44,092 bases of DNA from positions 1 to 44,092 of the forward strand of contig NZ_JAHLPY010000020.1 in NCBI RefSeq assembly GCF_018918155.1. The letters run 5' to 3'. The notes beneath the pieces are model-generated. The model made no database searches. It saw nothing but the letters and a program-made list of their open reading frames with translations, and was not told where the DNA came from. A program made the position numbers and the translations under genes. How positions within the stretch are numbered: the stretch's first letter is position 1; every line of letters begins with the position of its first letter. Source of the stretch: Anaerostipes sp. MSJ-23 (GTDB lineage: Bacteria; Bacillota; Clostridia; Lachnospirales; Lachnospiraceae). Positions 1 to 44,092 of this stretch are shown piece by piece.

Positions 1-35
1 GTTTTTAATGGAAATTCAACAATAAAGTTTGCCAT
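1..35 (-). CDS. Start of a gene leaving the window, possibly a TnpB-type transposase
   Basis: An ATG on the minus strand (complement of 33-35) is preceded by a good ribosome binding site (GTGAGGTG, about 6 bases upstream) and opens a frame reading MANFIVEFPLK before the window ends. The short N-terminus reminds me of Zn-ribbon transposases of the IS200/IS605 TnpB group, but eleven residues cannot prove this. Its position directly beside a truncated ABC ATPase gene fits an insertion. Existence of a gene is moderately supported; identity is a guess. Confidence 0.4.
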   Translation of the reverse strand, partial: MANFIVEFPLK

Positions 36-96
36 AATATTCACCTCACTTTCTAATATAATATTCTCTTTTTCTAATATCTCTTCTTTTGATTTT

Positions 97-501
97 CTAC
101 ATACTTTTTAATTGTTTCGGATATTTTTTCTCCGTTCCTTCCAACCCAAATTCCTGAAATAATGGAGCCACTTTTTCTCGCGCTTCTTTTTTCTTTTCTC
201 CTTTTACAAGTAATGGGAGTATCACATTATCTTCAATCGTTCGATAAGGAAGTAAAAGATCCTTTTGTAACATATAGCTAACAAAGCCAGGCTTCCCTGT
301 AATATCTTTCCCATTTAAAAGCACTCTTCCTTCATCTGGTTGATTCAATCCGGAAATAATATGAAATAATGTTGTTTTTCTGCCACCACTGGCCCCAAGA
401 AGAGAAACCAGTTCCTGATCATGAAGTTCCATATGAATATTTTCAAGAATCTTTTGTTTCTCATGGGAAAAAGAAACATTTTCTATCACTAATTCTGCCA
501 T
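97..501 (-). pseudogene. Truncated ABC importer ATP-binding protein (nitrate/sulfonate/thiamine-precursor type)
   Basis: 134 residues against about 250 for the SsuB/TauB/ThiZ family. The N-terminal half is present: a Walker A region reading GASGGRKTT, where the family normally has GxSGxGKST/T, so the P-loop glycine before K is replaced by R. The Q-loop region (YMLQKDLLLPYRTIEDNV) follows. The frame stops right after KYPKQL, where the LSGGQ-type signature should start, so signature, Walker B and H-loop are missing. It starts 5 bases after the stop of the upstream SBP remnant, the normal operon order. It cannot be a working ATPase; the break at about 105-111 probably marks the insertion of the neighbouring element. 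Confidence 0.8.
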
Positions 502-505
502 TTGT

Positions 506-892
506 TTACTCCCGATAGTCGTTCGTAAATCCAGTATTTTCCGGAATATTTTTCTTCACCAACTTATTTTTATTTAACCAGTTATAAAATCTATTCCAAC
601 GTTTTGGATTAATGTATCCCCACTGTTTTACTTCTGCTTTGTATTGTTTGGTCATATATTTTTGACTGTTCTTTACAAGCTTCTTATCAAGTTCCGGTGA
701 AGCTTTGCAAAGAATATTGGCTGCATCATCTGGATTTTTAATTGCATATTCATGCCCTTTTTTTGTTGCAGATAAAAATTTCTTTGCTGTTTCTGGATTT
801 TTCTTCATCCAATCACTATTCCCAATAATCACTGGTGTGTAATAATCAAAAACTGGATCAATATCACGGAATGCAAAGAAATCTGTTTTCAG
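506..892 (-). pseudogene. 5'-truncated NMT1/ThiY-like ABC substrate-binding protein
   Basis: Only the C-terminal part of an NMT1/THI5-like periplasmic-type binding protein remains (family about 320 residues). The homology-like reading continues upstream of the first usable start (GTG at 832) through KTDFFAFRDIDPVFDYYTPV to about 889. An in-frame stop then lies at 896-898 and no signal peptide or lipobox is present. The C-terminus (GYINPKRWNRFYNWL, NTGFTNDY) is typical of the thiamine-pyrimidine/nitrate-sulfonate binding group. It precedes the ATPase remnant in the same direction. A permease gene was not seen, so the importer is dead. Confidence 0.75.
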
Positions 893-1164
893 ACTTTATT
901 ATAAAGACTTTATACATATAAAGCAATTCTTTTTCCTGTTCTTTATTGAAAATTCTTTTTATGTTTTTTAGATTCATAAGAATTCCTTAAGGTCATTTAG
1001 AAATCGTTTATATTTGTTTAGATTCCTTATATTGATTCTCATTCAGCTTGCATGTATACTTAAACCATACCTGAAAGGAACACCAAAACGAAGTGAGGCG
1101 CTCTGATTTTGGGATGGCCTTAAGGGTATAGTTTTTCATATATATTTTTTAATCCTCTCTTTTC

Positions 1165-1202
1165 AAAAAAGAAACCACCTGGCACCGGGTGGTTTCTTTT
1201 TC
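1165..1202 (+). terminator. Intrinsic terminator or attenuator before the purine permease
   Basis: GAAACCACC (1171-1179) pairs with GGTGGTTTC (1188-1196). It is flanked by A-run and T-run, so it could work in both directions. It lies between two candidate promoters of the NCS2 permease. Confidence 0.75.
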
Positions 1203-1269
1203 ATTGCTTTCTATTTTTGATTATAATATAATCTTGTAGTAATAATTTTTTTATTTATAAAGAAAGGAG

Positions 1270-1284
1270 CGTATATTTTATACG
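1270..1284 (+). promoter_or_regulatory. Hairpin between Shine-Dalgarno and start codon of the NCS2 permease
   Basis: The SD AAAGGAG (1263-1269) is 22 bases from the ATG at 1292, too far for ordinary initiation. The intervening CGTATA-TTT-TATACG is a perfect 6-bp hairpin; folding it out leaves an effective spacing of 7 bases. The N-terminus MLEKIFKLKEHNT is the usual one for this family, so the start is not misplaced. Confidence 0.6.
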
Positions 1285-1291
1285 AAAAACT

Positions 1292-2656
1292 ATGTTAGAA
1301 AAAATTTTTAAACTAAAAGAGCATAATACCTCTGTCAAAACAGAAATTATTGCTGGAATTACTACTTTTATGACAATGGCCTACATTCTTGCTGTTAATC
1401 CAAGTGTACTTGGTGACGCCGGCATGGATGGCACAGCTGTATTACTTGCTACCTGTATTGCTTCCTTTATCGGAACAATTTGTATGGCACTTTCTGCAAA
1501 TCTTCCTTTTGTTCTGTCTGCAGGTATGGGGCTGAATGCCTACCTTGCATACACGGTCGTTGGTGTCATGGGATATCATTGGCAGGTTGCATTACTAGCT
1601 GTATTTGTTGAAGGTCTGATCTTTATTGTTTTATCACTGACAAATGTCCGTGAAGCAATTTTTGATGCAATCCCATTAAACTTGAAAAAAGGTGTATCCG
1701 TTGGTATCGGTATCTTCATTGCTTTTATTGGGCTTCAAAATTCCAAATTAGTCATTGCAAATAGTTCTACGCTTGTATCTATCACAAACTTTACAAAAGA
1801 TTTTCATTCTGCTGGAATTTGCGCACTGCTTACCGTAATCGGATTATTTATTACTGTTATCCTTTACATTAAACAAGTTCCTGGATCTATCCTGATTGGT
1901 ATCCTTGCGACATGGATCATCGGTATGCTTTGTCAGGTTACTGGATTATATGTTCCAAATGTGAAAACTGGATATTATAGTCTCTTCCCGACATTCGCAA
2001 TGACAGATTTTTCAAAACTCGGAGAAACTTTCGGAAAATGTTTTCAATATGATTTAAACAAAGTAGGAATCGTTAACTTCATCATCGTCGTATTCTCTTT
2101 CTTATTTGTTGACCTATTTGATACTCTTGGAACTTTAGTTGGAGTCAGCACAAAAGCAAATATGTTAGATGAAAATGGAAAACTTCCTGGAATCAAACCA
2201 GCTTTATTATCTGATGCGATTGCTACAACTGCTGGAGCTGTTCTTGGAACTTCTACTGTTACAACATTCGTGGAATCATCTTCTGGTGTTGCAGCTGGTG
2301 GACGTACTGGATTAACTGCTATTGTTTCTGGATTCCTATTTTTAATTTCTATGTTTTTTGCACCAATTTTTACAGCAATTCCATCCTTTGCAACAGCACC
2401 TGCGCTGATCATGGTTGGATTCTTAATGTTTGGTGCAATCACGGATATCAAATTTACAGATGATAATATGACAGAGGCTGTTCCTGCTTATCTTTGCATT
2501 ATTTCCATGCCACTGTTTTACAGTATCTCTGAAGGGATCTCTATTGGAATTATTTCTTATGTAATTTTAAATCTTATCTGTGGAAAAGCAAAAAAAATTA
2601 CTCCATTAATGTACATTCTCGCAATCTTATTTATTTTAAAATATGCATTCTTATAA
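1292..2656 (+). CDS. NCS2/AzgA-type purine (guanine/hypoxanthine/adenine) permease
   Basis: 454-residue membrane protein of the AzgA/PbuG branch of nucleobase:cation symporters. The N-terminus KLKEHNTSVKTEIIAGITTFMTM followed by AYILAVNP, and the internal FVDLFDTLGTLVGV and ESSSGVAAGGRTGLTA stretches, are hallmarks of the branch. Length is normal and about 12-14 hydrophobic segments are visible. It imports a purine base by ion symport; the exact base cannot be told. It stands alone, with a terminator on each side. The leader (1032-1291) suggests control at transcription and probably at translation initiation. Confidence 0.92.
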   Translation: MLEKIFKLKEHNTSVKTEIIAGITTFMTMAYILAVNPSVLGDAGMDGTAVLLATCIASFIGTICMALSANLPFVLSAGMGLNAYLAYTVVGVMGYHWQVALLAVFVEGLIFIVLSLTNVREAIFDAIPLNLKKGVSVGIGIFIAFIGLQNSKLVIANSSTLVSITNFTKDFHSAGICALLTVIGLFITVILYIKQVPGSILIGILATWIIGMLCQVTGLYVPNVKTGYYSLFPTFAMTDFSKLGETFGKCFQYDLNKVGIVNFIIVVFSFLFVDLFDTLGTLVGVSTKANMLDENGKLPGIKPALLSDAIATTAGAVLGTSTVTTFVESSSGVAAGGRTGLTAIVSGFLFLISMFFAPIFTAIPSFATAPALIMVGFLMFGAITDIKFTDDNMTEAVPAYLCIISMPLFYSISEGISIGIISYVILNLICGKAKKITPLMYILAILFILKYAFL

Positions 2657-2666
2657 ACTTTCAATC

Positions 2667-2699
2667 AAAGCGGATTTTTCAAAATCCGCTTTTTTTATT
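2667..2699 (+). terminator. Terminator of the purine permease
   Basis: AAAGCGGATTT (2667-2677) pairs with AAATCCGCTTT (2682-2692), loop TTCA, followed by a T-run; 10 bases after the permease stop codon. Confidence 0.85.
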
Positions 2700-2701
2700 A
2701 T

Positions 2702-2742
2702 AAAAAAAAGAAAAGATATCTATAAAAAATACCTTTTCTATT
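2702..2742 (-). terminator. Terminator of the NlpC/P60 gene
   Basis: Read on the minus strand, GAAAAGGTAT and ATATCTTTTC form a stem with one mismatch, followed by eight Ts, just after the end of the NlpC/P60 gene. Confidence 0.6.
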
Positions 2743-2751
2743 TCTTCTATA

Positions 2752-3411
2752 TTATTTTACAATTCTTCTTACACCCCATACACTGCGGAAATTTGCAGGT
2801 GAAGTATGAATTCCTGTTCTCGCGCTTCCGGCATGTACGACACGATTGTTACCAATGTAAATACCAACATGTCCAATACCATTTTGTGCATTATAGCAAA
2901 TTAAGTCACCAGCTTTTTTATTGCTCCAACTTACGGCACGTCCATAATTTCTCTGGTCAATAGAGCTGTGTGTCAGTGAATATCCAAAATGTGCATAAAC
3001 AGATTTTGTAAATCCTGAACAGTCTGCACCTCTTGTCAAACTTTCTCCACCCCACACATAAGGATTCCCAACAAATCTCAGTGCATAACTGGCAACGTCA
3101 TCTCCGGTTGTTTTCTTTACTTTCTTGTCTGTTAAATATCTTGTTGCTACATATGCATCATTACCTTTAAATTTTACAATTGTCCATTTTCCAGATGTTC
3201 CATAACAGGTAACTTTTGTTCCCTGATCATATGCACCAAGGAGTTTACTGCTTGCAGAAGGCTTTTTTCTTATATTCAAGCTCTCTGTTGTGTATCTTGA
3301 ATAAGTCGATGCTGCATAAACATCTTTTGATCCGGATACTGTAGATAATCCAAGCAGACAACAAAATGCTAACACGCAAGAAAACATAATACTAATAATT
3401 TTTTTACTCAT
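2752..3411 (-). CDS. Secreted SH3b-NlpC/P60 peptidoglycan endopeptidase
   Basis: 219 residues. A signal peptide (about residues 1-33, ends VYAAS) is followed by a bacterial SH3 domain (about 38-95: SLNIRKKPSASSKLLGAYDQGTKV) and an NlpC/P60 domain (about 105-218). The catalytic Cys is in GADCSGF and the His in GHVGIYIG; a third polar position is probably His in RVVHAG. Such enzymes cut D-Glu-diamino acid bonds in wall peptides, in growth or remodelling. It has its own promoter (3445-3473) and SD GGGAGG, so it is not part of the upstream alarmone operon. Confidence 0.92.
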   Translation of the reverse strand: MSKKIISIMFSCVLAFCCLLGLSTVSGSKDVYAASTYSRYTTESLNIRKKPSASSKLLGAYDQGTKVTCYGTSGKWTIVKFKGNDAYVATRYLTDKKVKKTTGDDVASYALRFVGNPYVWGGESLTRGADCSGFTKSVYAHFGYSLTHSSIDQRNYGRAVSWSNKKAGDLICYNAQNGIGHVGIYIGNNRVVHAGSARTGIHTSPANFRSVWGVRRIVK

Positions 3412-3444
3412 GTTTCCTCCCTTGCAACTATGCTACAAGAGAAC

Positions 3445-3473
3445 ATTTTACTACTAAAGCATAAATTTGTAAA
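3445..3473 (-). promoter_or_regulatory. Sigma-A promoter of the NlpC/P60 gene
   Basis: On the minus strand: TTTACA (3468-3473), 17-bp spacer, TAAAAT (3445-3450), about 35 bases before the start codon. Confidence 0.65.
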
Positions 3474-3509
3474 CACTTTTGTAATATTTTTAATATTTTT
3501 TTATATTCG

Positions 3510-4100
3510 TTAAGAATCTGTATAAATCAAATCTTTAATTGTCTGCATAGATAAATCTACGGACGCAATCTCATCTGCACATCGCTTTAACTCTTCTCGA
3601 ATTAGTTTCTCATTTTTTATATTATGTTTGTACTTCATTTGATGTTCGAGGCTCGCCCAGAAATCAAGCGCAATTGTACGAATCTGAACTTCCGCACAAA
3701 AATCAAATGGTTTTAGATAGAGAATCATATGATAACTTCGATATCCATTCTCCTTTGGATATGCAATATAATCTTTTATTTTTCGAACCTCAATTACATT
3801 TTGCTGGCTAATCCAATCTGCAATCTTATAAATATCATCTGAAAAAGAGCAAATAATTCGAATTCCAACGGCATCTCTTACTTCTTTTACAGCTGATTCT
3901 GCACAAACCTTAATTCCACGTTTTCTAAGTTTTTGTGTCATACTATCCGGACTTTTAATCCTTGATTTGCAATAAGCAACCTTACTCTCGCCATCTATTC
4001 CTCCACCAATTTTTTCGAATTCACTAACCATATGTAAAAGCATTTTCTCTGCCGCTCTTAACCTATCATAATATTTTCCATAAAAACTTTCGTATGTCAT
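3510..4100 (-). CDS. Small alarmone synthetase-like (RelA/SpoT nucleotidyltransferase domain)
   Basis: 196 residues made of one RelA/SpoT synthetase domain with no HD hydrolase, TGS or ACT parts, as in RelQ/YjbM-type proteins. Visible landmarks: SRIKSPDSMTQKLRKRGI (RIK substrate contact), VRDAVGIRIICSF, ENGYRSYHMIL (YRSYH), AEVQIRT and DFWASLEHQMKYK. It would transfer pyrophosphate from ATP to GDP/GTP, giving (p)ppGpp; activity is inferred. It lies 14 bases after the histidine kinase in the same direction, so it is likely cotranscribed with the two-component pair, which is unusual. Confidence 0.85.
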   Translation of the reverse strand: MTYESFYGKYYDRLRAAEKMLLHMVSEFEKIGGGIDGESKVAYCKSRIKSPDSMTQKLRKRGIKVCAESAVKEVRDAVGIRIICSFSDDIYKIADWISQQNVIEVRKIKDYIAYPKENGYRSYHMILYLKPFDFCAEVQIRTIALDFWASLEHQMKYKHNIKNEKLIREELKRCADEIASVDLSMQTIKDLIYTDS

Positions 4101-4114
4101 TCTTAACCTCCATA

Positions 4115-5332
4115 CTATAAGATAACTGTGATAAGTAATGATTTTCCATCCATACTAGATGCCGTAATCTTTCCTTTATGTGCTGCCACTACTGCCTTTG
4201 CAATTGATAACCCAATTCCATAACCACCTGTCTCAGAATTTCTTGATGCATCCGTCCGATAAAACCGATCAAATAAATGTTCAATATTTTCTTTTGTAAT
4301 AGACTGCGCCGTATTATAAACAGAAATCTTTAAGTTTTTCCCTTTCTTTCTAATATCAAGGCAAATTTTTCCACGATCTCCTGAATATTTCACCGCATTA
4401 TCCAAAAGAATCGATAATAATTGCCGAATTGCATTCTCGTCTCCACACAAATTAAGCATTGGATCAATCTTCACTTCAAAAACTTTTCCCTGTACCTTTG
4501 CGAGATTTTGAAATGACTGCGCTATTTCCATGGCAACATCCGAAAATGGAAAATCAATCATTTGAAGTTTTGTATTTTCCTCTTCCATTCTGGAAAGATA
4601 AATCAAATCATTCGTAAGTCCTGCGAGTCTCTTGGTCTGCATTTGAATATCTTTGATCCACTCACTCTCCCCATATTCTATTTCAAGAATAGAAGTATCT
4701 GCATCAATAATTGTCAATGGTGTTTTAATCTCATGACCTGCATCCGTAATAAATCGTTTCTGCTTTTCATAACTTTCTGACACAGGATCTACTGCCATTT
4801 TTGATAATAAAACTACTAAAAGAAAAACTGCAACAATTCCTAATGCTGACACAAAAAGACTACTAAACAAAAATGCTCGAAATGATGTCACCGACCTTGT
4901 GCAATCCAAAAAGAAAATTTTTGTTTCTTCTGATGTTTGTTTCTTTACATAGCGATAAGAGGAAATAAATCCTCGTTCTTTTGAATGACTGTTTAGCTGC
5001 TGTGCAAAAAAAACTGCCTGATCTTCATCCACTGCTGCAATTTTATCTGTATCTACCTCATAAGTTGTATTATTTTTTTTCAGAAAAACAGAAAAATATC
5101 TTGATTCAAATGATGTTTCTGGGGATATTTTCCCATGATTTCCTTGTTTTGATTTATACACATTTTTGGGTAAAACTCCATTGTTTTCCACAAGAAGATT
5201 TAAGATCATATCTGAATTTTGTACCATTTCTCTATAATTTAATAAATTAATAGAACCAAGAATCACGAATAAAACAATCACCATTGAAAGCGTAGAAATT
5301 GCAATAAATTTCAATCGAAGTTTTTTGATCAT
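4115..5332 (-). CDS. Sensor histidine kinase
   Basis: 405 residues. Two membrane segments (about 9-30 and 152-180) enclose a short extracytoplasmic sensor region (about 31-150). The HisKA domain has the H-box GHEIKTPLTI; the ATPase domain has N-box DNAVKYS, an F-box-like DRFYRTD and G-box GGYGIGLSIAKAVV. It autophosphorylates on His and passes the phosphate to the response regulator encoded just upstream. The genes overlap by four bases (5329-5332), indicating translational coupling. The ligand is unknown. Confidence 0.92.
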   Translation of the reverse strand: MIKKLRLKFIAISTLSMVIVLFVILGSINLLNYREMVQNSDMILNLLVENNGVLPKNVYKSKQGNHGKISPETSFESRYFSVFLKKNNTTYEVDTDKIAAVDEDQAVFFAQQLNSHSKERGFISSYRYVKKQTSEETKIFFLDCTRSVTSFRAFLFSSLFVSALGIVAVFLLVVLLSKMAVDPVSESYEKQKRFITDAGHEIKTPLTIIDADTSILEIEYGESEWIKDIQMQTKRLAGLTNDLIYLSRMEEENTKLQMIDFPFSDVAMEIAQSFQNLAKVQGKVFEVKIDPMLNLCGDENAIRQLLSILLDNAVKYSGDRGKICLDIRKKGKNLKISVYNTAQSITKENIEHLFDRFYRTDASRNSETGGYGIGLSIAKAVVAAHKGKITASSMDGKSLLITVIL

Positions 5333-6003
5333 TCCATCACCTCCAAAGAATATCCTGCGTTTCTTGTTGCTTTAATTTGAAGATTTGCATGCAAGGCCTC
5401 TAGCTTTTTTCGAAGGTATGAAATATATACCCAAACTACATTAATTTCTGCATCACTATCATATCCCCAAATTTTTTCCATCAAACGTTCTTTAGAAATC
5501 AAATGTCCAGGATTACACATAAAGATTTCCATCATTTGAAATTCTTTATTTGCTAACCGAAAACTTCCAGTCTTTGATGATAATTCAAAGGTTGCACGGT
5601 CGAGCGAAATATTTCCTACATGAAGCATAGAATCTGGCTGCACTGTCTGTGTCCTTAACATTGCCCTGATTCTTGCAAGAAGTTCTTTTGCTGCAAAAGG
5701 CTTCGTAAGATAATCATTTGCTCCAAGATCCAGTCCTTCTACTTTATCATCAATTTCTGCTTTAGCAGTCAGCATCAAAATTGGCATCAAATTTCCTTTG
5801 TCTCTTAATGTCTTCAAAACTTCAAGTCCATCTTTCTTTGGCATCATAATATCAAGAATTGCACCATCATAATTTCCTGTTTCAAGATATTCTAAAGCAG
5901 CTTCTCCATCATAAACTGGATCTACTGCATAATTATTTTTTTTAAGAATCGTCACTAATGCTCTGGATAACGATTTTTCATCTTCTGCAAGTAATAATCT
6001 CAT
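5329..6003 (-). CDS. OmpR/PhoB-family response regulator
   Basis: 224 residues. The receiver domain (1-115) has the acidic DE pair near residue 7-8, the phospho-acceptor Asp in DGAILDIMMPKKDG, Thr in LMLTAK and Lys in LTKPF. The C-terminal winged helix (about 130-222) carries KEFQMMEIFMCNPGHLISKERL and INVVWVYISYLRKKL. First gene of the RR-HK-alarmone synthetase operon; SD GAGGAG is well placed and a TATAAT-like -10 lies about 50 bases upstream on the minus strand (near 6055). Confidence 0.93.
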   Translation of the reverse strand: MRLLLAEDEKSLSRALVTILKKNNYAVDPVYDGEAALEYLETGNYDGAILDIMMPKKDGLEVLKTLRDKGNLMPILMLTAKAEIDDKVEGLDLGANDYLTKPFAAKELLARIRAMLRTQTVQPDSMLHVGNISLDRATFELSSKTGSFRLANKEFQMMEIFMCNPGHLISKERLMEKIWGYDSDAEINVVWVYISYLRKKLEALHANLQIKATRNAGYSLEVME

Positions 6004-6309
6004 TTTTTCTCCTCATTTCCTGTTGTTATATTTTATTTTATCTGCCTAACCTTAATTATACTTAAAATTACAATAAATTTCTGAAAAAGCCCTGTTACCA
6101 TTCGAAATATGCATGGAATTGCAATACCTGTTATATTAACCTATAAAATATTCTCTGCTTCCTATCGTTTCTTTTGATTTTCTATCTACTTTTTTCTTCT
6201 TTTATATATATTTTTTAAATTTAATATTCATAAATCTTTTTCTATTGCATTCTTTTTTCATTTATGTTGTAATAATCTGTATTAATTTTTACAAAGGAAG
6301 GAGTTACTT
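6004..6309. other. Divergent intergenic region with a copy of the left-end repeat
   Basis: Holds the promoter region of the RR-HK operon (minus) and of pucR (plus; SD GGAAGGAG just before 6310). Positions 6148-6194 are an imperfect direct repeat of 61-109, sharing the exact words ATATTCTCT and TTCTTTTGATTTTCTA. No gene is visible. Confidence 0.5.
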
Positions 6310-7866
6310 ATGGGACTTACTGTAAACTGGCTACTGCATAACAGTACACTAAAAGATTTGTCAGGAATTTTCTAACACAGAAATTACCGGTGTAAACATT
6401 TTAGATAACCCGGATTCTATCCAATGGATCAAACCTGGAGAACTCGTTCTTACAACCGGATATATTTTTATCAATAATCCTCCTTTGCAGGAAAATACCA
6501 TTCGTGGATTAAAAAATGCTGGCTGCGCTGCTCTATGCATTAAAACCAGACGCTTTTTTGAAACCATTCCTTCTTTCATGAAAAATGCCGCACAGAAGAC
6601 CGGTCTAATGCTAATCGAACTTCCTCTTGATTACTCCCTTGCAGACATCTCAAAAGAAGTTACAAAAAATTTATACCAACAAACATTTTATGAAATTGCC
6701 AGAGAACAAACTCTTTTCAATGCCTTATTTAACAGTCATTTTGAAGGGAAATCTTTTAAAGAAACCTTAAAGATTTTATCTGATTACCTAAATCAATCTG
6801 TCTTTGTCTTGGAAAATCATCAGCTTGGAGAATGGTATGCTCTAAGTAAAAAAGACAAAAATTTCTTGAAACATGAACAACCCAAATTAATCCTGCTTTT
6901 AGAAACTATCAAAGAGGCAAATCATTATAAGATTGGGTCTGTCCTGTTTGAATCTCTCACAAGAACTGCCGCTTTCCTCCCATTTTCAAATGCTTCCTAT
7001 ATATTATGTATTTTATCTGATAAACCAGAAAGTCTTCCGTGGAGTACTATTTCTCAAGCACTCAAAATTCTTGATTTTTCCAGAAATAACGAAACGATTC
7101 GTCGACCTTTCATTAACAATTATTTTGACTCTCTCTTTCGCTTTCTAATGCTGCGGGAGCATGTTTCTGAAACATTTATCCTTCAAATATGCGAATATTA
7201 TGGAATTCCTCATTCTTCTGACAGTATCTGTATGTTGATTACATCCAGAAATTCTGCTTTTGATACACAAAATTTTGCCTTATTATGTCGGCAGACATTA
7301 GAACAGCTTTCTTTTTCTTCAAACTCTTTTTTTATTGCCTGGAATACAAAGATGGTTTATATTAGTTTCTTTCCGACTAATAACCCTCCCATTTTGGAAA
7401 AACTTGATAACTTTATTAAAAACATAAATTTGACTCCAAATATCACTTATAGCATCAGCCGATTAAATGGAAATACATTACAAAAAGCTTTTGAAGAAGC
7501 CTCTTTTATGCTTTCTCTTGCTAAGATATTCCCTGAAAAGCACTTTTTTTCCTTTCAGGAACATATTTCTGGGAAATTGCCCAAATGCTTTCTGAAGAAA
7601 AAGATTCTATTTATCATACAAGTGTGAAACCTCTTGTTGACTTTGATAAAGAACATCATTCTGATCTTGTACAAACACTTTTTATTTATTATCAGTGCAA
7701 TTTTAATGCAAGCATTGCTGCAAAAAAACTTTTTATTCATCGAAATACTTTTTTAAATCGTATTCATAAAATTGAAAATATTCTTCATCTCCATACAGAT
7801 AATTTTAATCATTTATTTTCTATTTATCACGGCTTATGTATTTATCTTCTTTCGACATTATCGTGA
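6310..7866 (+). pseudogene. PucR-family transcriptional regulator with two frameshifts
   Basis: Read through, this is a full-length (about 518 residues) PucR regulator. The N-terminal PucR domain begins at ATG 6310 (MGLTVNWLLHNSTLKDLSGI) behind SD GGAAGGAG, but the frame hits TAA at 6373-6375. Homology resumes one base off (NTEITGVNILDNPDS, WIKPGELVLTTGY); removing one T from the run at about 6370-6373 restores it. A second, opposite shift near 7568-7575 moves the frame back to WEIAQMLSEEKDS and the C-terminal HTH (NASIAAKKLFIHRNTFLNRIHKIE), ending at 7864-7866. The two shifts cancel. It probably controlled the symporter downstream. A pseudogene or two sequence errors; both fit what is seen. 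Confidence 0.8.
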
Positions 7867-7932
7867 CAGGAAAAGTCAATTATATGTATATTATGCATAT
7901 AATTTTCTAAATAAAAATGTGCACTTTATCTA

Positions 7933-7961
7933 TTGCAGAACCACTTATTATTTTTTATAAT
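7933..7961 (+). promoter_or_regulatory. Sigma-A promoter before the DAACS symporter
   Basis: TTGCAG (7933-7938), 17-bp spacer, TATAAT (7956-7961); the start of RNA would be near 7968, upstream of the terminator hairpin at 7979-8016. Confidence 0.6.
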
Positions 7962-7978
7962 GTGTTGCATAAGAAAGT

Positions 7979-8018
7979 AAAAGTTCCAAGGATGGAAATT
8001 TCCTTGGGACTTTTTTGT
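7979..8018 (+). terminator. Intrinsic terminator / attenuator between pucR and the symporter
   Basis: AAGTTCCAAGG (7981-7991) pairs with CCTTGGGACTT (8002-8012) with one G-U pair, followed by a T-run. It ends the pucR transcript, but the symporter promoter lies upstream of it, so it could also attenuate the symporter gene. Confidence 0.75.
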
Positions 8019-8042
8019 GTTTACAAAAGAAAGGAGATTTAT

Positions 8043-9296
8043 ATGAAAAAATTCAAAATCAACAGCACATTAGCCATTTTTATTGCCATGATCATTGGTA
8101 TGATCGCCGGATGTATTTTTCCAACCTTTATGGTAAAAACAAAATTTATCGGAGATATCTTTTTACGCTTGATCCAAATGACTGTCGTTGTTCTTGTTAT
8201 GGGATCTGTCATTGAAGCCGTTGGATCTTTAAAACGCGGGGAAATCGGGAAGCTTGGTGGAAAAGCATTTATTGGATTTACAATTACCACACTAACTGCC
8301 TCCGTCTTCGGAATTGCTGCTGCTAACATCGTAAAACCTGGTTCTGGTATTCATTATGTTGGTAAATTAACATTCAATGTTAGCACAACAAATCAAAACA
8401 TAACAGAAATTATTACGAATTTTTTTCCTTCCAACATTGTAACATCTCTAAGCGAAGGAAATACCATTCAAGTCATCGTCTTCGCTTTACTGGCCGGAAT
8501 TGCTATCAGCCTTTTACAAGAAAAACAAAGTACAAATAAATATTTAAATGCAGTCAAGAGTATCAATGAAGTGCTACTTACCATTATTAAAATAGTTATG
8601 AAAACCGCACCTTTGGGTATCTTTTCATTGCTTGGATGGGCCATTGGTAATTATGGTTTTTCTGTTATTCTTCCATTATTGAAATTCCTTGCAGCATTTG
8701 GCGTTACTGCAACCATACTTCTCTTTATTTTTCTAATGATTACTTCTGCTGTTGTAAAAGTTAATCCAGCAAAACTTGCCAAAAAACTTCTACGTATGGG
8801 TGTCGTTGCCTTTACAACAACTTCTTCTGCAATTACATTGCCTACAAAAATGGAAGATTCCGAAAATAAAATTGGAATCAGTCGTCGTGTCTCTAGGCTC
8901 ATTAATCCTCTTGGCATGTCATTAAACAGTGATGGACTTGCTCTTTATCTTGCTTTATCCTGTCTGACCATCGCACAGTTTTTCCATGTAAATTTAAGCC
9001 TACAACAGCAATTTGTGGTCGTCATTATGTCTACGCTTGCTACTCTTGGAACTGTTGTTGTACCTGGCGGCGGACTTGTAGCACTTGCCATTGTTCTTCC
9101 GACAGCAGGACTTCCTATCGAAGGAGTTGCTTTGCTAGCCGGTATCGACTGGTTTTCTGGTATGTTCCGAACAACACTAAATGTTATTGATGATGTACTA
9201 GTCGCACTGATCGTAGCCAACAGCGAAGGAGAATTTTACAGAGATATCTTTGATGAAAAAATAACTGCAGATGAATTTTATACAAAAGGAAACTAA
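8043..9296 (+). CDS. Dicarboxylate/amino acid:cation symporter (DAACS)
   Basis: 417 residues. The start is ATG 8043 (MKKFKINSTLAIF), seven bases after SD AAAGGAG; a longer open frame from 7917 overlaps promoter and terminator and is rejected. Family signs: re-entrant loop serines in VAFTTTSSAITLPTKME, NPLGMSLNSDGLALY (NMDGT-like motif, here NSDGL), and VPGGGLVALAIVLPTAGLP plus WFSGMFRTTLNVIDD near the end. It imports dicarboxylic amino acids or C4-dicarboxylates with Na+ or H+. PucR neighbours often control such transport genes; here the regulator is broken. Confidence 0.9.
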   Translation: MKKFKINSTLAIFIAMIIGMIAGCIFPTFMVKTKFIGDIFLRLIQMTVVVLVMGSVIEAVGSLKRGEIGKLGGKAFIGFTITTLTASVFGIAAANIVKPGSGIHYVGKLTFNVSTTNQNITEIITNFFPSNIVTSLSEGNTIQVIVFALLAGIAISLLQEKQSTNKYLNAVKSINEVLLTIIKIVMKTAPLGIFSLLGWAIGNYGFSVILPLLKFLAAFGVTATILLFIFLMITSAVVKVNPAKLAKKLLRMGVVAFTTTSSAITLPTKMEDSENKIGISRRVSRLINPLGMSLNSDGLALYLALSCLTIAQFFHVNLSLQQQFVVVIMSTLATLGTVVVPGGGLVALAIVLPTAGLPIEGVALLAGIDWFSGMFRTTLNVIDDVLVALIVANSEGEFYRDIFDEKITADEFYTKGN

Positions 9297-9312
9297 CATA
9301 TTATAATAGAAG

Positions 9313-9350
9313 AAAAAAATCAGGGAAGCAAAAACTCCCCTGATTTTTTA
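9313..9350. terminator. Bidirectional terminator between the symporter and the ABC exporter operon
   Basis: An A-run plus ATCAGGG pairs with CCCCTGAT plus a T-run; serves the convergent genes on both sides. Confidence 0.85.
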
Positions 9351-9358
9351 TTTCTTTA

Positions 9359-11248
9359 TTATGATAATTCCAATTTTCCTGTATATAACTGGTAATAGGT
9401 TCCTTTCATCTTAATTAAATCTTCATGATCACCTCGTTCAATGATCCTTCCATGCTCAAGAACAATAATTGCATCACTATTTCGAATGGTAGAAAGCCTA
9501 TGAGCAATCACAAATACCGTACGTCCTTTCATCAGATTATCCATACCTCTTTGTACAATACTCTCTGTACGAGTATCAATGCTTGAGGTTGCCTCATCAA
9601 GAATCAACACTGGCGGATTGGCTACTGCGGCTCTTGCAATAGAAAGGAGCTGTCTCTGTCCCTGTGAAAGTCCTTCTCCATCCCCACTAATCATCGTATC
9701 ATATCCATTTGGAAGCATTTTAATAAATTGATCAGCATGTGCCAATCTAGCTGCTCCATAAACTTCCTCATCTGTCGCATCTAAATTTCCATAACGAATA
9801 TTTTCTTTGATCGTTCCTGTAAACAAATGTGTATCTTGCAATACGATTCCAAGAGAACGTCTCAAATCATCTTTCTTAATCTTCTTAATGTTAATTCCAT
9901 CATATCGAATTTTACCATCCTGAATATCATAAAATCTATTAATCAGATTTGTAATTGTTGTCTTACCAGCACCAGTAGAACCTACAAAAGCAAGTTTTTG
10001 TCCAGGTTTTGCAAATAAACTAATATCGTGAAGAATCACTTTATCCTCATTGTATCCAAAAGTAACATCTTCAAAACGTACATCTCCTGTTAATTCTGTA
10101 TAAGAGACAGATCCATCTGCAGAATGCGGATGTTTCCATGCCCACATGCCAGTTCTTTCTTTGCATTCAACAATATTTCCACTTTCATCTTTTTTTGCAT
10201 TAACAAGTGTTACATATCCTTCATCTTCTTCCGGTTTTTCGTCAATCAATGCAAAGATACGCTCTGCACCAGCCAACGCCATAACAATCGAGTTAAACTG
10301 CTGCGCTACCTGCATAAACGGCTGTGTAAAACTCTTCGTAAACTGAAGGTAAGAGGCCATAACACCAAGAGTAATTCCTCCAACACCTTCAACCGCAAGA
10401 ACACCTCCAAATACTGCAGTCAGAACAAACTGAAGATTTCCAATATTTCCAATCACAGGTCCCATCATATTAGCATATTTATTAGCGCTTGCTGCACTTT
10501 CAAACAATGCTTCATTTAACTGATCAAACTCTAATTCTGATTTGCGTTCATGATTAAATACCTTGATAACACGTTGACCATTCATACGTTCTTCAATAAA
10601 TCCTGTTACATCCGCCAAGGATTTCTGCTGACGAATAAAGTATTTTCCACTATTTCCTCCAATTGCTTTTGTTACAACTAACATAATTCCAATAACGATT
10701 ACCGCAAGAATTGTCAATAAAGGACTTAATACCAACATTGAAATAAAAGTTACAATAATCGTAAAGAAGGACATCAAAGCCTGTGGAATTGCCTGACTAA
10801 TCATCTGACGCAGAGTATCTGTGTCATTCGTATATAAACTCATAATAGATCCATTTGTATTCTGGTCAAAATAGCGGATCGGCAATGTCTGCATATGTTC
10901 AAACATATCATCTCTAACACGTTTTAAAACACCCTGACCAATATAAACCATCATTCTTGTATAAATAAACGTTGCAATAACTCCCGCTGCAAAAATACAT
11001 CCAAGCACTGCCATTGCATGATAGAAGTTTGTAAAATCTGGATGACTATGTCCAACCAGCGGAAGGATAAAATCATCCAGCATAAACTTCAGAGAAAGTG
11101 ATACAGACACAGATGCCGCTGCACTAATAAAAATGCAAACAAAAACAAGAATAAATTGTAACTTATAGGTTTCTGTTACATATTTCAAAAGACGCTTTGC
11201 AGTCTTGAGAGTATTTTTTGAAACTACTTTTTTCTGTTCTTTATTCAT
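9359..11248 (-). CDS. Heterodimeric ABC multidrug exporter, catalytic half (TM288/LmrD/BmrD-like)
   Basis: 629 residues: membrane domain (about 30-345, six hydrophobic spans) and nucleotide-binding domain (about 390-625). Walker A is GSTGAGKTT, signature LSQGQRQ, Walker B LILDEATSSID with the catalytic Glu, H-loop IAHRLSTI. The LSQGQ signature with an intact Glu and His is what the catalytic partner of heterodimeric exporters such as LmrCD, BmrCD and TM287/288 shows. It overlaps the partner gene by eight bases. It probably exports drugs or lipophilic compounds; the substrate cannot be told. Confidence 0.93.
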   Translation of the reverse strand: MNKEQKKVVSKNTLKTAKRLLKYVTETYKLQFILVFVCIFISAAASVSVSLSLKFMLDDFILPLVGHSHPDFTNFYHAMAVLGCIFAAGVIATFIYTRMMVYIGQGVLKRVRDDMFEHMQTLPIRYFDQNTNGSIMSLYTNDTDTLRQMISQAIPQALMSFFTIIVTFISMLVLSPLLTILAVIVIGIMLVVTKAIGGNSGKYFIRQQKSLADVTGFIEERMNGQRVIKVFNHERKSELEFDQLNEALFESAASANKYANMMGPVIGNIGNLQFVLTAVFGGVLAVEGVGGITLGVMASYLQFTKSFTQPFMQVAQQFNSIVMALAGAERIFALIDEKPEEDEGYVTLVNAKKDESGNIVECKERTGMWAWKHPHSADGSVSYTELTGDVRFEDVTFGYNEDKVILHDISLFAKPGQKLAFVGSTGAGKTTITNLINRFYDIQDGKIRYDGINIKKIKKDDLRRSLGIVLQDTHLFTGTIKENIRYGNLDATDEEVYGAARLAHADQFIKMLPNGYDTMISGDGEGLSQGQRQLLSIARAAVANPPVLILDEATSSIDTRTESIVQRGMDNLMKGRTVFVIAHRLSTIRNSDAIIVLEHGRIIERGDHEDLIKMKGTYYQLYTGKLELS

Positions 11249-12974
11249 CGTCTTCTCCTCCTTTCACCTGTGATTCATATACTTCTCTATAAATATCGTT
11301 TGTCTTTAATAATTCTTCTGATGTTCCAACACCCATAATCTTTCCATTATCTAATACAATGATTTGATCAGCATCTTCAATAGAAGAAACTCTCTGAGCA
11401 ATAATAATCTTTGTTGTATCCGGAATTTCCTCACGAAAAGCTTTTCGAATAAGTGCATCCGTTTTTGTATCAACTGCACTCGTAGAGTCATCAAGAATCA
11501 AAATCTTTGGTTTCTTTAATAATGCACGAGCAATACAAAGTCTTTGTTTCTGCCCACCAGAAACATTATTTCCACCCTGCACAATCTTTGTATTATATCC
11601 TGCAGGAAATTCATTTACAAATCCATCTGCCTGAGCTAATTGACACATTCTCTGGACTTCTTCATCTGTTGCATTTTCATCACCCCAGCGAATATTTTCA
11701 TAAATGGTCCCTGTAAACAATACATTTTTCTGAAGCACCATGGAAACTTGGTCTCTTAACACTTCCAAATTGTAATCACGAACATCTACACCACCAACTT
11801 TTACACATCCTTCTGTAACATCGTAAAGCCTTGGTATCAACTGAACCAATGTTGATTTTGCACTTCCAGTTCCACCGATAATACCAATGGTCTGTCCGGA
11901 TTTAATGTGAAGGTTCACATCTTTTAAAGAAAGATTTCCGCCTTCTCCTGCATAACTGAAGTTTACATGATCAAAAATAATTTCTCCGTCTTTTACTTCT
12001 GTAATTGCATTTGCCTTATCCTGCATTTCAGGTACTTCTGTTAATACTTCAGTAATACGGTCTGTTGAAGCTTCTGCAATCATAATCATAACAAAGACAA
12101 AAGTAACCATCATCAAAGACATCAAAATCTGCATAGCATATACAATAATACTCGTCAGCTCTCCCGTTTCCATTGTACCATGAACAATACCTGTTCCACC
12201 AATAGATACCAGAATCAATACAACAACATACATTGTAAACTGCATAACTGGTGAGTTCCAAGCAACGATCTTCTCTGCCTTTGTAAAAAGTTTGTATACA
12301 TATTTAGAAATTCCATGAAATTTATCAATTTCATAATCTTCTCTTACAAATGCCTTTACAACACGAGAAGCATTTACATTTTCCTGCACAGAATTATTTA
12401 ATACATCATATTCATCAAATACTTTAATAAAATGAGGATGTGCTTTTTTTGCAATAAACATCAATGTTCCGCCTAGTAGTGGGATAACAATTAAAAATAG
12501 TAATGCAACAGTTTTACTATAAGTTAATGTCATCACCCAAGATAAAATAATCATAATCGGGGCCCTTGCAAGCAATCGAATACTCATCATATAGGCCATC
12601 TGAATATTTGTAATATCTGTTGTCATTCTAGTAACAAGACCTGATGTTGCAAAGTGATCAATATTTTTGAAAGAAAATTGTTGTACTTTATAGAAAATAT
12701 CATGACGAAGGTTTTTCGCATATCCAGCACCTGCAACAGCTGCCGTATTTCCAGCAGAGATACCGAAAAACAACGCAAGCATTGCCATAATTACAAGGAT
12801 AATACCTCGTTGAATAATATAGTGTAAATCTCCATGCGCCATACCGACATCAATGATCTTTGCCATTTCCATCGGAATTAAAACTTCCATCAATACCTCG
12901 AGAACAACCAAAATCGGAGTGAGTAGCGATTGTTTTTTATATTCTCGGACTGACTGTAGTAAAGTCTTATTCAT
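11241..12974 (-). CDS. Heterodimeric ABC multidrug exporter, degenerate half (TM287/LmrC/BmrC-like)
   Basis: 577 residues: six-span membrane domain (about 15-305) and nucleotide-binding domain (about 330-570). Walker A GGTGSAKST, signature VSGGQKQ, Walker B LILDDSTSAVD, where Asp replaces the catalytic Glu, and IIAQRVSSI, where Gln replaces the switch His. These two changes are the known mark of the degenerate half of asymmetric exporters and predict one active ATP site per dimer. Overlaps the MarR gene upstream and the partner gene downstream by eight bases each. Confidence 0.93.
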   Translation of the reverse strand: MNKTLLQSVREYKKQSLLTPILVVLEVLMEVLIPMEMAKIIDVGMAHGDLHYIIQRGIILVIMAMLALFFGISAGNTAAVAGAGYAKNLRHDIFYKVQQFSFKNIDHFATSGLVTRMTTDITNIQMAYMMSIRLLARAPIMIILSWVMTLTYSKTVALLFLIVIPLLGGTLMFIAKKAHPHFIKVFDEYDVLNNSVQENVNASRVVKAFVREDYEIDKFHGISKYVYKLFTKAEKIVAWNSPVMQFTMYVVVLILVSIGGTGIVHGTMETGELTSIIVYAMQILMSLMMVTFVFVMIMIAEASTDRITEVLTEVPEMQDKANAITEVKDGEIIFDHVNFSYAGEGGNLSLKDVNLHIKSGQTIGIIGGTGSAKSTLVQLIPRLYDVTEGCVKVGGVDVRDYNLEVLRDQVSMVLQKNVLFTGTIYENIRWGDENATDEEVQRMCQLAQADGFVNEFPAGYNTKIVQGGNNVSGGQKQRLCIARALLKKPKILILDDSTSAVDTKTDALIRKAFREEIPDTTKIIIAQRVSSIEDADQIIVLDNGKIMGVGTSEELLKTNDIYREVYESQVKGGEDDE

Positions 12975-13449
12975 CTTTTTTTACTTCCTCCTTGTCTCTT
13001 TTTATAAGATTTTGTAACACATGATATAAAACTTGTTTACAGGTTATTACATCTTCATCTGGAATTCCCTCTACCATTAGCTTTTCATTTCGTTTAATAT
13101 CTTCTAAAATTGCAACTCGAAGATCTTCTGCTTTCGCTGTTGGTACAAGTCGTTTCTTTCTTGCATCTTCTTTTGCACTTTCACGTGTCAGAAACCCATT
13201 TTTCTCCATTAATTGTACATAGCCTGTCACTGTGGATTTTCGGATTTGAAATTCTTCCTCAATGTCCTTTTGATAAATGTCCCTGTGCATTGTTTCTAAT
13301 AAAATAAACTTTAAAATATGCTTCTGCATAATCGTTAAATCCTCATTGATTACTTTATCGATTGGATAATTTCTCTTCATTTCATGCGACAACATATGAA
13401 TCAATTTTCCCATATGAATGTTGTTTATTTTATTATTTATATCTTGCAT
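12967..13449 (-). CDS. MarR-family regulator of the ABC exporter operon
   Basis: 160 residues with a winged helix: helix pair EEEFQIRKSTVTGYVQLMEKNGFLTRESAKEDARKKRLVPT (about 66-106) holds the DNA-recognition helix and the D-R-K/R wing typical of MarR. First gene of the marR-ABC-ABC operon. Start ATG 13449 follows SD AAAGGAG; an earlier ATG in the SD area is out of frame. A palindromic operator lies in its own promoter (13472-13485), so autorepression released by a drug-like ligand is likely. Confidence 0.9.
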   Translation of the reverse strand: MQDINNKINNIHMGKLIHMLSHEMKRNYPIDKVINEDLTIMQKHILKFILLETMHRDIYQKDIEEEFQIRKSTVTGYVQLMEKNGFLTRESAKEDARKKRLVPTAKAEDLRVAILEDIKRNEKLMVEGIPDEDVITCKQVLYHVLQNLIKRDKEEVKKDE

Positions 13450-13471
13450 TCATTCATCTCCTTTGAAATTA

Positions 13472-13523
13472 GTTAGTTTCCTAACCTTTTTAGTATTATA
13501 CAGATCATAATTTTTATTGTCAA
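13472..13523 (-). promoter_or_regulatory. Promoter and MarR-type operator of the exporter operon
   Basis: Minus strand: perfect TTGACA (13518-13523), 17-bp spacer, perfect TATAAT (13495-13500). The palindrome GTTAG-N4-CTAAC (13472-13485) covers about +4 to +17, where a bound repressor would block the polymerase. Confidence 0.8.
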
Positions 13524-13568
13524 GAATTTCTTCAAAACAATCTTAATAATCTCTCAAACTTCAGAAAC

Positions 13569-13611
13569 AAAAAACAGTACCCCACCACTCCAAAAAGGGT
13601 ACTGTTTTTCT
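13569..13611. terminator. Terminator hairpin between the oad operon and the exporter operon
   Basis: AAAAACAGTACCC pairs with GGGTACTGTTTTT with a 14-base loop; symmetric, so active in either direction. It ends the oad transcript before the marR promoter. Confidence 0.75.
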
Positions 13612-13635
13612 ATATAGGTTAATCAAGTAAGGAGA

Positions 13636-13676
13636 TTGTTGACACAACAAATCCTGTTTGGGATAACAGGCATTTT
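13636..13676 (-). other. Tandem hairpins after oadA
   Basis: TTGTTG-ACA-CAACAA (13636-13650) is a perfect palindrome, and CCTGTT/AACAGG form a second stem just after the oadA stop. They could be 3' end processing or termination structures; no more can be said. Confidence 0.35.
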
Positions 13677-15089
13677 TTAGACTGGATAAGCTCCATTTTC
13701 CATGTCAGCTTTTCCAAGATCAATTTTATTTTTCTGTGCTGCACGATATTTAAAGAAATCAGTTGCTACCTGTGGAAAAAGCGCATAGGACAATACATCT
13801 TCATCTTGCTCTTTCCATTGTGCCATTTCTTTTTCAAGTTTCTCGAGTTCTGGTTCCAGAGTATCTGCCAATCTACATGTAATCGGTTTTTCATCCCCAA
13901 TTGCTTTTTTCTGGATTTCTTTGTTTACCGGTTTTACTGTTTGACCATATTTTCCCTGTAACAGATCTTTTGATTCTTTTGTAATCATCTTATAACGTTC
14001 TCCAGCCAGCACATTTAATACAGCTTGAGTTCCAACAATCTGGCTGGATGGTGTTACAAGTGGCGGTTCTCCAAAGTCTTTTCTGACTCTTGGAATTTCT
14101 GCCAGTACATCATAATATTTATCAGATGCTCCCTGTTCTTTTAACTGGGATAACAGGTTAGAAAGCATTCCTCCTGGCACCTGATACATTAATGTCTTAA
14201 TATTGACACCTAATGCCCTTGGATTCAATAATCCAGATTCAATTGCATCTTCTCGAATCGGACGGAAATAATCCGCAATTTCACCTAACAGCTGCATATC
14301 AAGCCCTGCATCATATGGTGTTCCCTTAAATGTTTCCACCATAACTTCAGTCGCAGGTTGAGATGTTCCAAGTGCAAATGGTGAAATCGCTGTGTCGACC
14401 ATATCGACTCCTGCTTCTACTGCCCTCATATATGTCATCGATGCAACACCACTTGTATAATGGGTATGCAGATCGATCGGAAGACTTGTTGCTTCCTTTA
14501 AAGCCTCCACAAGACGCGTTGCTTCATATGGAACAAGTAATCCTGCCATATCTTTAATACAAAGAGAATCCGCTCCCATATCTTCAATTCGTTTCGCTGT
14601 TTCTTTCCAATAATCTAATGTATAAGCATCTCCCAGTGTATAAGCAAGTGCAACCTGGGCATGTCCTTTTTCTTTATTTGCTGCCTTCACTGCTGTCTCC
14701 AAATTACGAAGATCATTTAGACAGTCAAAAATACGAATAATATCAATTCCATTCGCAATGGATTTTTGCACAAAATATTCTACAACATCATCTGCATATG
14801 GCCGATATCCAAGGATATTCTGCCCACGGAACAACATTTGTAATTTTGTATGTTTAAAACCATCACGTAATTTACGAAGTCTCTCCCATGGATCTTCTTT
14901 TAAGAATCTTAAAGAAGCATCAAAAGTAGCTCCTCCCCAACATTCTACTGCATGGTATCCAACCTGATCCATTTTATCAATGATTGGTAACATCTGTTCT
15001 GTTGTCATTCTTGTTGCGATCAATGACTGATGTCCGTCACGCAGTACAGTTTCTACGATTTTTATTGGTTTTTTCCCTTTTTCAGACAT
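13677..15089 (-). CDS. oadA: Oxaloacetate decarboxylase alpha / 5S-type carboxyltransferase subunit
   Basis: 470 residues, the biotin-free form (the carrier is a separate gene). TIM-barrel carboxyltransferase with metal ligands in ETVLRDGHQS and DLHTHYTSG, and the carbamylated Lys in SLCIKDMAG. It moves the carboxyl of oxaloacetate to biotin, releasing pyruvate in the cytoplasm. The C-terminal conserved domain (about 300-450: LMYQVPGGMLSNLLSQLKEQG) is complete. Last gene of the five-gene operon 18392-13677. Shares fold with pyruvate carboxylase and transcarboxylase 5S; in this company an oxaloacetate decarboxylase role is most likely. Confidence 0.92.
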   Translation of the reverse strand: MSEKGKKPIKIVETVLRDGHQSLIATRMTTEQMLPIIDKMDQVGYHAVECWGGATFDASLRFLKEDPWERLRKLRDGFKHTKLQMLFRGQNILGYRPYADDVVEYFVQKSIANGIDIIRIFDCLNDLRNLETAVKAANKEKGHAQVALAYTLGDAYTLDYWKETAKRIEDMGADSLCIKDMAGLLVPYEATRLVEALKEATSLPIDLHTHYTSGVASMTYMRAVEAGVDMVDTAISPFALGTSQPATEVMVETFKGTPYDAGLDMQLLGEIADYFRPIREDAIESGLLNPRALGVNIKTLMYQVPGGMLSNLLSQLKEQGASDKYYDVLAEIPRVRKDFGEPPLVTPSSQIVGTQAVLNVLAGERYKMITKESKDLLQGKYGQTVKPVNKEIQKKAIGDEKPITCRLADTLEPELEKLEKEMAQWKEQDEDVLSYALFPQVATDFFKYRAAQKNKIDLGKADMENGAYPV

Positions 15090-15110
15090 AATCTATTCTA
15101 CTTCCTTTCC

Positions 15111-16232
15111 TTAAACTCCGAAAATAGCCATAAAGATTCCGGCTGCTACAGCTGTTCCGATAACTCCTGCCACATTTGGTCCCATCGCATGCATCAGAAG
15201 GAAATTTGATGGATCCGCTTCTGCTCCAACCTTCTGGGATACTCTGGCTGCCATTGGCACTGCTGATACTCCGGCAGAACCAATTAGTGGGTTTACTTTT
15301 CCATGTGTCAGTTTGCACATCAGCTTTCCAAAAAGAACTCCGCTGGCTGTTCCAACAGCAAATGCAATTAACCCTAAAATAACAATTTTGATTGTACTAA
15401 CATTTAAGAAGGCTTCAGCACTTGTTGTCGCTCCTACCGATGTTCCAAGAATAATAACAACAATATACATTAATGCATTTGATGCAGTATCAGATAACTG
15501 CTTTACAACTCCACTTTCACGGAATAAATTTCCAAGCATTAACATACCAACCAGTGGTGCTGTTGTCGGAAGGATTAAACAAACAATAATTGTTACAATT
15601 ACTGGGAATAAAATCTTTTCAGTCTTTGAAACCGGACGAAGCTGTTCCATTTTTATTTTACGTTCTTCTTCCGTTGTCAGTAATTTCATAATTGGTGGCT
15701 GAATAATTGGTACCAAAGACATATAAGAATATGCCGCTACAGCAATTGGTCCCATATAAGCAGTCTGTCCAAGTTTTCCCGCAAGGAAAATGGAAGTTGG
15801 TCCATCCGCTCCTCCAATAATAGAAATTGCTGCTGCTTTATCTGGAAATTTCATAAAAATTGCCAAAAAATATGCCGCATAAATTCCAAATTGAGCTGCC
15901 GCTCCAAGAAGAAAGCTCTTCGGATTGGCAATCAATGGTCCAAAATCTGTCAAAGCTCCAACTCCAAGAAAGATCAGAGATGGAAGAATACTCCACTCAT
16001 CTAACAGATAAAAATAATGTAACAACCCGCCTTCCTGCATAATCTGCGGATATAAATTTACCAGTAACATTCCAAAAGAAATCGGCACTAATAATAATGG
16101 TTCATACTGTTTTGCAATCGCCAAATATAAGAAAACTAGTGCGACTACGATCATAATGAAATTTCCTGGTTTCAAAAAAGCAAAACCGGTCTGATTTGCC
16201 AGATTGGTCATGGTATTAATAACATAACTCAT
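15111..16232 (-). CDS. oadB: Sodium-pumping decarboxylase beta subunit
   Basis: 373-residue integral membrane protein of the OadB/MmdB/GcdB family. It decarboxylates carboxybiotin and couples this to Na+ export. Family stretches visible: [59 protein letters not shown] and [19 protein letters not shown] in GADGP and the GNLFRE region belong to the conserved Na+ path. Length is the usual one. SD GGAGG precedes the ATG. It works with the OadG-like and carrier subunits encoded just upstream. Confidence 0.94.
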
Positions 16233-16257
16233 AGAATTTCCTCCATTCAGGCAATGA

Positions 16258-16620
16258 CTAATCCATCGTTGCTAATACGTCTCCACTTTCAACACTGTCA
16301 CCTGATGCAACATTGATGCTCGCTACTGTTCCATCCTGTGGTGCACAGATTTCATTTTCCATTTTCATTGCTTCCAGTACCATTAAAACATCACCTTTTT
16401 TTACTGCCTGTCCTGCAGATGCTTTTACTGAAAGAATATTTCCAGGCATTGGTGAATTAATTTTTACTGCACCTTCTCCGCCAGCAGATGCTGCTTTTTT
16501 TGGTGCTGGTGCTTTTGGTGCAGGTGCTGAAGTTGCTATTGGAGCAGATACTCCTTCTCCTGTTTCTTCCACTGCAACATCATAAGATACCCCATTGACT
16601 GTAATTCTATAATTCTTCAT
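16258..16620 (-). CDS. Biotin carboxyl carrier subunit of the sodium pump
   Basis: 120 residues: a short N-terminal strand region ([19 protein letters not shown]), an Ala/Pro-rich hinge (about 24-48: [19 protein letters not shown]) and a C-terminal biotinyl domain with [11 protein letters not shown], whose Lys is the biotin site. Matches MmdC/GcdC-like carriers. It shuttles CO2 between the soluble transferases and the OadB membrane subunit. Since the operon has two transferases and only this carrier, both probably use it. Confidence 0.93.
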
Positions 16621-16638
16621 AAATAACCTCCAAATAAT

Positions 16639-16965
16639 CTAAGCTCTTCTTCCACCAACACGATGGATGGATCTTACTACTAATTTATCTTCACTCGTAA
16701 CATCTTTTGCAGACGCCATAATTGCTGCTGTAATAACGGCAATTAACTGTTCATCTTCTTCCTGAGATACCTCCACAACCGGCTGCTTTTGTTCTTTTGT
16801 TATTTCCTGAACAGGTTCCGGTTTTTTCCCAGCATTTTTTATTTTCTCTTCCAACTTTGGTATATACACAAATAGGGAAATCAATAATGAAATAAAGATT
16901 AACATTACAAAAACGGTTCCCATTCCCATCAAGGTATTTGCCAATGCGGTCGTCATATGTTCCAT
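16639..16965 (-). CDS. OadG/MmdD-like small membrane subunit
   Basis: 108 residues with one N-terminal transmembrane helix (about 11-36: TLMGMGTVFVMLIFISLLISLFVYIPKLE), a charged Pro-rich linker and a C-terminal segment (AVITAAIMASAKDV) ending VRSIHRVGGRRA. This is the layout of the OadG / methylmalonyl-CoA decarboxylase delta family, which anchors the soluble transferase to the pump. Sits 14 bases after the MmdA-like gene, which suggests it binds that subunit. Confidence 0.88.
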   Translation of the reverse strand: MEHMTTALANTLMGMGTVFVMLIFISLLISLFVYIPKLEEKIKNAGKKPEPVQEITKEQKQPVVEVSQEEDEQLIAVITAAIMASAKDVTSEDKLVVRSIHRVGGRRA

Positions 16966-16979
16966 AACCCGTCACCTCT

Positions 16980-18392
16980 CTAAATGGTTGTATGTTTTTT
17001 ATCTTCCGTTTTCTGCTTTTTACCATAAAGCATTTCATATGCCATGATCAGACGTTTTCTCGTAGCATCCGGAATAATAATATCATCAATCGCACCACGT
17101 TTTGCTGCGCTCTCGGCACTGTTCTGCATCTGTGCATACTCTTTCGTTTTTTCTGCAATCAATCCAAGCTGATCATCATTTTCTGCAATCTCTTTTGCAT
17201 ACATGATTCGTACAGCCTGTTCCGGATCCATCATTCCAATGCTTGCCGTAGGCCAAGCAAGAACAAAATCGGCTCCAATTGATTTAGAATTCATAATAAT
17301 TCCTGCCGTACCAAAAGCCTTTCCAACAATTAAATTTACTTTTGGCACAGTACAGCTAATCATTTCTTTCGTAAAGATAGCAAGTGCCCTTGCCATTTTT
17401 CTTTCTTCTTCACGACTCGTTTTCATTCCTTCTACATCAGTTACTGTTAATACCGGAATTGAAAATGCATCACAGAATTTTAAAAATCTGGTTGCCTGAT
17501 CAATTGCTGCTGTCTCAAGTGTACAGACGCCATTCGTTGGATGATTTGCAATTGCTCCTACCGTTTCTCCATTTAATTTAATAAATCCAATCACAACACT
17601 TGTTGCAACTTCTTTTTTTACCTGAACAAATAAATGATTATCAGAGATTGCCTGTAATAAATAATCTGCCTGATATGGTGTATCATTTAATTCTGGAATC
17701 ACACGATTGAGGTCATCACTACAATCGGATAAAACATTTCCTGATTCATAATCGGAAGGAAGAATGCTAACCAATTGACGAAGATCTGTCAGTAACTCTT
17801 CTTCTGAATCACACATAAAATCAATATTTTCAAGCTCATCTTTTTGAACTTCTTTCGCATCTAATCTCTCATTTTCCAACGTATTCGGACTATTAATAAA
17901 TAAGGAACCCTGATTACGTTCCATAAATGTAAAATCTGACATGGAGGACATGACTGCACATCCACCTCCGCACATACCAAATACCGCACTGATTTGAACA
18001 ATTTTACCAGAAGCCTGTCCCTGTTTTGCAAAAATAGTTCCGAATGCATCTAGTGCATCCGAAGCTTCCTGTAATCGGATCCCCGCACAATCAATCATTC
18101 CAATCACTGGTGCCCCTGTTTTAATCGCTAAATCATAAAGAGCTACAATTTTTTTTGCATGCATTTCACCAACAGAACCTCCAAGTGCAGATGCATCCTG
18201 GCTGTATACATAAACCATACGGCCATCCATAACACCGTATCCTGTAATGACACCATCTCCTGGCACTTTTTTAGAATCCAGATTGTAATCTGTATTTCGT
18301 GCTGTGACTAATTTACCGATCTCAACAAAACTGTTGTCATCAAGCAAATATTCGATTCTCTCCCTAGCACTCATTTTACCCTTTGCCATCAC
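16980..18392 (-). CDS. MmdA/12S-type acyl-CoA carboxyltransferase
   Basis: 470 residues of the carboxyl transferase (PccB/MmdA) fold with two crotonase-like halves. Oxyanion-hole loops are seen in FGMCGGGCAVMSS and VGKAFGTAGIIM, plus GGSVGEMHAKKI and VYSQD. It is shorter than PccB (about 510-530). Family members move the carboxyl of methylmalonyl-CoA or malonyl-CoA to biotin. First gene of the operon, behind its own promoter (18450-18478). With OadA, biotin carrier and pump in the same operon it could give a combined decarboxylase or a transcarboxylase; the acyl-CoA substrate is unknown. Confidence 0.85.
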   Translation of the reverse strand: MMAKGKMSARERIEYLLDDNSFVEIGKLVTARNTDYNLDSKKVPGDGVITGYGVMDGRMVYVYSQDASALGGSVGEMHAKKIVALYDLAIKTGAPVIGMIDCAGIRLQEASDALDAFGTIFAKQGQASGKIVQISAVFGMCGGGCAVMSSMSDFTFMERNQGSLFINSPNTLENERLDAKEVQKDELENIDFMCDSEEELLTDLRQLVSILPSDYESGNVLSDCSDDLNRVIPELNDTPYQADYLLQAISDNHLFVQVKKEVATSVVIGFIKLNGETVGAIANHPTNGVCTLETAAIDQATRFLKFCDAFSIPVLTVTDVEGMKTSREEERKMARALAIFTKEMISCTVPKVNLIVGKAFGTAGIIMNSKSIGADFVLAWPTASIGMMDPEQAVRIMYAKEIAENDDQLGLIAEKTKEYAQMQNSAESAAKRGAIDDIIIPDATRKRLIMAYEMLYGKKQKTEDKKHTTI

Positions 18393-18429
18393 TTTTCCTC
18401 CTGATTATTTTATTGTTAATATATGATAA

Positions 18430-18507
18430 TGTATCCATTTCTTGTGTCTAATATAAAACAGAACGCCACTAAAGTCAACCTTATTTTTCATAATTCGGCA
18501 TTCTGCC
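18430..18507 (-). promoter_or_regulatory. Promoter of the Na+-pump operon with two operator-like sites
   Basis: Minus strand: TTGACT (18473-18478), 17-bp spacer, TATATT (18450-18455). The box TGTATCCA (18430-18437 on the plus strand) lies at about +6 to +13. An 11-bp palindrome GGCA-N3-TGCC (18497-18507) lies at about -60. The same arrangement is found before the DASS-ttdAB operon (22896-22973). Confidence 0.75.
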
Positions 18508-18545
18508 TTATTTTTTTAACAAAAATTATATAATTTTACCAGTAT

Positions 18546-19196
18546 TTATTCATATCTTGTTAACATATCTTCCATACTACGATAAATATGATGTCTCATT
18601 TCTTTTCTAGAAGCCTCCGCGTCACGACGCTCCATTGCTTCATAAATTGCCTTATGTTCTTCATTTGATCTTTTTGCATATTTTTCTACTGTCGACTTGA
18701 TGCCCATAGATAAACCATTCCATAATTCAGCTAACATCTGCTGCATTTTTTCATTTCCAGCTGCACGCCAAATTTCATAATGAAAGGACTGATTATAATT
18801 CACAAAGCTTCCAAAGTCATCTTTCTCCAGTGCCTTTGTCGCAGATGTCAAACAATTTTTAATTGCAGATAAATCTGCACCTATCTCACAACAAATTTCA
18901 CAAGCTTCACTTTCCAAAGCTGCTCTTACCTGATAATGGTTTCGAATCGTTGTCTCATTCAATCCAAGAACAATTGCACCTTTATTTTGTTTTAATTCAA
19001 TAAGCCCATCTCGTGCAAGAATTTGAAAAGCTTCCCTGACAGGGGTAATCGATACTCCAAGTTCCTGCGCTGTTGTATCCAATGTCAGTGATTCTCCTTC
19101 TTGTATTTTTTTTGAAATAATTGCCTCACGAAGAGCCGATGCTACTCTTTCCCTTGCAGGAAGTAATTTAATTGGTTTTAATCCTAACATACTCAT
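18546..19196 (-). CDS. GntR/FCD-family regulator, second of a pair
   Basis: 216 residues: N-terminal GntR winged helix (about 15-80; LDTTAQELGVSITPVREAFQILARDGLIEL) and a C-terminal all-helical FCD effector domain (about 90-212) with metal/ligand-type residues in HYQVRAALESEA, NQSFHYEIWRAAGN and EEHKAIYEAM. FCD regulators usually sense organic acids. Its ATG overlaps the stop of the first GntR gene (ATGA, 19193-19196), so both are made together. It probably controls the tartrate/decarboxylase operons on either side, as repressor or activator. Confidence 0.9.
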   Translation of the reverse strand: MSMLGLKPIKLLPARERVASALREAIISKKIQEGESLTLDTTAQELGVSITPVREAFQILARDGLIELKQNKGAIVLGLNETTIRNHYQVRAALESEACEICCEIGADLSAIKNCLTSATKALEKDDFGSFVNYNQSFHYEIWRAAGNEKMQQMLAELWNGLSMGIKSTVEKYAKRSNEEHKAIYEAMERRDAEASRKEMRHHIYRSMEDMLTRYE

Positions 19197-19774
19197 ACCC
19201 TCTCTTTCATAATCGTACTTAAAATTTCTTTATAATATTTCCTCAATACTTCCAAAAGGTCTCCCTCTCTTCCCTTCTGGAAATCTTTCACTGCCTCAAG
19301 AAGCATTGCTCCATTTGCTTTATTATAAGAAAAGCTATTAACTGCAAAAGAAACATAAATTTCTATTACTGTTTCCAACATTTTCTTTTGAAAACTATAA
19401 GGATATTTCTCATATAAGAATTTATGAAAATTCATTTCTTCGGTTGGTAGAATTATGTCATCTTCAGCCGTATCCAAAACATATAATATTGCATCTTTTT
19501 CAATATGAATACATAATTCAAAAATTTTGCGAAAGTATTCCTCTGATAATTGAGCCACTCGTACATGATTATTGGGCAATCGATCAATAAGCCCCTGATA
19601 TTCCAACAAAATCAATGCTTCACGAACTGGCATACGTGATACACCAAGACTCGTTGCCAATTCATTTTGTGTCATCTCGGTACCGCTTGGTATATTACCC
19701 AGCAGGATTTCATGTTTTAAGATCTCGACAACACTTCCCTGCTTCTTCTGGATTTTAATTTTTTCCATCTTCAC
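19193..19774 (-). CDS. GntR-family regulator, first of a pair
   Basis: 193 residues. The GntR winged helix (about 10-75: GTEMTQNELATSLGVSRMPVREALILLEYQGLIDR) is intact. The C-terminal part (about 85-190) is short for an FCD domain and lacks most of its usual His/Asp set, so the effector site may differ from its partner's. The promoter (19814-19842) overlaps a TGTATCCA box, suggesting autoregulation. Lies between the dehydratase operon and the sodium-pump operon. Confidence 0.88.
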   Translation of the reverse strand: MKMEKIKIQKKQGSVVEILKHEILLGNIPSGTEMTQNELATSLGVSRMPVREALILLEYQGLIDRLPNNHVRVAQLSEEYFRKIFELCIHIEKDAILYVLDTAEDDIILPTEEMNFHKFLYEKYPYSFQKKMLETVIEIYVSFAVNSFSYNKANGAMLLEAVKDFQKGREGDLLEVLRKYYKEILSTIMKERV

Positions 19775-19813
19775 GATATCATTTCCCCTTTAAATTTCTT
19801 TTTTGTTACTTAT

Positions 19814-19842
19814 ATTGTATCCATTTTTTTCTGTTTCGTAAA
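19814..19842 (-). promoter_or_regulatory. gntR-pair promoter overlapped by a TGTATCCA box
   Basis: Minus strand: TTTACG (19837-19842), 17-bp spacer, TACAAT (19814-19819). The box TGTATCCA (19816-19823) overlaps the -10, as expected for autorepression. Confidence 0.6.
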
Positions 19843-19873
19843 GAACTTCCGATGAAAATTAAATTCATTTGAA

Positions 19874-19908
19874 AACCCCTGCTATCTTACGGTAACAGGG
19901 GTTCTTTT
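19874..19908 (-). terminator. Terminator of the DASS-ttdAB operon
   Basis: AACCCCTG (19874-19881) pairs with CAGGGGTT (19896-19903); the loop holds a smaller TTAC/GTAA stem. About 50 bases after the ttdB stop. Confidence 0.8.
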
Positions 19909-19958
19909 GAATGTACATATGAGTTATAAGGAAAATTTGACATGGTTTTAAATGTCTT

Positions 19959-20585
19959 TTATTTAATGAATCCTACATGTTTGCAGATTTCTTCAATGGC
20001 TTTATCTTTTCTCTGATTAAAAATCACTTTATTTTCTTCAAACAGATTGCGGCCTTCTGAATCGATAGATACGATCAGCGGTCCAAATTCTTTTACATGA
20101 CAATGCCATAATGTTTCTGGCATTCCAAGATCTCTCCACTGGGCTTCAACAATCTCTTCTACTTCTGTTGCTGCCACAACAGCATTTCCAGCTGGGAATA
20201 CACAATGAATTGCCTTGAAATTCTTACATGCATATTCTGTATTTGGTCCCATTCCTCCCTTTCCAATGATGACTTTTACTCCCGTCTGCTCTACAAATTC
20301 TTTTTCGAATTTTTCCATACGCATACTTGTTGTTGGTCCTACAGAAACCATTTCAAATTTATCATCCTCCAATGGACGAATGATTGGTCCTGCATGAAAA
20401 ATTGCAGCATCTCTTACATCAACAGGAAGTTCTCTTCCTTCTTCTACTAAACGACGATGTGCAACATCACGGCAAGTTGTCATATCTCCATTTAAGTAAA
20501 TAATATCTCCAATATGAATATCTGCCAAATCCTCTGCTGAAATTGGTGTTGTTAAAATTTTCTTTCCATCTTTTACTTCTACCAT
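19959..20585 (-). CDS. ttdB: L(+)-tartrate dehydratase beta subunit (or class I fumarase beta)
   Basis: 208 residues, close in wording to E. coli TtdB as I remember it: [77 protein letters not shown]-like [18 protein letters not shown] and a C-terminal [11 protein letters not shown]. It forms the swivel domain that completes the Fe-S lyase with the alpha subunit. The start overlaps the ttdA stop (TAATG). A class I fumarase would look similar; the match across the whole length and the oxaloacetate decarboxylase nearby favour tartrate. Confidence 0.85.
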
Positions 20586-21484
20586 TATAAGGTCACCCCC
20601 GTATGTGTTGTGATTTTATAGTTCAAATCTTTATCAAAAATAATGTGTCCACGTCTGTGGGACCAGCATCCGACATTTACTGCAACTCCGATTGCAGATG
20701 GATGTCTTGCTGTATTTTCAATATGAACACCCATAACGGAATATTTTCCACCCATTCCCTGAGGTCCAAGACCGATATCATTGATTCCTTTTTCCAAAAG
20801 TTCTTCCATATAAGCAGCTCTTTCATTATCATTATGGCTTCCCAGAGGACGCATCAATGCTTTCTTAGAAAGAAGTGCTGCTGTTTCTACAGAAGTTGCA
20901 ACTCCAACACCTACTAATAATGGAGGACAGGCATTTAATCCATAAGATGTCATAACATCCATAACAAATTTTGTAACACCTTCATATCCTGCACCTGGCA
21001 TTAATACCATTGCTTTTCCTGGAAGTGTACATCCACCACCTGCCATGTAGGCATAGATTTCACATTCATCACTATCTGGCACAATATCCCAGAATACCGT
21101 TGGTGTTCCTTTTCCGACATTTTTTCCTGTGTTATATTCATCAAATGTTTCAACACTATTATGACGAAGAGGTGCTTCAAATGTTGCTTTTACAACTGCT
21201 TCTTTTAATAATGGTTCCAGTTCCCCGATTAATGGAAAATTTGTTCCACATTTTACCCAGAACTGAAGAACTCCTGTATCCTGACAGCTTGGACGATTTA
21301 ATTCTTTTGCCAGTTTCTGGTTCTGTTTCATTGTTTTATAAATCGTCTTGGATAATGGACTGTCTTCTTTCTCAGCTAATTCATCTAATTTTTTAATAAT
21401 GTCATCTGGCAATACTTTTCCAATATATGACACAAAATTTGCCATATAATTGGTAAGCTGTTCTACCTGTTCTTTTTTACTCAT
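20585..21484 (-). CDS. ttdA: L(+)-tartrate dehydratase alpha subunit (or class I fumarase alpha)
   Basis: 299 residues, the TtdA length (303 in E. coli). Fe-S cluster cysteines are likely in [19 protein letters not shown] and GGGCTLPG / [11 protein letters not shown]. Stretches [40 protein letters not shown] and [16 protein letters not shown] follow TtdA closely. The reaction is removal of water from L-tartrate to give oxaloacetate; the 4Fe-4S site makes it oxygen sensitive, suited to an anaerobe. Second gene after the SLC13-type importer. Fumarase activity cannot be ruled out from sequence alone. Confidence 0.87.
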
Positions 21485-21555
21485 TATTTCCCTCCTGAAA
21501 TTTTTATAATAAAATATTTTTGTTTACATAATTTTGATATTTCCATGTTTTTGTT

Positions 21556-22827
21556 CTATGGATAGAACGGAAATGCAATCGGTAAAATAATCATACTGAT
21601 CACAGTTGCGATAATAATCAATGGAAATCCGGATTTTACATAATCCATAAAAGTATATCCCCCGGCTCCGACAACCATTGTATTTGCAGGCATTCCGATT
21701 GGTGTTGCATAAGCACAAGAACCTCCAATAACGCATGCCATTAATACTGCTCTTGGGTCTGCTCCCATTCCTTGAGCGATCGAAATACAAATCGGAACCA
21801 TCAATGCAGTTGTTGCAGTATTCGACATAAAGTTTGTCATAATACAACATAAAATAAACACTACAAATGTTAATACGTATGGAGATGGATGATTTCCTAA
21901 AGCTCCTATTACTTTATCTGCAATTAACTGACCTGCTCCCGTTTTATCCAAAGCAGAAGCAAGCGATAAAGTTCCTCCAAATAAAAAGATTGTTTTTAAA
22001 TCAATTGATTTTAATGCTTCTTTTTCTGAAATAACTCCAGTCACAATCAAAGCCAGTGCTCCCAGGCATCCCGCAATACATAATTTAATTCCTGTCTGTT
22101 CTTCAAAAATCATTCCAAGTAATGTCAGTACAAGGATAATCAGTGATAAAACTTGTTTCCACTTTGGAACATTACTAAAATCTTTTACTTCATCAAAAAC
22201 ACTATCATCATCTTCTGGTGGATTCTTGTCTGGAAGAAGTCGAAAACCAATCGTTGCATAAAAGATAATCCCTACGATTAAAATTGGAAGACCAACAATA
22301 GCATACTCAAAAAATCCAAAAGAAAGATTGATATTTTTTAAAGCACTCTGAGCAATTAGGTTTCCAGGTGCTCCGATCAAGGAAAGATTTCCTCCCATCG
22401 CTGCTGCAAAAACAAGTGGCATTAAAAGCTTAGATCTTTTATACCCTGATTTTGCTGCAATTCCAATAACTACTGGAATTAAAACAGCTGCTGTTCCCGT
22501 GTTTGATAACACTCCGCTCATAAAACCTACGATTATCATAATTGTTACAATAAGCATGCGCTCAGATTTTGCGAACTTTGTAACAATACCGCCGATTTTA
22601 TTAGCCATACCAGTTTCAAATAATGCTCCTCCTACGATAAACATTGCCACAAACAAAATAACATTGCTGTCAATAAAGCCCGCAAATGCTGTCTGTATGT
22701 CAAGAACTCCAGTCACGACCAATCCACAACAGACAATCATGGATGTTAATCCCAATGGAATCTTCTCAAGTACAAACATTACAACCGCAAATAGGAGAAA
22801 TAATAAAGTAATGGTTGATGGACTCAT
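21556..22827 (-). CDS. SLC13/DASS-type dicarboxylate transporter
   Basis: 423-residue membrane protein with about 11 spans in two inverted halves. The two substrate-binding SNT motifs are visible: LSNTGTAAVLIPV and MSNTATTALMVP. AMGGNLSLIGAPGNLIAQ and GGSCAYATPIGMPANTMV are typical re-entrant regions of this superfamily (SLC13/CitMHS). First gene of the operon with ttdAB, so it most likely brings tartrate or a related C4-dicarboxylate into the cell, by Na+ symport or exchange. SD GGGAGG fits ATG 22827. Confidence 0.88.
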   Translation of the reverse strand: MSPSTITLLFLLFAVVMFVLEKIPLGLTSMIVCCGLVVTGVLDIQTAFAGFIDSNVILFVAMFIVGGALFETGMANKIGGIVTKFAKSERMLIVTIMIIVGFMSGVLSNTGTAAVLIPVVIGIAAKSGYKRSKLLMPLVFAAAMGGNLSLIGAPGNLIAQSALKNINLSFGFFEYAIVGLPILIVGIIFYATIGFRLLPDKNPPEDDDSVFDEVKDFSNVPKWKQVLSLIILVLTLLGMIFEEQTGIKLCIAGCLGALALIVTGVISEKEALKSIDLKTIFLFGGTLSLASALDKTGAGQLIADKVIGALGNHPSPYVLTFVVFILCCIMTNFMSNTATTALMVPICISIAQGMGADPRAVLMACVIGGSCAYATPIGMPANTMVVGAGGYTFMDYVKSGFPLIIIATVISMIILPIAFPFYP

Positions 22828-22895
22828 GTAAATACCTCCCTTTTTATGAATTCACGATCTACATCATCTTATTTTTGATCTTTTATATTTGATAA

Positions 22896-22973
22896 TGTAT
22901 CCATTTCTTAATTATTACTATAAAGCAGATTTGGCATGATGTCAATCTATATTTAACAATTCAGCAATCTGCT
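22896..22973 (-). promoter_or_regulatory. Promoter of the DASS-ttdAB operon with two operator-like sites
   Basis: Minus strand: TTGACA (22940-22945), 17-bp spacer, TATAGT (22917-22922). TGTATCCA (22896-22903 on the plus strand) lies a few bases after the expected start of RNA. The palindrome AGCA-N3-TGCT (22963-22973) lies at about -60. About 100 bases align with the promoter at 18420-18510. Confidence 0.78.
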
Positions 22974-23061
22974 CTATTTAAAGATAGCGTTTTTGTTCAA
23001 CTTTACCAAGGTCCCATATGATAACTTTTTTCTTATGTATTTTATAACTCTTCTTTTTCAA

Positions 23062-23093
23062 TTGTCAACTTTGTTTTTATGTTTTGTTGACAA
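23062..23093 (+). promoter_or_regulatory. BirA-type biotin operator before bioB
   Basis: TTGTCAAC (23062-23069), 16 bases, GTTGACAA (23086-23093): a perfect inverted repeat with the shape of known BirA boxes (TTGTNAAC, 14-16 bases, GTTNACAA). The right arm contains a TTGACA -35 hexamer, so BirA-biotin binding would shut the promoter. Confidence 0.8.
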
Positions 23094-23163
23094 TTATTCT
23101 CATCCATGTTAAAGTTCTCGTATAAATAAACATAAGATTTTGAAAATGAAGGAAGGTACTATT

Positions 23164-24117
23164 ATGATTTCTGAACAAACACTTTCCCGCGAGGAAGCAA
23201 TTAAAATTTTAAATACACCAAATGAAGAACTAAACCATTTAATTGATCAGGCAGGAGCTCTTCGTAAAAAATATAAAGGGAACCATGTAAGCATTCATTT
23301 ACTGACAAATGCTCGTAGCGGAAATTGTTCTCAAAATTGCGCATACTGTGCCCAATCCTGCCGTTCTCATGCAGACATTGATAAATATAAATGGGTTGAT
23401 GATGATAAGCTTTATGGCGATAATACGTTTGTTCATGATCATAATCTTTCCAGACATTGTATCGGTCTAAGCGGTATGAAATTTAATGATGAAGAAATTG
23501 AAGAACTTGCAAAAAAAATTCGAAAAATGAAAGAAGAAGGCACCCATCTTTGCTGCTCTATTGGATTTTTGACAAAAAAACAAGCCTTAATTTTAAAAGA
23601 AGCCGGCCTTGACCGCATCAACCACAATCTGAATACAAGCCGTTCTAATTATCCAAATATTTGTACAACACATACCTATGAACAACGCGTAAACAATATC
23701 CATATGCTTCAAGATCTTGGTTTTGAAATCTGTAGCGGAGGTATTATTGGAATGGGTGAAAGCAAAGAAGACGTTGTTGACATGTTACTGGATCTTCGTG
23801 AAATCCAGCCAGAAGCTCTGCCAATTAATTTTCTCATTCCAATTCCAGGAACACCACTGGAAGGAACGGACACTTCTAAATTGACACCAGAATATTGTAT
23901 GAAAGTTTTATGTCTTGCAAGATTGATGGTTCCAAAAGCTGATATTCGATGCGCTGCTGGCCGTGAAATTTACTTTAAAGGCATTGAAAAACAATTATTG
24001 ACGGTTGTGAACTCAATTTTTGCCTCTGGTTATTTGACTGCAGATGGACAAGGAATTGAAGATACAATAAAAACTATTACTGATGCAGGATTTACCTGCG
24101 AAGTAGAATCTGATTAA
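23164..24117 (+). CDS. bioB: Biotin synthase (radical SAM)
   Basis: 317 residues from ATG 23164, placed by SD GGAAGG eight bases upstream; the open frame reaches back to 23140 but that start lacks an SD. The radical-SAM cluster motif is NCSQNCAYCAQSC (CxxxCxxC). GGIIGMGESKEDVVDM, INFLIPIPGTPLEG and RCAAGRE (the Arg near the 2Fe-2S site) are BioB marks. It inserts sulfur into dethiobiotin. No other bio genes are nearby. Its place next to a biotin-dependent decarboxylase operon suggests cofactor supply. Confidence 0.93.
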   Translation: MISEQTLSREEAIKILNTPNEELNHLIDQAGALRKKYKGNHVSIHLLTNARSGNCSQNCAYCAQSCRSHADIDKYKWVDDDKLYGDNTFVHDHNLSRHCIGLSGMKFNDEEIEELAKKIRKMKEEGTHLCCSIGFLTKKQALILKEAGLDRINHNLNTSRSNYPNICTTHTYEQRVNNIHMLQDLGFEICSGGIIGMGESKEDVVDMLLDLREIQPEALPINFLIPIPGTPLEGTDTSKLTPEYCMKVLCLARLMVPKADIRCAAGREIYFKGIEKQLLTVVNSIFASGYLTADGQGIEDTIKTITDAGFTCEVESD

Positions 24118-24123
24118 AAGATG

Positions 24124-24186
24124 AACCCATGGAAGTTTCATAAGTAATCACTTTAGAAAAACCTGTAGAATTTCCATGGGTTTTAT
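24124..24186. terminator. Terminator after bioB
   Basis: AACCCATGGAA (24124-24134) pairs with TTCCATGGGTT (24172-24182) across a long loop, followed by Ts. Also faces the convergent esterase gene. Confidence 0.65.
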
Positions 24187-24196
24187 ACAATTTTTT

Positions 24197-25304
24197 CTAC
24201 AAAGTCTGAAAGAACTTTAACATCTCTTCACTCCATTCTTTCGCTGAACATCCGTATCCAAGTCCAATTCCATGATCTCCCTGTGGATAAATTTGACACA
24301 AATGTTTTACATTTGCTTCTTCCAACTTCTGATCAAGGCGAATTGTATTGCTTACCGGCACACAACCATCATCTTCATTTGCAAATGCATACGTTGGTGG
24401 ATAATGTCGATCTATATGTAATTCTATCGATAATTTTTCTTTTAATTCTGGTTTCTCTCCTGTCAGATTTATATAACTTCCTTCATGATAATCTTCTGAA
24501 AAACTAATAACCGGATACAATAATCCTAATGCATCAGGCCTGGCAGATATTTTCTCATATTTTTGTTTTAGAGCTTGCTGATTTTCCATATTGATATTCA
24601 AAAGTCTCCTAACTACTTCTTCTTTTAGTTCTTTATGAAGATATGCTTCACTAGCACAGAGATGTCCGCCAGCTGAAGCTCCAACAATAAAAATCTTTTC
24701 TGGGTCAATTCCATATTCCTGTGCATGAGCACGTACGTGTAAAATTGCCATTGCAAGATCCATCTGTGGCTGTGGATATGTATTAGGACGAATTCGATAA
24801 TTTAATACGAACCCTTTATAACCTCCATCTCTTTCCATTCGTTGCGCCAGTTGAATTCCTTCGGAATAATAAGAAAGCATTTCATATCCACCTCCTGGGC
24901 AAAAGATAACTGCCGGGCGCTTATTCCCATAAGAACATTTTTCTTTTTCTGACACTGCATTTGACGGATAAGGCGGGATCGATCCATTTCCAGAAGTATG
25001 AGCAAAAGCCTGTGAATCTCTTTGAGGATTTCCAGTAAATAACCAAACACTCTCCTCACAATTTCCATCTGCATCTGGAATCCATCCAGATGAAAAATTC
25101 AAAGTTTCTTGTTCTTTCCATAATGGCACAAAACAAAAGCTCTGATCATGTACAGTTTTCATTAAAAGATTTGCACATTCTACAAAAGGCTCTGACCAAA
25201 AATCTTGTCCCCATTCCATTTTATCTTCTTTCGCAATTTCCAATAGCTCTTTGCACAGGTTCTGTTTTCATAATATTTGTCATTGTATCTTTTTCTGTAA
25301 ACAT
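24197..25304 (-). pseudogene. Alpha/beta hydrolase (esterase), probable N-terminal frameshift
   Basis: The main frame (24197-25243, 348 residues) is an Aes/BD-FAE-type esterase: oxyanion HGGG-like CPGGGYEMLS, nucleophile GASAGGH, Asp in FANEDDGCVP and His in GDHGIGLG. The 25243 start is a weak TTG with no SD. Upstream, ATG 25304 with SD AAAGGA opens a frame (MFTEKDTMTNIMKTEP) that joins LLEIAKEDKMEWG one base off near 25245-25255, so a one-base frameshift is likely. All catalytic residues lie downstream. Substrate unknown; it shares an upstream region with a TGTATCCA box. Confidence 0.7.
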
Positions 25305-25368
25305 AGTTAAAGTCCTTTCTTTTTGTCTTAAAGATAACGTTTGCTGTCATATAAAAAAACAAATATAT

Positions 25369-25376
25369 TGTATCCA
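25369..25376. promoter_or_regulatory. Fourth TGTATCCA box, between esterase and SulP genes
   Basis: Exact copy of the box found in the tartrate-island promoters. It overlaps a candidate -35 (TTGGAT, 25372-25377) for the minus-strand esterase and lies about 60 bases before the SulP transcription start. Eight bases can recur by chance in AT-rich DNA. Confidence 0.4.
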
Positions 25377-25508
25377 ATTTTAAACATTCGCTTTTTCTAT
25401 TTCTTAACGCTTTCTTTATATGCTATACTCTTAACGTTGCTGTCACCAGCAGCCGTCGTCAAAGTTAATTACACTATAGCACAAAAGAAAGGATATTACG
25501 TACGTATA

Positions 25509-27149
25509 ATGAATTTTTTAAAACCTATGTTACTGACATCTTTGCAAACTTACACTCGTTCTCAATTTCTAAAAGATATAACGGCAGGAATTATTGTTGC
25601 AATCATTGCACTTCCTCTATCCATTGCCTTGGCACTTGCCTCTGGTGTTGGTCCTGAAGCCGGTATTTTTACTGCTATCGTCGCTGGTTTCGTGATTTCT
25701 GCACTTGGTGGGAGCAGCGTACAGATTGCTGGGCCAACTGCTGCCTTTGCAACCATCGTTGCTGGCATTGTTGCAAAGGATGGACTAAATGGTCTTATTA
25801 TTTCCACGATTCTTGCCGGAATCTTTTTAATTCTGATGGGTCTTTGTCATTTTGGAAGTCTAATCAAATTTATTCCCTATACAATTACAACCGGTTTTAC
25901 ATCCGGAATCGCCGTTACCATTGTTATCGGCCAATTAAAAGATTTTTTCGGTATCACTTATCCAAAAGGTCTCAAACCAATTGAAACAACAGAAAAATTA
26001 AAAGCTGTGTTTGAAAATATTTCTACAATCCACGTAGATGCTGTTATTGTCGGAATCATTAGTCTTGCAATTCTGATCATCTCACCAAGATTTTTTAAAA
26101 AAATTCCAGGATCTCTTTTAGCCGTTATTGTTGGAATTCTTATGGTGCGATTTCTTTCATTAAACGTATCAACCATTGGAAATCTCTATACTATCAGTAA
26201 CTCTCTTCCGACTTTTCATATGCCTTCCTTAAGCCTTAAATCTATACAGGGAGCAATTCCAAATGCATTTACAATCGCAGTTCTTGCTGCAATTGAATCA
26301 TTACTTTCCTGTGTCGTTGCTGATGGAATGATCAATGGAAAACACCGATCCGATATGGAACTTGTCGCACAAGGTGCCGGAAATATAGCTTCTGCATTAT
26401 TCGGTGGAATTCCTGCAACTGGTGCTATCGCAAGAACAGCAGCCAATATCAAAAATGGAGGACGTACTCCAATAGCCGGAATGGTACATTCTATTACCTT
26501 GATTATTGTACTTGTAATATTAATGCCATTTGCTGGAATGATTCCAATGCCAACAATTGCCGCAATTCTTTTTATTGTAGCCTATAACATGTGTCAATGG
26601 CGCACCTTCGTACACCTTGTCCGCACAGCACCAAAAAGTGATATCATTGTTCTACTGATATCTTTTATCCTAACGGTCGCATTTGATCTTGTTGTTGCCA
26701 TTGAAGTTGGAATGGTCATTGCCTGTCTTCTGTTTATCAAAAGAATGAGCGAAGAAACTCATGTAAACAGCTGGGTTTACATTGATGATGATACTCCAGA
26801 TGTCGATGATCATTTAAAAAGGCTTCCTCTTGCAATTCGCGTGTATGAAATTACAGGGCCATTATTTTTCGGAGCTTCTGACACCATTGAACATATTGTA
26901 GTAAAAGATTTTACAAAATGCCTCGTCCTTCGTATGAGAAGTGTACCCGCTTTGGACAGTACTGCTATGAATGGACTTTTTGATCTTACAAAAACATGTG
27001 AATCTAAAGGAATTGCATTAGTATTCTCACATGTAAATGAACAACCAATGAAGGTTATGAAAAAATCAAACTTTATTGAACTTGTAGGAAAAGAAAACTT
27101 CTGTCCAAACATTTCTGCCGCCCTAGAACGAGCAGAAGAACTTATTTAA
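25509..27149 (+). CDS. SulP-family anion transporter with STAS domain
   Basis: 546 residues from ATG 25509 (MNFLKPMLLTSL); the open frame reaches 25341 but that part crosses the promoter (TGC-TATACT, 25421-25429). The transporter core has DITAGIIVAIIALPLSIALA with the family's G-P stretches (VGPEAGIFTAIVAGF, GPTAAFATIVA), about 12-14 spans, then a C-terminal STAS domain (about 440-545; FFGASDTIEHI, LRMRSVPALDSTAMNGL with the Ser-Thr pair). Members carry sulfate, bicarbonate or C4-dicarboxylates (DauA). The substrate is unknown. The SD is 15 bases away, with TACGTACGTA between. Confidence 0.88.
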   Translation: MNFLKPMLLTSLQTYTRSQFLKDITAGIIVAIIALPLSIALALASGVGPEAGIFTAIVAGFVISALGGSSVQIAGPTAAFATIVAGIVAKDGLNGLIISTILAGIFLILMGLCHFGSLIKFIPYTITTGFTSGIAVTIVIGQLKDFFGITYPKGLKPIETTEKLKAVFENISTIHVDAVIVGIISLAILIISPRFFKKIPGSLLAVIVGILMVRFLSLNVSTIGNLYTISNSLPTFHMPSLSLKSIQGAIPNAFTIAVLAAIESLLSCVVADGMINGKHRSDMELVAQGAGNIASALFGGIPATGAIARTAANIKNGGRTPIAGMVHSITLIIVLVILMPFAGMIPMPTIAAILFIVAYNMCQWRTFVHLVRTAPKSDIIVLLISFILTVAFDLVVAIEVGMVIACLLFIKRMSEETHVNSWVYIDDDTPDVDDHLKRLPLAIRVYEITGPLFFGASDTIEHIVVKDFTKCLVLRMRSVPALDSTAMNGLFDLTKTCESKGIALVFSHVNEQPMKVMKKSNFIELVGKENFCPNISAALERAEELI

Positions 27150-27152
27150 TAT

Positions 27153-27196
27153 AAAAAGGACATGGATTCCTTTTTTAGAATCTATGTCCTTTTTCT
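27153..27196. terminator. Bidirectional terminator between SulP and DAACS genes
   Basis: A 17-bp stem (27153-27169 with 27178-27194, two mismatches or wobbles) with A-run and T-run ends; serves both convergent genes. Confidence 0.85.
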
Positions 27197-27207
27197 CTTC
27201 TAATCAT

Positions 27208-28440
27208 TTATTTATTTTTCTTGTTTGCTTCACGTTTTCTTTCCAAATTTGAAACAATAATACTACAGCTTGCATCACCAGTAATATTGACGGTTGTACG
27301 TCCCATATCAAAAATACGGTCTACGCCAGCTACAAGTGCGATACCATCGACTGGAAGTCCAACAGATGTCAATACCATAGCAAGCATAACCATACCTGCA
27401 CCAGGAACTCCCGCTGTACCAATAGATGCCAATGTTGCTGTCAAAATAATCGTCAACATCTGCGACATTGTCAGATTGATTCCATAACAGGATGCAATAA
27501 AGATTGCACAAACCCCCTGATAAATAGCAGTTCCATCCATATTAATCGTAGCTCCAAGCGGAAGTACAAAAGAAGCAACATCTTTGTCTGCTCCTAAAGC
27601 TTCTACACATTCTAAGTTGATTGGAAGTGTTCCAACAGATGATGCACTAGAAAAAGCAAACATGATTGCCGGAAGCATTCCTTCAAAGAATTTTGCTGGG
27701 CTTAAACCACCCATTGTCTTTACTGCAATAGAATAAACAACAACTGCATGAATAATATAACAAATATATGCCGCTAAAAGTACCATTGCCAAAGATCCAA
27801 TAATCATTGTACCATTTTCAGCAATAACTGGGCATAATAAGCAAAACACACCGATTGGTGAAAGTTTTAAAATCATTTCCATACACTTCATGAAAACTTC
27901 ATTCAAATCATTAAATGCTGTCACAAGACGATGATTCTTTTCTTCTCCAATTAAAATAATCGCGAAGCCAAGAATAACTGCCATAACAATGACCTGCAGC
28001 ATATTCGAATCTACCATCGGAGATACAAAGTTGGATGGAAAAATATTAACAATTGTATCCATAATGGACATTTTTTCCCCGACCTTATAAGACAAATTAG
28101 AGGTTGTAATAATAGGAAATAATCTCTTAAAGAAATTACCACCAAGCAATCCAATGGTAATTGCAAACGCTGTTGTACACATATAATAAACAACTGTTTT
28201 TAATCCGATCGAACCTACTTTTTTAATATCACGCATAGAAATAATACCACACATAATAGAAAATAATACAATTGGAACAACGATAAATTTAACAAGATTT
28301 AAGAAAATTGTTCCGAATGGTTTAATGTACGTGTTTGCAAATTTCGCCTGACTTTGCATCAACAAGCCAACGATAATTGCCAGAACCAACGCAATAAAAA
28401 TCTGCATAGCCAATGATAATTTTTTCTTCTTTGGTTTCAT
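27208..28440 (-). CDS. Dicarboxylate/amino acid:cation symporter (DAACS), second copy
   Basis: 410 residues. Typical GltP/DctA landmarks: serine-rich re-entrant loop AFSSASSVGTLPINLE, NMDGTAIYQGV, and AGVPGAGMVMLAMVLTSVGLP with DRIFDMGRTTVNITGD near the C-terminus. Unlike the copy at 8043, the NMDGT motif is canonical. It imports glutamate/aspartate or C4-dicarboxylates with Na+/H+. Ends at the shared terminator 27153-27196; no regulator adjoins it. Confidence 0.92.
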   Translation of the reverse strand: MKPKKKKLSLAMQIFIALVLAIIVGLLMQSQAKFANTYIKPFGTIFLNLVKFIVVPIVLFSIMCGIISMRDIKKVGSIGLKTVVYYMCTTAFAITIGLLGGNFFKRLFPIITTSNLSYKVGEKMSIMDTIVNIFPSNFVSPMVDSNMLQVIVMAVILGFAIILIGEEKNHRLVTAFNDLNEVFMKCMEMILKLSPIGVFCLLCPVIAENGTMIIGSLAMVLLAAYICYIIHAVVVYSIAVKTMGGLSPAKFFEGMLPAIMFAFSSASSVGTLPINLECVEALGADKDVASFVLPLGATINMDGTAIYQGVCAIFIASCYGINLTMSQMLTIILTATLASIGTAGVPGAGMVMLAMVLTSVGLPVDGIALVAGVDRIFDMGRTTVNITGDASCSIIVSNLERKREANKKNK

Positions 28441-28506
28441 TGATAACTCTCTCTCTTTCTTTTGATTGAACCTATATTTATTTGCTCGGACACATATGCA
28501 AAGAAA

Positions 28507-28535
28507 GGCATTGCTTCGTGCAATGCCCTCCTTTG
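28507..28535 (-). terminator. Strong hairpin after hcp
   Basis: GGCATTGC (28507-28514) pairs with GCAATGCC (28520-28527), loop of five. On the minus strand it is followed by TTTCTTT, so it probably ends the hcp transcript about 90 bases after its stop. Confidence 0.65.
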
Positions 28536-28617
28536 AGATTGTAACCTTTGAAATTTTATCACAGTATATCGTTTAAATCAAGTAAATAAGCCCTTTTTCA
28601 TGATTTTTCCTATTTTA

Positions 28618-30249
28618 TTAAAAGAATAATTCCATGTCTTTTTCTACATTCTGAATTCCTGCGATTCCAAAGTTCTCTATTAAAACCTTTGCTACATTTG
28701 GTGATAAGAATGCTGGAAGCGTTGGTCCAAGATGAATATTTTTTACCCCAAGATATAATAATGCAAGTAATACAATGACTGCCTTTTGTTCATACCATGC
28801 GATATTGTAAACAATTGGAAGGTCATTAATATTATCCAAACCGAAGACTTCTTTTAATTTTAATGCAATCAAAGCTAATGAATATGAATCATTACATTGC
28901 CCTGCATCTAAGACTCTTGGAATTCCATTGATATCTCCAAGATCTAATTTGTTATATTTATATTTTGCACAACCTGCTGTTAAGATTACAGTATCTTTTG
29001 GCAGTGCTTTTGCAAATTCTGTATAGTAATTTCTGCTTTTGGCTCTTCCATCACATCCTGCCATAACGACAAATTTCTTAATTGAACCACTCTTTACAGC
29101 TTCTACAACACTATCTGCAAGTGCAAAAACCTGTTCATGTGCAAAACCGCCGACAATAGATCCTGTTTCAATTTCTGTTGGAGCTTTGCAAGTCTTTGCC
29201 TGTTCAATTATTTCTGAAAAGTCTTTTTTCTCTCCATAAGTGCCACTAATATGTTTGCATCCAGGAAAACCTGTCGCACCTGTTGTCCAGAGTCTATCCT
29301 TATAACTGTCTTTTGGTGGTACAATACAATTTGTCGTCATCAAAATTGGACCATTAAAACTTTCAAACTCATCTTTTTGTTTCCACCATGCATTTCCATA
29401 ATTGCCTGCAAAATGTTTATATTTCTTAAAAAATGGGTAATAATGTGCTGGCAACATTTCTGAATGTGTATAAACATCTACACCGCTACCTTCTGTTTGA
29501 TCCAAAAGCATTTCCAAATCTTTAAGATCATGACCCGAGATCAAAATACCTGGATTTTTTCTAACTCCAATATCAACGGTTGTAATTTCTGGATTTCCAT
29601 AAGCCTGTGTATTGGCTTTATCAAGAAGCGCCATACCCTGCACACCATATTTTCCTGTTTCTAAAGTTAATGCAACAAGATCATCCACACTTAAAGAATC
29701 ATCCAATGTTGCCGCTAGTGCTTTCTGCATAAATGCATCTACTTCTTCATCATCTTGAAGCAATGCATTTGCATGTTTAGAATAGGCAGACAGACCTTTT
29801 AATCCATAAGTAATCATCTCACGAAGAGAACGAATATCTTCATTTTGAGTTGAAAGAACACCAACCAGAGCAGCTTTCTCGTCAAACAGATTTTCCTCTT
29901 CATCCCAAAATGCAGCTTTAGGAAGATTTTCTTTGTGTTCAACCTGATCTAACAAAGACATTTTCACTTTTAATGTCTCTTTCACTCGATCAATCACCAT
30001 CTGACGATCAAAATTTGCATTCGTAATTGTTGTAAATAAATTTAATGATACAAGATGATTCATCTTAGCATCTACTTCTTTTCCTTCTTTTCTTAATTGC
30101 GTTGTAATTGCAGATAACCCTTTCGTTACATACACCAAAAGATCCTGCATTGCAGCAACCTCAGGCTTCTTTCCACAAACACCGCTTATTGTACATCCCT
30201 TACAACCAGCAGTCTCCTGACACTGGTAACAAAACATTTTATTCTCCAT
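28618..30249 (-). CDS. hcp: Hydroxylamine reductase / hybrid-cluster protein
   Basis: 543 residues from ATG 30249, set by SD AAAGGAG; the frame extends to 30276 without an SD. The N-terminal cluster cysteines are in [15 protein letters not shown] and GVCGKKPE. Hybrid-cluster ligands are recognisable in [12 protein letters not shown] (His), [13 protein letters not shown] (Glu), [38 protein letters not shown] and [10 protein letters not shown] (Cys), AWYEQKAV (Glu). Handles hydroxylamine, or NO in newer views, under anaerobic nitrosative stress. It stands alone, with a palindrome in its promoter region (30328-30341). Confidence 0.95.
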
Positions 30250-30327
30250 AACAATAATCTCCTTTATTGGAATCAATCATAATTTTCCTTTCGGATGCTA
30301 TCGTAACAGATTACATAAAAGAATTCC

Positions 30328-30341
30328 GTTGTCAGGACAAC
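30328..30341 (-). promoter_or_regulatory. Palindromic operator candidate upstream of hcp
   Basis: GTTGTC-AG-GACAAC, an interrupted palindrome about 80 bases before the hcp start. It may bind a nitrosative-stress regulator (CRP/FNR-type HcpR or other); the class is not decided. Confidence 0.45.
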
Positions 30342-30490
30342 AGAATATGAAAATTTTTAAATTTGTTATGATCTATCATACCTTAAATTTTCCATTAATT
30401 TCTCTTCCTTTTTCCTACAAAAATATTGACCTTTTTCGTTTAACATCTTAACATTAACCTATAAATAATTACTAAGGAGATTTCTCATCT

Positions 30491-31273
30491 ATGATGACAG
30501 AACTTGAAAAATATTATAATAAATTTAATGAAGAAAAACGTTTATTAAGCCGTCATGGTCAGGTTGAATTTACAACTTCCATGAAGTATATCCATGAATA
30601 TCTGCCAAAAGATAAATCAGCAAAGATTCTAGATGTTGGAGCTGGAACTGGCCGTTATTCTGTACAACTTGCAAATGAAGGTTATGATGTAACTGCCGTG
30701 GAATTGATTAAGTATAATCTTGGAATTTTAAAGAAAAAAAATAGCTCTGTAAAAGCGTATCAAGGAAATGCTCTGAAATTATCAAGATTCCCTGATCATG
30801 AGTTTGATCTTGTCCTTGTTTTTGGTCCAATGTATCATCTTTATTCTATGGAAGATAAAGTACAGGCACTTTCTGAAGCAAAACGGGTATTAAAAGATGA
30901 CGGTGTTATTCTTGTCGCCTATTGTATGAATGAATATAGTGTAATTACTTATGGCTTCAAGCAAAATCATATCCTTGAATGTTTAGAAAATGGAAAATTA
31001 GATAAAAACTTCCGTGTTCAACCAGAAGAAAAAGATTTATATGATTATGTCCGCCTGGAAGATATGGATGCTTACAATAAAGCAGCTGGTCTCAAAAGGA
31101 TCAAAGTTATCTCCGCCGATGGTCCTTCAGACTATATGCGTCAGACATTAAATGCTATGGATGAACGTACTTTTGAAACCTTCATCCAGTATCATCTTTC
31201 TGTCTGTGAACGACCAGAACTTGTTGGTGCTGGTTCTCATACGGTTGATATTCTAAAGAAATCAATGATTTAG
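30491..31273 (+). CDS. Class I SAM-dependent methyltransferase
   Basis: 260 residues. SAM-binding motif I is ILDVGAGTGRYSVQLA (about 46-61); the acidic residue of motif II is in VTAVELI, and motif IV-like FDLVLVFGPMYHLYS follows. Rossmann methyltransferase of the UbiE/COQ5-like superfamily; substrate not predictable. Lies alone; SD AAGGAG before ATG 30491, with a second ATG immediately after as an alternative start. A long C-terminal part (about 165-260) probably shapes the substrate pocket. Confidence 0.85.
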   Translation: MMTELEKYYNKFNEEKRLLSRHGQVEFTTSMKYIHEYLPKDKSAKILDVGAGTGRYSVQLANEGYDVTAVELIKYNLGILKKKNSSVKAYQGNALKLSRFPDHEFDLVLVFGPMYHLYSMEDKVQALSEAKRVLKDDGVILVAYCMNEYSVITYGFKQNHILECLENGKLDKNFRVQPEEKDLYDYVRLEDMDAYNKAAGLKRIKVISADGPSDYMRQTLNAMDERTFETFIQYHLSVCERPELVGAGSHTVDILKKSMI

Positions 31274-31394
31274 AATTTGATATTTAAAAGCAAAAATTGA
31301 TCATTCTTTCTAATTTTTTGTCGTATATATCTTCCAAAAAGTTTTCTGATTTTACCTTCTTTTTTCATATATCTTACAGAACTTAAATGTTTAG

Positions 31395-31423
31395 TTAACA
31401 GATTTATAAATTAATGGTAAAAT
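31395..31423 (+). promoter_or_regulatory. Promoter of the TAXI-GltS operon
   Basis: TTAACA (31395-31400), 17-bp spacer, TAAAAT (31418-31423), 43 bases before the start codon. Confidence 0.65.
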
Positions 31424-31466
31424 AATGAGTGGATTTATAAAATTTTGAAAGTAAAGAGGTGGTTTT

Positions 31467-32447
31467 TTGAAGAAAAAATTGATGATCCTTTGTATGTCGG
31501 TCCTGGTTATCATCGGATGTCTGACAGGCTGTGGAAAAAGTTCTAGCAAAATCCGATTTGGGGCTGCCGGTCTTGGAGGTATGTACCACACATTTGCTGA
31601 TACCTTTACGAACTTAGTAACATCCAAAAACAAAGACTATAATCTTGAAGTAAAGACAACTGCTGGTTCTGCAGCGAACTTACGTCTTTTATCAAAAAAT
31701 TATATTCAGATGGCTGTTGCTCAAACAGACCTTATTCATGATGCGTACCAGAAAACTGGAATTTTTAAAAACGAAAAGAAAACACGTGGATATAGTGCGG
31801 TAGCTGCGCTTTATACAGAAGCATGCCAGATTGTTGTTCCTGCTGATTCTTCTATCAAATCTGTAGATGATCTTCAAGGCAAAAAGGTCAGCATTGGTGA
31901 AAAAGAATCTGGAACAGAACAAAATGCGAAACAAATTCTTAGCATTTACGGTTTAAATGAAAAACTGGTCAATGAAGTAAATTTAAATTATACGAATGCT
32001 GCTAAACAATTAAAATCTGGAAAAATTGATGCTTTTTTCTGTACTGCCGGTGTTGAAACAACCGTCATTGGAGAACTTGCAAAACAATGCAATATCCGTC
32101 TGATTAGTCTTGATCAAAGAGGTATTGATAAGTTGAAAAAATCTTATGGTTTTTATTCTGAATGTACCATTCCAAAAGAAACTTATGCCAAACAATCAGA
32201 AGATGTAAAAACCGTTGGAGTAAAAGCGGTATTACTTGCCAGTGATAAATTACCAGAAGAAACTGTTAAAAATATGACTGAAATTTTATTTAAAAACAAA
32301 CAATCAATTCAATATGCACTTCCTGTCGATATCTCTCTTGATGAGAAATCTGCAGTGAAAGGAATTACCATTCCATTCCACAAAGGTGCCGCTGCCTATT
32401 ATAAAGCGCATGGAATGAATGTATCAACTAAGAAAGGAAGCAACTAA
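31467..32447 (+). CDS. TAXI-family substrate-binding lipoprotein
   Basis: 326 residues starting at TTG 31467 (SD AGAGGTGG). Signal peptide with lipobox LTGCGKSS, so the mature protein is membrane anchored at Cys 23 or so. The TAXI (TRAP-associated extracytoplasmic immunogenic) fold shows in FGAAGLGGMYHTFADTFTNLV, TTAGSAANLRLL, MAVAQTDLIHDAY, LYTEACQIVVPADSSIKSVDDLQGKKVSIGEKESGTE and KIDAFFCTAG. TAXI proteins normally feed a TRAP membrane pair. Here no TRAP gene follows; instead a GltS symporter starts 18 bases after the stop. Glutamate-like ligand is inferred. Confidence 0.88.
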   Translation: MKKKLMILCMSVLVIIGCLTGCGKSSSKIRFGAAGLGGMYHTFADTFTNLVTSKNKDYNLEVKTTAGSAANLRLLSKNYIQMAVAQTDLIHDAYQKTGIFKNEKKTRGYSAVAALYTEACQIVVPADSSIKSVDDLQGKKVSIGEKESGTEQNAKQILSIYGLNEKLVNEVNLNYTNAAKQLKSGKIDAFFCTAGVETTVIGELAKQCNIRLISLDQRGIDKLKKSYGFYSECTIPKETYAKQSEDVKTVGVKAVLLASDKLPEETVKNMTEILFKNKQSIQYALPVDISLDEKSAVKGITIPFHKGAAAYYKAHGMNVSTKKGSN

Positions 32448-32465
32448 GCAACAAGGTAAAAACAA

Positions 32466-33653
32466 ATGAAAATTCAATTAGATATGTATCAGACAATCGC
32501 TGTTGCAGTTGTTGTCCTGATGTTAGGAAAATTTTTAAAACAAAGATTTGATATTTTGGAAAGATTTTGTATCCCTGCACCCGTCATCGGTGGTGTTATA
32601 TTTGCAATTTTCACATGCCTTTGTTATGTGACTGGAATTGCAGAATTTTCTTTTGATGATATTTTAAAGGAAGTTTGTATGGTCTTCTTTTTCACCTCTG
32701 TTGGTTTCCAAGCAAACCTAAAGGTTTTAAGAAGTGGCGGAAAAGCATTGATCGTATTTCTTGCACTTGTTATTGCATTAATCATATCGCAAAATTTCCT
32801 TGCGATCGGTCTTGCAAAACTATTGCATATTAATCCATTGGTTGGATTATGCACTGGTTCCATCCCAATGGTTGGTGGACATGGAACTGCTGGAGCTTTT
32901 GGACCTGTCCTTGAAGACTTTGGTGTCAAGGGTGCAAGTACCTTATGTACTGCTGCTGCTACTTTCGGTTTGATTGCCGGAAGTATCATGGGTGGACCTG
33001 TTGGAAAAAGACTGATTGAAAAAAAAGATCTTTTAAAAACAGCCGTAACAGAAGATGATAGCTTACTCGTAGAAGAAGAGAAAAAACATGAACGTCATAC
33101 AAGCATGTATCCTTCCGCTGTTTTTCAGCTCATTATCGCAATGGGAATTGGAACAATCTTTTCTAAACTTTTATCCTTGACAGGTATGACCTTTCCAATT
33201 TATATTGGAGCTATGATCGCTGCTGCTTGTATGAGAAATATTGGAGAATATTCCGGAAAATTTACGATCTATATGGGTGAAATCAATGATATTGGTGGAA
33301 TTAGCTTGTCATTATTCCTTGGAATTGCTATGATCACATTAAAGTTATGGCAGCTTGCTGATCTGGCATTGCCACTGATTACTTTATTGGCAGGACAGAC
33401 CATCTTGATGATCTTATATACATATTTTGTTGTATTTAATGTTATGGGCCGTGATTATGATGCAGCTGTTCTATCATCCGGTGTCTGCGGATTTGGTATG
33501 GGTGCAACGCCAAACGCCATGGCAAACATGCAGGCTGTTTGTGATCGTTACGTACCATCCGTAAAAGCTTATTTATTAGTTCCCCTGATCGGGAGTTTAT
33601 TTGCCGACTTTTTAAATAGTTTGGTAATTACATTTTTTATTAATTTTATCTAA
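32466..33653 (+). CDS. gltS: Sodium/glutamate symporter (GltS family)
   Basis: 395 residues (E. coli GltS 401). About ten membrane spans in two inverted halves. Re-entrant loop signatures are visible: IPMVGGHGTAGAFGPVLEDFG in the first half and GVCGFGMGATPNAMANMQAV in the second; FFFTSVGFQANL is another family stretch. A charged cytoplasmic link (about 190-220: EEEKKHERHTS) joins the halves. It imports glutamate with Na+. Being in one operon with a TAXI binding protein, it probably works as a binding-protein-dependent secondary transporter. Confidence 0.93.
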   Translation: MKIQLDMYQTIAVAVVVLMLGKFLKQRFDILERFCIPAPVIGGVIFAIFTCLCYVTGIAEFSFDDILKEVCMVFFFTSVGFQANLKVLRSGGKALIVFLALVIALIISQNFLAIGLAKLLHINPLVGLCTGSIPMVGGHGTAGAFGPVLEDFGVKGASTLCTAAATFGLIAGSIMGGPVGKRLIEKKDLLKTAVTEDDSLLVEEEKKHERHTSMYPSAVFQLIIAMGIGTIFSKLLSLTGMTFPIYIGAMIAAACMRNIGEYSGKFTIYMGEINDIGGISLSLFLGIAMITLKLWQLADLALPLITLLAGQTILMILYTYFVVFNVMGRDYDAAVLSSGVCGFGMGATPNAMANMQAVCDRYVPSVKAYLLVPLIGSLFADFLNSLVITFFINFI

Positions 33654-33671
33654 AAACGAGGAGATTTGAAA

Positions 33672-33863
33672 ATGTTTGGGAAAAAGAAAAAACACTCACA
33701 ACATCATTCAGAATATAAAGTAAAAAGTGAAAATCTTGCTGTTCCTGAAGTTTATATTGGACAAGAGCAAGATAACGATGACAAAACAAATAGTAATGCA
33801 GATAAGGACCATATTATTTATGACAATGTGGCCATCCCGGAAATTCATATTAAGAAAAAATAA
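33672..33863 (+). CDS. Small basic/acidic protein with duplicated VPEVYI-type motif
   Basis: 63 residues, not recognised. ATG 33672 has SD GAGGAG at seven bases; an in-frame TTG at 33666 is too close to it. Very Lys-rich N-terminus (MFGKKKKHSQHH), acidic middle, then repeat. The segment NLAVPEVYIG (about 26-35) recurs as NVAIPEIHIK (about 52-61), ending KKK. No membrane segment. It lies 18 bases after gltS with no terminator between, and is followed by a strong terminator, so it is the third gene of the TAXI-GltS operon. A role in regulating or scaffolding the transporter is conceivable but unproved. Confidence 0.7.
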   Translation: MFGKKKKHSQHHSEYKVKSENLAVPEVYIGQEQDNDDKTNSNADKDHIIYDNVAIPEIHIKKK

Positions 33864-33892
33864 TCATAATAAACGATAGGCCCATAACATTT

Positions 33893-33936
33893 TCAGGGTT
33901 CCGTCAATGTTTTTGACGAAACCCTGATTTTTTTAT
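33893..33936. terminator. Terminator of the TAXI-GltS operon
   Basis: CAGGGTT and GTCAA on the left arm pair with TTGAC and AACCCTG on the right, with a small internal loop, then seven Ts. Confidence 0.88.
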
Positions 33937-33938
33937 AC

Positions 33939-34541
33939 CTAATAAACCCATCCAAAAATCAATATTTTTTCTCTGGAATCTTCTCCATCAAATAAATCTG
34001 TACATTCAATTTCATCCAAAAATTCTAGCTCGTCTACTGTCATAAGATAAGAAACATATTCATCTGATGGATAATAAAAAAAGAAGAGCAATTCTCTTGG
34101 ATCTTCAACTATAGATTCCCGAATTCTTGCTATCACACTTTGCAAAATCTCTATGGAAAATGGATTAAAAAAATAAAATCGATCAATATCTGTCATCACT
34201 TGAAATTTAGCCGCATTTCCTAAGCAAAACTCTGTTTTTCTCGAAGATACTGCTGTTTTATGATTTTCCATCGCTGTCTTATACATCCGTTCATCATACT
34301 CAATCCCAATGGTACGGCATCCTACCTGATAAGAAAGGAAAAAATCAACCCTTCCCTTTCCGCATCCATAATCAGCTAATTTATTTTTCTTTTTAATATA
34401 TCCACTATTAGCAAGTCTCTCTAAAACAGGATATGGTGTTGGTTCATATGGATAACAGTATTGATCTGACCTGCTATCATCCCTTCCTGTTGTTTTTATT
34501 TTTAACAATTGATCCCATGTCCGTTCTTCTTGTTTTATCAT
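33939..34541 (-). CDS. Small SAM-dependent methyltransferase
   Basis: 200 residues. A SAM-binding motif reads LADYGCGKGRVDFFLS (about 56-71), with acidic IGIEYDERMY following. RFYFFNPFS fits the motif IV place. The start overlaps the stop of the upstream MATE gene (ATGA, 34538-34541), so the pair is translationally coupled. The protein substrate or metabolite is unknown. Confidence 0.8.
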   Translation of the reverse strand: MIKQEERTWDQLLKIKTTGRDDSRSDQYCYPYEPTPYPVLERLANSGYIKKKNKLADYGCGKGRVDFFLSYQVGCRTIGIEYDERMYKTAMENHKTAVSSRKTEFCLGNAAKFQVMTDIDRFYFFNPFSIEILQSVIARIRESIVEDPRELLFFFYYPSDEYVSYLMTVDELEFLDEIECTDLFDGEDSREKILIFGWVY

Positions 34542-35929
34542 AATCCTTCTTCCCCTTCTATGGTTTCTTTAATTTCTCTATGTACTTTTTTTCTAACAAA
34601 CCAAAAACAGATCACCTGCATTACAATCGTAATAATCCAAGATGCCGGATAAGAAATAAATAAAATATCAAGCGAACGATGCATTGGAAAAATCCAAAAG
34701 ATCCATACAATTCTTGTACCAACCGTACCGATAATCGATAAAAGCATTGGAACGGTGGAATGCCCCATTCCTCTTAAAGCTCCTGGAAATAAATCCATCA
34801 ATCCGCACAAAAAATAAGTAACAGTTGTATACAGAAGAATCTCTGTTCCACACTGAATAACTTTTATATTCTCTGTATAAATCTTCAAAAGTTCTGGTCC
34901 AAAAATATAAGCACTACTACCAAGAACCAACATAACAGAAACTGACAAAATAATACAATCAATCAATACACGATCCATACGTTTCCATTTATATACTCCA
35001 TAATTTTGGCTTGTAAAACTCATGCATGCCTGTGTTACAGCATTAACTGTTACATATAAAAATCCAAAAATATTATTTGCCGCTGTATATCCTGCCATGG
35101 CAATGGATCCAAAAGAATTGACCGATGACTGGAGCAATACATTTGAAAAGTTAATAACTGTACTTTGAATTCCTGCCGGAATTCCAACCTGAAAAATTTG
35201 TTTTAAATAAACACCTTTAATTTTTAATTTGGAAAAATACAATTTATAACTTCCCTCTGACTTGCATAAGCAGCGAAGAACAAGGATGCTGGAAATTAGC
35301 TGTGAAATAACCGTTCCAATCGCAACTCCTGCAACTCCAAGATGACATACAATTACTAAAAAAAGATTTAGACATGCATTAACAAGTCCTGCTACAATCA
35401 AGAAAAATAAGGGACGTTTTGTATCTCCCACTGCTCTTAAAATTGCTGCCCCATAATTATATAACATAAAAAATGGCATTCCCATAAAATAAATACGCAT
35501 ATATAACGTCGATAAATTAATAACATCCGACGGTGTTCCCATCATTTCTAAAACAACTCTTGAAAAAATAAGACCTGCAAAAAGCATAATGATTCCACTG
35601 ATCAAAGCGAGTAAAATCGCTGTATGCACTGTCTCTGACATTTCTTTTTTCTTCCCTGCTGCATAAAAACGTGCTGACAGCACATTTGCCCCAAGAGAAA
35701 TTCCAATAAAAAGATTTGTAAATACATTGATTAATGCTGTTGTTGATCCTACGGCTGCAAGTGATTGACTTCCACTAAATCTTCCAACAACGATAATATC
35801 TACGGCATTAAACATTAGCTGTAAAATCCCAGATAGCATCAATGGCAGTGAAAAAGAAATCAACTTGTCCATGATTGTACCATTGCACATATCAATTTCG
35901 TATTTATTACTTTTTGATATCGAACTCAT
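34538..35929 (-). CDS. MATE-family multidrug/sodium antiporter
   Basis: 463 residues from ATG 35929 (MSSISKSNKYEIDMCNG), with SD AAGGTGG. A longer open frame to 35983 begins inside the TATAAT promoter hexamer (35972-35977) and so cannot be the real start. Twelve hydrophobic spans; FSLPLMLSGILQLMFNAVDIIVVGRFSG and VGSTTALINVFTNLFIGISLGANVL are typical of the DinF/NorM-like MATE group. Exports cationic compounds against Na+ or H+. Coupled to the methyltransferase downstream. Confidence 0.92.
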   Translation of the reverse strand: MSSISKSNKYEIDMCNGTIMDKLISFSLPLMLSGILQLMFNAVDIIVVGRFSGSQSLAAVGSTTALINVFTNLFIGISLGANVLSARFYAAGKKKEMSETVHTAILLALISGIIMLFAGLIFSRVVLEMMGTPSDVINLSTLYMRIYFMGMPFFMLYNYGAAILRAVGDTKRPLFFLIVAGLVNACLNLFLVIVCHLGVAGVAIGTVISQLISSILVLRCLCKSEGSYKLYFSKLKIKGVYLKQIFQVGIPAGIQSTVINFSNVLLQSSVNSFGSIAMAGYTAANNIFGFLYVTVNAVTQACMSFTSQNYGVYKWKRMDRVLIDCIILSVSVMLVLGSSAYIFGPELLKIYTENIKVIQCGTEILLYTTVTYFLCGLMDLFPGALRGMGHSTVPMLLSIIGTVGTRIVWIFWIFPMHRSLDILFISYPASWIITIVMQVICFWFVRKKVHREIKETIEGEEGL

Positions 35930-35971
35930 ATATTTTCCCACCTTTTCTATTTTTATCAATTTTTCTTCCCC

Positions 35972-36000
35972 ATTATACTGCATTTTGAAAAAGATTGAAA
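35972..36000 (-). promoter_or_regulatory. Promoter of the MATE-methyltransferase operon
   Basis: Minus strand: TTTCAA-like -35 (35995-36000), 17-bp spacer, perfect TATAAT (35972-35977). It decides the MATE start at 35929. Confidence 0.6.
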
Positions 36001-36076
36001 CACATGCAGCAAGCCTTTTCCATAGCTTCCAAACATGTTAATATGAAAATATTGAAAAAAGAAAGTGAGAAAGAGA

Positions 36077-37225
36077 ATGAAACGAATTCGCCCAGATTAT
36101 TACAATCTGTTTACATGCACTGCCAATCAGTGCCCGATTACCTGCTGTCAAGAATGGAAAATTTCTGTTGATCCTGATACATATCATCAGTGGAAAACAC
36201 TAGTACCACCCAAGACAATTTCTATGCCAAAATCAAATCTGGCAGATTATACGATACAGAAAGAAGATTGCACCATAATTTCTCTAAATGAGCAAAAGAA
36301 ATGCCCTTTTCTTGATGAAAAGAAATTGTGTCAGCTAGTCACAGCTTATGGCGATTGTGTGTTGTCCCAAACCTGTAAGATTTTTCCGAGAGATGTACAT
36401 GTTTTTGACACACATGAAGAAGAAACTATGATGCCATGTTGCCCCGCTGTTATTGATTTGTGGAACCAAAAAGAAATACTTTCCTTTCCAGAAGACTTTG
36501 AAAATGACTCTGTCCTATTTCAAATTCGTTCAGCCATTTTACATTTGATTCAAAATACAAAAATACCATTAGAAGAATGCCTTCTTGAAATTTTTTACAT
36601 TTTACTAGAATTATATCGAAACGAACCTGTTACTACCGAAATGATAGAGGATTATTTTTCTTCTGCTACCGTCCGTCAGCTTAAAAGTGCCATTGAAGAA
36701 ATTGATCTTCCTATTTTACATACAATGGAAGAATGTAATGAACTTATTCAGGATCTGTCTGTAAATTATAAAAAAGAAGGTCTTTATCTTTCTTATTTAA
36801 ATCCTATCCTTTCACTTGCAGAACAGATTTCAGAAGGCTATGAACAAAAGGATTTACAATATCAATGGGAATCTTTTTATTATGAATTTTCCTCCTTTCA
36901 ATCACTCTTGCGTAATTATCTTTCTAATGAAATTTTTTCCAATCTTCTTATGCCAGATGCTGATTTAAAAGATATGATTATTCAAATGCAATGGATCGCA
37001 TTAGAATATACTGCCATTCGTCAAAGTCTCTTTTTAAAATGGATTTCGGATAGAAGCACTTCTCTTAAGTATGAAACCGTTCGAGACTATATTGTAATCA
37101 TTTCACGAATGACTGGATATGAGGAAGATGATATTTATGAATATCTTGAAAATAGTTTTCAAGAACTTATCTGGGATTGGGGTTATTTTGCCCTGATTCT
37201 TTCCCATGGAAATGATATAAAATAA
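36077..37225 (+). CDS. FliB-type (flagellin) lysine N-methylase family protein
   Basis: 382 residues from ATG 36077 (MKRIRPDYYNLF); a GTG at 36065 is a possible alternative. The family's Cys-rich iron-sulfur-like region is clear: CTANQCPITCCQEWK, CPFLDEKKLCQL, GDCVLSQTCKIFPRD and MMPCCPAVI. The C-terminal half is helical and variable. FliB methylates lysines on flagellin in Salmonella; many Clostridia carry the gene without adjacent flagellar genes, as here, so the target may be a different protein. Confidence 0.85.
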   Translation: MKRIRPDYYNLFTCTANQCPITCCQEWKISVDPDTYHQWKTLVPPKTISMPKSNLADYTIQKEDCTIISLNEQKKCPFLDEKKLCQLVTAYGDCVLSQTCKIFPRDVHVFDTHEEETMMPCCPAVIDLWNQKEILSFPEDFENDSVLFQIRSAILHLIQNTKIPLEECLLEIFYILLELYRNEPVTTEMIEDYFSSATVRQLKSAIEEIDLPILHTMEECNELIQDLSVNYKKEGLYLSYLNPILSLAEQISEGYEQKDLQYQWESFYYEFSSFQSLLRNYLSNEIFSNLLMPDADLKDMIIQMQWIALEYTAIRQSLFLKWISDRSTSLKYETVRDYIVIISRMTGYEEDDIYEYLENSFQELIWDWGYFALILSHGNDIK

Positions 37226-37226
37226 G

Positions 37227-37252
37227 AAGAGGGCATTTCGCCCTCTTTCACT
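37227..37252. terminator. Bidirectional terminator between fliB-like and NUDIX genes
   Basis: AAGAGGGC (37227-37234) pairs with GCCCTCTT (37240-37247), loop ATTTC. Confidence 0.8.
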
Positions 37253-37755
37253 TATAATTCAAAAGCTTTTTTTATACTATCATAATGAAGAAATTTTTCT
37301 TCCGCTGCAAACGCTTTGATCTGATCTAATGTTGCCAACATATAACCATCAATTTCTCTTTCCTGAAAATCAAGATCTTCTTCTTTAAAGTCCATAATAA
37401 AACGATATACATCTACAAAATAATTATCGCCCTCTCCTGGATTTTCTCTTTTATAAGTAAATAAATATCCACCCTCAGCATTCTTTACATCAAGTCCTGT
37501 TTCTTCCTTTACTTCACGTAGAACTGCATCTTTGGATGCTTCACCTGCCTGTACTGCTCCACCAGAAACTTCCCACCATCCAGGTGCCCATGCTTTTGTC
37601 ATAACACGCTTTGTAATTAGAAATTTTCCATCTGGTCTTGCAACCACTCCAAGTACCGTCAAATGATATTCATCATCTTTTAAGCACCAATCATTTCTTT
37701 TCATTGTTCGTCCAGTTGGTTTCTTGTTTTTATCATAAATATCCCATAATTCCAT
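37252..37755 (-). CDS. NUDIX hydrolase
   Basis: 167 residues. The Nudix box is complete: GGAVQAGEASKDAVLREVKEETGL (G-x5-E-x7-REV-x-EE-x-G-L, about 64-87). The N-terminal MELWDIYDKNKKPTGRTMKR and the WEVSGG stretch resemble the IPP isomerase-like/YfcD branch, which includes diphosphatases of unclear substrate. SD AGAAAGGAA precedes ATG 37755. Confidence 0.9.
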   Translation of the reverse strand: MELWDIYDKNKKPTGRTMKRNDWCLKDDEYHLTVLGVVARPDGKFLITKRVMTKAWAPGWWEVSGGAVQAGEASKDAVLREVKEETGLDVKNAEGGYLFTYKRENPGEGDNYFVDVYRFIMDFKEEDLDFQEREIDGYMLATLDQIKAFAAEEKFLHYDSIKKAFEL

Positions 37756-37930
37756 ATTTTTTATTTCCTTTCTGCAATTTCATGTGTTTCTGTCTTATGT
37801 CAGTCCAATCATTCATACATAGATTGATAAGGAAATCCGCAGCATCGCAATAGACAGATCCTATCTTTTTAAAGATGTGATAATGCTTTTTGATCTTTAA
37901 AGCGAGAATATCTTTATAGCGTAAGCTCAT
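37733..37930 (-). CDS. Possible small leader ORF before the NUDIX gene
   Basis: 65 codons, starting at ATG 37930 after two AAATAAGGAA repeats that can serve as SD, and about 33 bases after a TATAAT -10 (37963-37968). The peptide is basic with Cys residues and no recognised domain. It overlaps the start of the NUDIX gene in another frame, which speaks either for coupling or for a chance frame. Existence is uncertain. Confidence 0.3.
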   Translation of the reverse strand: MSLRYKDILALKIKKHYHIFKKIGSVYCDAADFLINLCMNDWTDIRQKHMKLQKGNKKYGIMGYL

Positions 37931-38003
37931 TTCCTTATTTATTCCTTATTTACAATAGTTATATTATACCATAAGTTCCTTATTTTCTATTTAGAATTTC
38001 ACC

Positions 38004-38504
38004 TTAAGAATCTTTATCTTGAGATAAATAGTCATATGCAATACGAGGACTTCCATCTCTTACATAAATAATCCCACATCTTTGAAATCCATATTTTTGC
38101 ACCGCATTTTGCATTGGGAGATTGTCTGCATGCGTATCAATACGCAAATATTTATTTTTTTCACTACAAAAATCAAAACACTTTTGTGTTATCCCCTTAA
38201 TTCTTCCATCAGATGCGATCCTGTGAATTGTTCCATAAGTCATAGAATCATGCCATGCTCCCTGTTCGATTATCTGATATGTTGGATCTTCTCCTATGAT
38301 AAATACAAATACCCCAACTATCTGATTGTCTTCTACACATACATAACATTGTTTCTGTTTTATATCATTTTCAAGCAATTCTTTCTCTGGATATCCTCCA
38401 GCCCACTGTGTCGGATTTCCATTTTCTTTCATAAAATTTCTTGCTTTTTCATAAATCTTTAAAATTGCCGGCAAATCATCAATCACGGCTTGTCTGATTT
38501 CCAT
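38004..38504 (-). CDS. GNAT-family N-acetyltransferase
   Basis: 166 residues. Core GNAT pattern: N-terminal MEIRQAVIDDLPAILKIYEKAR, central strand QCYVCVEDNQIVGVFVF, acetyl-CoA loop region IASDGRIKGITQKCFDFC, and C-terminal LRIDTHADNLPMQNAVQKYGFQRCGII, where N-x-x-x-Q-x-x-x-K-Y-G-F is typical. The acetyl-CoA loop is a weak match to the usual Q/R-x-x-G-x-G/A. Substrate unknown. Confidence 0.85.
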   Translation of the reverse strand: MEIRQAVIDDLPAILKIYEKARNFMKENGNPTQWAGGYPEKELLENDIKQKQCYVCVEDNQIVGVFVFIIGEDPTYQIIEQGAWHDSMTYGTIHRIASDGRIKGITQKCFDFCSEKNKYLRIDTHADNLPMQNAVQKYGFQRCGIIYVRDGSPRIAYDYLSQDKDS

Positions 38505-38646
38505 ATTTTTTATCCTTTCGCTTTGTATAATATCTTATTTGTACTATTTCTTTTTCAAAATGTCAATGATATTACTTTTTTAAATAAACTAATAGCAACG
38601 AATTTTTTTATATTATTTATTTTTTATAAAAATTTTCTTTTAACAA
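38505..38646. other. AT-rich intergenic stretch
   Basis: Contains the GNAT gene's upstream region and runs into the glyA promoter. No gene or RNA is visible. Confidence 0.5.
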
Positions 38647-38675
38647 TTGACACAAAAAAAGCAAAATGCTAAACT
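38647..38675 (+). promoter_or_regulatory. Promoter of the glycine riboswitch-glyA unit
   Basis: Perfect TTGACA (38647-38652), 17-bp spacer, TAAACT (38670-38675). Confidence 0.75.
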
Positions 38676-38707
38676 AACGTCATAAAAATTTTAGAAGAAT
38701 CGAATGA

Positions 38708-38857
38708 AAAATCCGGGAGAGATTATGATTAAAACATAACGCCGAAGGGGCAGACGCAATAAACTCTCAGGCAAAAGGACCGAATTTCGACGATACTCTG
38801 GAGAGCAATGGGGCACCGAAGAAGTAAAAATCTTTCAGGTTGAACAAGACAGAGGCG
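38708..38857 (+). ncRNA. Tandem glycine riboswitch (gcvT element)
   Basis: Aptamer I (about 38708-38790) shows GGGAGAG, CGCCGAAGGGGCA, CTCTCAGGCAAAAGGAC. Aptamer II (about 38793-38857) follows at once with ACTCTGGAGAG, GGCACCGAAG, TCTTTCAGGT and ACAGAGG. Both match the known glycine-binding consensus, aptamer II with a shortened internal part. It is followed by a long terminator, so glycine binding probably controls read-through into glyA. Confidence 0.93.
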
Positions 38858-38905
38858 TAGAAAATATCTGACAAGATATCTGATATTTTCTATGTCTCTT
38901 TTTTA
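38858..38905 (+). terminator. Expression-platform terminator of the glycine riboswitch
   Basis: TAGAAAATATC (38858-38868) pairs with GATATTTTCTA (38882-38892); outer bases AGAC/GTCT from the end of aptamer II can extend the stem, so aptamer and terminator compete. A T-run follows. Confidence 0.8.
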
Positions 38906-38934
38906 TTATTTATTATACGAAAGCGAGGAAAATT

Positions 38935-40182
38935 ATGGTATCAGAAATTATGAAATTTATATCTGGAAAAGATGAACAAGTAGGAAGTGCTATTTTAAAA
39001 GAATACGAACGCCAAAATCGCAATCTTGAATTAATTGCGTCTGAAAATATTGTATCGGAAGCTTCCATGCTTGCCATGGGAACAGTGCTAACAAATAAAT
39101 ATGCTGAAGGTTATCCGGGAAAAAGATATTACGGCGGCTGCGAAAATGTTGACGTTGTAGAAAGTCTGGCCATCGAACGTGCAAAAAAACTGTTTGGTTG
39201 TGACTATGTCAATGTGCAACCTCATTCAGGCGCACAAGCCAATCTGGCAGTACAATTTGCTGTACTAGAACCAGGAGATACAATTATGGGAATGAATCTG
39301 GATCAGGGCGGCCATCTGACACATGGTTCTCCAGTAAATATTTCTGGAAAATATTTTCATGTTGTACCTTATGGTGTCGATGATGAAGGATATCTTGATT
39401 ATGATGAAATGAGAAGACTTGCTTTGAAATGCAGACCAAAAATGATCATCGCCGGAGCAAGTGCCTATGCAAGAACCATTGACTTTAAAATATTCCGTGA
39501 TGTTGCTAATGAAGTCGGAGCTGTTTTAATGGTTGATATGGCTCATATTGCAGGACTAGTAGCCGCAGGCCTTCATCCAAACCCAGTTCCTTATGCAGAT
39601 GTTGTTACAACAACAACCCATAAAACACTTCGCGGGCCAAGAGGTGGTATGATTCTTGCAAATAAAGAAGCTGCAGAAAAATTCAATTTCAACAAAGCTA
39701 TCTTCCCTGGTATCCAAGGTGGACCTTTAATGCATGTGATTGCTGGAAAAGCAATATGTCTTGGCGAAGCCCTCAAACCAGAATTCAAGACATATCAAGA
39801 ACAAGTCGTTAAAAATGCTAAGGCACTATCTGCTGCCTTAATCAATGAAGGATTTGATATCTTAACAGGCGGTACTGATAATCATCTAATGCTTGTTGAT
39901 TTAAGAAATATGGACATTAGTGGAAAAGAATTACAAAACCGATGCGATTCTGCTTATATCACACTCAATAAAAACACTGTTCCAAATGATCCAAGAAGTC
40001 CTTTCGTAACTTCTGGCGTTAGAATTGGAACACCTGCTGTCACAACAAGGGGAATGAAAGAAGATGATATGAAAGAAATCGCAAAACTCATTCATCTGGT
40101 TGCTACTGATTACGATTCAAAAGCTGATTATGTCAGAAAACAGGTAGTGGAACTTTGCAATAAATACCCTATCTATTCATAA
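38935..40182 (+). CDS. glyA: Serine hydroxymethyltransferase
   Basis: 415 residues, the usual length. PLP-dependent fold type I: catalytic Lys in [14 protein letters not shown], active-site stretches [50 protein letters not shown] and [14 protein letters not shown]. Interconverts serine and glycine while loading tetrahydrofolate with a one-carbon unit. SD GAGG before ATG 38935. Controlled by the glycine riboswitch upstream. Its own terminator has been split by an IS remnant (40203-40944). Confidence 0.96.
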
Positions 40183-40187
40183 AAATT

Positions 40188-40200
40188 AAAAGAGGATGCA
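40188..40200 (+). terminator. Left arm of the glyA terminator, split by an IS
   Basis: AAAAGAGGATGCA pairs perfectly with TGCATCCTCTTTT at 40950-40962, which continues into a T-run. The two arms are now 749 bases apart because the IS remnant sits in the loop. Before insertion this was a compact bidirectional terminator for glyA and the convergent SOD gene. Confidence 0.8.
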
Positions 40201-40258
40201 ATTGTACCGCCCCCCAAAAGTTAGACCTAAAATCTAACGATTGGAGGTCGGTATTTTT

Positions 40259-40339
40259 ATGGCTAAATATTCTTTTGAATTCAAGAAAAAAGTTGTTTTA
40301 GCATACTTGAATAAAAAAGGTGGGTACTGTTGCTCCTAA
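40259..40339 (+). pseudogene. orfA remnant of the IS3-like element
   Basis: ATG 40259 after SD GGAGG begins MAKYSFEFKKKVVLAYLNKKG, the usual start of IS150-type OrfA (helix-turn-helix protein). It breaks after about 21 residues at the deletion and stops at 40337-40339. Confidence 0.75.
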
Positions 40340-40886
40340 CAGAATCCACAGACGTTTTAATACACATATACCTCATCAGAAAGTCACTACAGATACTAGT
40401 GAATTCAAGTACTATGAAGTTGATGAAAAAGGTCGTCTGACTATGCATAAGCTTTATCTCGATCCGTTTATGGATATGTGTAATGGTGAGATACTTAGCT
40501 ATGGAATAGATCAGAGACCTTCTGCAAAGAACGTAATGGATGCTTTAGATAAGGCAATTAAGATCTCTGCAGACTGCCCGTACAGAAGAACTTTTCATTC
40601 TGATCAAGGATGGGCTTATCAGATGAAAGCATACTCTCATAGGCTAAAAGAAGAACGCATATTTTAAAGTATGTCGAGAAAGGGAAATTGCCTGGATAAT
40701 TCTGTAATGGAAAACTTCTTTGGACTACTCAAGCAAGAAATTTACTATGGTGTTGTTTTCTATAGCTACGAGGAATTAAAATCTGAGGTAGAACGTTTTA
40801 TAAAATACTACAATGAGAAACGAATAAAAGAGAAGTTAGGATGGATGAGTCCTGTTCAATACAGGCTTCAGCTTCTAGCTGTATAA
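40320..40886 (+). pseudogene. orfB (DDE integrase) remnant with in-frame stop
   Basis: Starts within the integrase: GTVAPNRIHRRF, then the first catalytic Asp in VTTDTSEFKYYEV, the second in FHSDQGW, and the catalytic Glu in SMSRKGNCLDNSVMENFFGLLKQE, ending KLGWMSPVQYRLQ. The first Asp is TDTSEF as in rve domains. A TAA at 40665-40667 (ERIF*SMSRKG) stands where family members have Gln (CAA to TAA change). The N-terminal part is lost by the deletion. Confidence 0.85.
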
Positions 40887-40975
40887 AGAAAAACGAGACG
40901 ACCAAAGTCGTCTCGCAAAAGTCTAACTTTAAGGGGTCACCTCAAATTTTGCATCCTCTTTTTTATTTTAACCCT

Positions 40976-41476
40976 CTATCGAAAAGCTCTTTTAATTACA
41001 CCACAGGCTATTTTTTCTCCTGAATTTCCAGATGGCTGTGTCATAAAATCATCCGGATTCGCATGAATAATGACAACTCTTCCAATAATCTCTCTAATTG
41101 TAAAACGATCTGTTAAAAACACCGAAAGTGCATTACCATTTACACCAAGCAATGGTGGCATATCTCCCGCATGATAAGGGTGTTTACAATTTCCTGGATT
41201 ATAATGCATTCCTGCATCCGCAAATTCATCTTTTGGATTGCCTTCACATTTTGTTCCGCTATGAATATGAAATGCAAACATTGGATTTTGACATGAGCCT
41301 CTACCTCTTGGCAGTCCTTCTATTTCTACACGAACCGCGACCGCATCTTCTACCCCATAAAATAAAACTCTACCTCTGATTCTTCTATATGCATCACTTC
41401 CACGCACCATGGCTACTGCATCCGGACGTCTTTCAATAAGTGAACATAAATTATTCATATTTCTCATAACAACCAC
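40976..41476 (-). CDS. Cytoplasmic Cu/Zn superoxide dismutase-like protein
   Basis: About 157-166 residues; GTG 41476, ATG 41467 and ATG 41458 are possible starts, none with a convincing SD. The Cu/Zn SOD fold is visible: FAFHIHSGTKCEG (Cu ligands His-x-His), MHYNPGNCKHPYHAGDMPPL (bridging and Zn His), VVIIHANPDDF (Cu His), and the signature SGNSGEKIACGVI with Cys for the disulfide; the family's GGxxRxACGVI Arg is Lys here. No signal peptide, while bacterial SodC is normally exported. Convergent with glyA. Confidence 0.82.
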   Translation of the reverse strand: MVVMRNMNNLCSLIERRPDAVAMVRGSDAYRRIRGRVLFYGVEDAVAVRVEIEGLPRGRGSCQNPMFAFHIHSGTKCEGNPKDEFADAGMHYNPGNCKHPYHAGDMPPLLGVNGNALSVFLTDRFTIREIIGRVVIIHANPDDFMTQPSGNSGEKIACGVIKRAFR

Positions 41477-41543
41477 ATATACTCTTTTCTTTTAGTATAT
41501 CGAAATATTTAGAAAATGACACAAAAAATTCACCTTCCGTTTT

Positions 41544-42422
41544 TTAACAGTCAACAGAAATAATAAGTTCACTTTTTATTCCATTTAATTCAATGATATT
41601 ATCTGCATTAGTCACTGCAAAAACATCTGCCTGTTTTCCATTTTTCTCATAAGAAATTTTTGTAGCAATTCCCTTTGTAACAGCTGCAAACATTACATCT
41701 TCTGGGATATGTATTTTTGATACTGCCGATATCTGATTTATTTCTATTGCACCATTTAAGGAGTTGCAAAAAATATTCATATCGAGATTGCAATTGATCT
41801 CCACTGTTCCCAAAATATCTTCCAAAACCACTTCTGAAGTTTTTAAATCAAGCTCTATATTATCACATTCCAAAGAGTAAATCTCTACTCGCTCTGCATG
41901 AACCGCACATTCCATATTTCTAATATAAGTCACTGGAACCTGTACAAAAATATTAACTTCCTCCTTTGCTGCTGCTCGTGTTACCCCATTTTTCTGATTG
42001 ATATCTACATCCATTCGTTTTTTTATGTCATCAATTTTTACCTTAAAATCACTTTGAAGTGTAGAAATAGTATTCGATGCCAGACAAACACGAATTTTTT
42101 CACCTTTATATCCCGACAACACCAATTTTTTAGCAAAACCAAACTTCATATCATAATGTTTTGATTCATCAATATCATATTCTGTGACACTTTCGAAAAG
42201 ATAATCTTTCGGCAGGTTCATCTTCCTTTCATTTGAAAATAATTCATCCATCGAAATATCAAATAATTTAGAAATAGATAGAATATTTTCAATATCCGGA
42301 ATTCCTGCTCCTGTCTCCCATTTTGTAACAGCTTGCCTTGAAACTCCAAGTTTTGCAGCTAGCTGTTCTTGTGACATGTTTTCTTGTTTACGAAGCAATT
42401 TTAATTTTTCTGCAAATACCAT
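41544..42422 (-). CDS. XRE-family regulator with C-terminal DUF4097-like beta domain
   Basis: 292 residues. N-terminal HTH (about 5-60: LKLLRKQENMSQEQLAAKLGVSRQAVTKWETGAGIPDIENILSISKLFDISMDELF) is clear. The rest (about 100-290) is strand-rich with repeating hydrophobic-x-hydrophobic pattern (VERVEIYSLECDNIELDLKTSEVVLEDILGTVEIN), like the DUF4097 putative adhesin repeat. Such fusions are common in Clostridia and of unknown ligand. SD GAGGAGG before the start. Lies after the CLC gene in the same direction with a 130-base gap. Confidence 0.85.
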   Translation of the reverse strand: MVFAEKLKLLRKQENMSQEQLAAKLGVSRQAVTKWETGAGIPDIENILSISKLFDISMDELFSNERKMNLPKDYLFESVTEYDIDESKHYDMKFGFAKKLVLSGYKGEKIRVCLASNTISTLQSDFKVKIDDIKKRMDVDINQKNGVTRAAAKEEVNIFVQVPVTYIRNMECAVHAERVEIYSLECDNIELDLKTSEVVLEDILGTVEINCNLDMNIFCNSLNGAIEINQISAVSKIHIPEDVMFAAVTKGIATKISYEKNGKQADVFAVTNADNIIELNGIKSELIISVDC

Positions 42423-42552
42423 ATTACAATATCCTCCTCTTCTTTTATATAACTAGTATAAAAAAACAGATATTTTATGAAAAGAAAACAAAAATAGCAT
42501 TGTGTATTTTTCTGCTACGTTACGTGGCAATATCTTTATTTTCCTCTATTTT

Positions 42553-43758
42553 TTAAAATCTTTCCTGTGCTCCATAGATGGATTGATTTCCATTCACCGC
42601 ATATGCAATAATACATACGATCACAAATGGTACCATATTTTCTGTCCCAAAAACTTCTAATCCAATCATCATTGGTGCGATCAGTGTATTAGTTGCACTT
42701 CCAAAAACTGCAACATATCCAAGTGCCGCACAAATCATCGGAGGAAATCCAAACAAACTTCCAAGTACAACTCCAAGAGATGAACCAATAGAAAATAACG
42801 GTGTTACTTCTCCACCCTGAAATCCAATTGATAAAGTAATAATTGTAAATATTAATTTTAAAATCCAATCATATGCATAAATTGACTTATTTTCAAAACT
42901 ATTTGCAATTAAGTTTGTTCCAAGTCCACTGTAACGCCCTCCATAAAATAGAATCAGTAAAATAGCCAATGGAATTGCAATGATCCCAATCCTTACAAAT
43001 GGATTTTCGATCTTATCTGCCATAATCTTTTTTGTCTTTTGAAGTGAAAAAGAAAATAAATGTCCTACAATTCCAAAAAGAACCCCAAGAATTAAAATTC
43101 CGACAATATTTTTACTTCCAGACAGCTTAAACGATTCTGTTAACGGCACTATAAATTTCTCGAGCCCTAAAGTATGAGAAGTAAAAGCTGCAATATAAGA
43201 AGCTGCCATTGCTGGTAATAATGCCTCATAATCCATCCGTCCGGCAACTATAACTTCAATTGCAAAAAATGTAGCCGCCAACGGTGTCTGAAATAATCCT
43301 CCAAACCCTGCTGCCATACCGATTATTAACATTGTTCGTCCATTTTCTGGAAAATGCATTTTCCTTCCAATAACATGAGAAAGCGTGGCTCCAATCTGCA
43401 CAGCCACTCCCTCACGTCCAGCACTTCCTCCAAATAAATGTGTCATCCATGTTCCAATCATAACTAATGGAATTAATGCAATAGGAATCGCATCTGTCTT
43501 TCTTTGCCCTGCCTCAAACACCAAGGTCATCCCTTTTAAACTAACCTTACTAAAAGAATAATACATCCATGTGATCAATAACCCTGCAATTGGAAGAAAT
43601 GGAATCAAATATAAATAATGTTTGGTTCGAAAAGTAGATAAAAAAATCAACACTCTTCCAAACAGTGCATCAATCGCACCAACGATAATTCCTACCACAA
43701 CGGCCATAATCAAATGTTTTAACATGAAAATTAATTTCTCTTTTTGTTCTTTGTTCAT
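42553..43758 (-). CDS. CLC-family anion transporter, probably fluoride/proton antiporter type
   Basis: 401 residues with about 10-12 spans in two halves. The gating Glu is in GGSAGREGVAVQIGA. FQGGEVTPLFSIGSSLG is the second ion-path motif, and PPMICAALGYVAVFGSATNTLIAPMMI the third. The first motif, which is GSGIP in Cl- transporters, is replaced by LPIAGLL here; this and HLFGGSAGREG are features I associate with the CLC-F branch that expels fluoride. SD GAGAGG before ATG 43758. No fluoride riboswitch was found in its leader. Confidence 0.85.
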   Translation of the reverse strand: MNKEQKEKLIFMLKHLIMAVVVGIIVGAIDALFGRVLIFLSTFRTKHYLYLIPFLPIAGLLITWMYYSFSKVSLKGMTLVFEAGQRKTDAIPIALIPLVMIGTWMTHLFGGSAGREGVAVQIGATLSHVIGRKMHFPENGRTMLIIGMAAGFGGLFQTPLAATFFAIEVIVAGRMDYEALLPAMAASYIAAFTSHTLGLEKFIVPLTESFKLSGSKNIVGILILGVLFGIVGHLFSFSLQKTKKIMADKIENPFVRIGIIAIPLAILLILFYGGRYSGLGTNLIANSFENKSIYAYDWILKLIFTIITLSIGFQGGEVTPLFSIGSSLGVVLGSLFGFPPMICAALGYVAVFGSATNTLIAPMMIGLEVFGTENMVPFVIVCIIAYAVNGNQSIYGAQERF

Positions 43759-43960
43759 AAGATTTTTATTCCTCTCTATCTTTCTTAAACCCAGAAATGA
43801 AGCCTCCTATAATCCAAGAAAAAATCCTGTTTTAAAGGATTCTCCGTCTTCGGCTGGTTGCTTCAGCGACAAATTTCCTATGAAACAAAAAATAGGCTTC
43901 GCCTATTCAACTCCCCTGCCCCTCAATCTTGAGGGGTGGGGGTTTTCTTTTGCTTCATTT
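43759..43960. repeat. Hairpin-rich non-coding end, probably part of a mobile element
   Basis: Four stem-loops in 120 bases: AATCCT/AGGATT (43823-43841), GCTG/CAGC (about 43853-43867), AATAGGC-TTC-GCCTATT (43891-43907), and CCCC-TG-CCCCTC / GAGGGG-TG-GGGG (43913-43942). The first and third are followed by Ts on the minus strand, the fourth by TTTT on the plus strand. Such hairpin arrays are usual at the ends of IS200/IS605 and IS91-like elements, and a transposase fragment starts right after it. Confidence 0.5.
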
Positions 43961-44092
43961 TCCTGCATAATAAACATAGGAATATCTTACAAAAAATCTT
44001 TACCGACGATTATGAAGAAATCAAATATACTCTTCATCCCAGATCTTCCGAGATGGAAAATATCGAAAAAATGATCAACTGTGGTGACCCTG
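43961..44092 (+). CDS. IS91-like transposase, N-terminal fragment leaving the window
   Basis: An open frame reads FTDDYEEIKYTLHPRSSE then MENIEKMINCGDP up to the window end. The I-x-x-M-x-x-CGDP stretch leads into the zinc-binding domain of IS91-type (HUH/Y2-like) transposases. No ATG precedes FTDDYEE in frame, so the true start may be a non-ATG codon or the 5' end may be lost. Assignment rests on about 40 residues. Confidence 0.5.

Follow-up and report, generated by a model that had tools for sequence, protein, structure and literature searches.

A predicted L-tartrate utilisation island in Anaerostipes sp. MSJ-23 whose five-gene Na+ pump shares an operator-like site with the tartrate genes

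Genes and sites of the island

We analyzed a window of 44,092 nucleotides from Anaerostipes sp. MSJ-23 (contig NZ_JAHLPY010000020.1), in which the window's list of open reading frames places ten island genes on the minus strand between positions 13677 and 22827 (Table 1). A sequence-only reading of this DNA had named an SLC13 importer, a TtdAB-like dehydratase, two GntR regulators and a five-gene biotin-dependent Na+ pump, all on this strand, and strong family matches were obtained for every one of them. For the pump operon, all five genes were matched, with the refinement that they include both an OadA-like and an MmdA-like carboxyltransferase. Because promoter-like and operator-like sites precede the importer–ttdAB genes, the GntR pair and the pump, the layout suggests three transcription units rather than one. 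An Rfam search at the gathering threshold detected a glycine riboswitch alone, distant from the island.

Table 1. Predicted genes and operator-like sites of the island, with window coordinates and supporting matches
Feature	Position	Strand	Match or remark
DASS/SLC13-type symporter, TtdU-like	21556..22827	-	TIGR00785 227 bits (cut-off 198.6); PF03600
TtdA, L(+)-tartrate dehydratase alpha subunit	20585..21484	-	PRK08230 550.5 bits (cut-off 365)
TtdB, L(+)-tartrate dehydratase beta subunit	19959..20585	-	PRK08228 371.2 bits (cut-off 264)
GntR regulator 2, TtdW-like, divergent C-terminal part	19193..19774	-	PF00392
GntR/FCD regulator 1, TtdV-like	18546..19196	-	PF00392 + PF07729
MmdA-like (12S-type) carboxyltransferase	16980..18389	-	PF01039 342 bits; TIGR01117 421.5 (below cut-off 998.8)
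OadG-family small membrane subunit	16639..16965	-	TIGR01195 42.4 bits (cut-off 36.05); PF04277
Biotin carrier subunit	16258..16620	-	PF00364 75 bits; EAMKMEN, Lys86
OadB membrane subunit (carboxybiotin decarboxylation, Na+ transport; predicted)	15111..16232	-	TIGR01109 484 (cut-off 190.6); PF03977 508
OadA-type (5S) carboxyltransferase, biotin domain not fused	13677..15089	-	PRK12331 761 bits (cut-off 718)
Operator-like site before transporter–ttdAB unit	22890..22909	-	just after TTGACA-17-TATAGT promoter-like site (22945-22917)
Operator-like site before GntR pair	19810..19829	-	overlaps -10-like TACAAT
Operator-like site before pump unit	18424..18443	-	just after TTGACT-17-TATATT promoter-like site (18478-18450)

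Dehydratase and transporter

Both dehydratase subunits exceeded the curated equivalog cut-offs for L(+)-tartrate dehydratase, and their identities to the Salmonella proteins were 78% (TtdA) and 76% (TtdB), compared with 57% and 67% to those of E. coli. A separate fumarase is encoded on another contig of the genome, to which the window TtdA and TtdB were only 34% and 37% identical. The superfamily PF05681 is common to the window TtdA and fumarases; however, the class I fumarase model PRK06246 was missed (238.7 versus a cut-off of 276). In an alignment of 23 tartrate-type and 12 fumarase-type rows, Cys67, Cys186 and Cys273 of TtdA were common to all, and Cys152 was confined to the tartrate-type rows. 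The latter is one of 20 diagnostic columns that separate the 22 other tartrate-type rows from the 12 fumarase-type rows, the window protein having been excluded from the choice of columns; the same 20 columns were obtained when it was included among the tartrate rows. The window TtdA carries the tartrate letter in 20 of the 20 columns and the fumarase letter in none.

The tree of TtdA and FumA alpha subunits that had been proposed as a check was clear in one respect, in that 25 tartrate-type rows stood on one side of a branch with 100/99 support (subject to a long-branch caveat) and 12 others on the opposite side, and less so in another, in that the test (p-AU 0.349) did not reject an unrooted topology in which the window TtdA sides with the fumarases and the other TtdAs stand apart. 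In our reading, the root was misplaced along a very long stem. Judged by sequence, the dehydratase is a predicted L-tartrate dehydratase and not a fumarase, because the curated cut-offs, the identity to Salmonella, the diagnostic columns and the shared neighborhood all favor tartrate. The tartrate assignment of the sequence-only reading is thereby supported, and the class I fumarase that it had offered as an alternative was rejected on model scores, identities, tree and diagnostic columns.

The transporter was 69% identical over its full length to the SLC13 permease adjoining Salmonella ttdA, whereas it matched E. coli TtdT weakly (22%), and this TtdU-like symporter is predicted to import L-tartrate.

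Regulators and operator-like sites

An FCD domain was detectable in only one of the two GntR proteins (18546-19196). This TtdV-like protein was 54% identical to the Salmonella GntR adjoining the permease, and its TtdW-like partner 30% identical to the first GntR of the Salmonella pair; the two genes are thus adjacent homologues of TtdV/TtdW, accompanied by an operator-like site before the transporter. In Salmonella Typhimurium, experiments have established that L-tartrate induces ttd and that two GntR proteins repress it, and TtdV/TtdW were found to bind a probe, with no motif given in the available text (PMC11237755).

The operator-like site AAATGGATACAWTAT had three exact matches in the 2.52 Mb genome, each upstream of one of the three predicted units of the island. 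The Salmonella and Klebsiella records likewise have such a site upstream of the transporter. Every ttd locus examined in which a GntR pair was detectable had the site, and it was not found at the examined ttd loci of genomes without a detectable pair there, in counts for which the pattern had partly been derived from the same loci. The core pump copy elsewhere in the genome (contig C3) had no operator match listed upstream.

The pattern WWTGGATACAWWATCA had 12 exact matches in six genomes, eight of them in ttd loci. Of the four non-ttd matches, two overlap a putative reading-frame start codon; the match L167 lies 76 bases upstream of an unassigned membrane-protein-like frame, and L168 lies within a frame that by eye resembles another SLC13-type carrier and is followed by an enolase-superfamily-like gene. 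We take these four to be probable chance matches. With one mismatch allowed, nine off-island WWTGGATACAWWATCA matches were found in the window's own genome; nothing tartrate-related stood behind the six of them that were examined, judged from the starts of the reading frames with no family search, and a wider regulon was set aside.

The five-gene pump and its relatives

A carboxyltransferase, a biotin carrier, an OadB and an OadG-type subunit are encoded together in the pump unit. The biotin carrier contains EAMKMEN with Lys86, which we take to be the biotinyl motif, and the OadA motifs LRDGHQS, IKDMAGL and HTHYTSG are presumably active-site stretches. OadA scored below the model of the Na+-extruding fused OadA (TIGR01108, 664.4 versus 756.5); the match spans 443 of 582 positions, and the biotin domain is a separate gene here. 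In Salmonella OadB, Asp203, Ser382 and Asn412 are Na+-site residues and Ser419 is a further residue, according to the available text of PMC7274780; the first three correspond to Asp143, Ser323 and Asn353 of the window OadB, and Ser419 to Thr360. As for a methylmalonyl-CoA decarboxylase, the biotin carrier scored 110.8 against the MmdC model (cut-off 200), and the MmdA-like subunit missed the curated MmdA model TIGR01117.

The MmdA-like subunit is unexplained by oxaloacetate decarboxylation. It lies on a long branch of its tree (1.25 versus a median of 0.26) and, by this measure, is fast-diverging. Both of its glycine-rich stretches, presumably the active site, are present, and a near-invariant Tyr (363) is replaced by Gly. 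Near-invariant columns were changed at 8 of 131 positions in the island protein, at 0–7 of 131–135 in six core rows and at 25 of 131 in the locus L074. These comparisons did not show the subunit to be degenerate, the island count being just above the range of the core rows. A scan of the genome's contigs with the MmdA-like protein returned one locus only.

The island pump is a second copy beside the core copy in the same genome. The core copy and the locus L023 of an uncultured Lachnospiraceae bacterium match the island pump in gene content and order as far as detected, and the island proteins were 79% (OadA), 80% (OadB) and only 52% (MmdA-like) identical to those of the core copy. This five-gene type is common in the family of the window, including at loci with no ttdAB nearby. 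A pump adjoining ttdAB is rare: besides the window, it was found at 1 of 20 family loci and at 0 of 14 loci in a wider phylum sample. That one locus, L074 (genome G159), has transporter, ttdA and ttdB followed by the five-gene pump on one strand, as in the island, but neither a GntR pair nor an operator-like site was found there. Because L074 was placed apart from the island in the TtdA and OadB trees (the OadA tree leaves its placement unresolved), its ttdAB–pump linkage probably arose independently of the island's.

The nearest characterised relative is the Salmonella locus ttdVW-ttdU-ttdAB with adjacent oadGAB (NZ_LN868944.1; PMC11237755, available text), which has the same two GntR regulators, SLC13 carrier, ttdA and ttdB, likewise a Na+-pumping oxaloacetate decarboxylase and, upstream of the carrier gene, an operator-like site. 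However, the Salmonella pump has three subunits with the biotin part inside OadA, whereas the island has five separate genes including the MmdA-like subunit, and the pumps are 50% (OadA) and 51% (OadB) identical. The island also differs in the placement of its GntR pair, which separates ttdB from the pump, and in having a dedicated operator-like site upstream of the pump. The E. coli locus ttdR-ttdA-ttdB-ttdT has a different regulator and carrier, no adjacent pump in the stretch shown and no operator-like site. The coupling of dehydratase and Na+ pump claimed in the sequence-only reading is supported by the operator-like site common to both and by the same neighbors in Salmonella. That reading had named neither the second carboxyltransferase nor the shared site.

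Probable union of tartrate genes with a family-type pump

These results very probably reflect an L-tartrate utilisation island in which a five-gene family-type pump came under control of the tartrate operator; the most likely explanation is that a tartrate module was combined with such a pump, now controlled by tartrate. L-tartrate would be taken up by the SLC13-type carrier and converted to oxaloacetate by the Fe-S dehydratase TtdAB. OadA would transfer the carboxyl group from oxaloacetate onto the biotin of the small carrier protein, and OadB would release it as CO2 with export of Na+. The pyruvate left over would enter the cell's pyruvate:ferredoxin oxidoreductase; RnfC and NifJ are present in the genome. 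The two GntR proteins may bind one type of operator before all three units, which tartrate would derepress together, and the second mmdA-oadG-biotin carrier-oadB-oadA set may have been recruited under this operator.

It is unlikely that, as in E. coli, reduction to succinate is the main fate of oxaloacetate, with the pump as a minor outlet or reversed to carboxylate pyruvate. An E. coli gene is annotated as an L-tartrate:succinate antiporter, part of the Salmonella oxaloacetate goes to fumarate respiration (PMC11237755, available text), and the reversal of such pumps is the topic of a reference title in PMC7274780; however, the island carrier is unlike TtdT, and the genome retains an additional pump copy downstream of the shared site. 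A different hydroxy-dicarboxylate (D-tartrate, meso-tartrate or a methylated relative) feeding the same downstream route is quite improbable: stereochemistry is beyond the family models, and the transporter is 69% and not 95% identical to that of Salmonella, but ttd there responds to L-tartrate as inducer, while neither D- nor meso-tartrate induces it (PMC11237755, available text), and the operator-like site is kept between the two. We consider it very unlikely that the adjacent pump is a methylmalonyl-CoA-type decarboxylase, present by chance or for another pathway, although one subunit is MmdA-like and the five-gene set also occurs away from ttdAB, since OadA exceeds the oxaloacetate decarboxylase model PRK12331, the rare ttd site also lies in the pump promoter region with none listed before the core copy, and Salmonella has the same neighbors. 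That a two-subunit class I fumarase makes the island serve malate or fumarate is extremely improbable, since the shared superfamily, the three cysteines and the unrejected topology are outweighed by the scores, identities, columns and branch given above.

No description of a second, MmdA-like carboxyltransferase arm of such a pump was found in the literature searched. A doubtful possibility is that the pump is a Na+-coupled transcarboxylase in which OadA and the MmdA-like subunit share one biotin carrier, so that the tartrate-derived carboxyl group could go to Na+ export by OadB or to an acyl-CoA. If so, the module seen across the family would represent a novel, two-substrate type of biotin-dependent Na+ pump, and the tartrate copy would be one whose acyl-CoA arm is drifting away.

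New here are the operator-like site common to three island units, pump included, and the five-gene, two-carboxyltransferase family type of the island pump in place of Salmonella's three-subunit type. The site is a candidate operator of the TtdV/TtdW regulators at base-level resolution, and the comparison draws attention to a widespread, predicted two-carboxyltransferase Na+ pump. The sequence-only reading proposed plant tartrate as the substrate; host-derived tartrate during infection has been reported (introduction of PMC11237755). As a predicted energy-yielding tartrate pathway in an anaerobe of commensal type, the island lends itself to testing, and such an anaerobe could draw on the same gut tartrate as Salmonella, in competition with it.

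Identity of the dehydratase

The genome, 99.4% complete at 2.52 Mb over 47 contigs, carries the island as ten open genes, ordered along transcription as DASS/SLC13 symporter, ttdA, ttdB, two overlapping GntR genes, mmdA-like, oadG-like, biotin carrier, oadB and oadA; the importer, dehydratase, regulators and five pump genes described on the minus strand in the sequence-only reading are all present.

Coordinates of the island, predicted sites and neighboring features in the window
Feature	Position	Strand	Remark
Island	13677-22827	-	ten genes
Operator-like site before transporter	22892-22909		AARAAATGGATACAWTAT exact
Operator-like site before GntR pair	19812-19829		AARAAATGGATACAWTAT exact
Operator-like site before pump	18426-18443		AARAAATGGATACAWTAT exact
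Fourth, weaker operator-like site, AATTGGATACAATAT	25365-25382	-	one mismatch
Biotin synthase BioB	23140-24117	+	adjoins transporter; divergent from transporter unit of the biotin-dependent island
Esterase	24197-25243	-	N-terminal part seemingly split over two reading frames
SulP/DauA-like transporter frame	25341-27149	+	
GltP/DctA-type symporter	7917-9296	+	below curated cut-offs; few kb from island
MarR-like regulator, then two MsbA-type ABC exporter genes	9359-13449	-	
TTGACA-17-TATAAT	13523-13495		perfect; upstream of MarR-like/exporter genes
Glycine riboswitch aptamer	38704-38792	+	RF00504, 65.3 bits

Both subunits exceeded the cut-offs of curated tartrate dehydratase models, TtdA with 550.5 bits (L(+)-tartrate dehydratase, cut-off 365) and TtdB with 371.2 bits (cut-off 264); TtdA missed the fumarase model PRK06246 (238.7 against a cut-off of 276). 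TtdA shares 78% identity with its Salmonella counterpart, 57% with that of E. coli, 34% with the separate fumarase encoded on contig C17 of the same genome, and 26% with FumA. Tartrate-type matches (54–100% identity; 21 matches) were found in 20 of 299 family genomes, this one included, with the fumarase type at 30–38% among the matches listed; the one other genome sampled from the genus showed the fumarase type only.

In the TtdA/FumA tree that the earlier reading had proposed (37 rows), the 25 tartrate-type rows, including the window TtdA, formed one side of a branch with support of 100/99, the stem being very long (4.95) and the bootstrap not having settled; G191, a sampled genome, was nearest (94%). 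That the window TtdA belongs with fumarases rather than tartrate enzymes was not rejected when a constraint held it with the 12 fumarase rows (p-AU 0.349), a result that we read as an ill-placed root, because the constraint asks no more than whether the stem could attach to the terminal branch of the window TtdA. Against such a grouping, the window TtdA carries the tartrate letter at all 20 diagnostic columns, defined by one letter in all 22 other tartrate-type rows (window TtdA left out) and another in no fewer than 11 of the 12 fumarase-type rows, two of the set being gaps. Three cysteines are common to both types, and Cys152 of the tartrate type is serine in all 12 fumarases. The curated scores, identities and diagnostic columns identify the dehydratase as TtdAB rather than the class I fumarase that had been considered as an alternative.

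A second copy of the predicted sodium pump

The genome has two OadB genes, the second lying on contig C3 with MmdA-like, biotin carrier and OadA genes (the core copy), where BLAST found no OadG. An MmdA-like match occurred in 256 of 299 family genomes, and at the 19 loci examined the MmdA-like, biotin carrier and OadB genes were always adjacent, with OadA in 18 (the contig ends at the other) and OadG, by BLAST, in 14. Based on this prevalence, adjacency and the second cluster, the five genes, two of them for carboxyltransferases, appear to form a module common to the family, of which the island has an additional copy.

The island and core copies are 79–80% identical in OadA and OadB and 52% in the MmdA-like subunit. 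In quick trees, the island end branches were 0.20 for OadA (median 0.094), 0.19 for OadB (median 0.13) and 1.25 for the MmdA-like subunit (median 0.26). Loss of function of this subunit was not concluded, since the stretches that we take to be its active site are present. Among the 20 family loci, only L074 likewise has a pump next to ttdAB (end branches 0.28, 0.24 and 2.24, respectively), and a pump was nearby in none of 14 phylum loci, some on short contigs. OadA and OadB of another examined locus, L023, nest among genomes of the window's family. PMC7274780 names Asp203, Ser382 and Asn412 as Na+-site residues of OadB, and the island OadB retains equivalents of all three; the position of a further residue, Ser419, is Thr in both copies. 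RnfC and pyruvate:ferredoxin oxidoreductase are also encoded in the genome.

Distribution of the operator-like site

We found three exact copies of AARAAATGGATACAWTAT in the window; when as many as three mismatches were allowed the count was seven, against a shuffle mean of 1.0. Genome-wide, AAATGGATACAWTAT matched exactly at the three island sites only; two mismatches gave 58 matches against 29 for the reversed control. The transporter and pump sites lie a few bases after good -35/-10 pairs, and the GntR-pair site overlaps a -10-like hexamer; promoter-like sites as a class showed no excess (39 against 36.8 in shuffles). No match with up to one mismatch preceded the core copy among the matches listed, and with two mismatches the nearest listed on C3, at 9829, is beyond the pump cluster. 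AATTGGATACAATAT, without the ATCA part, lies near the divergent starts of the esterase and SulP/DauA-like frames.

The site precedes the permease in Salmonella and Klebsiella and is absent from the E. coli, Priestia and Liquorilactobacillus ttd loci. In locus counts that, here and for the phylum, take no account of kinship, 6 of 20 other family ttd loci (19 genomes) have the site. A GntR pair adjoins five of these, and the sixth (L070) belongs to a genome with the pair at its other ttd locus; the remaining 14 have neither the site nor, by BLAST, the pair. The phylum sample (14 further ttd loci, from 15 of 398 genomes, this one included) is the fairer test, since family loci had helped to define the pattern: L180 alone has a detectable GntR pair, and it has the site as well, whereas both are missing from the remaining 13.

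At L062 of genome G149 (6138-8117), three consecutive regulator-sized genes, not two, precede the tartrate transporter, with the site before the first. Five ttd loci lacking the GntR pair (L057, L058, L060, L061 and L066) have a common element around AATGTACAA before the transporter, to which another regulator may bind. At L168 of genome G253 (3750-7200), an operator-pattern match falls within a frame that by eye resembles a further carrier of the SLC13 type; enolase-superfamily-like genes come after it.

Relation to Salmonella and proposed route

The combination of tartrate dehydratase, Na+ pump and two GntR regulators is already known from Salmonella. The Salmonella enterica serovar Senftenberg record runs GntR, GntR, SLC13 permease, ttdA, ttdB, oadG, oadA, oadB in a single direction; a Klebsiella aerogenes record keeps this order, some of its genes being annotated in pieces. 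The Salmonella permease (69%), TtdA (78%), TtdB (76%) and GntR proteins (54% and 30%) resemble those of the window, whereas pump identity is lower (OadA 50%, OadB 51%). In Salmonella Typhimurium, according to PMC11237755, ttdBAU is repressed by TtdV and TtdW and induced by L-tartrate, not by D- or meso-tartrate; TtdW binds the stretch nearest ttdU, TtdV joins TtdW, and a decarboxylase sodium pump sends part of the oxaloacetate to pyruvate. From its wording on the ttdV-ttdU intergenic region, we equated the permease-adjacent GntR gene of the Senftenberg record, which comes from a different serovar than the one studied in that paper, with TtdV.

As far as we searched, a family-type five-gene pump at a tartrate locus, an operator-like site that recurs in different phyla and here also precedes the pump, and two ttdAB-pump linkages that probably arose independently are new; the accessible portions of the open-licence literature, including PMC7145394, PMC8473912, PMC8100219 and PMC4478896, yielded no description of the two-carboxyltransferase module. 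The window TtdA is 86–94% identical to those of six other genera compared, above core OadA in the same comparison (78–85%; core OadB 82–91%), and the same-genus genome sampled lacks the tartrate module, so the module may have passed from one lineage to another, for which these figures are suggestive only.

The sequence establishes what the genes are, the presence of the sites and the extra pump; from these we infer the substrate, induction and transport. Tartrate would be imported by the SLC13 carrier and dehydrated to oxaloacetate, whose carboxyl group would be taken up by OadA, carried on biotin and released as CO2 by OadB, with export of Na+; the resulting pyruvate would enter the usual fermentation, and the two GntR proteins would keep all three units repressed in the absence of L-tartrate. 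This route of import, dehydration and Na+ pumping under GntR control is most likely how the island works.
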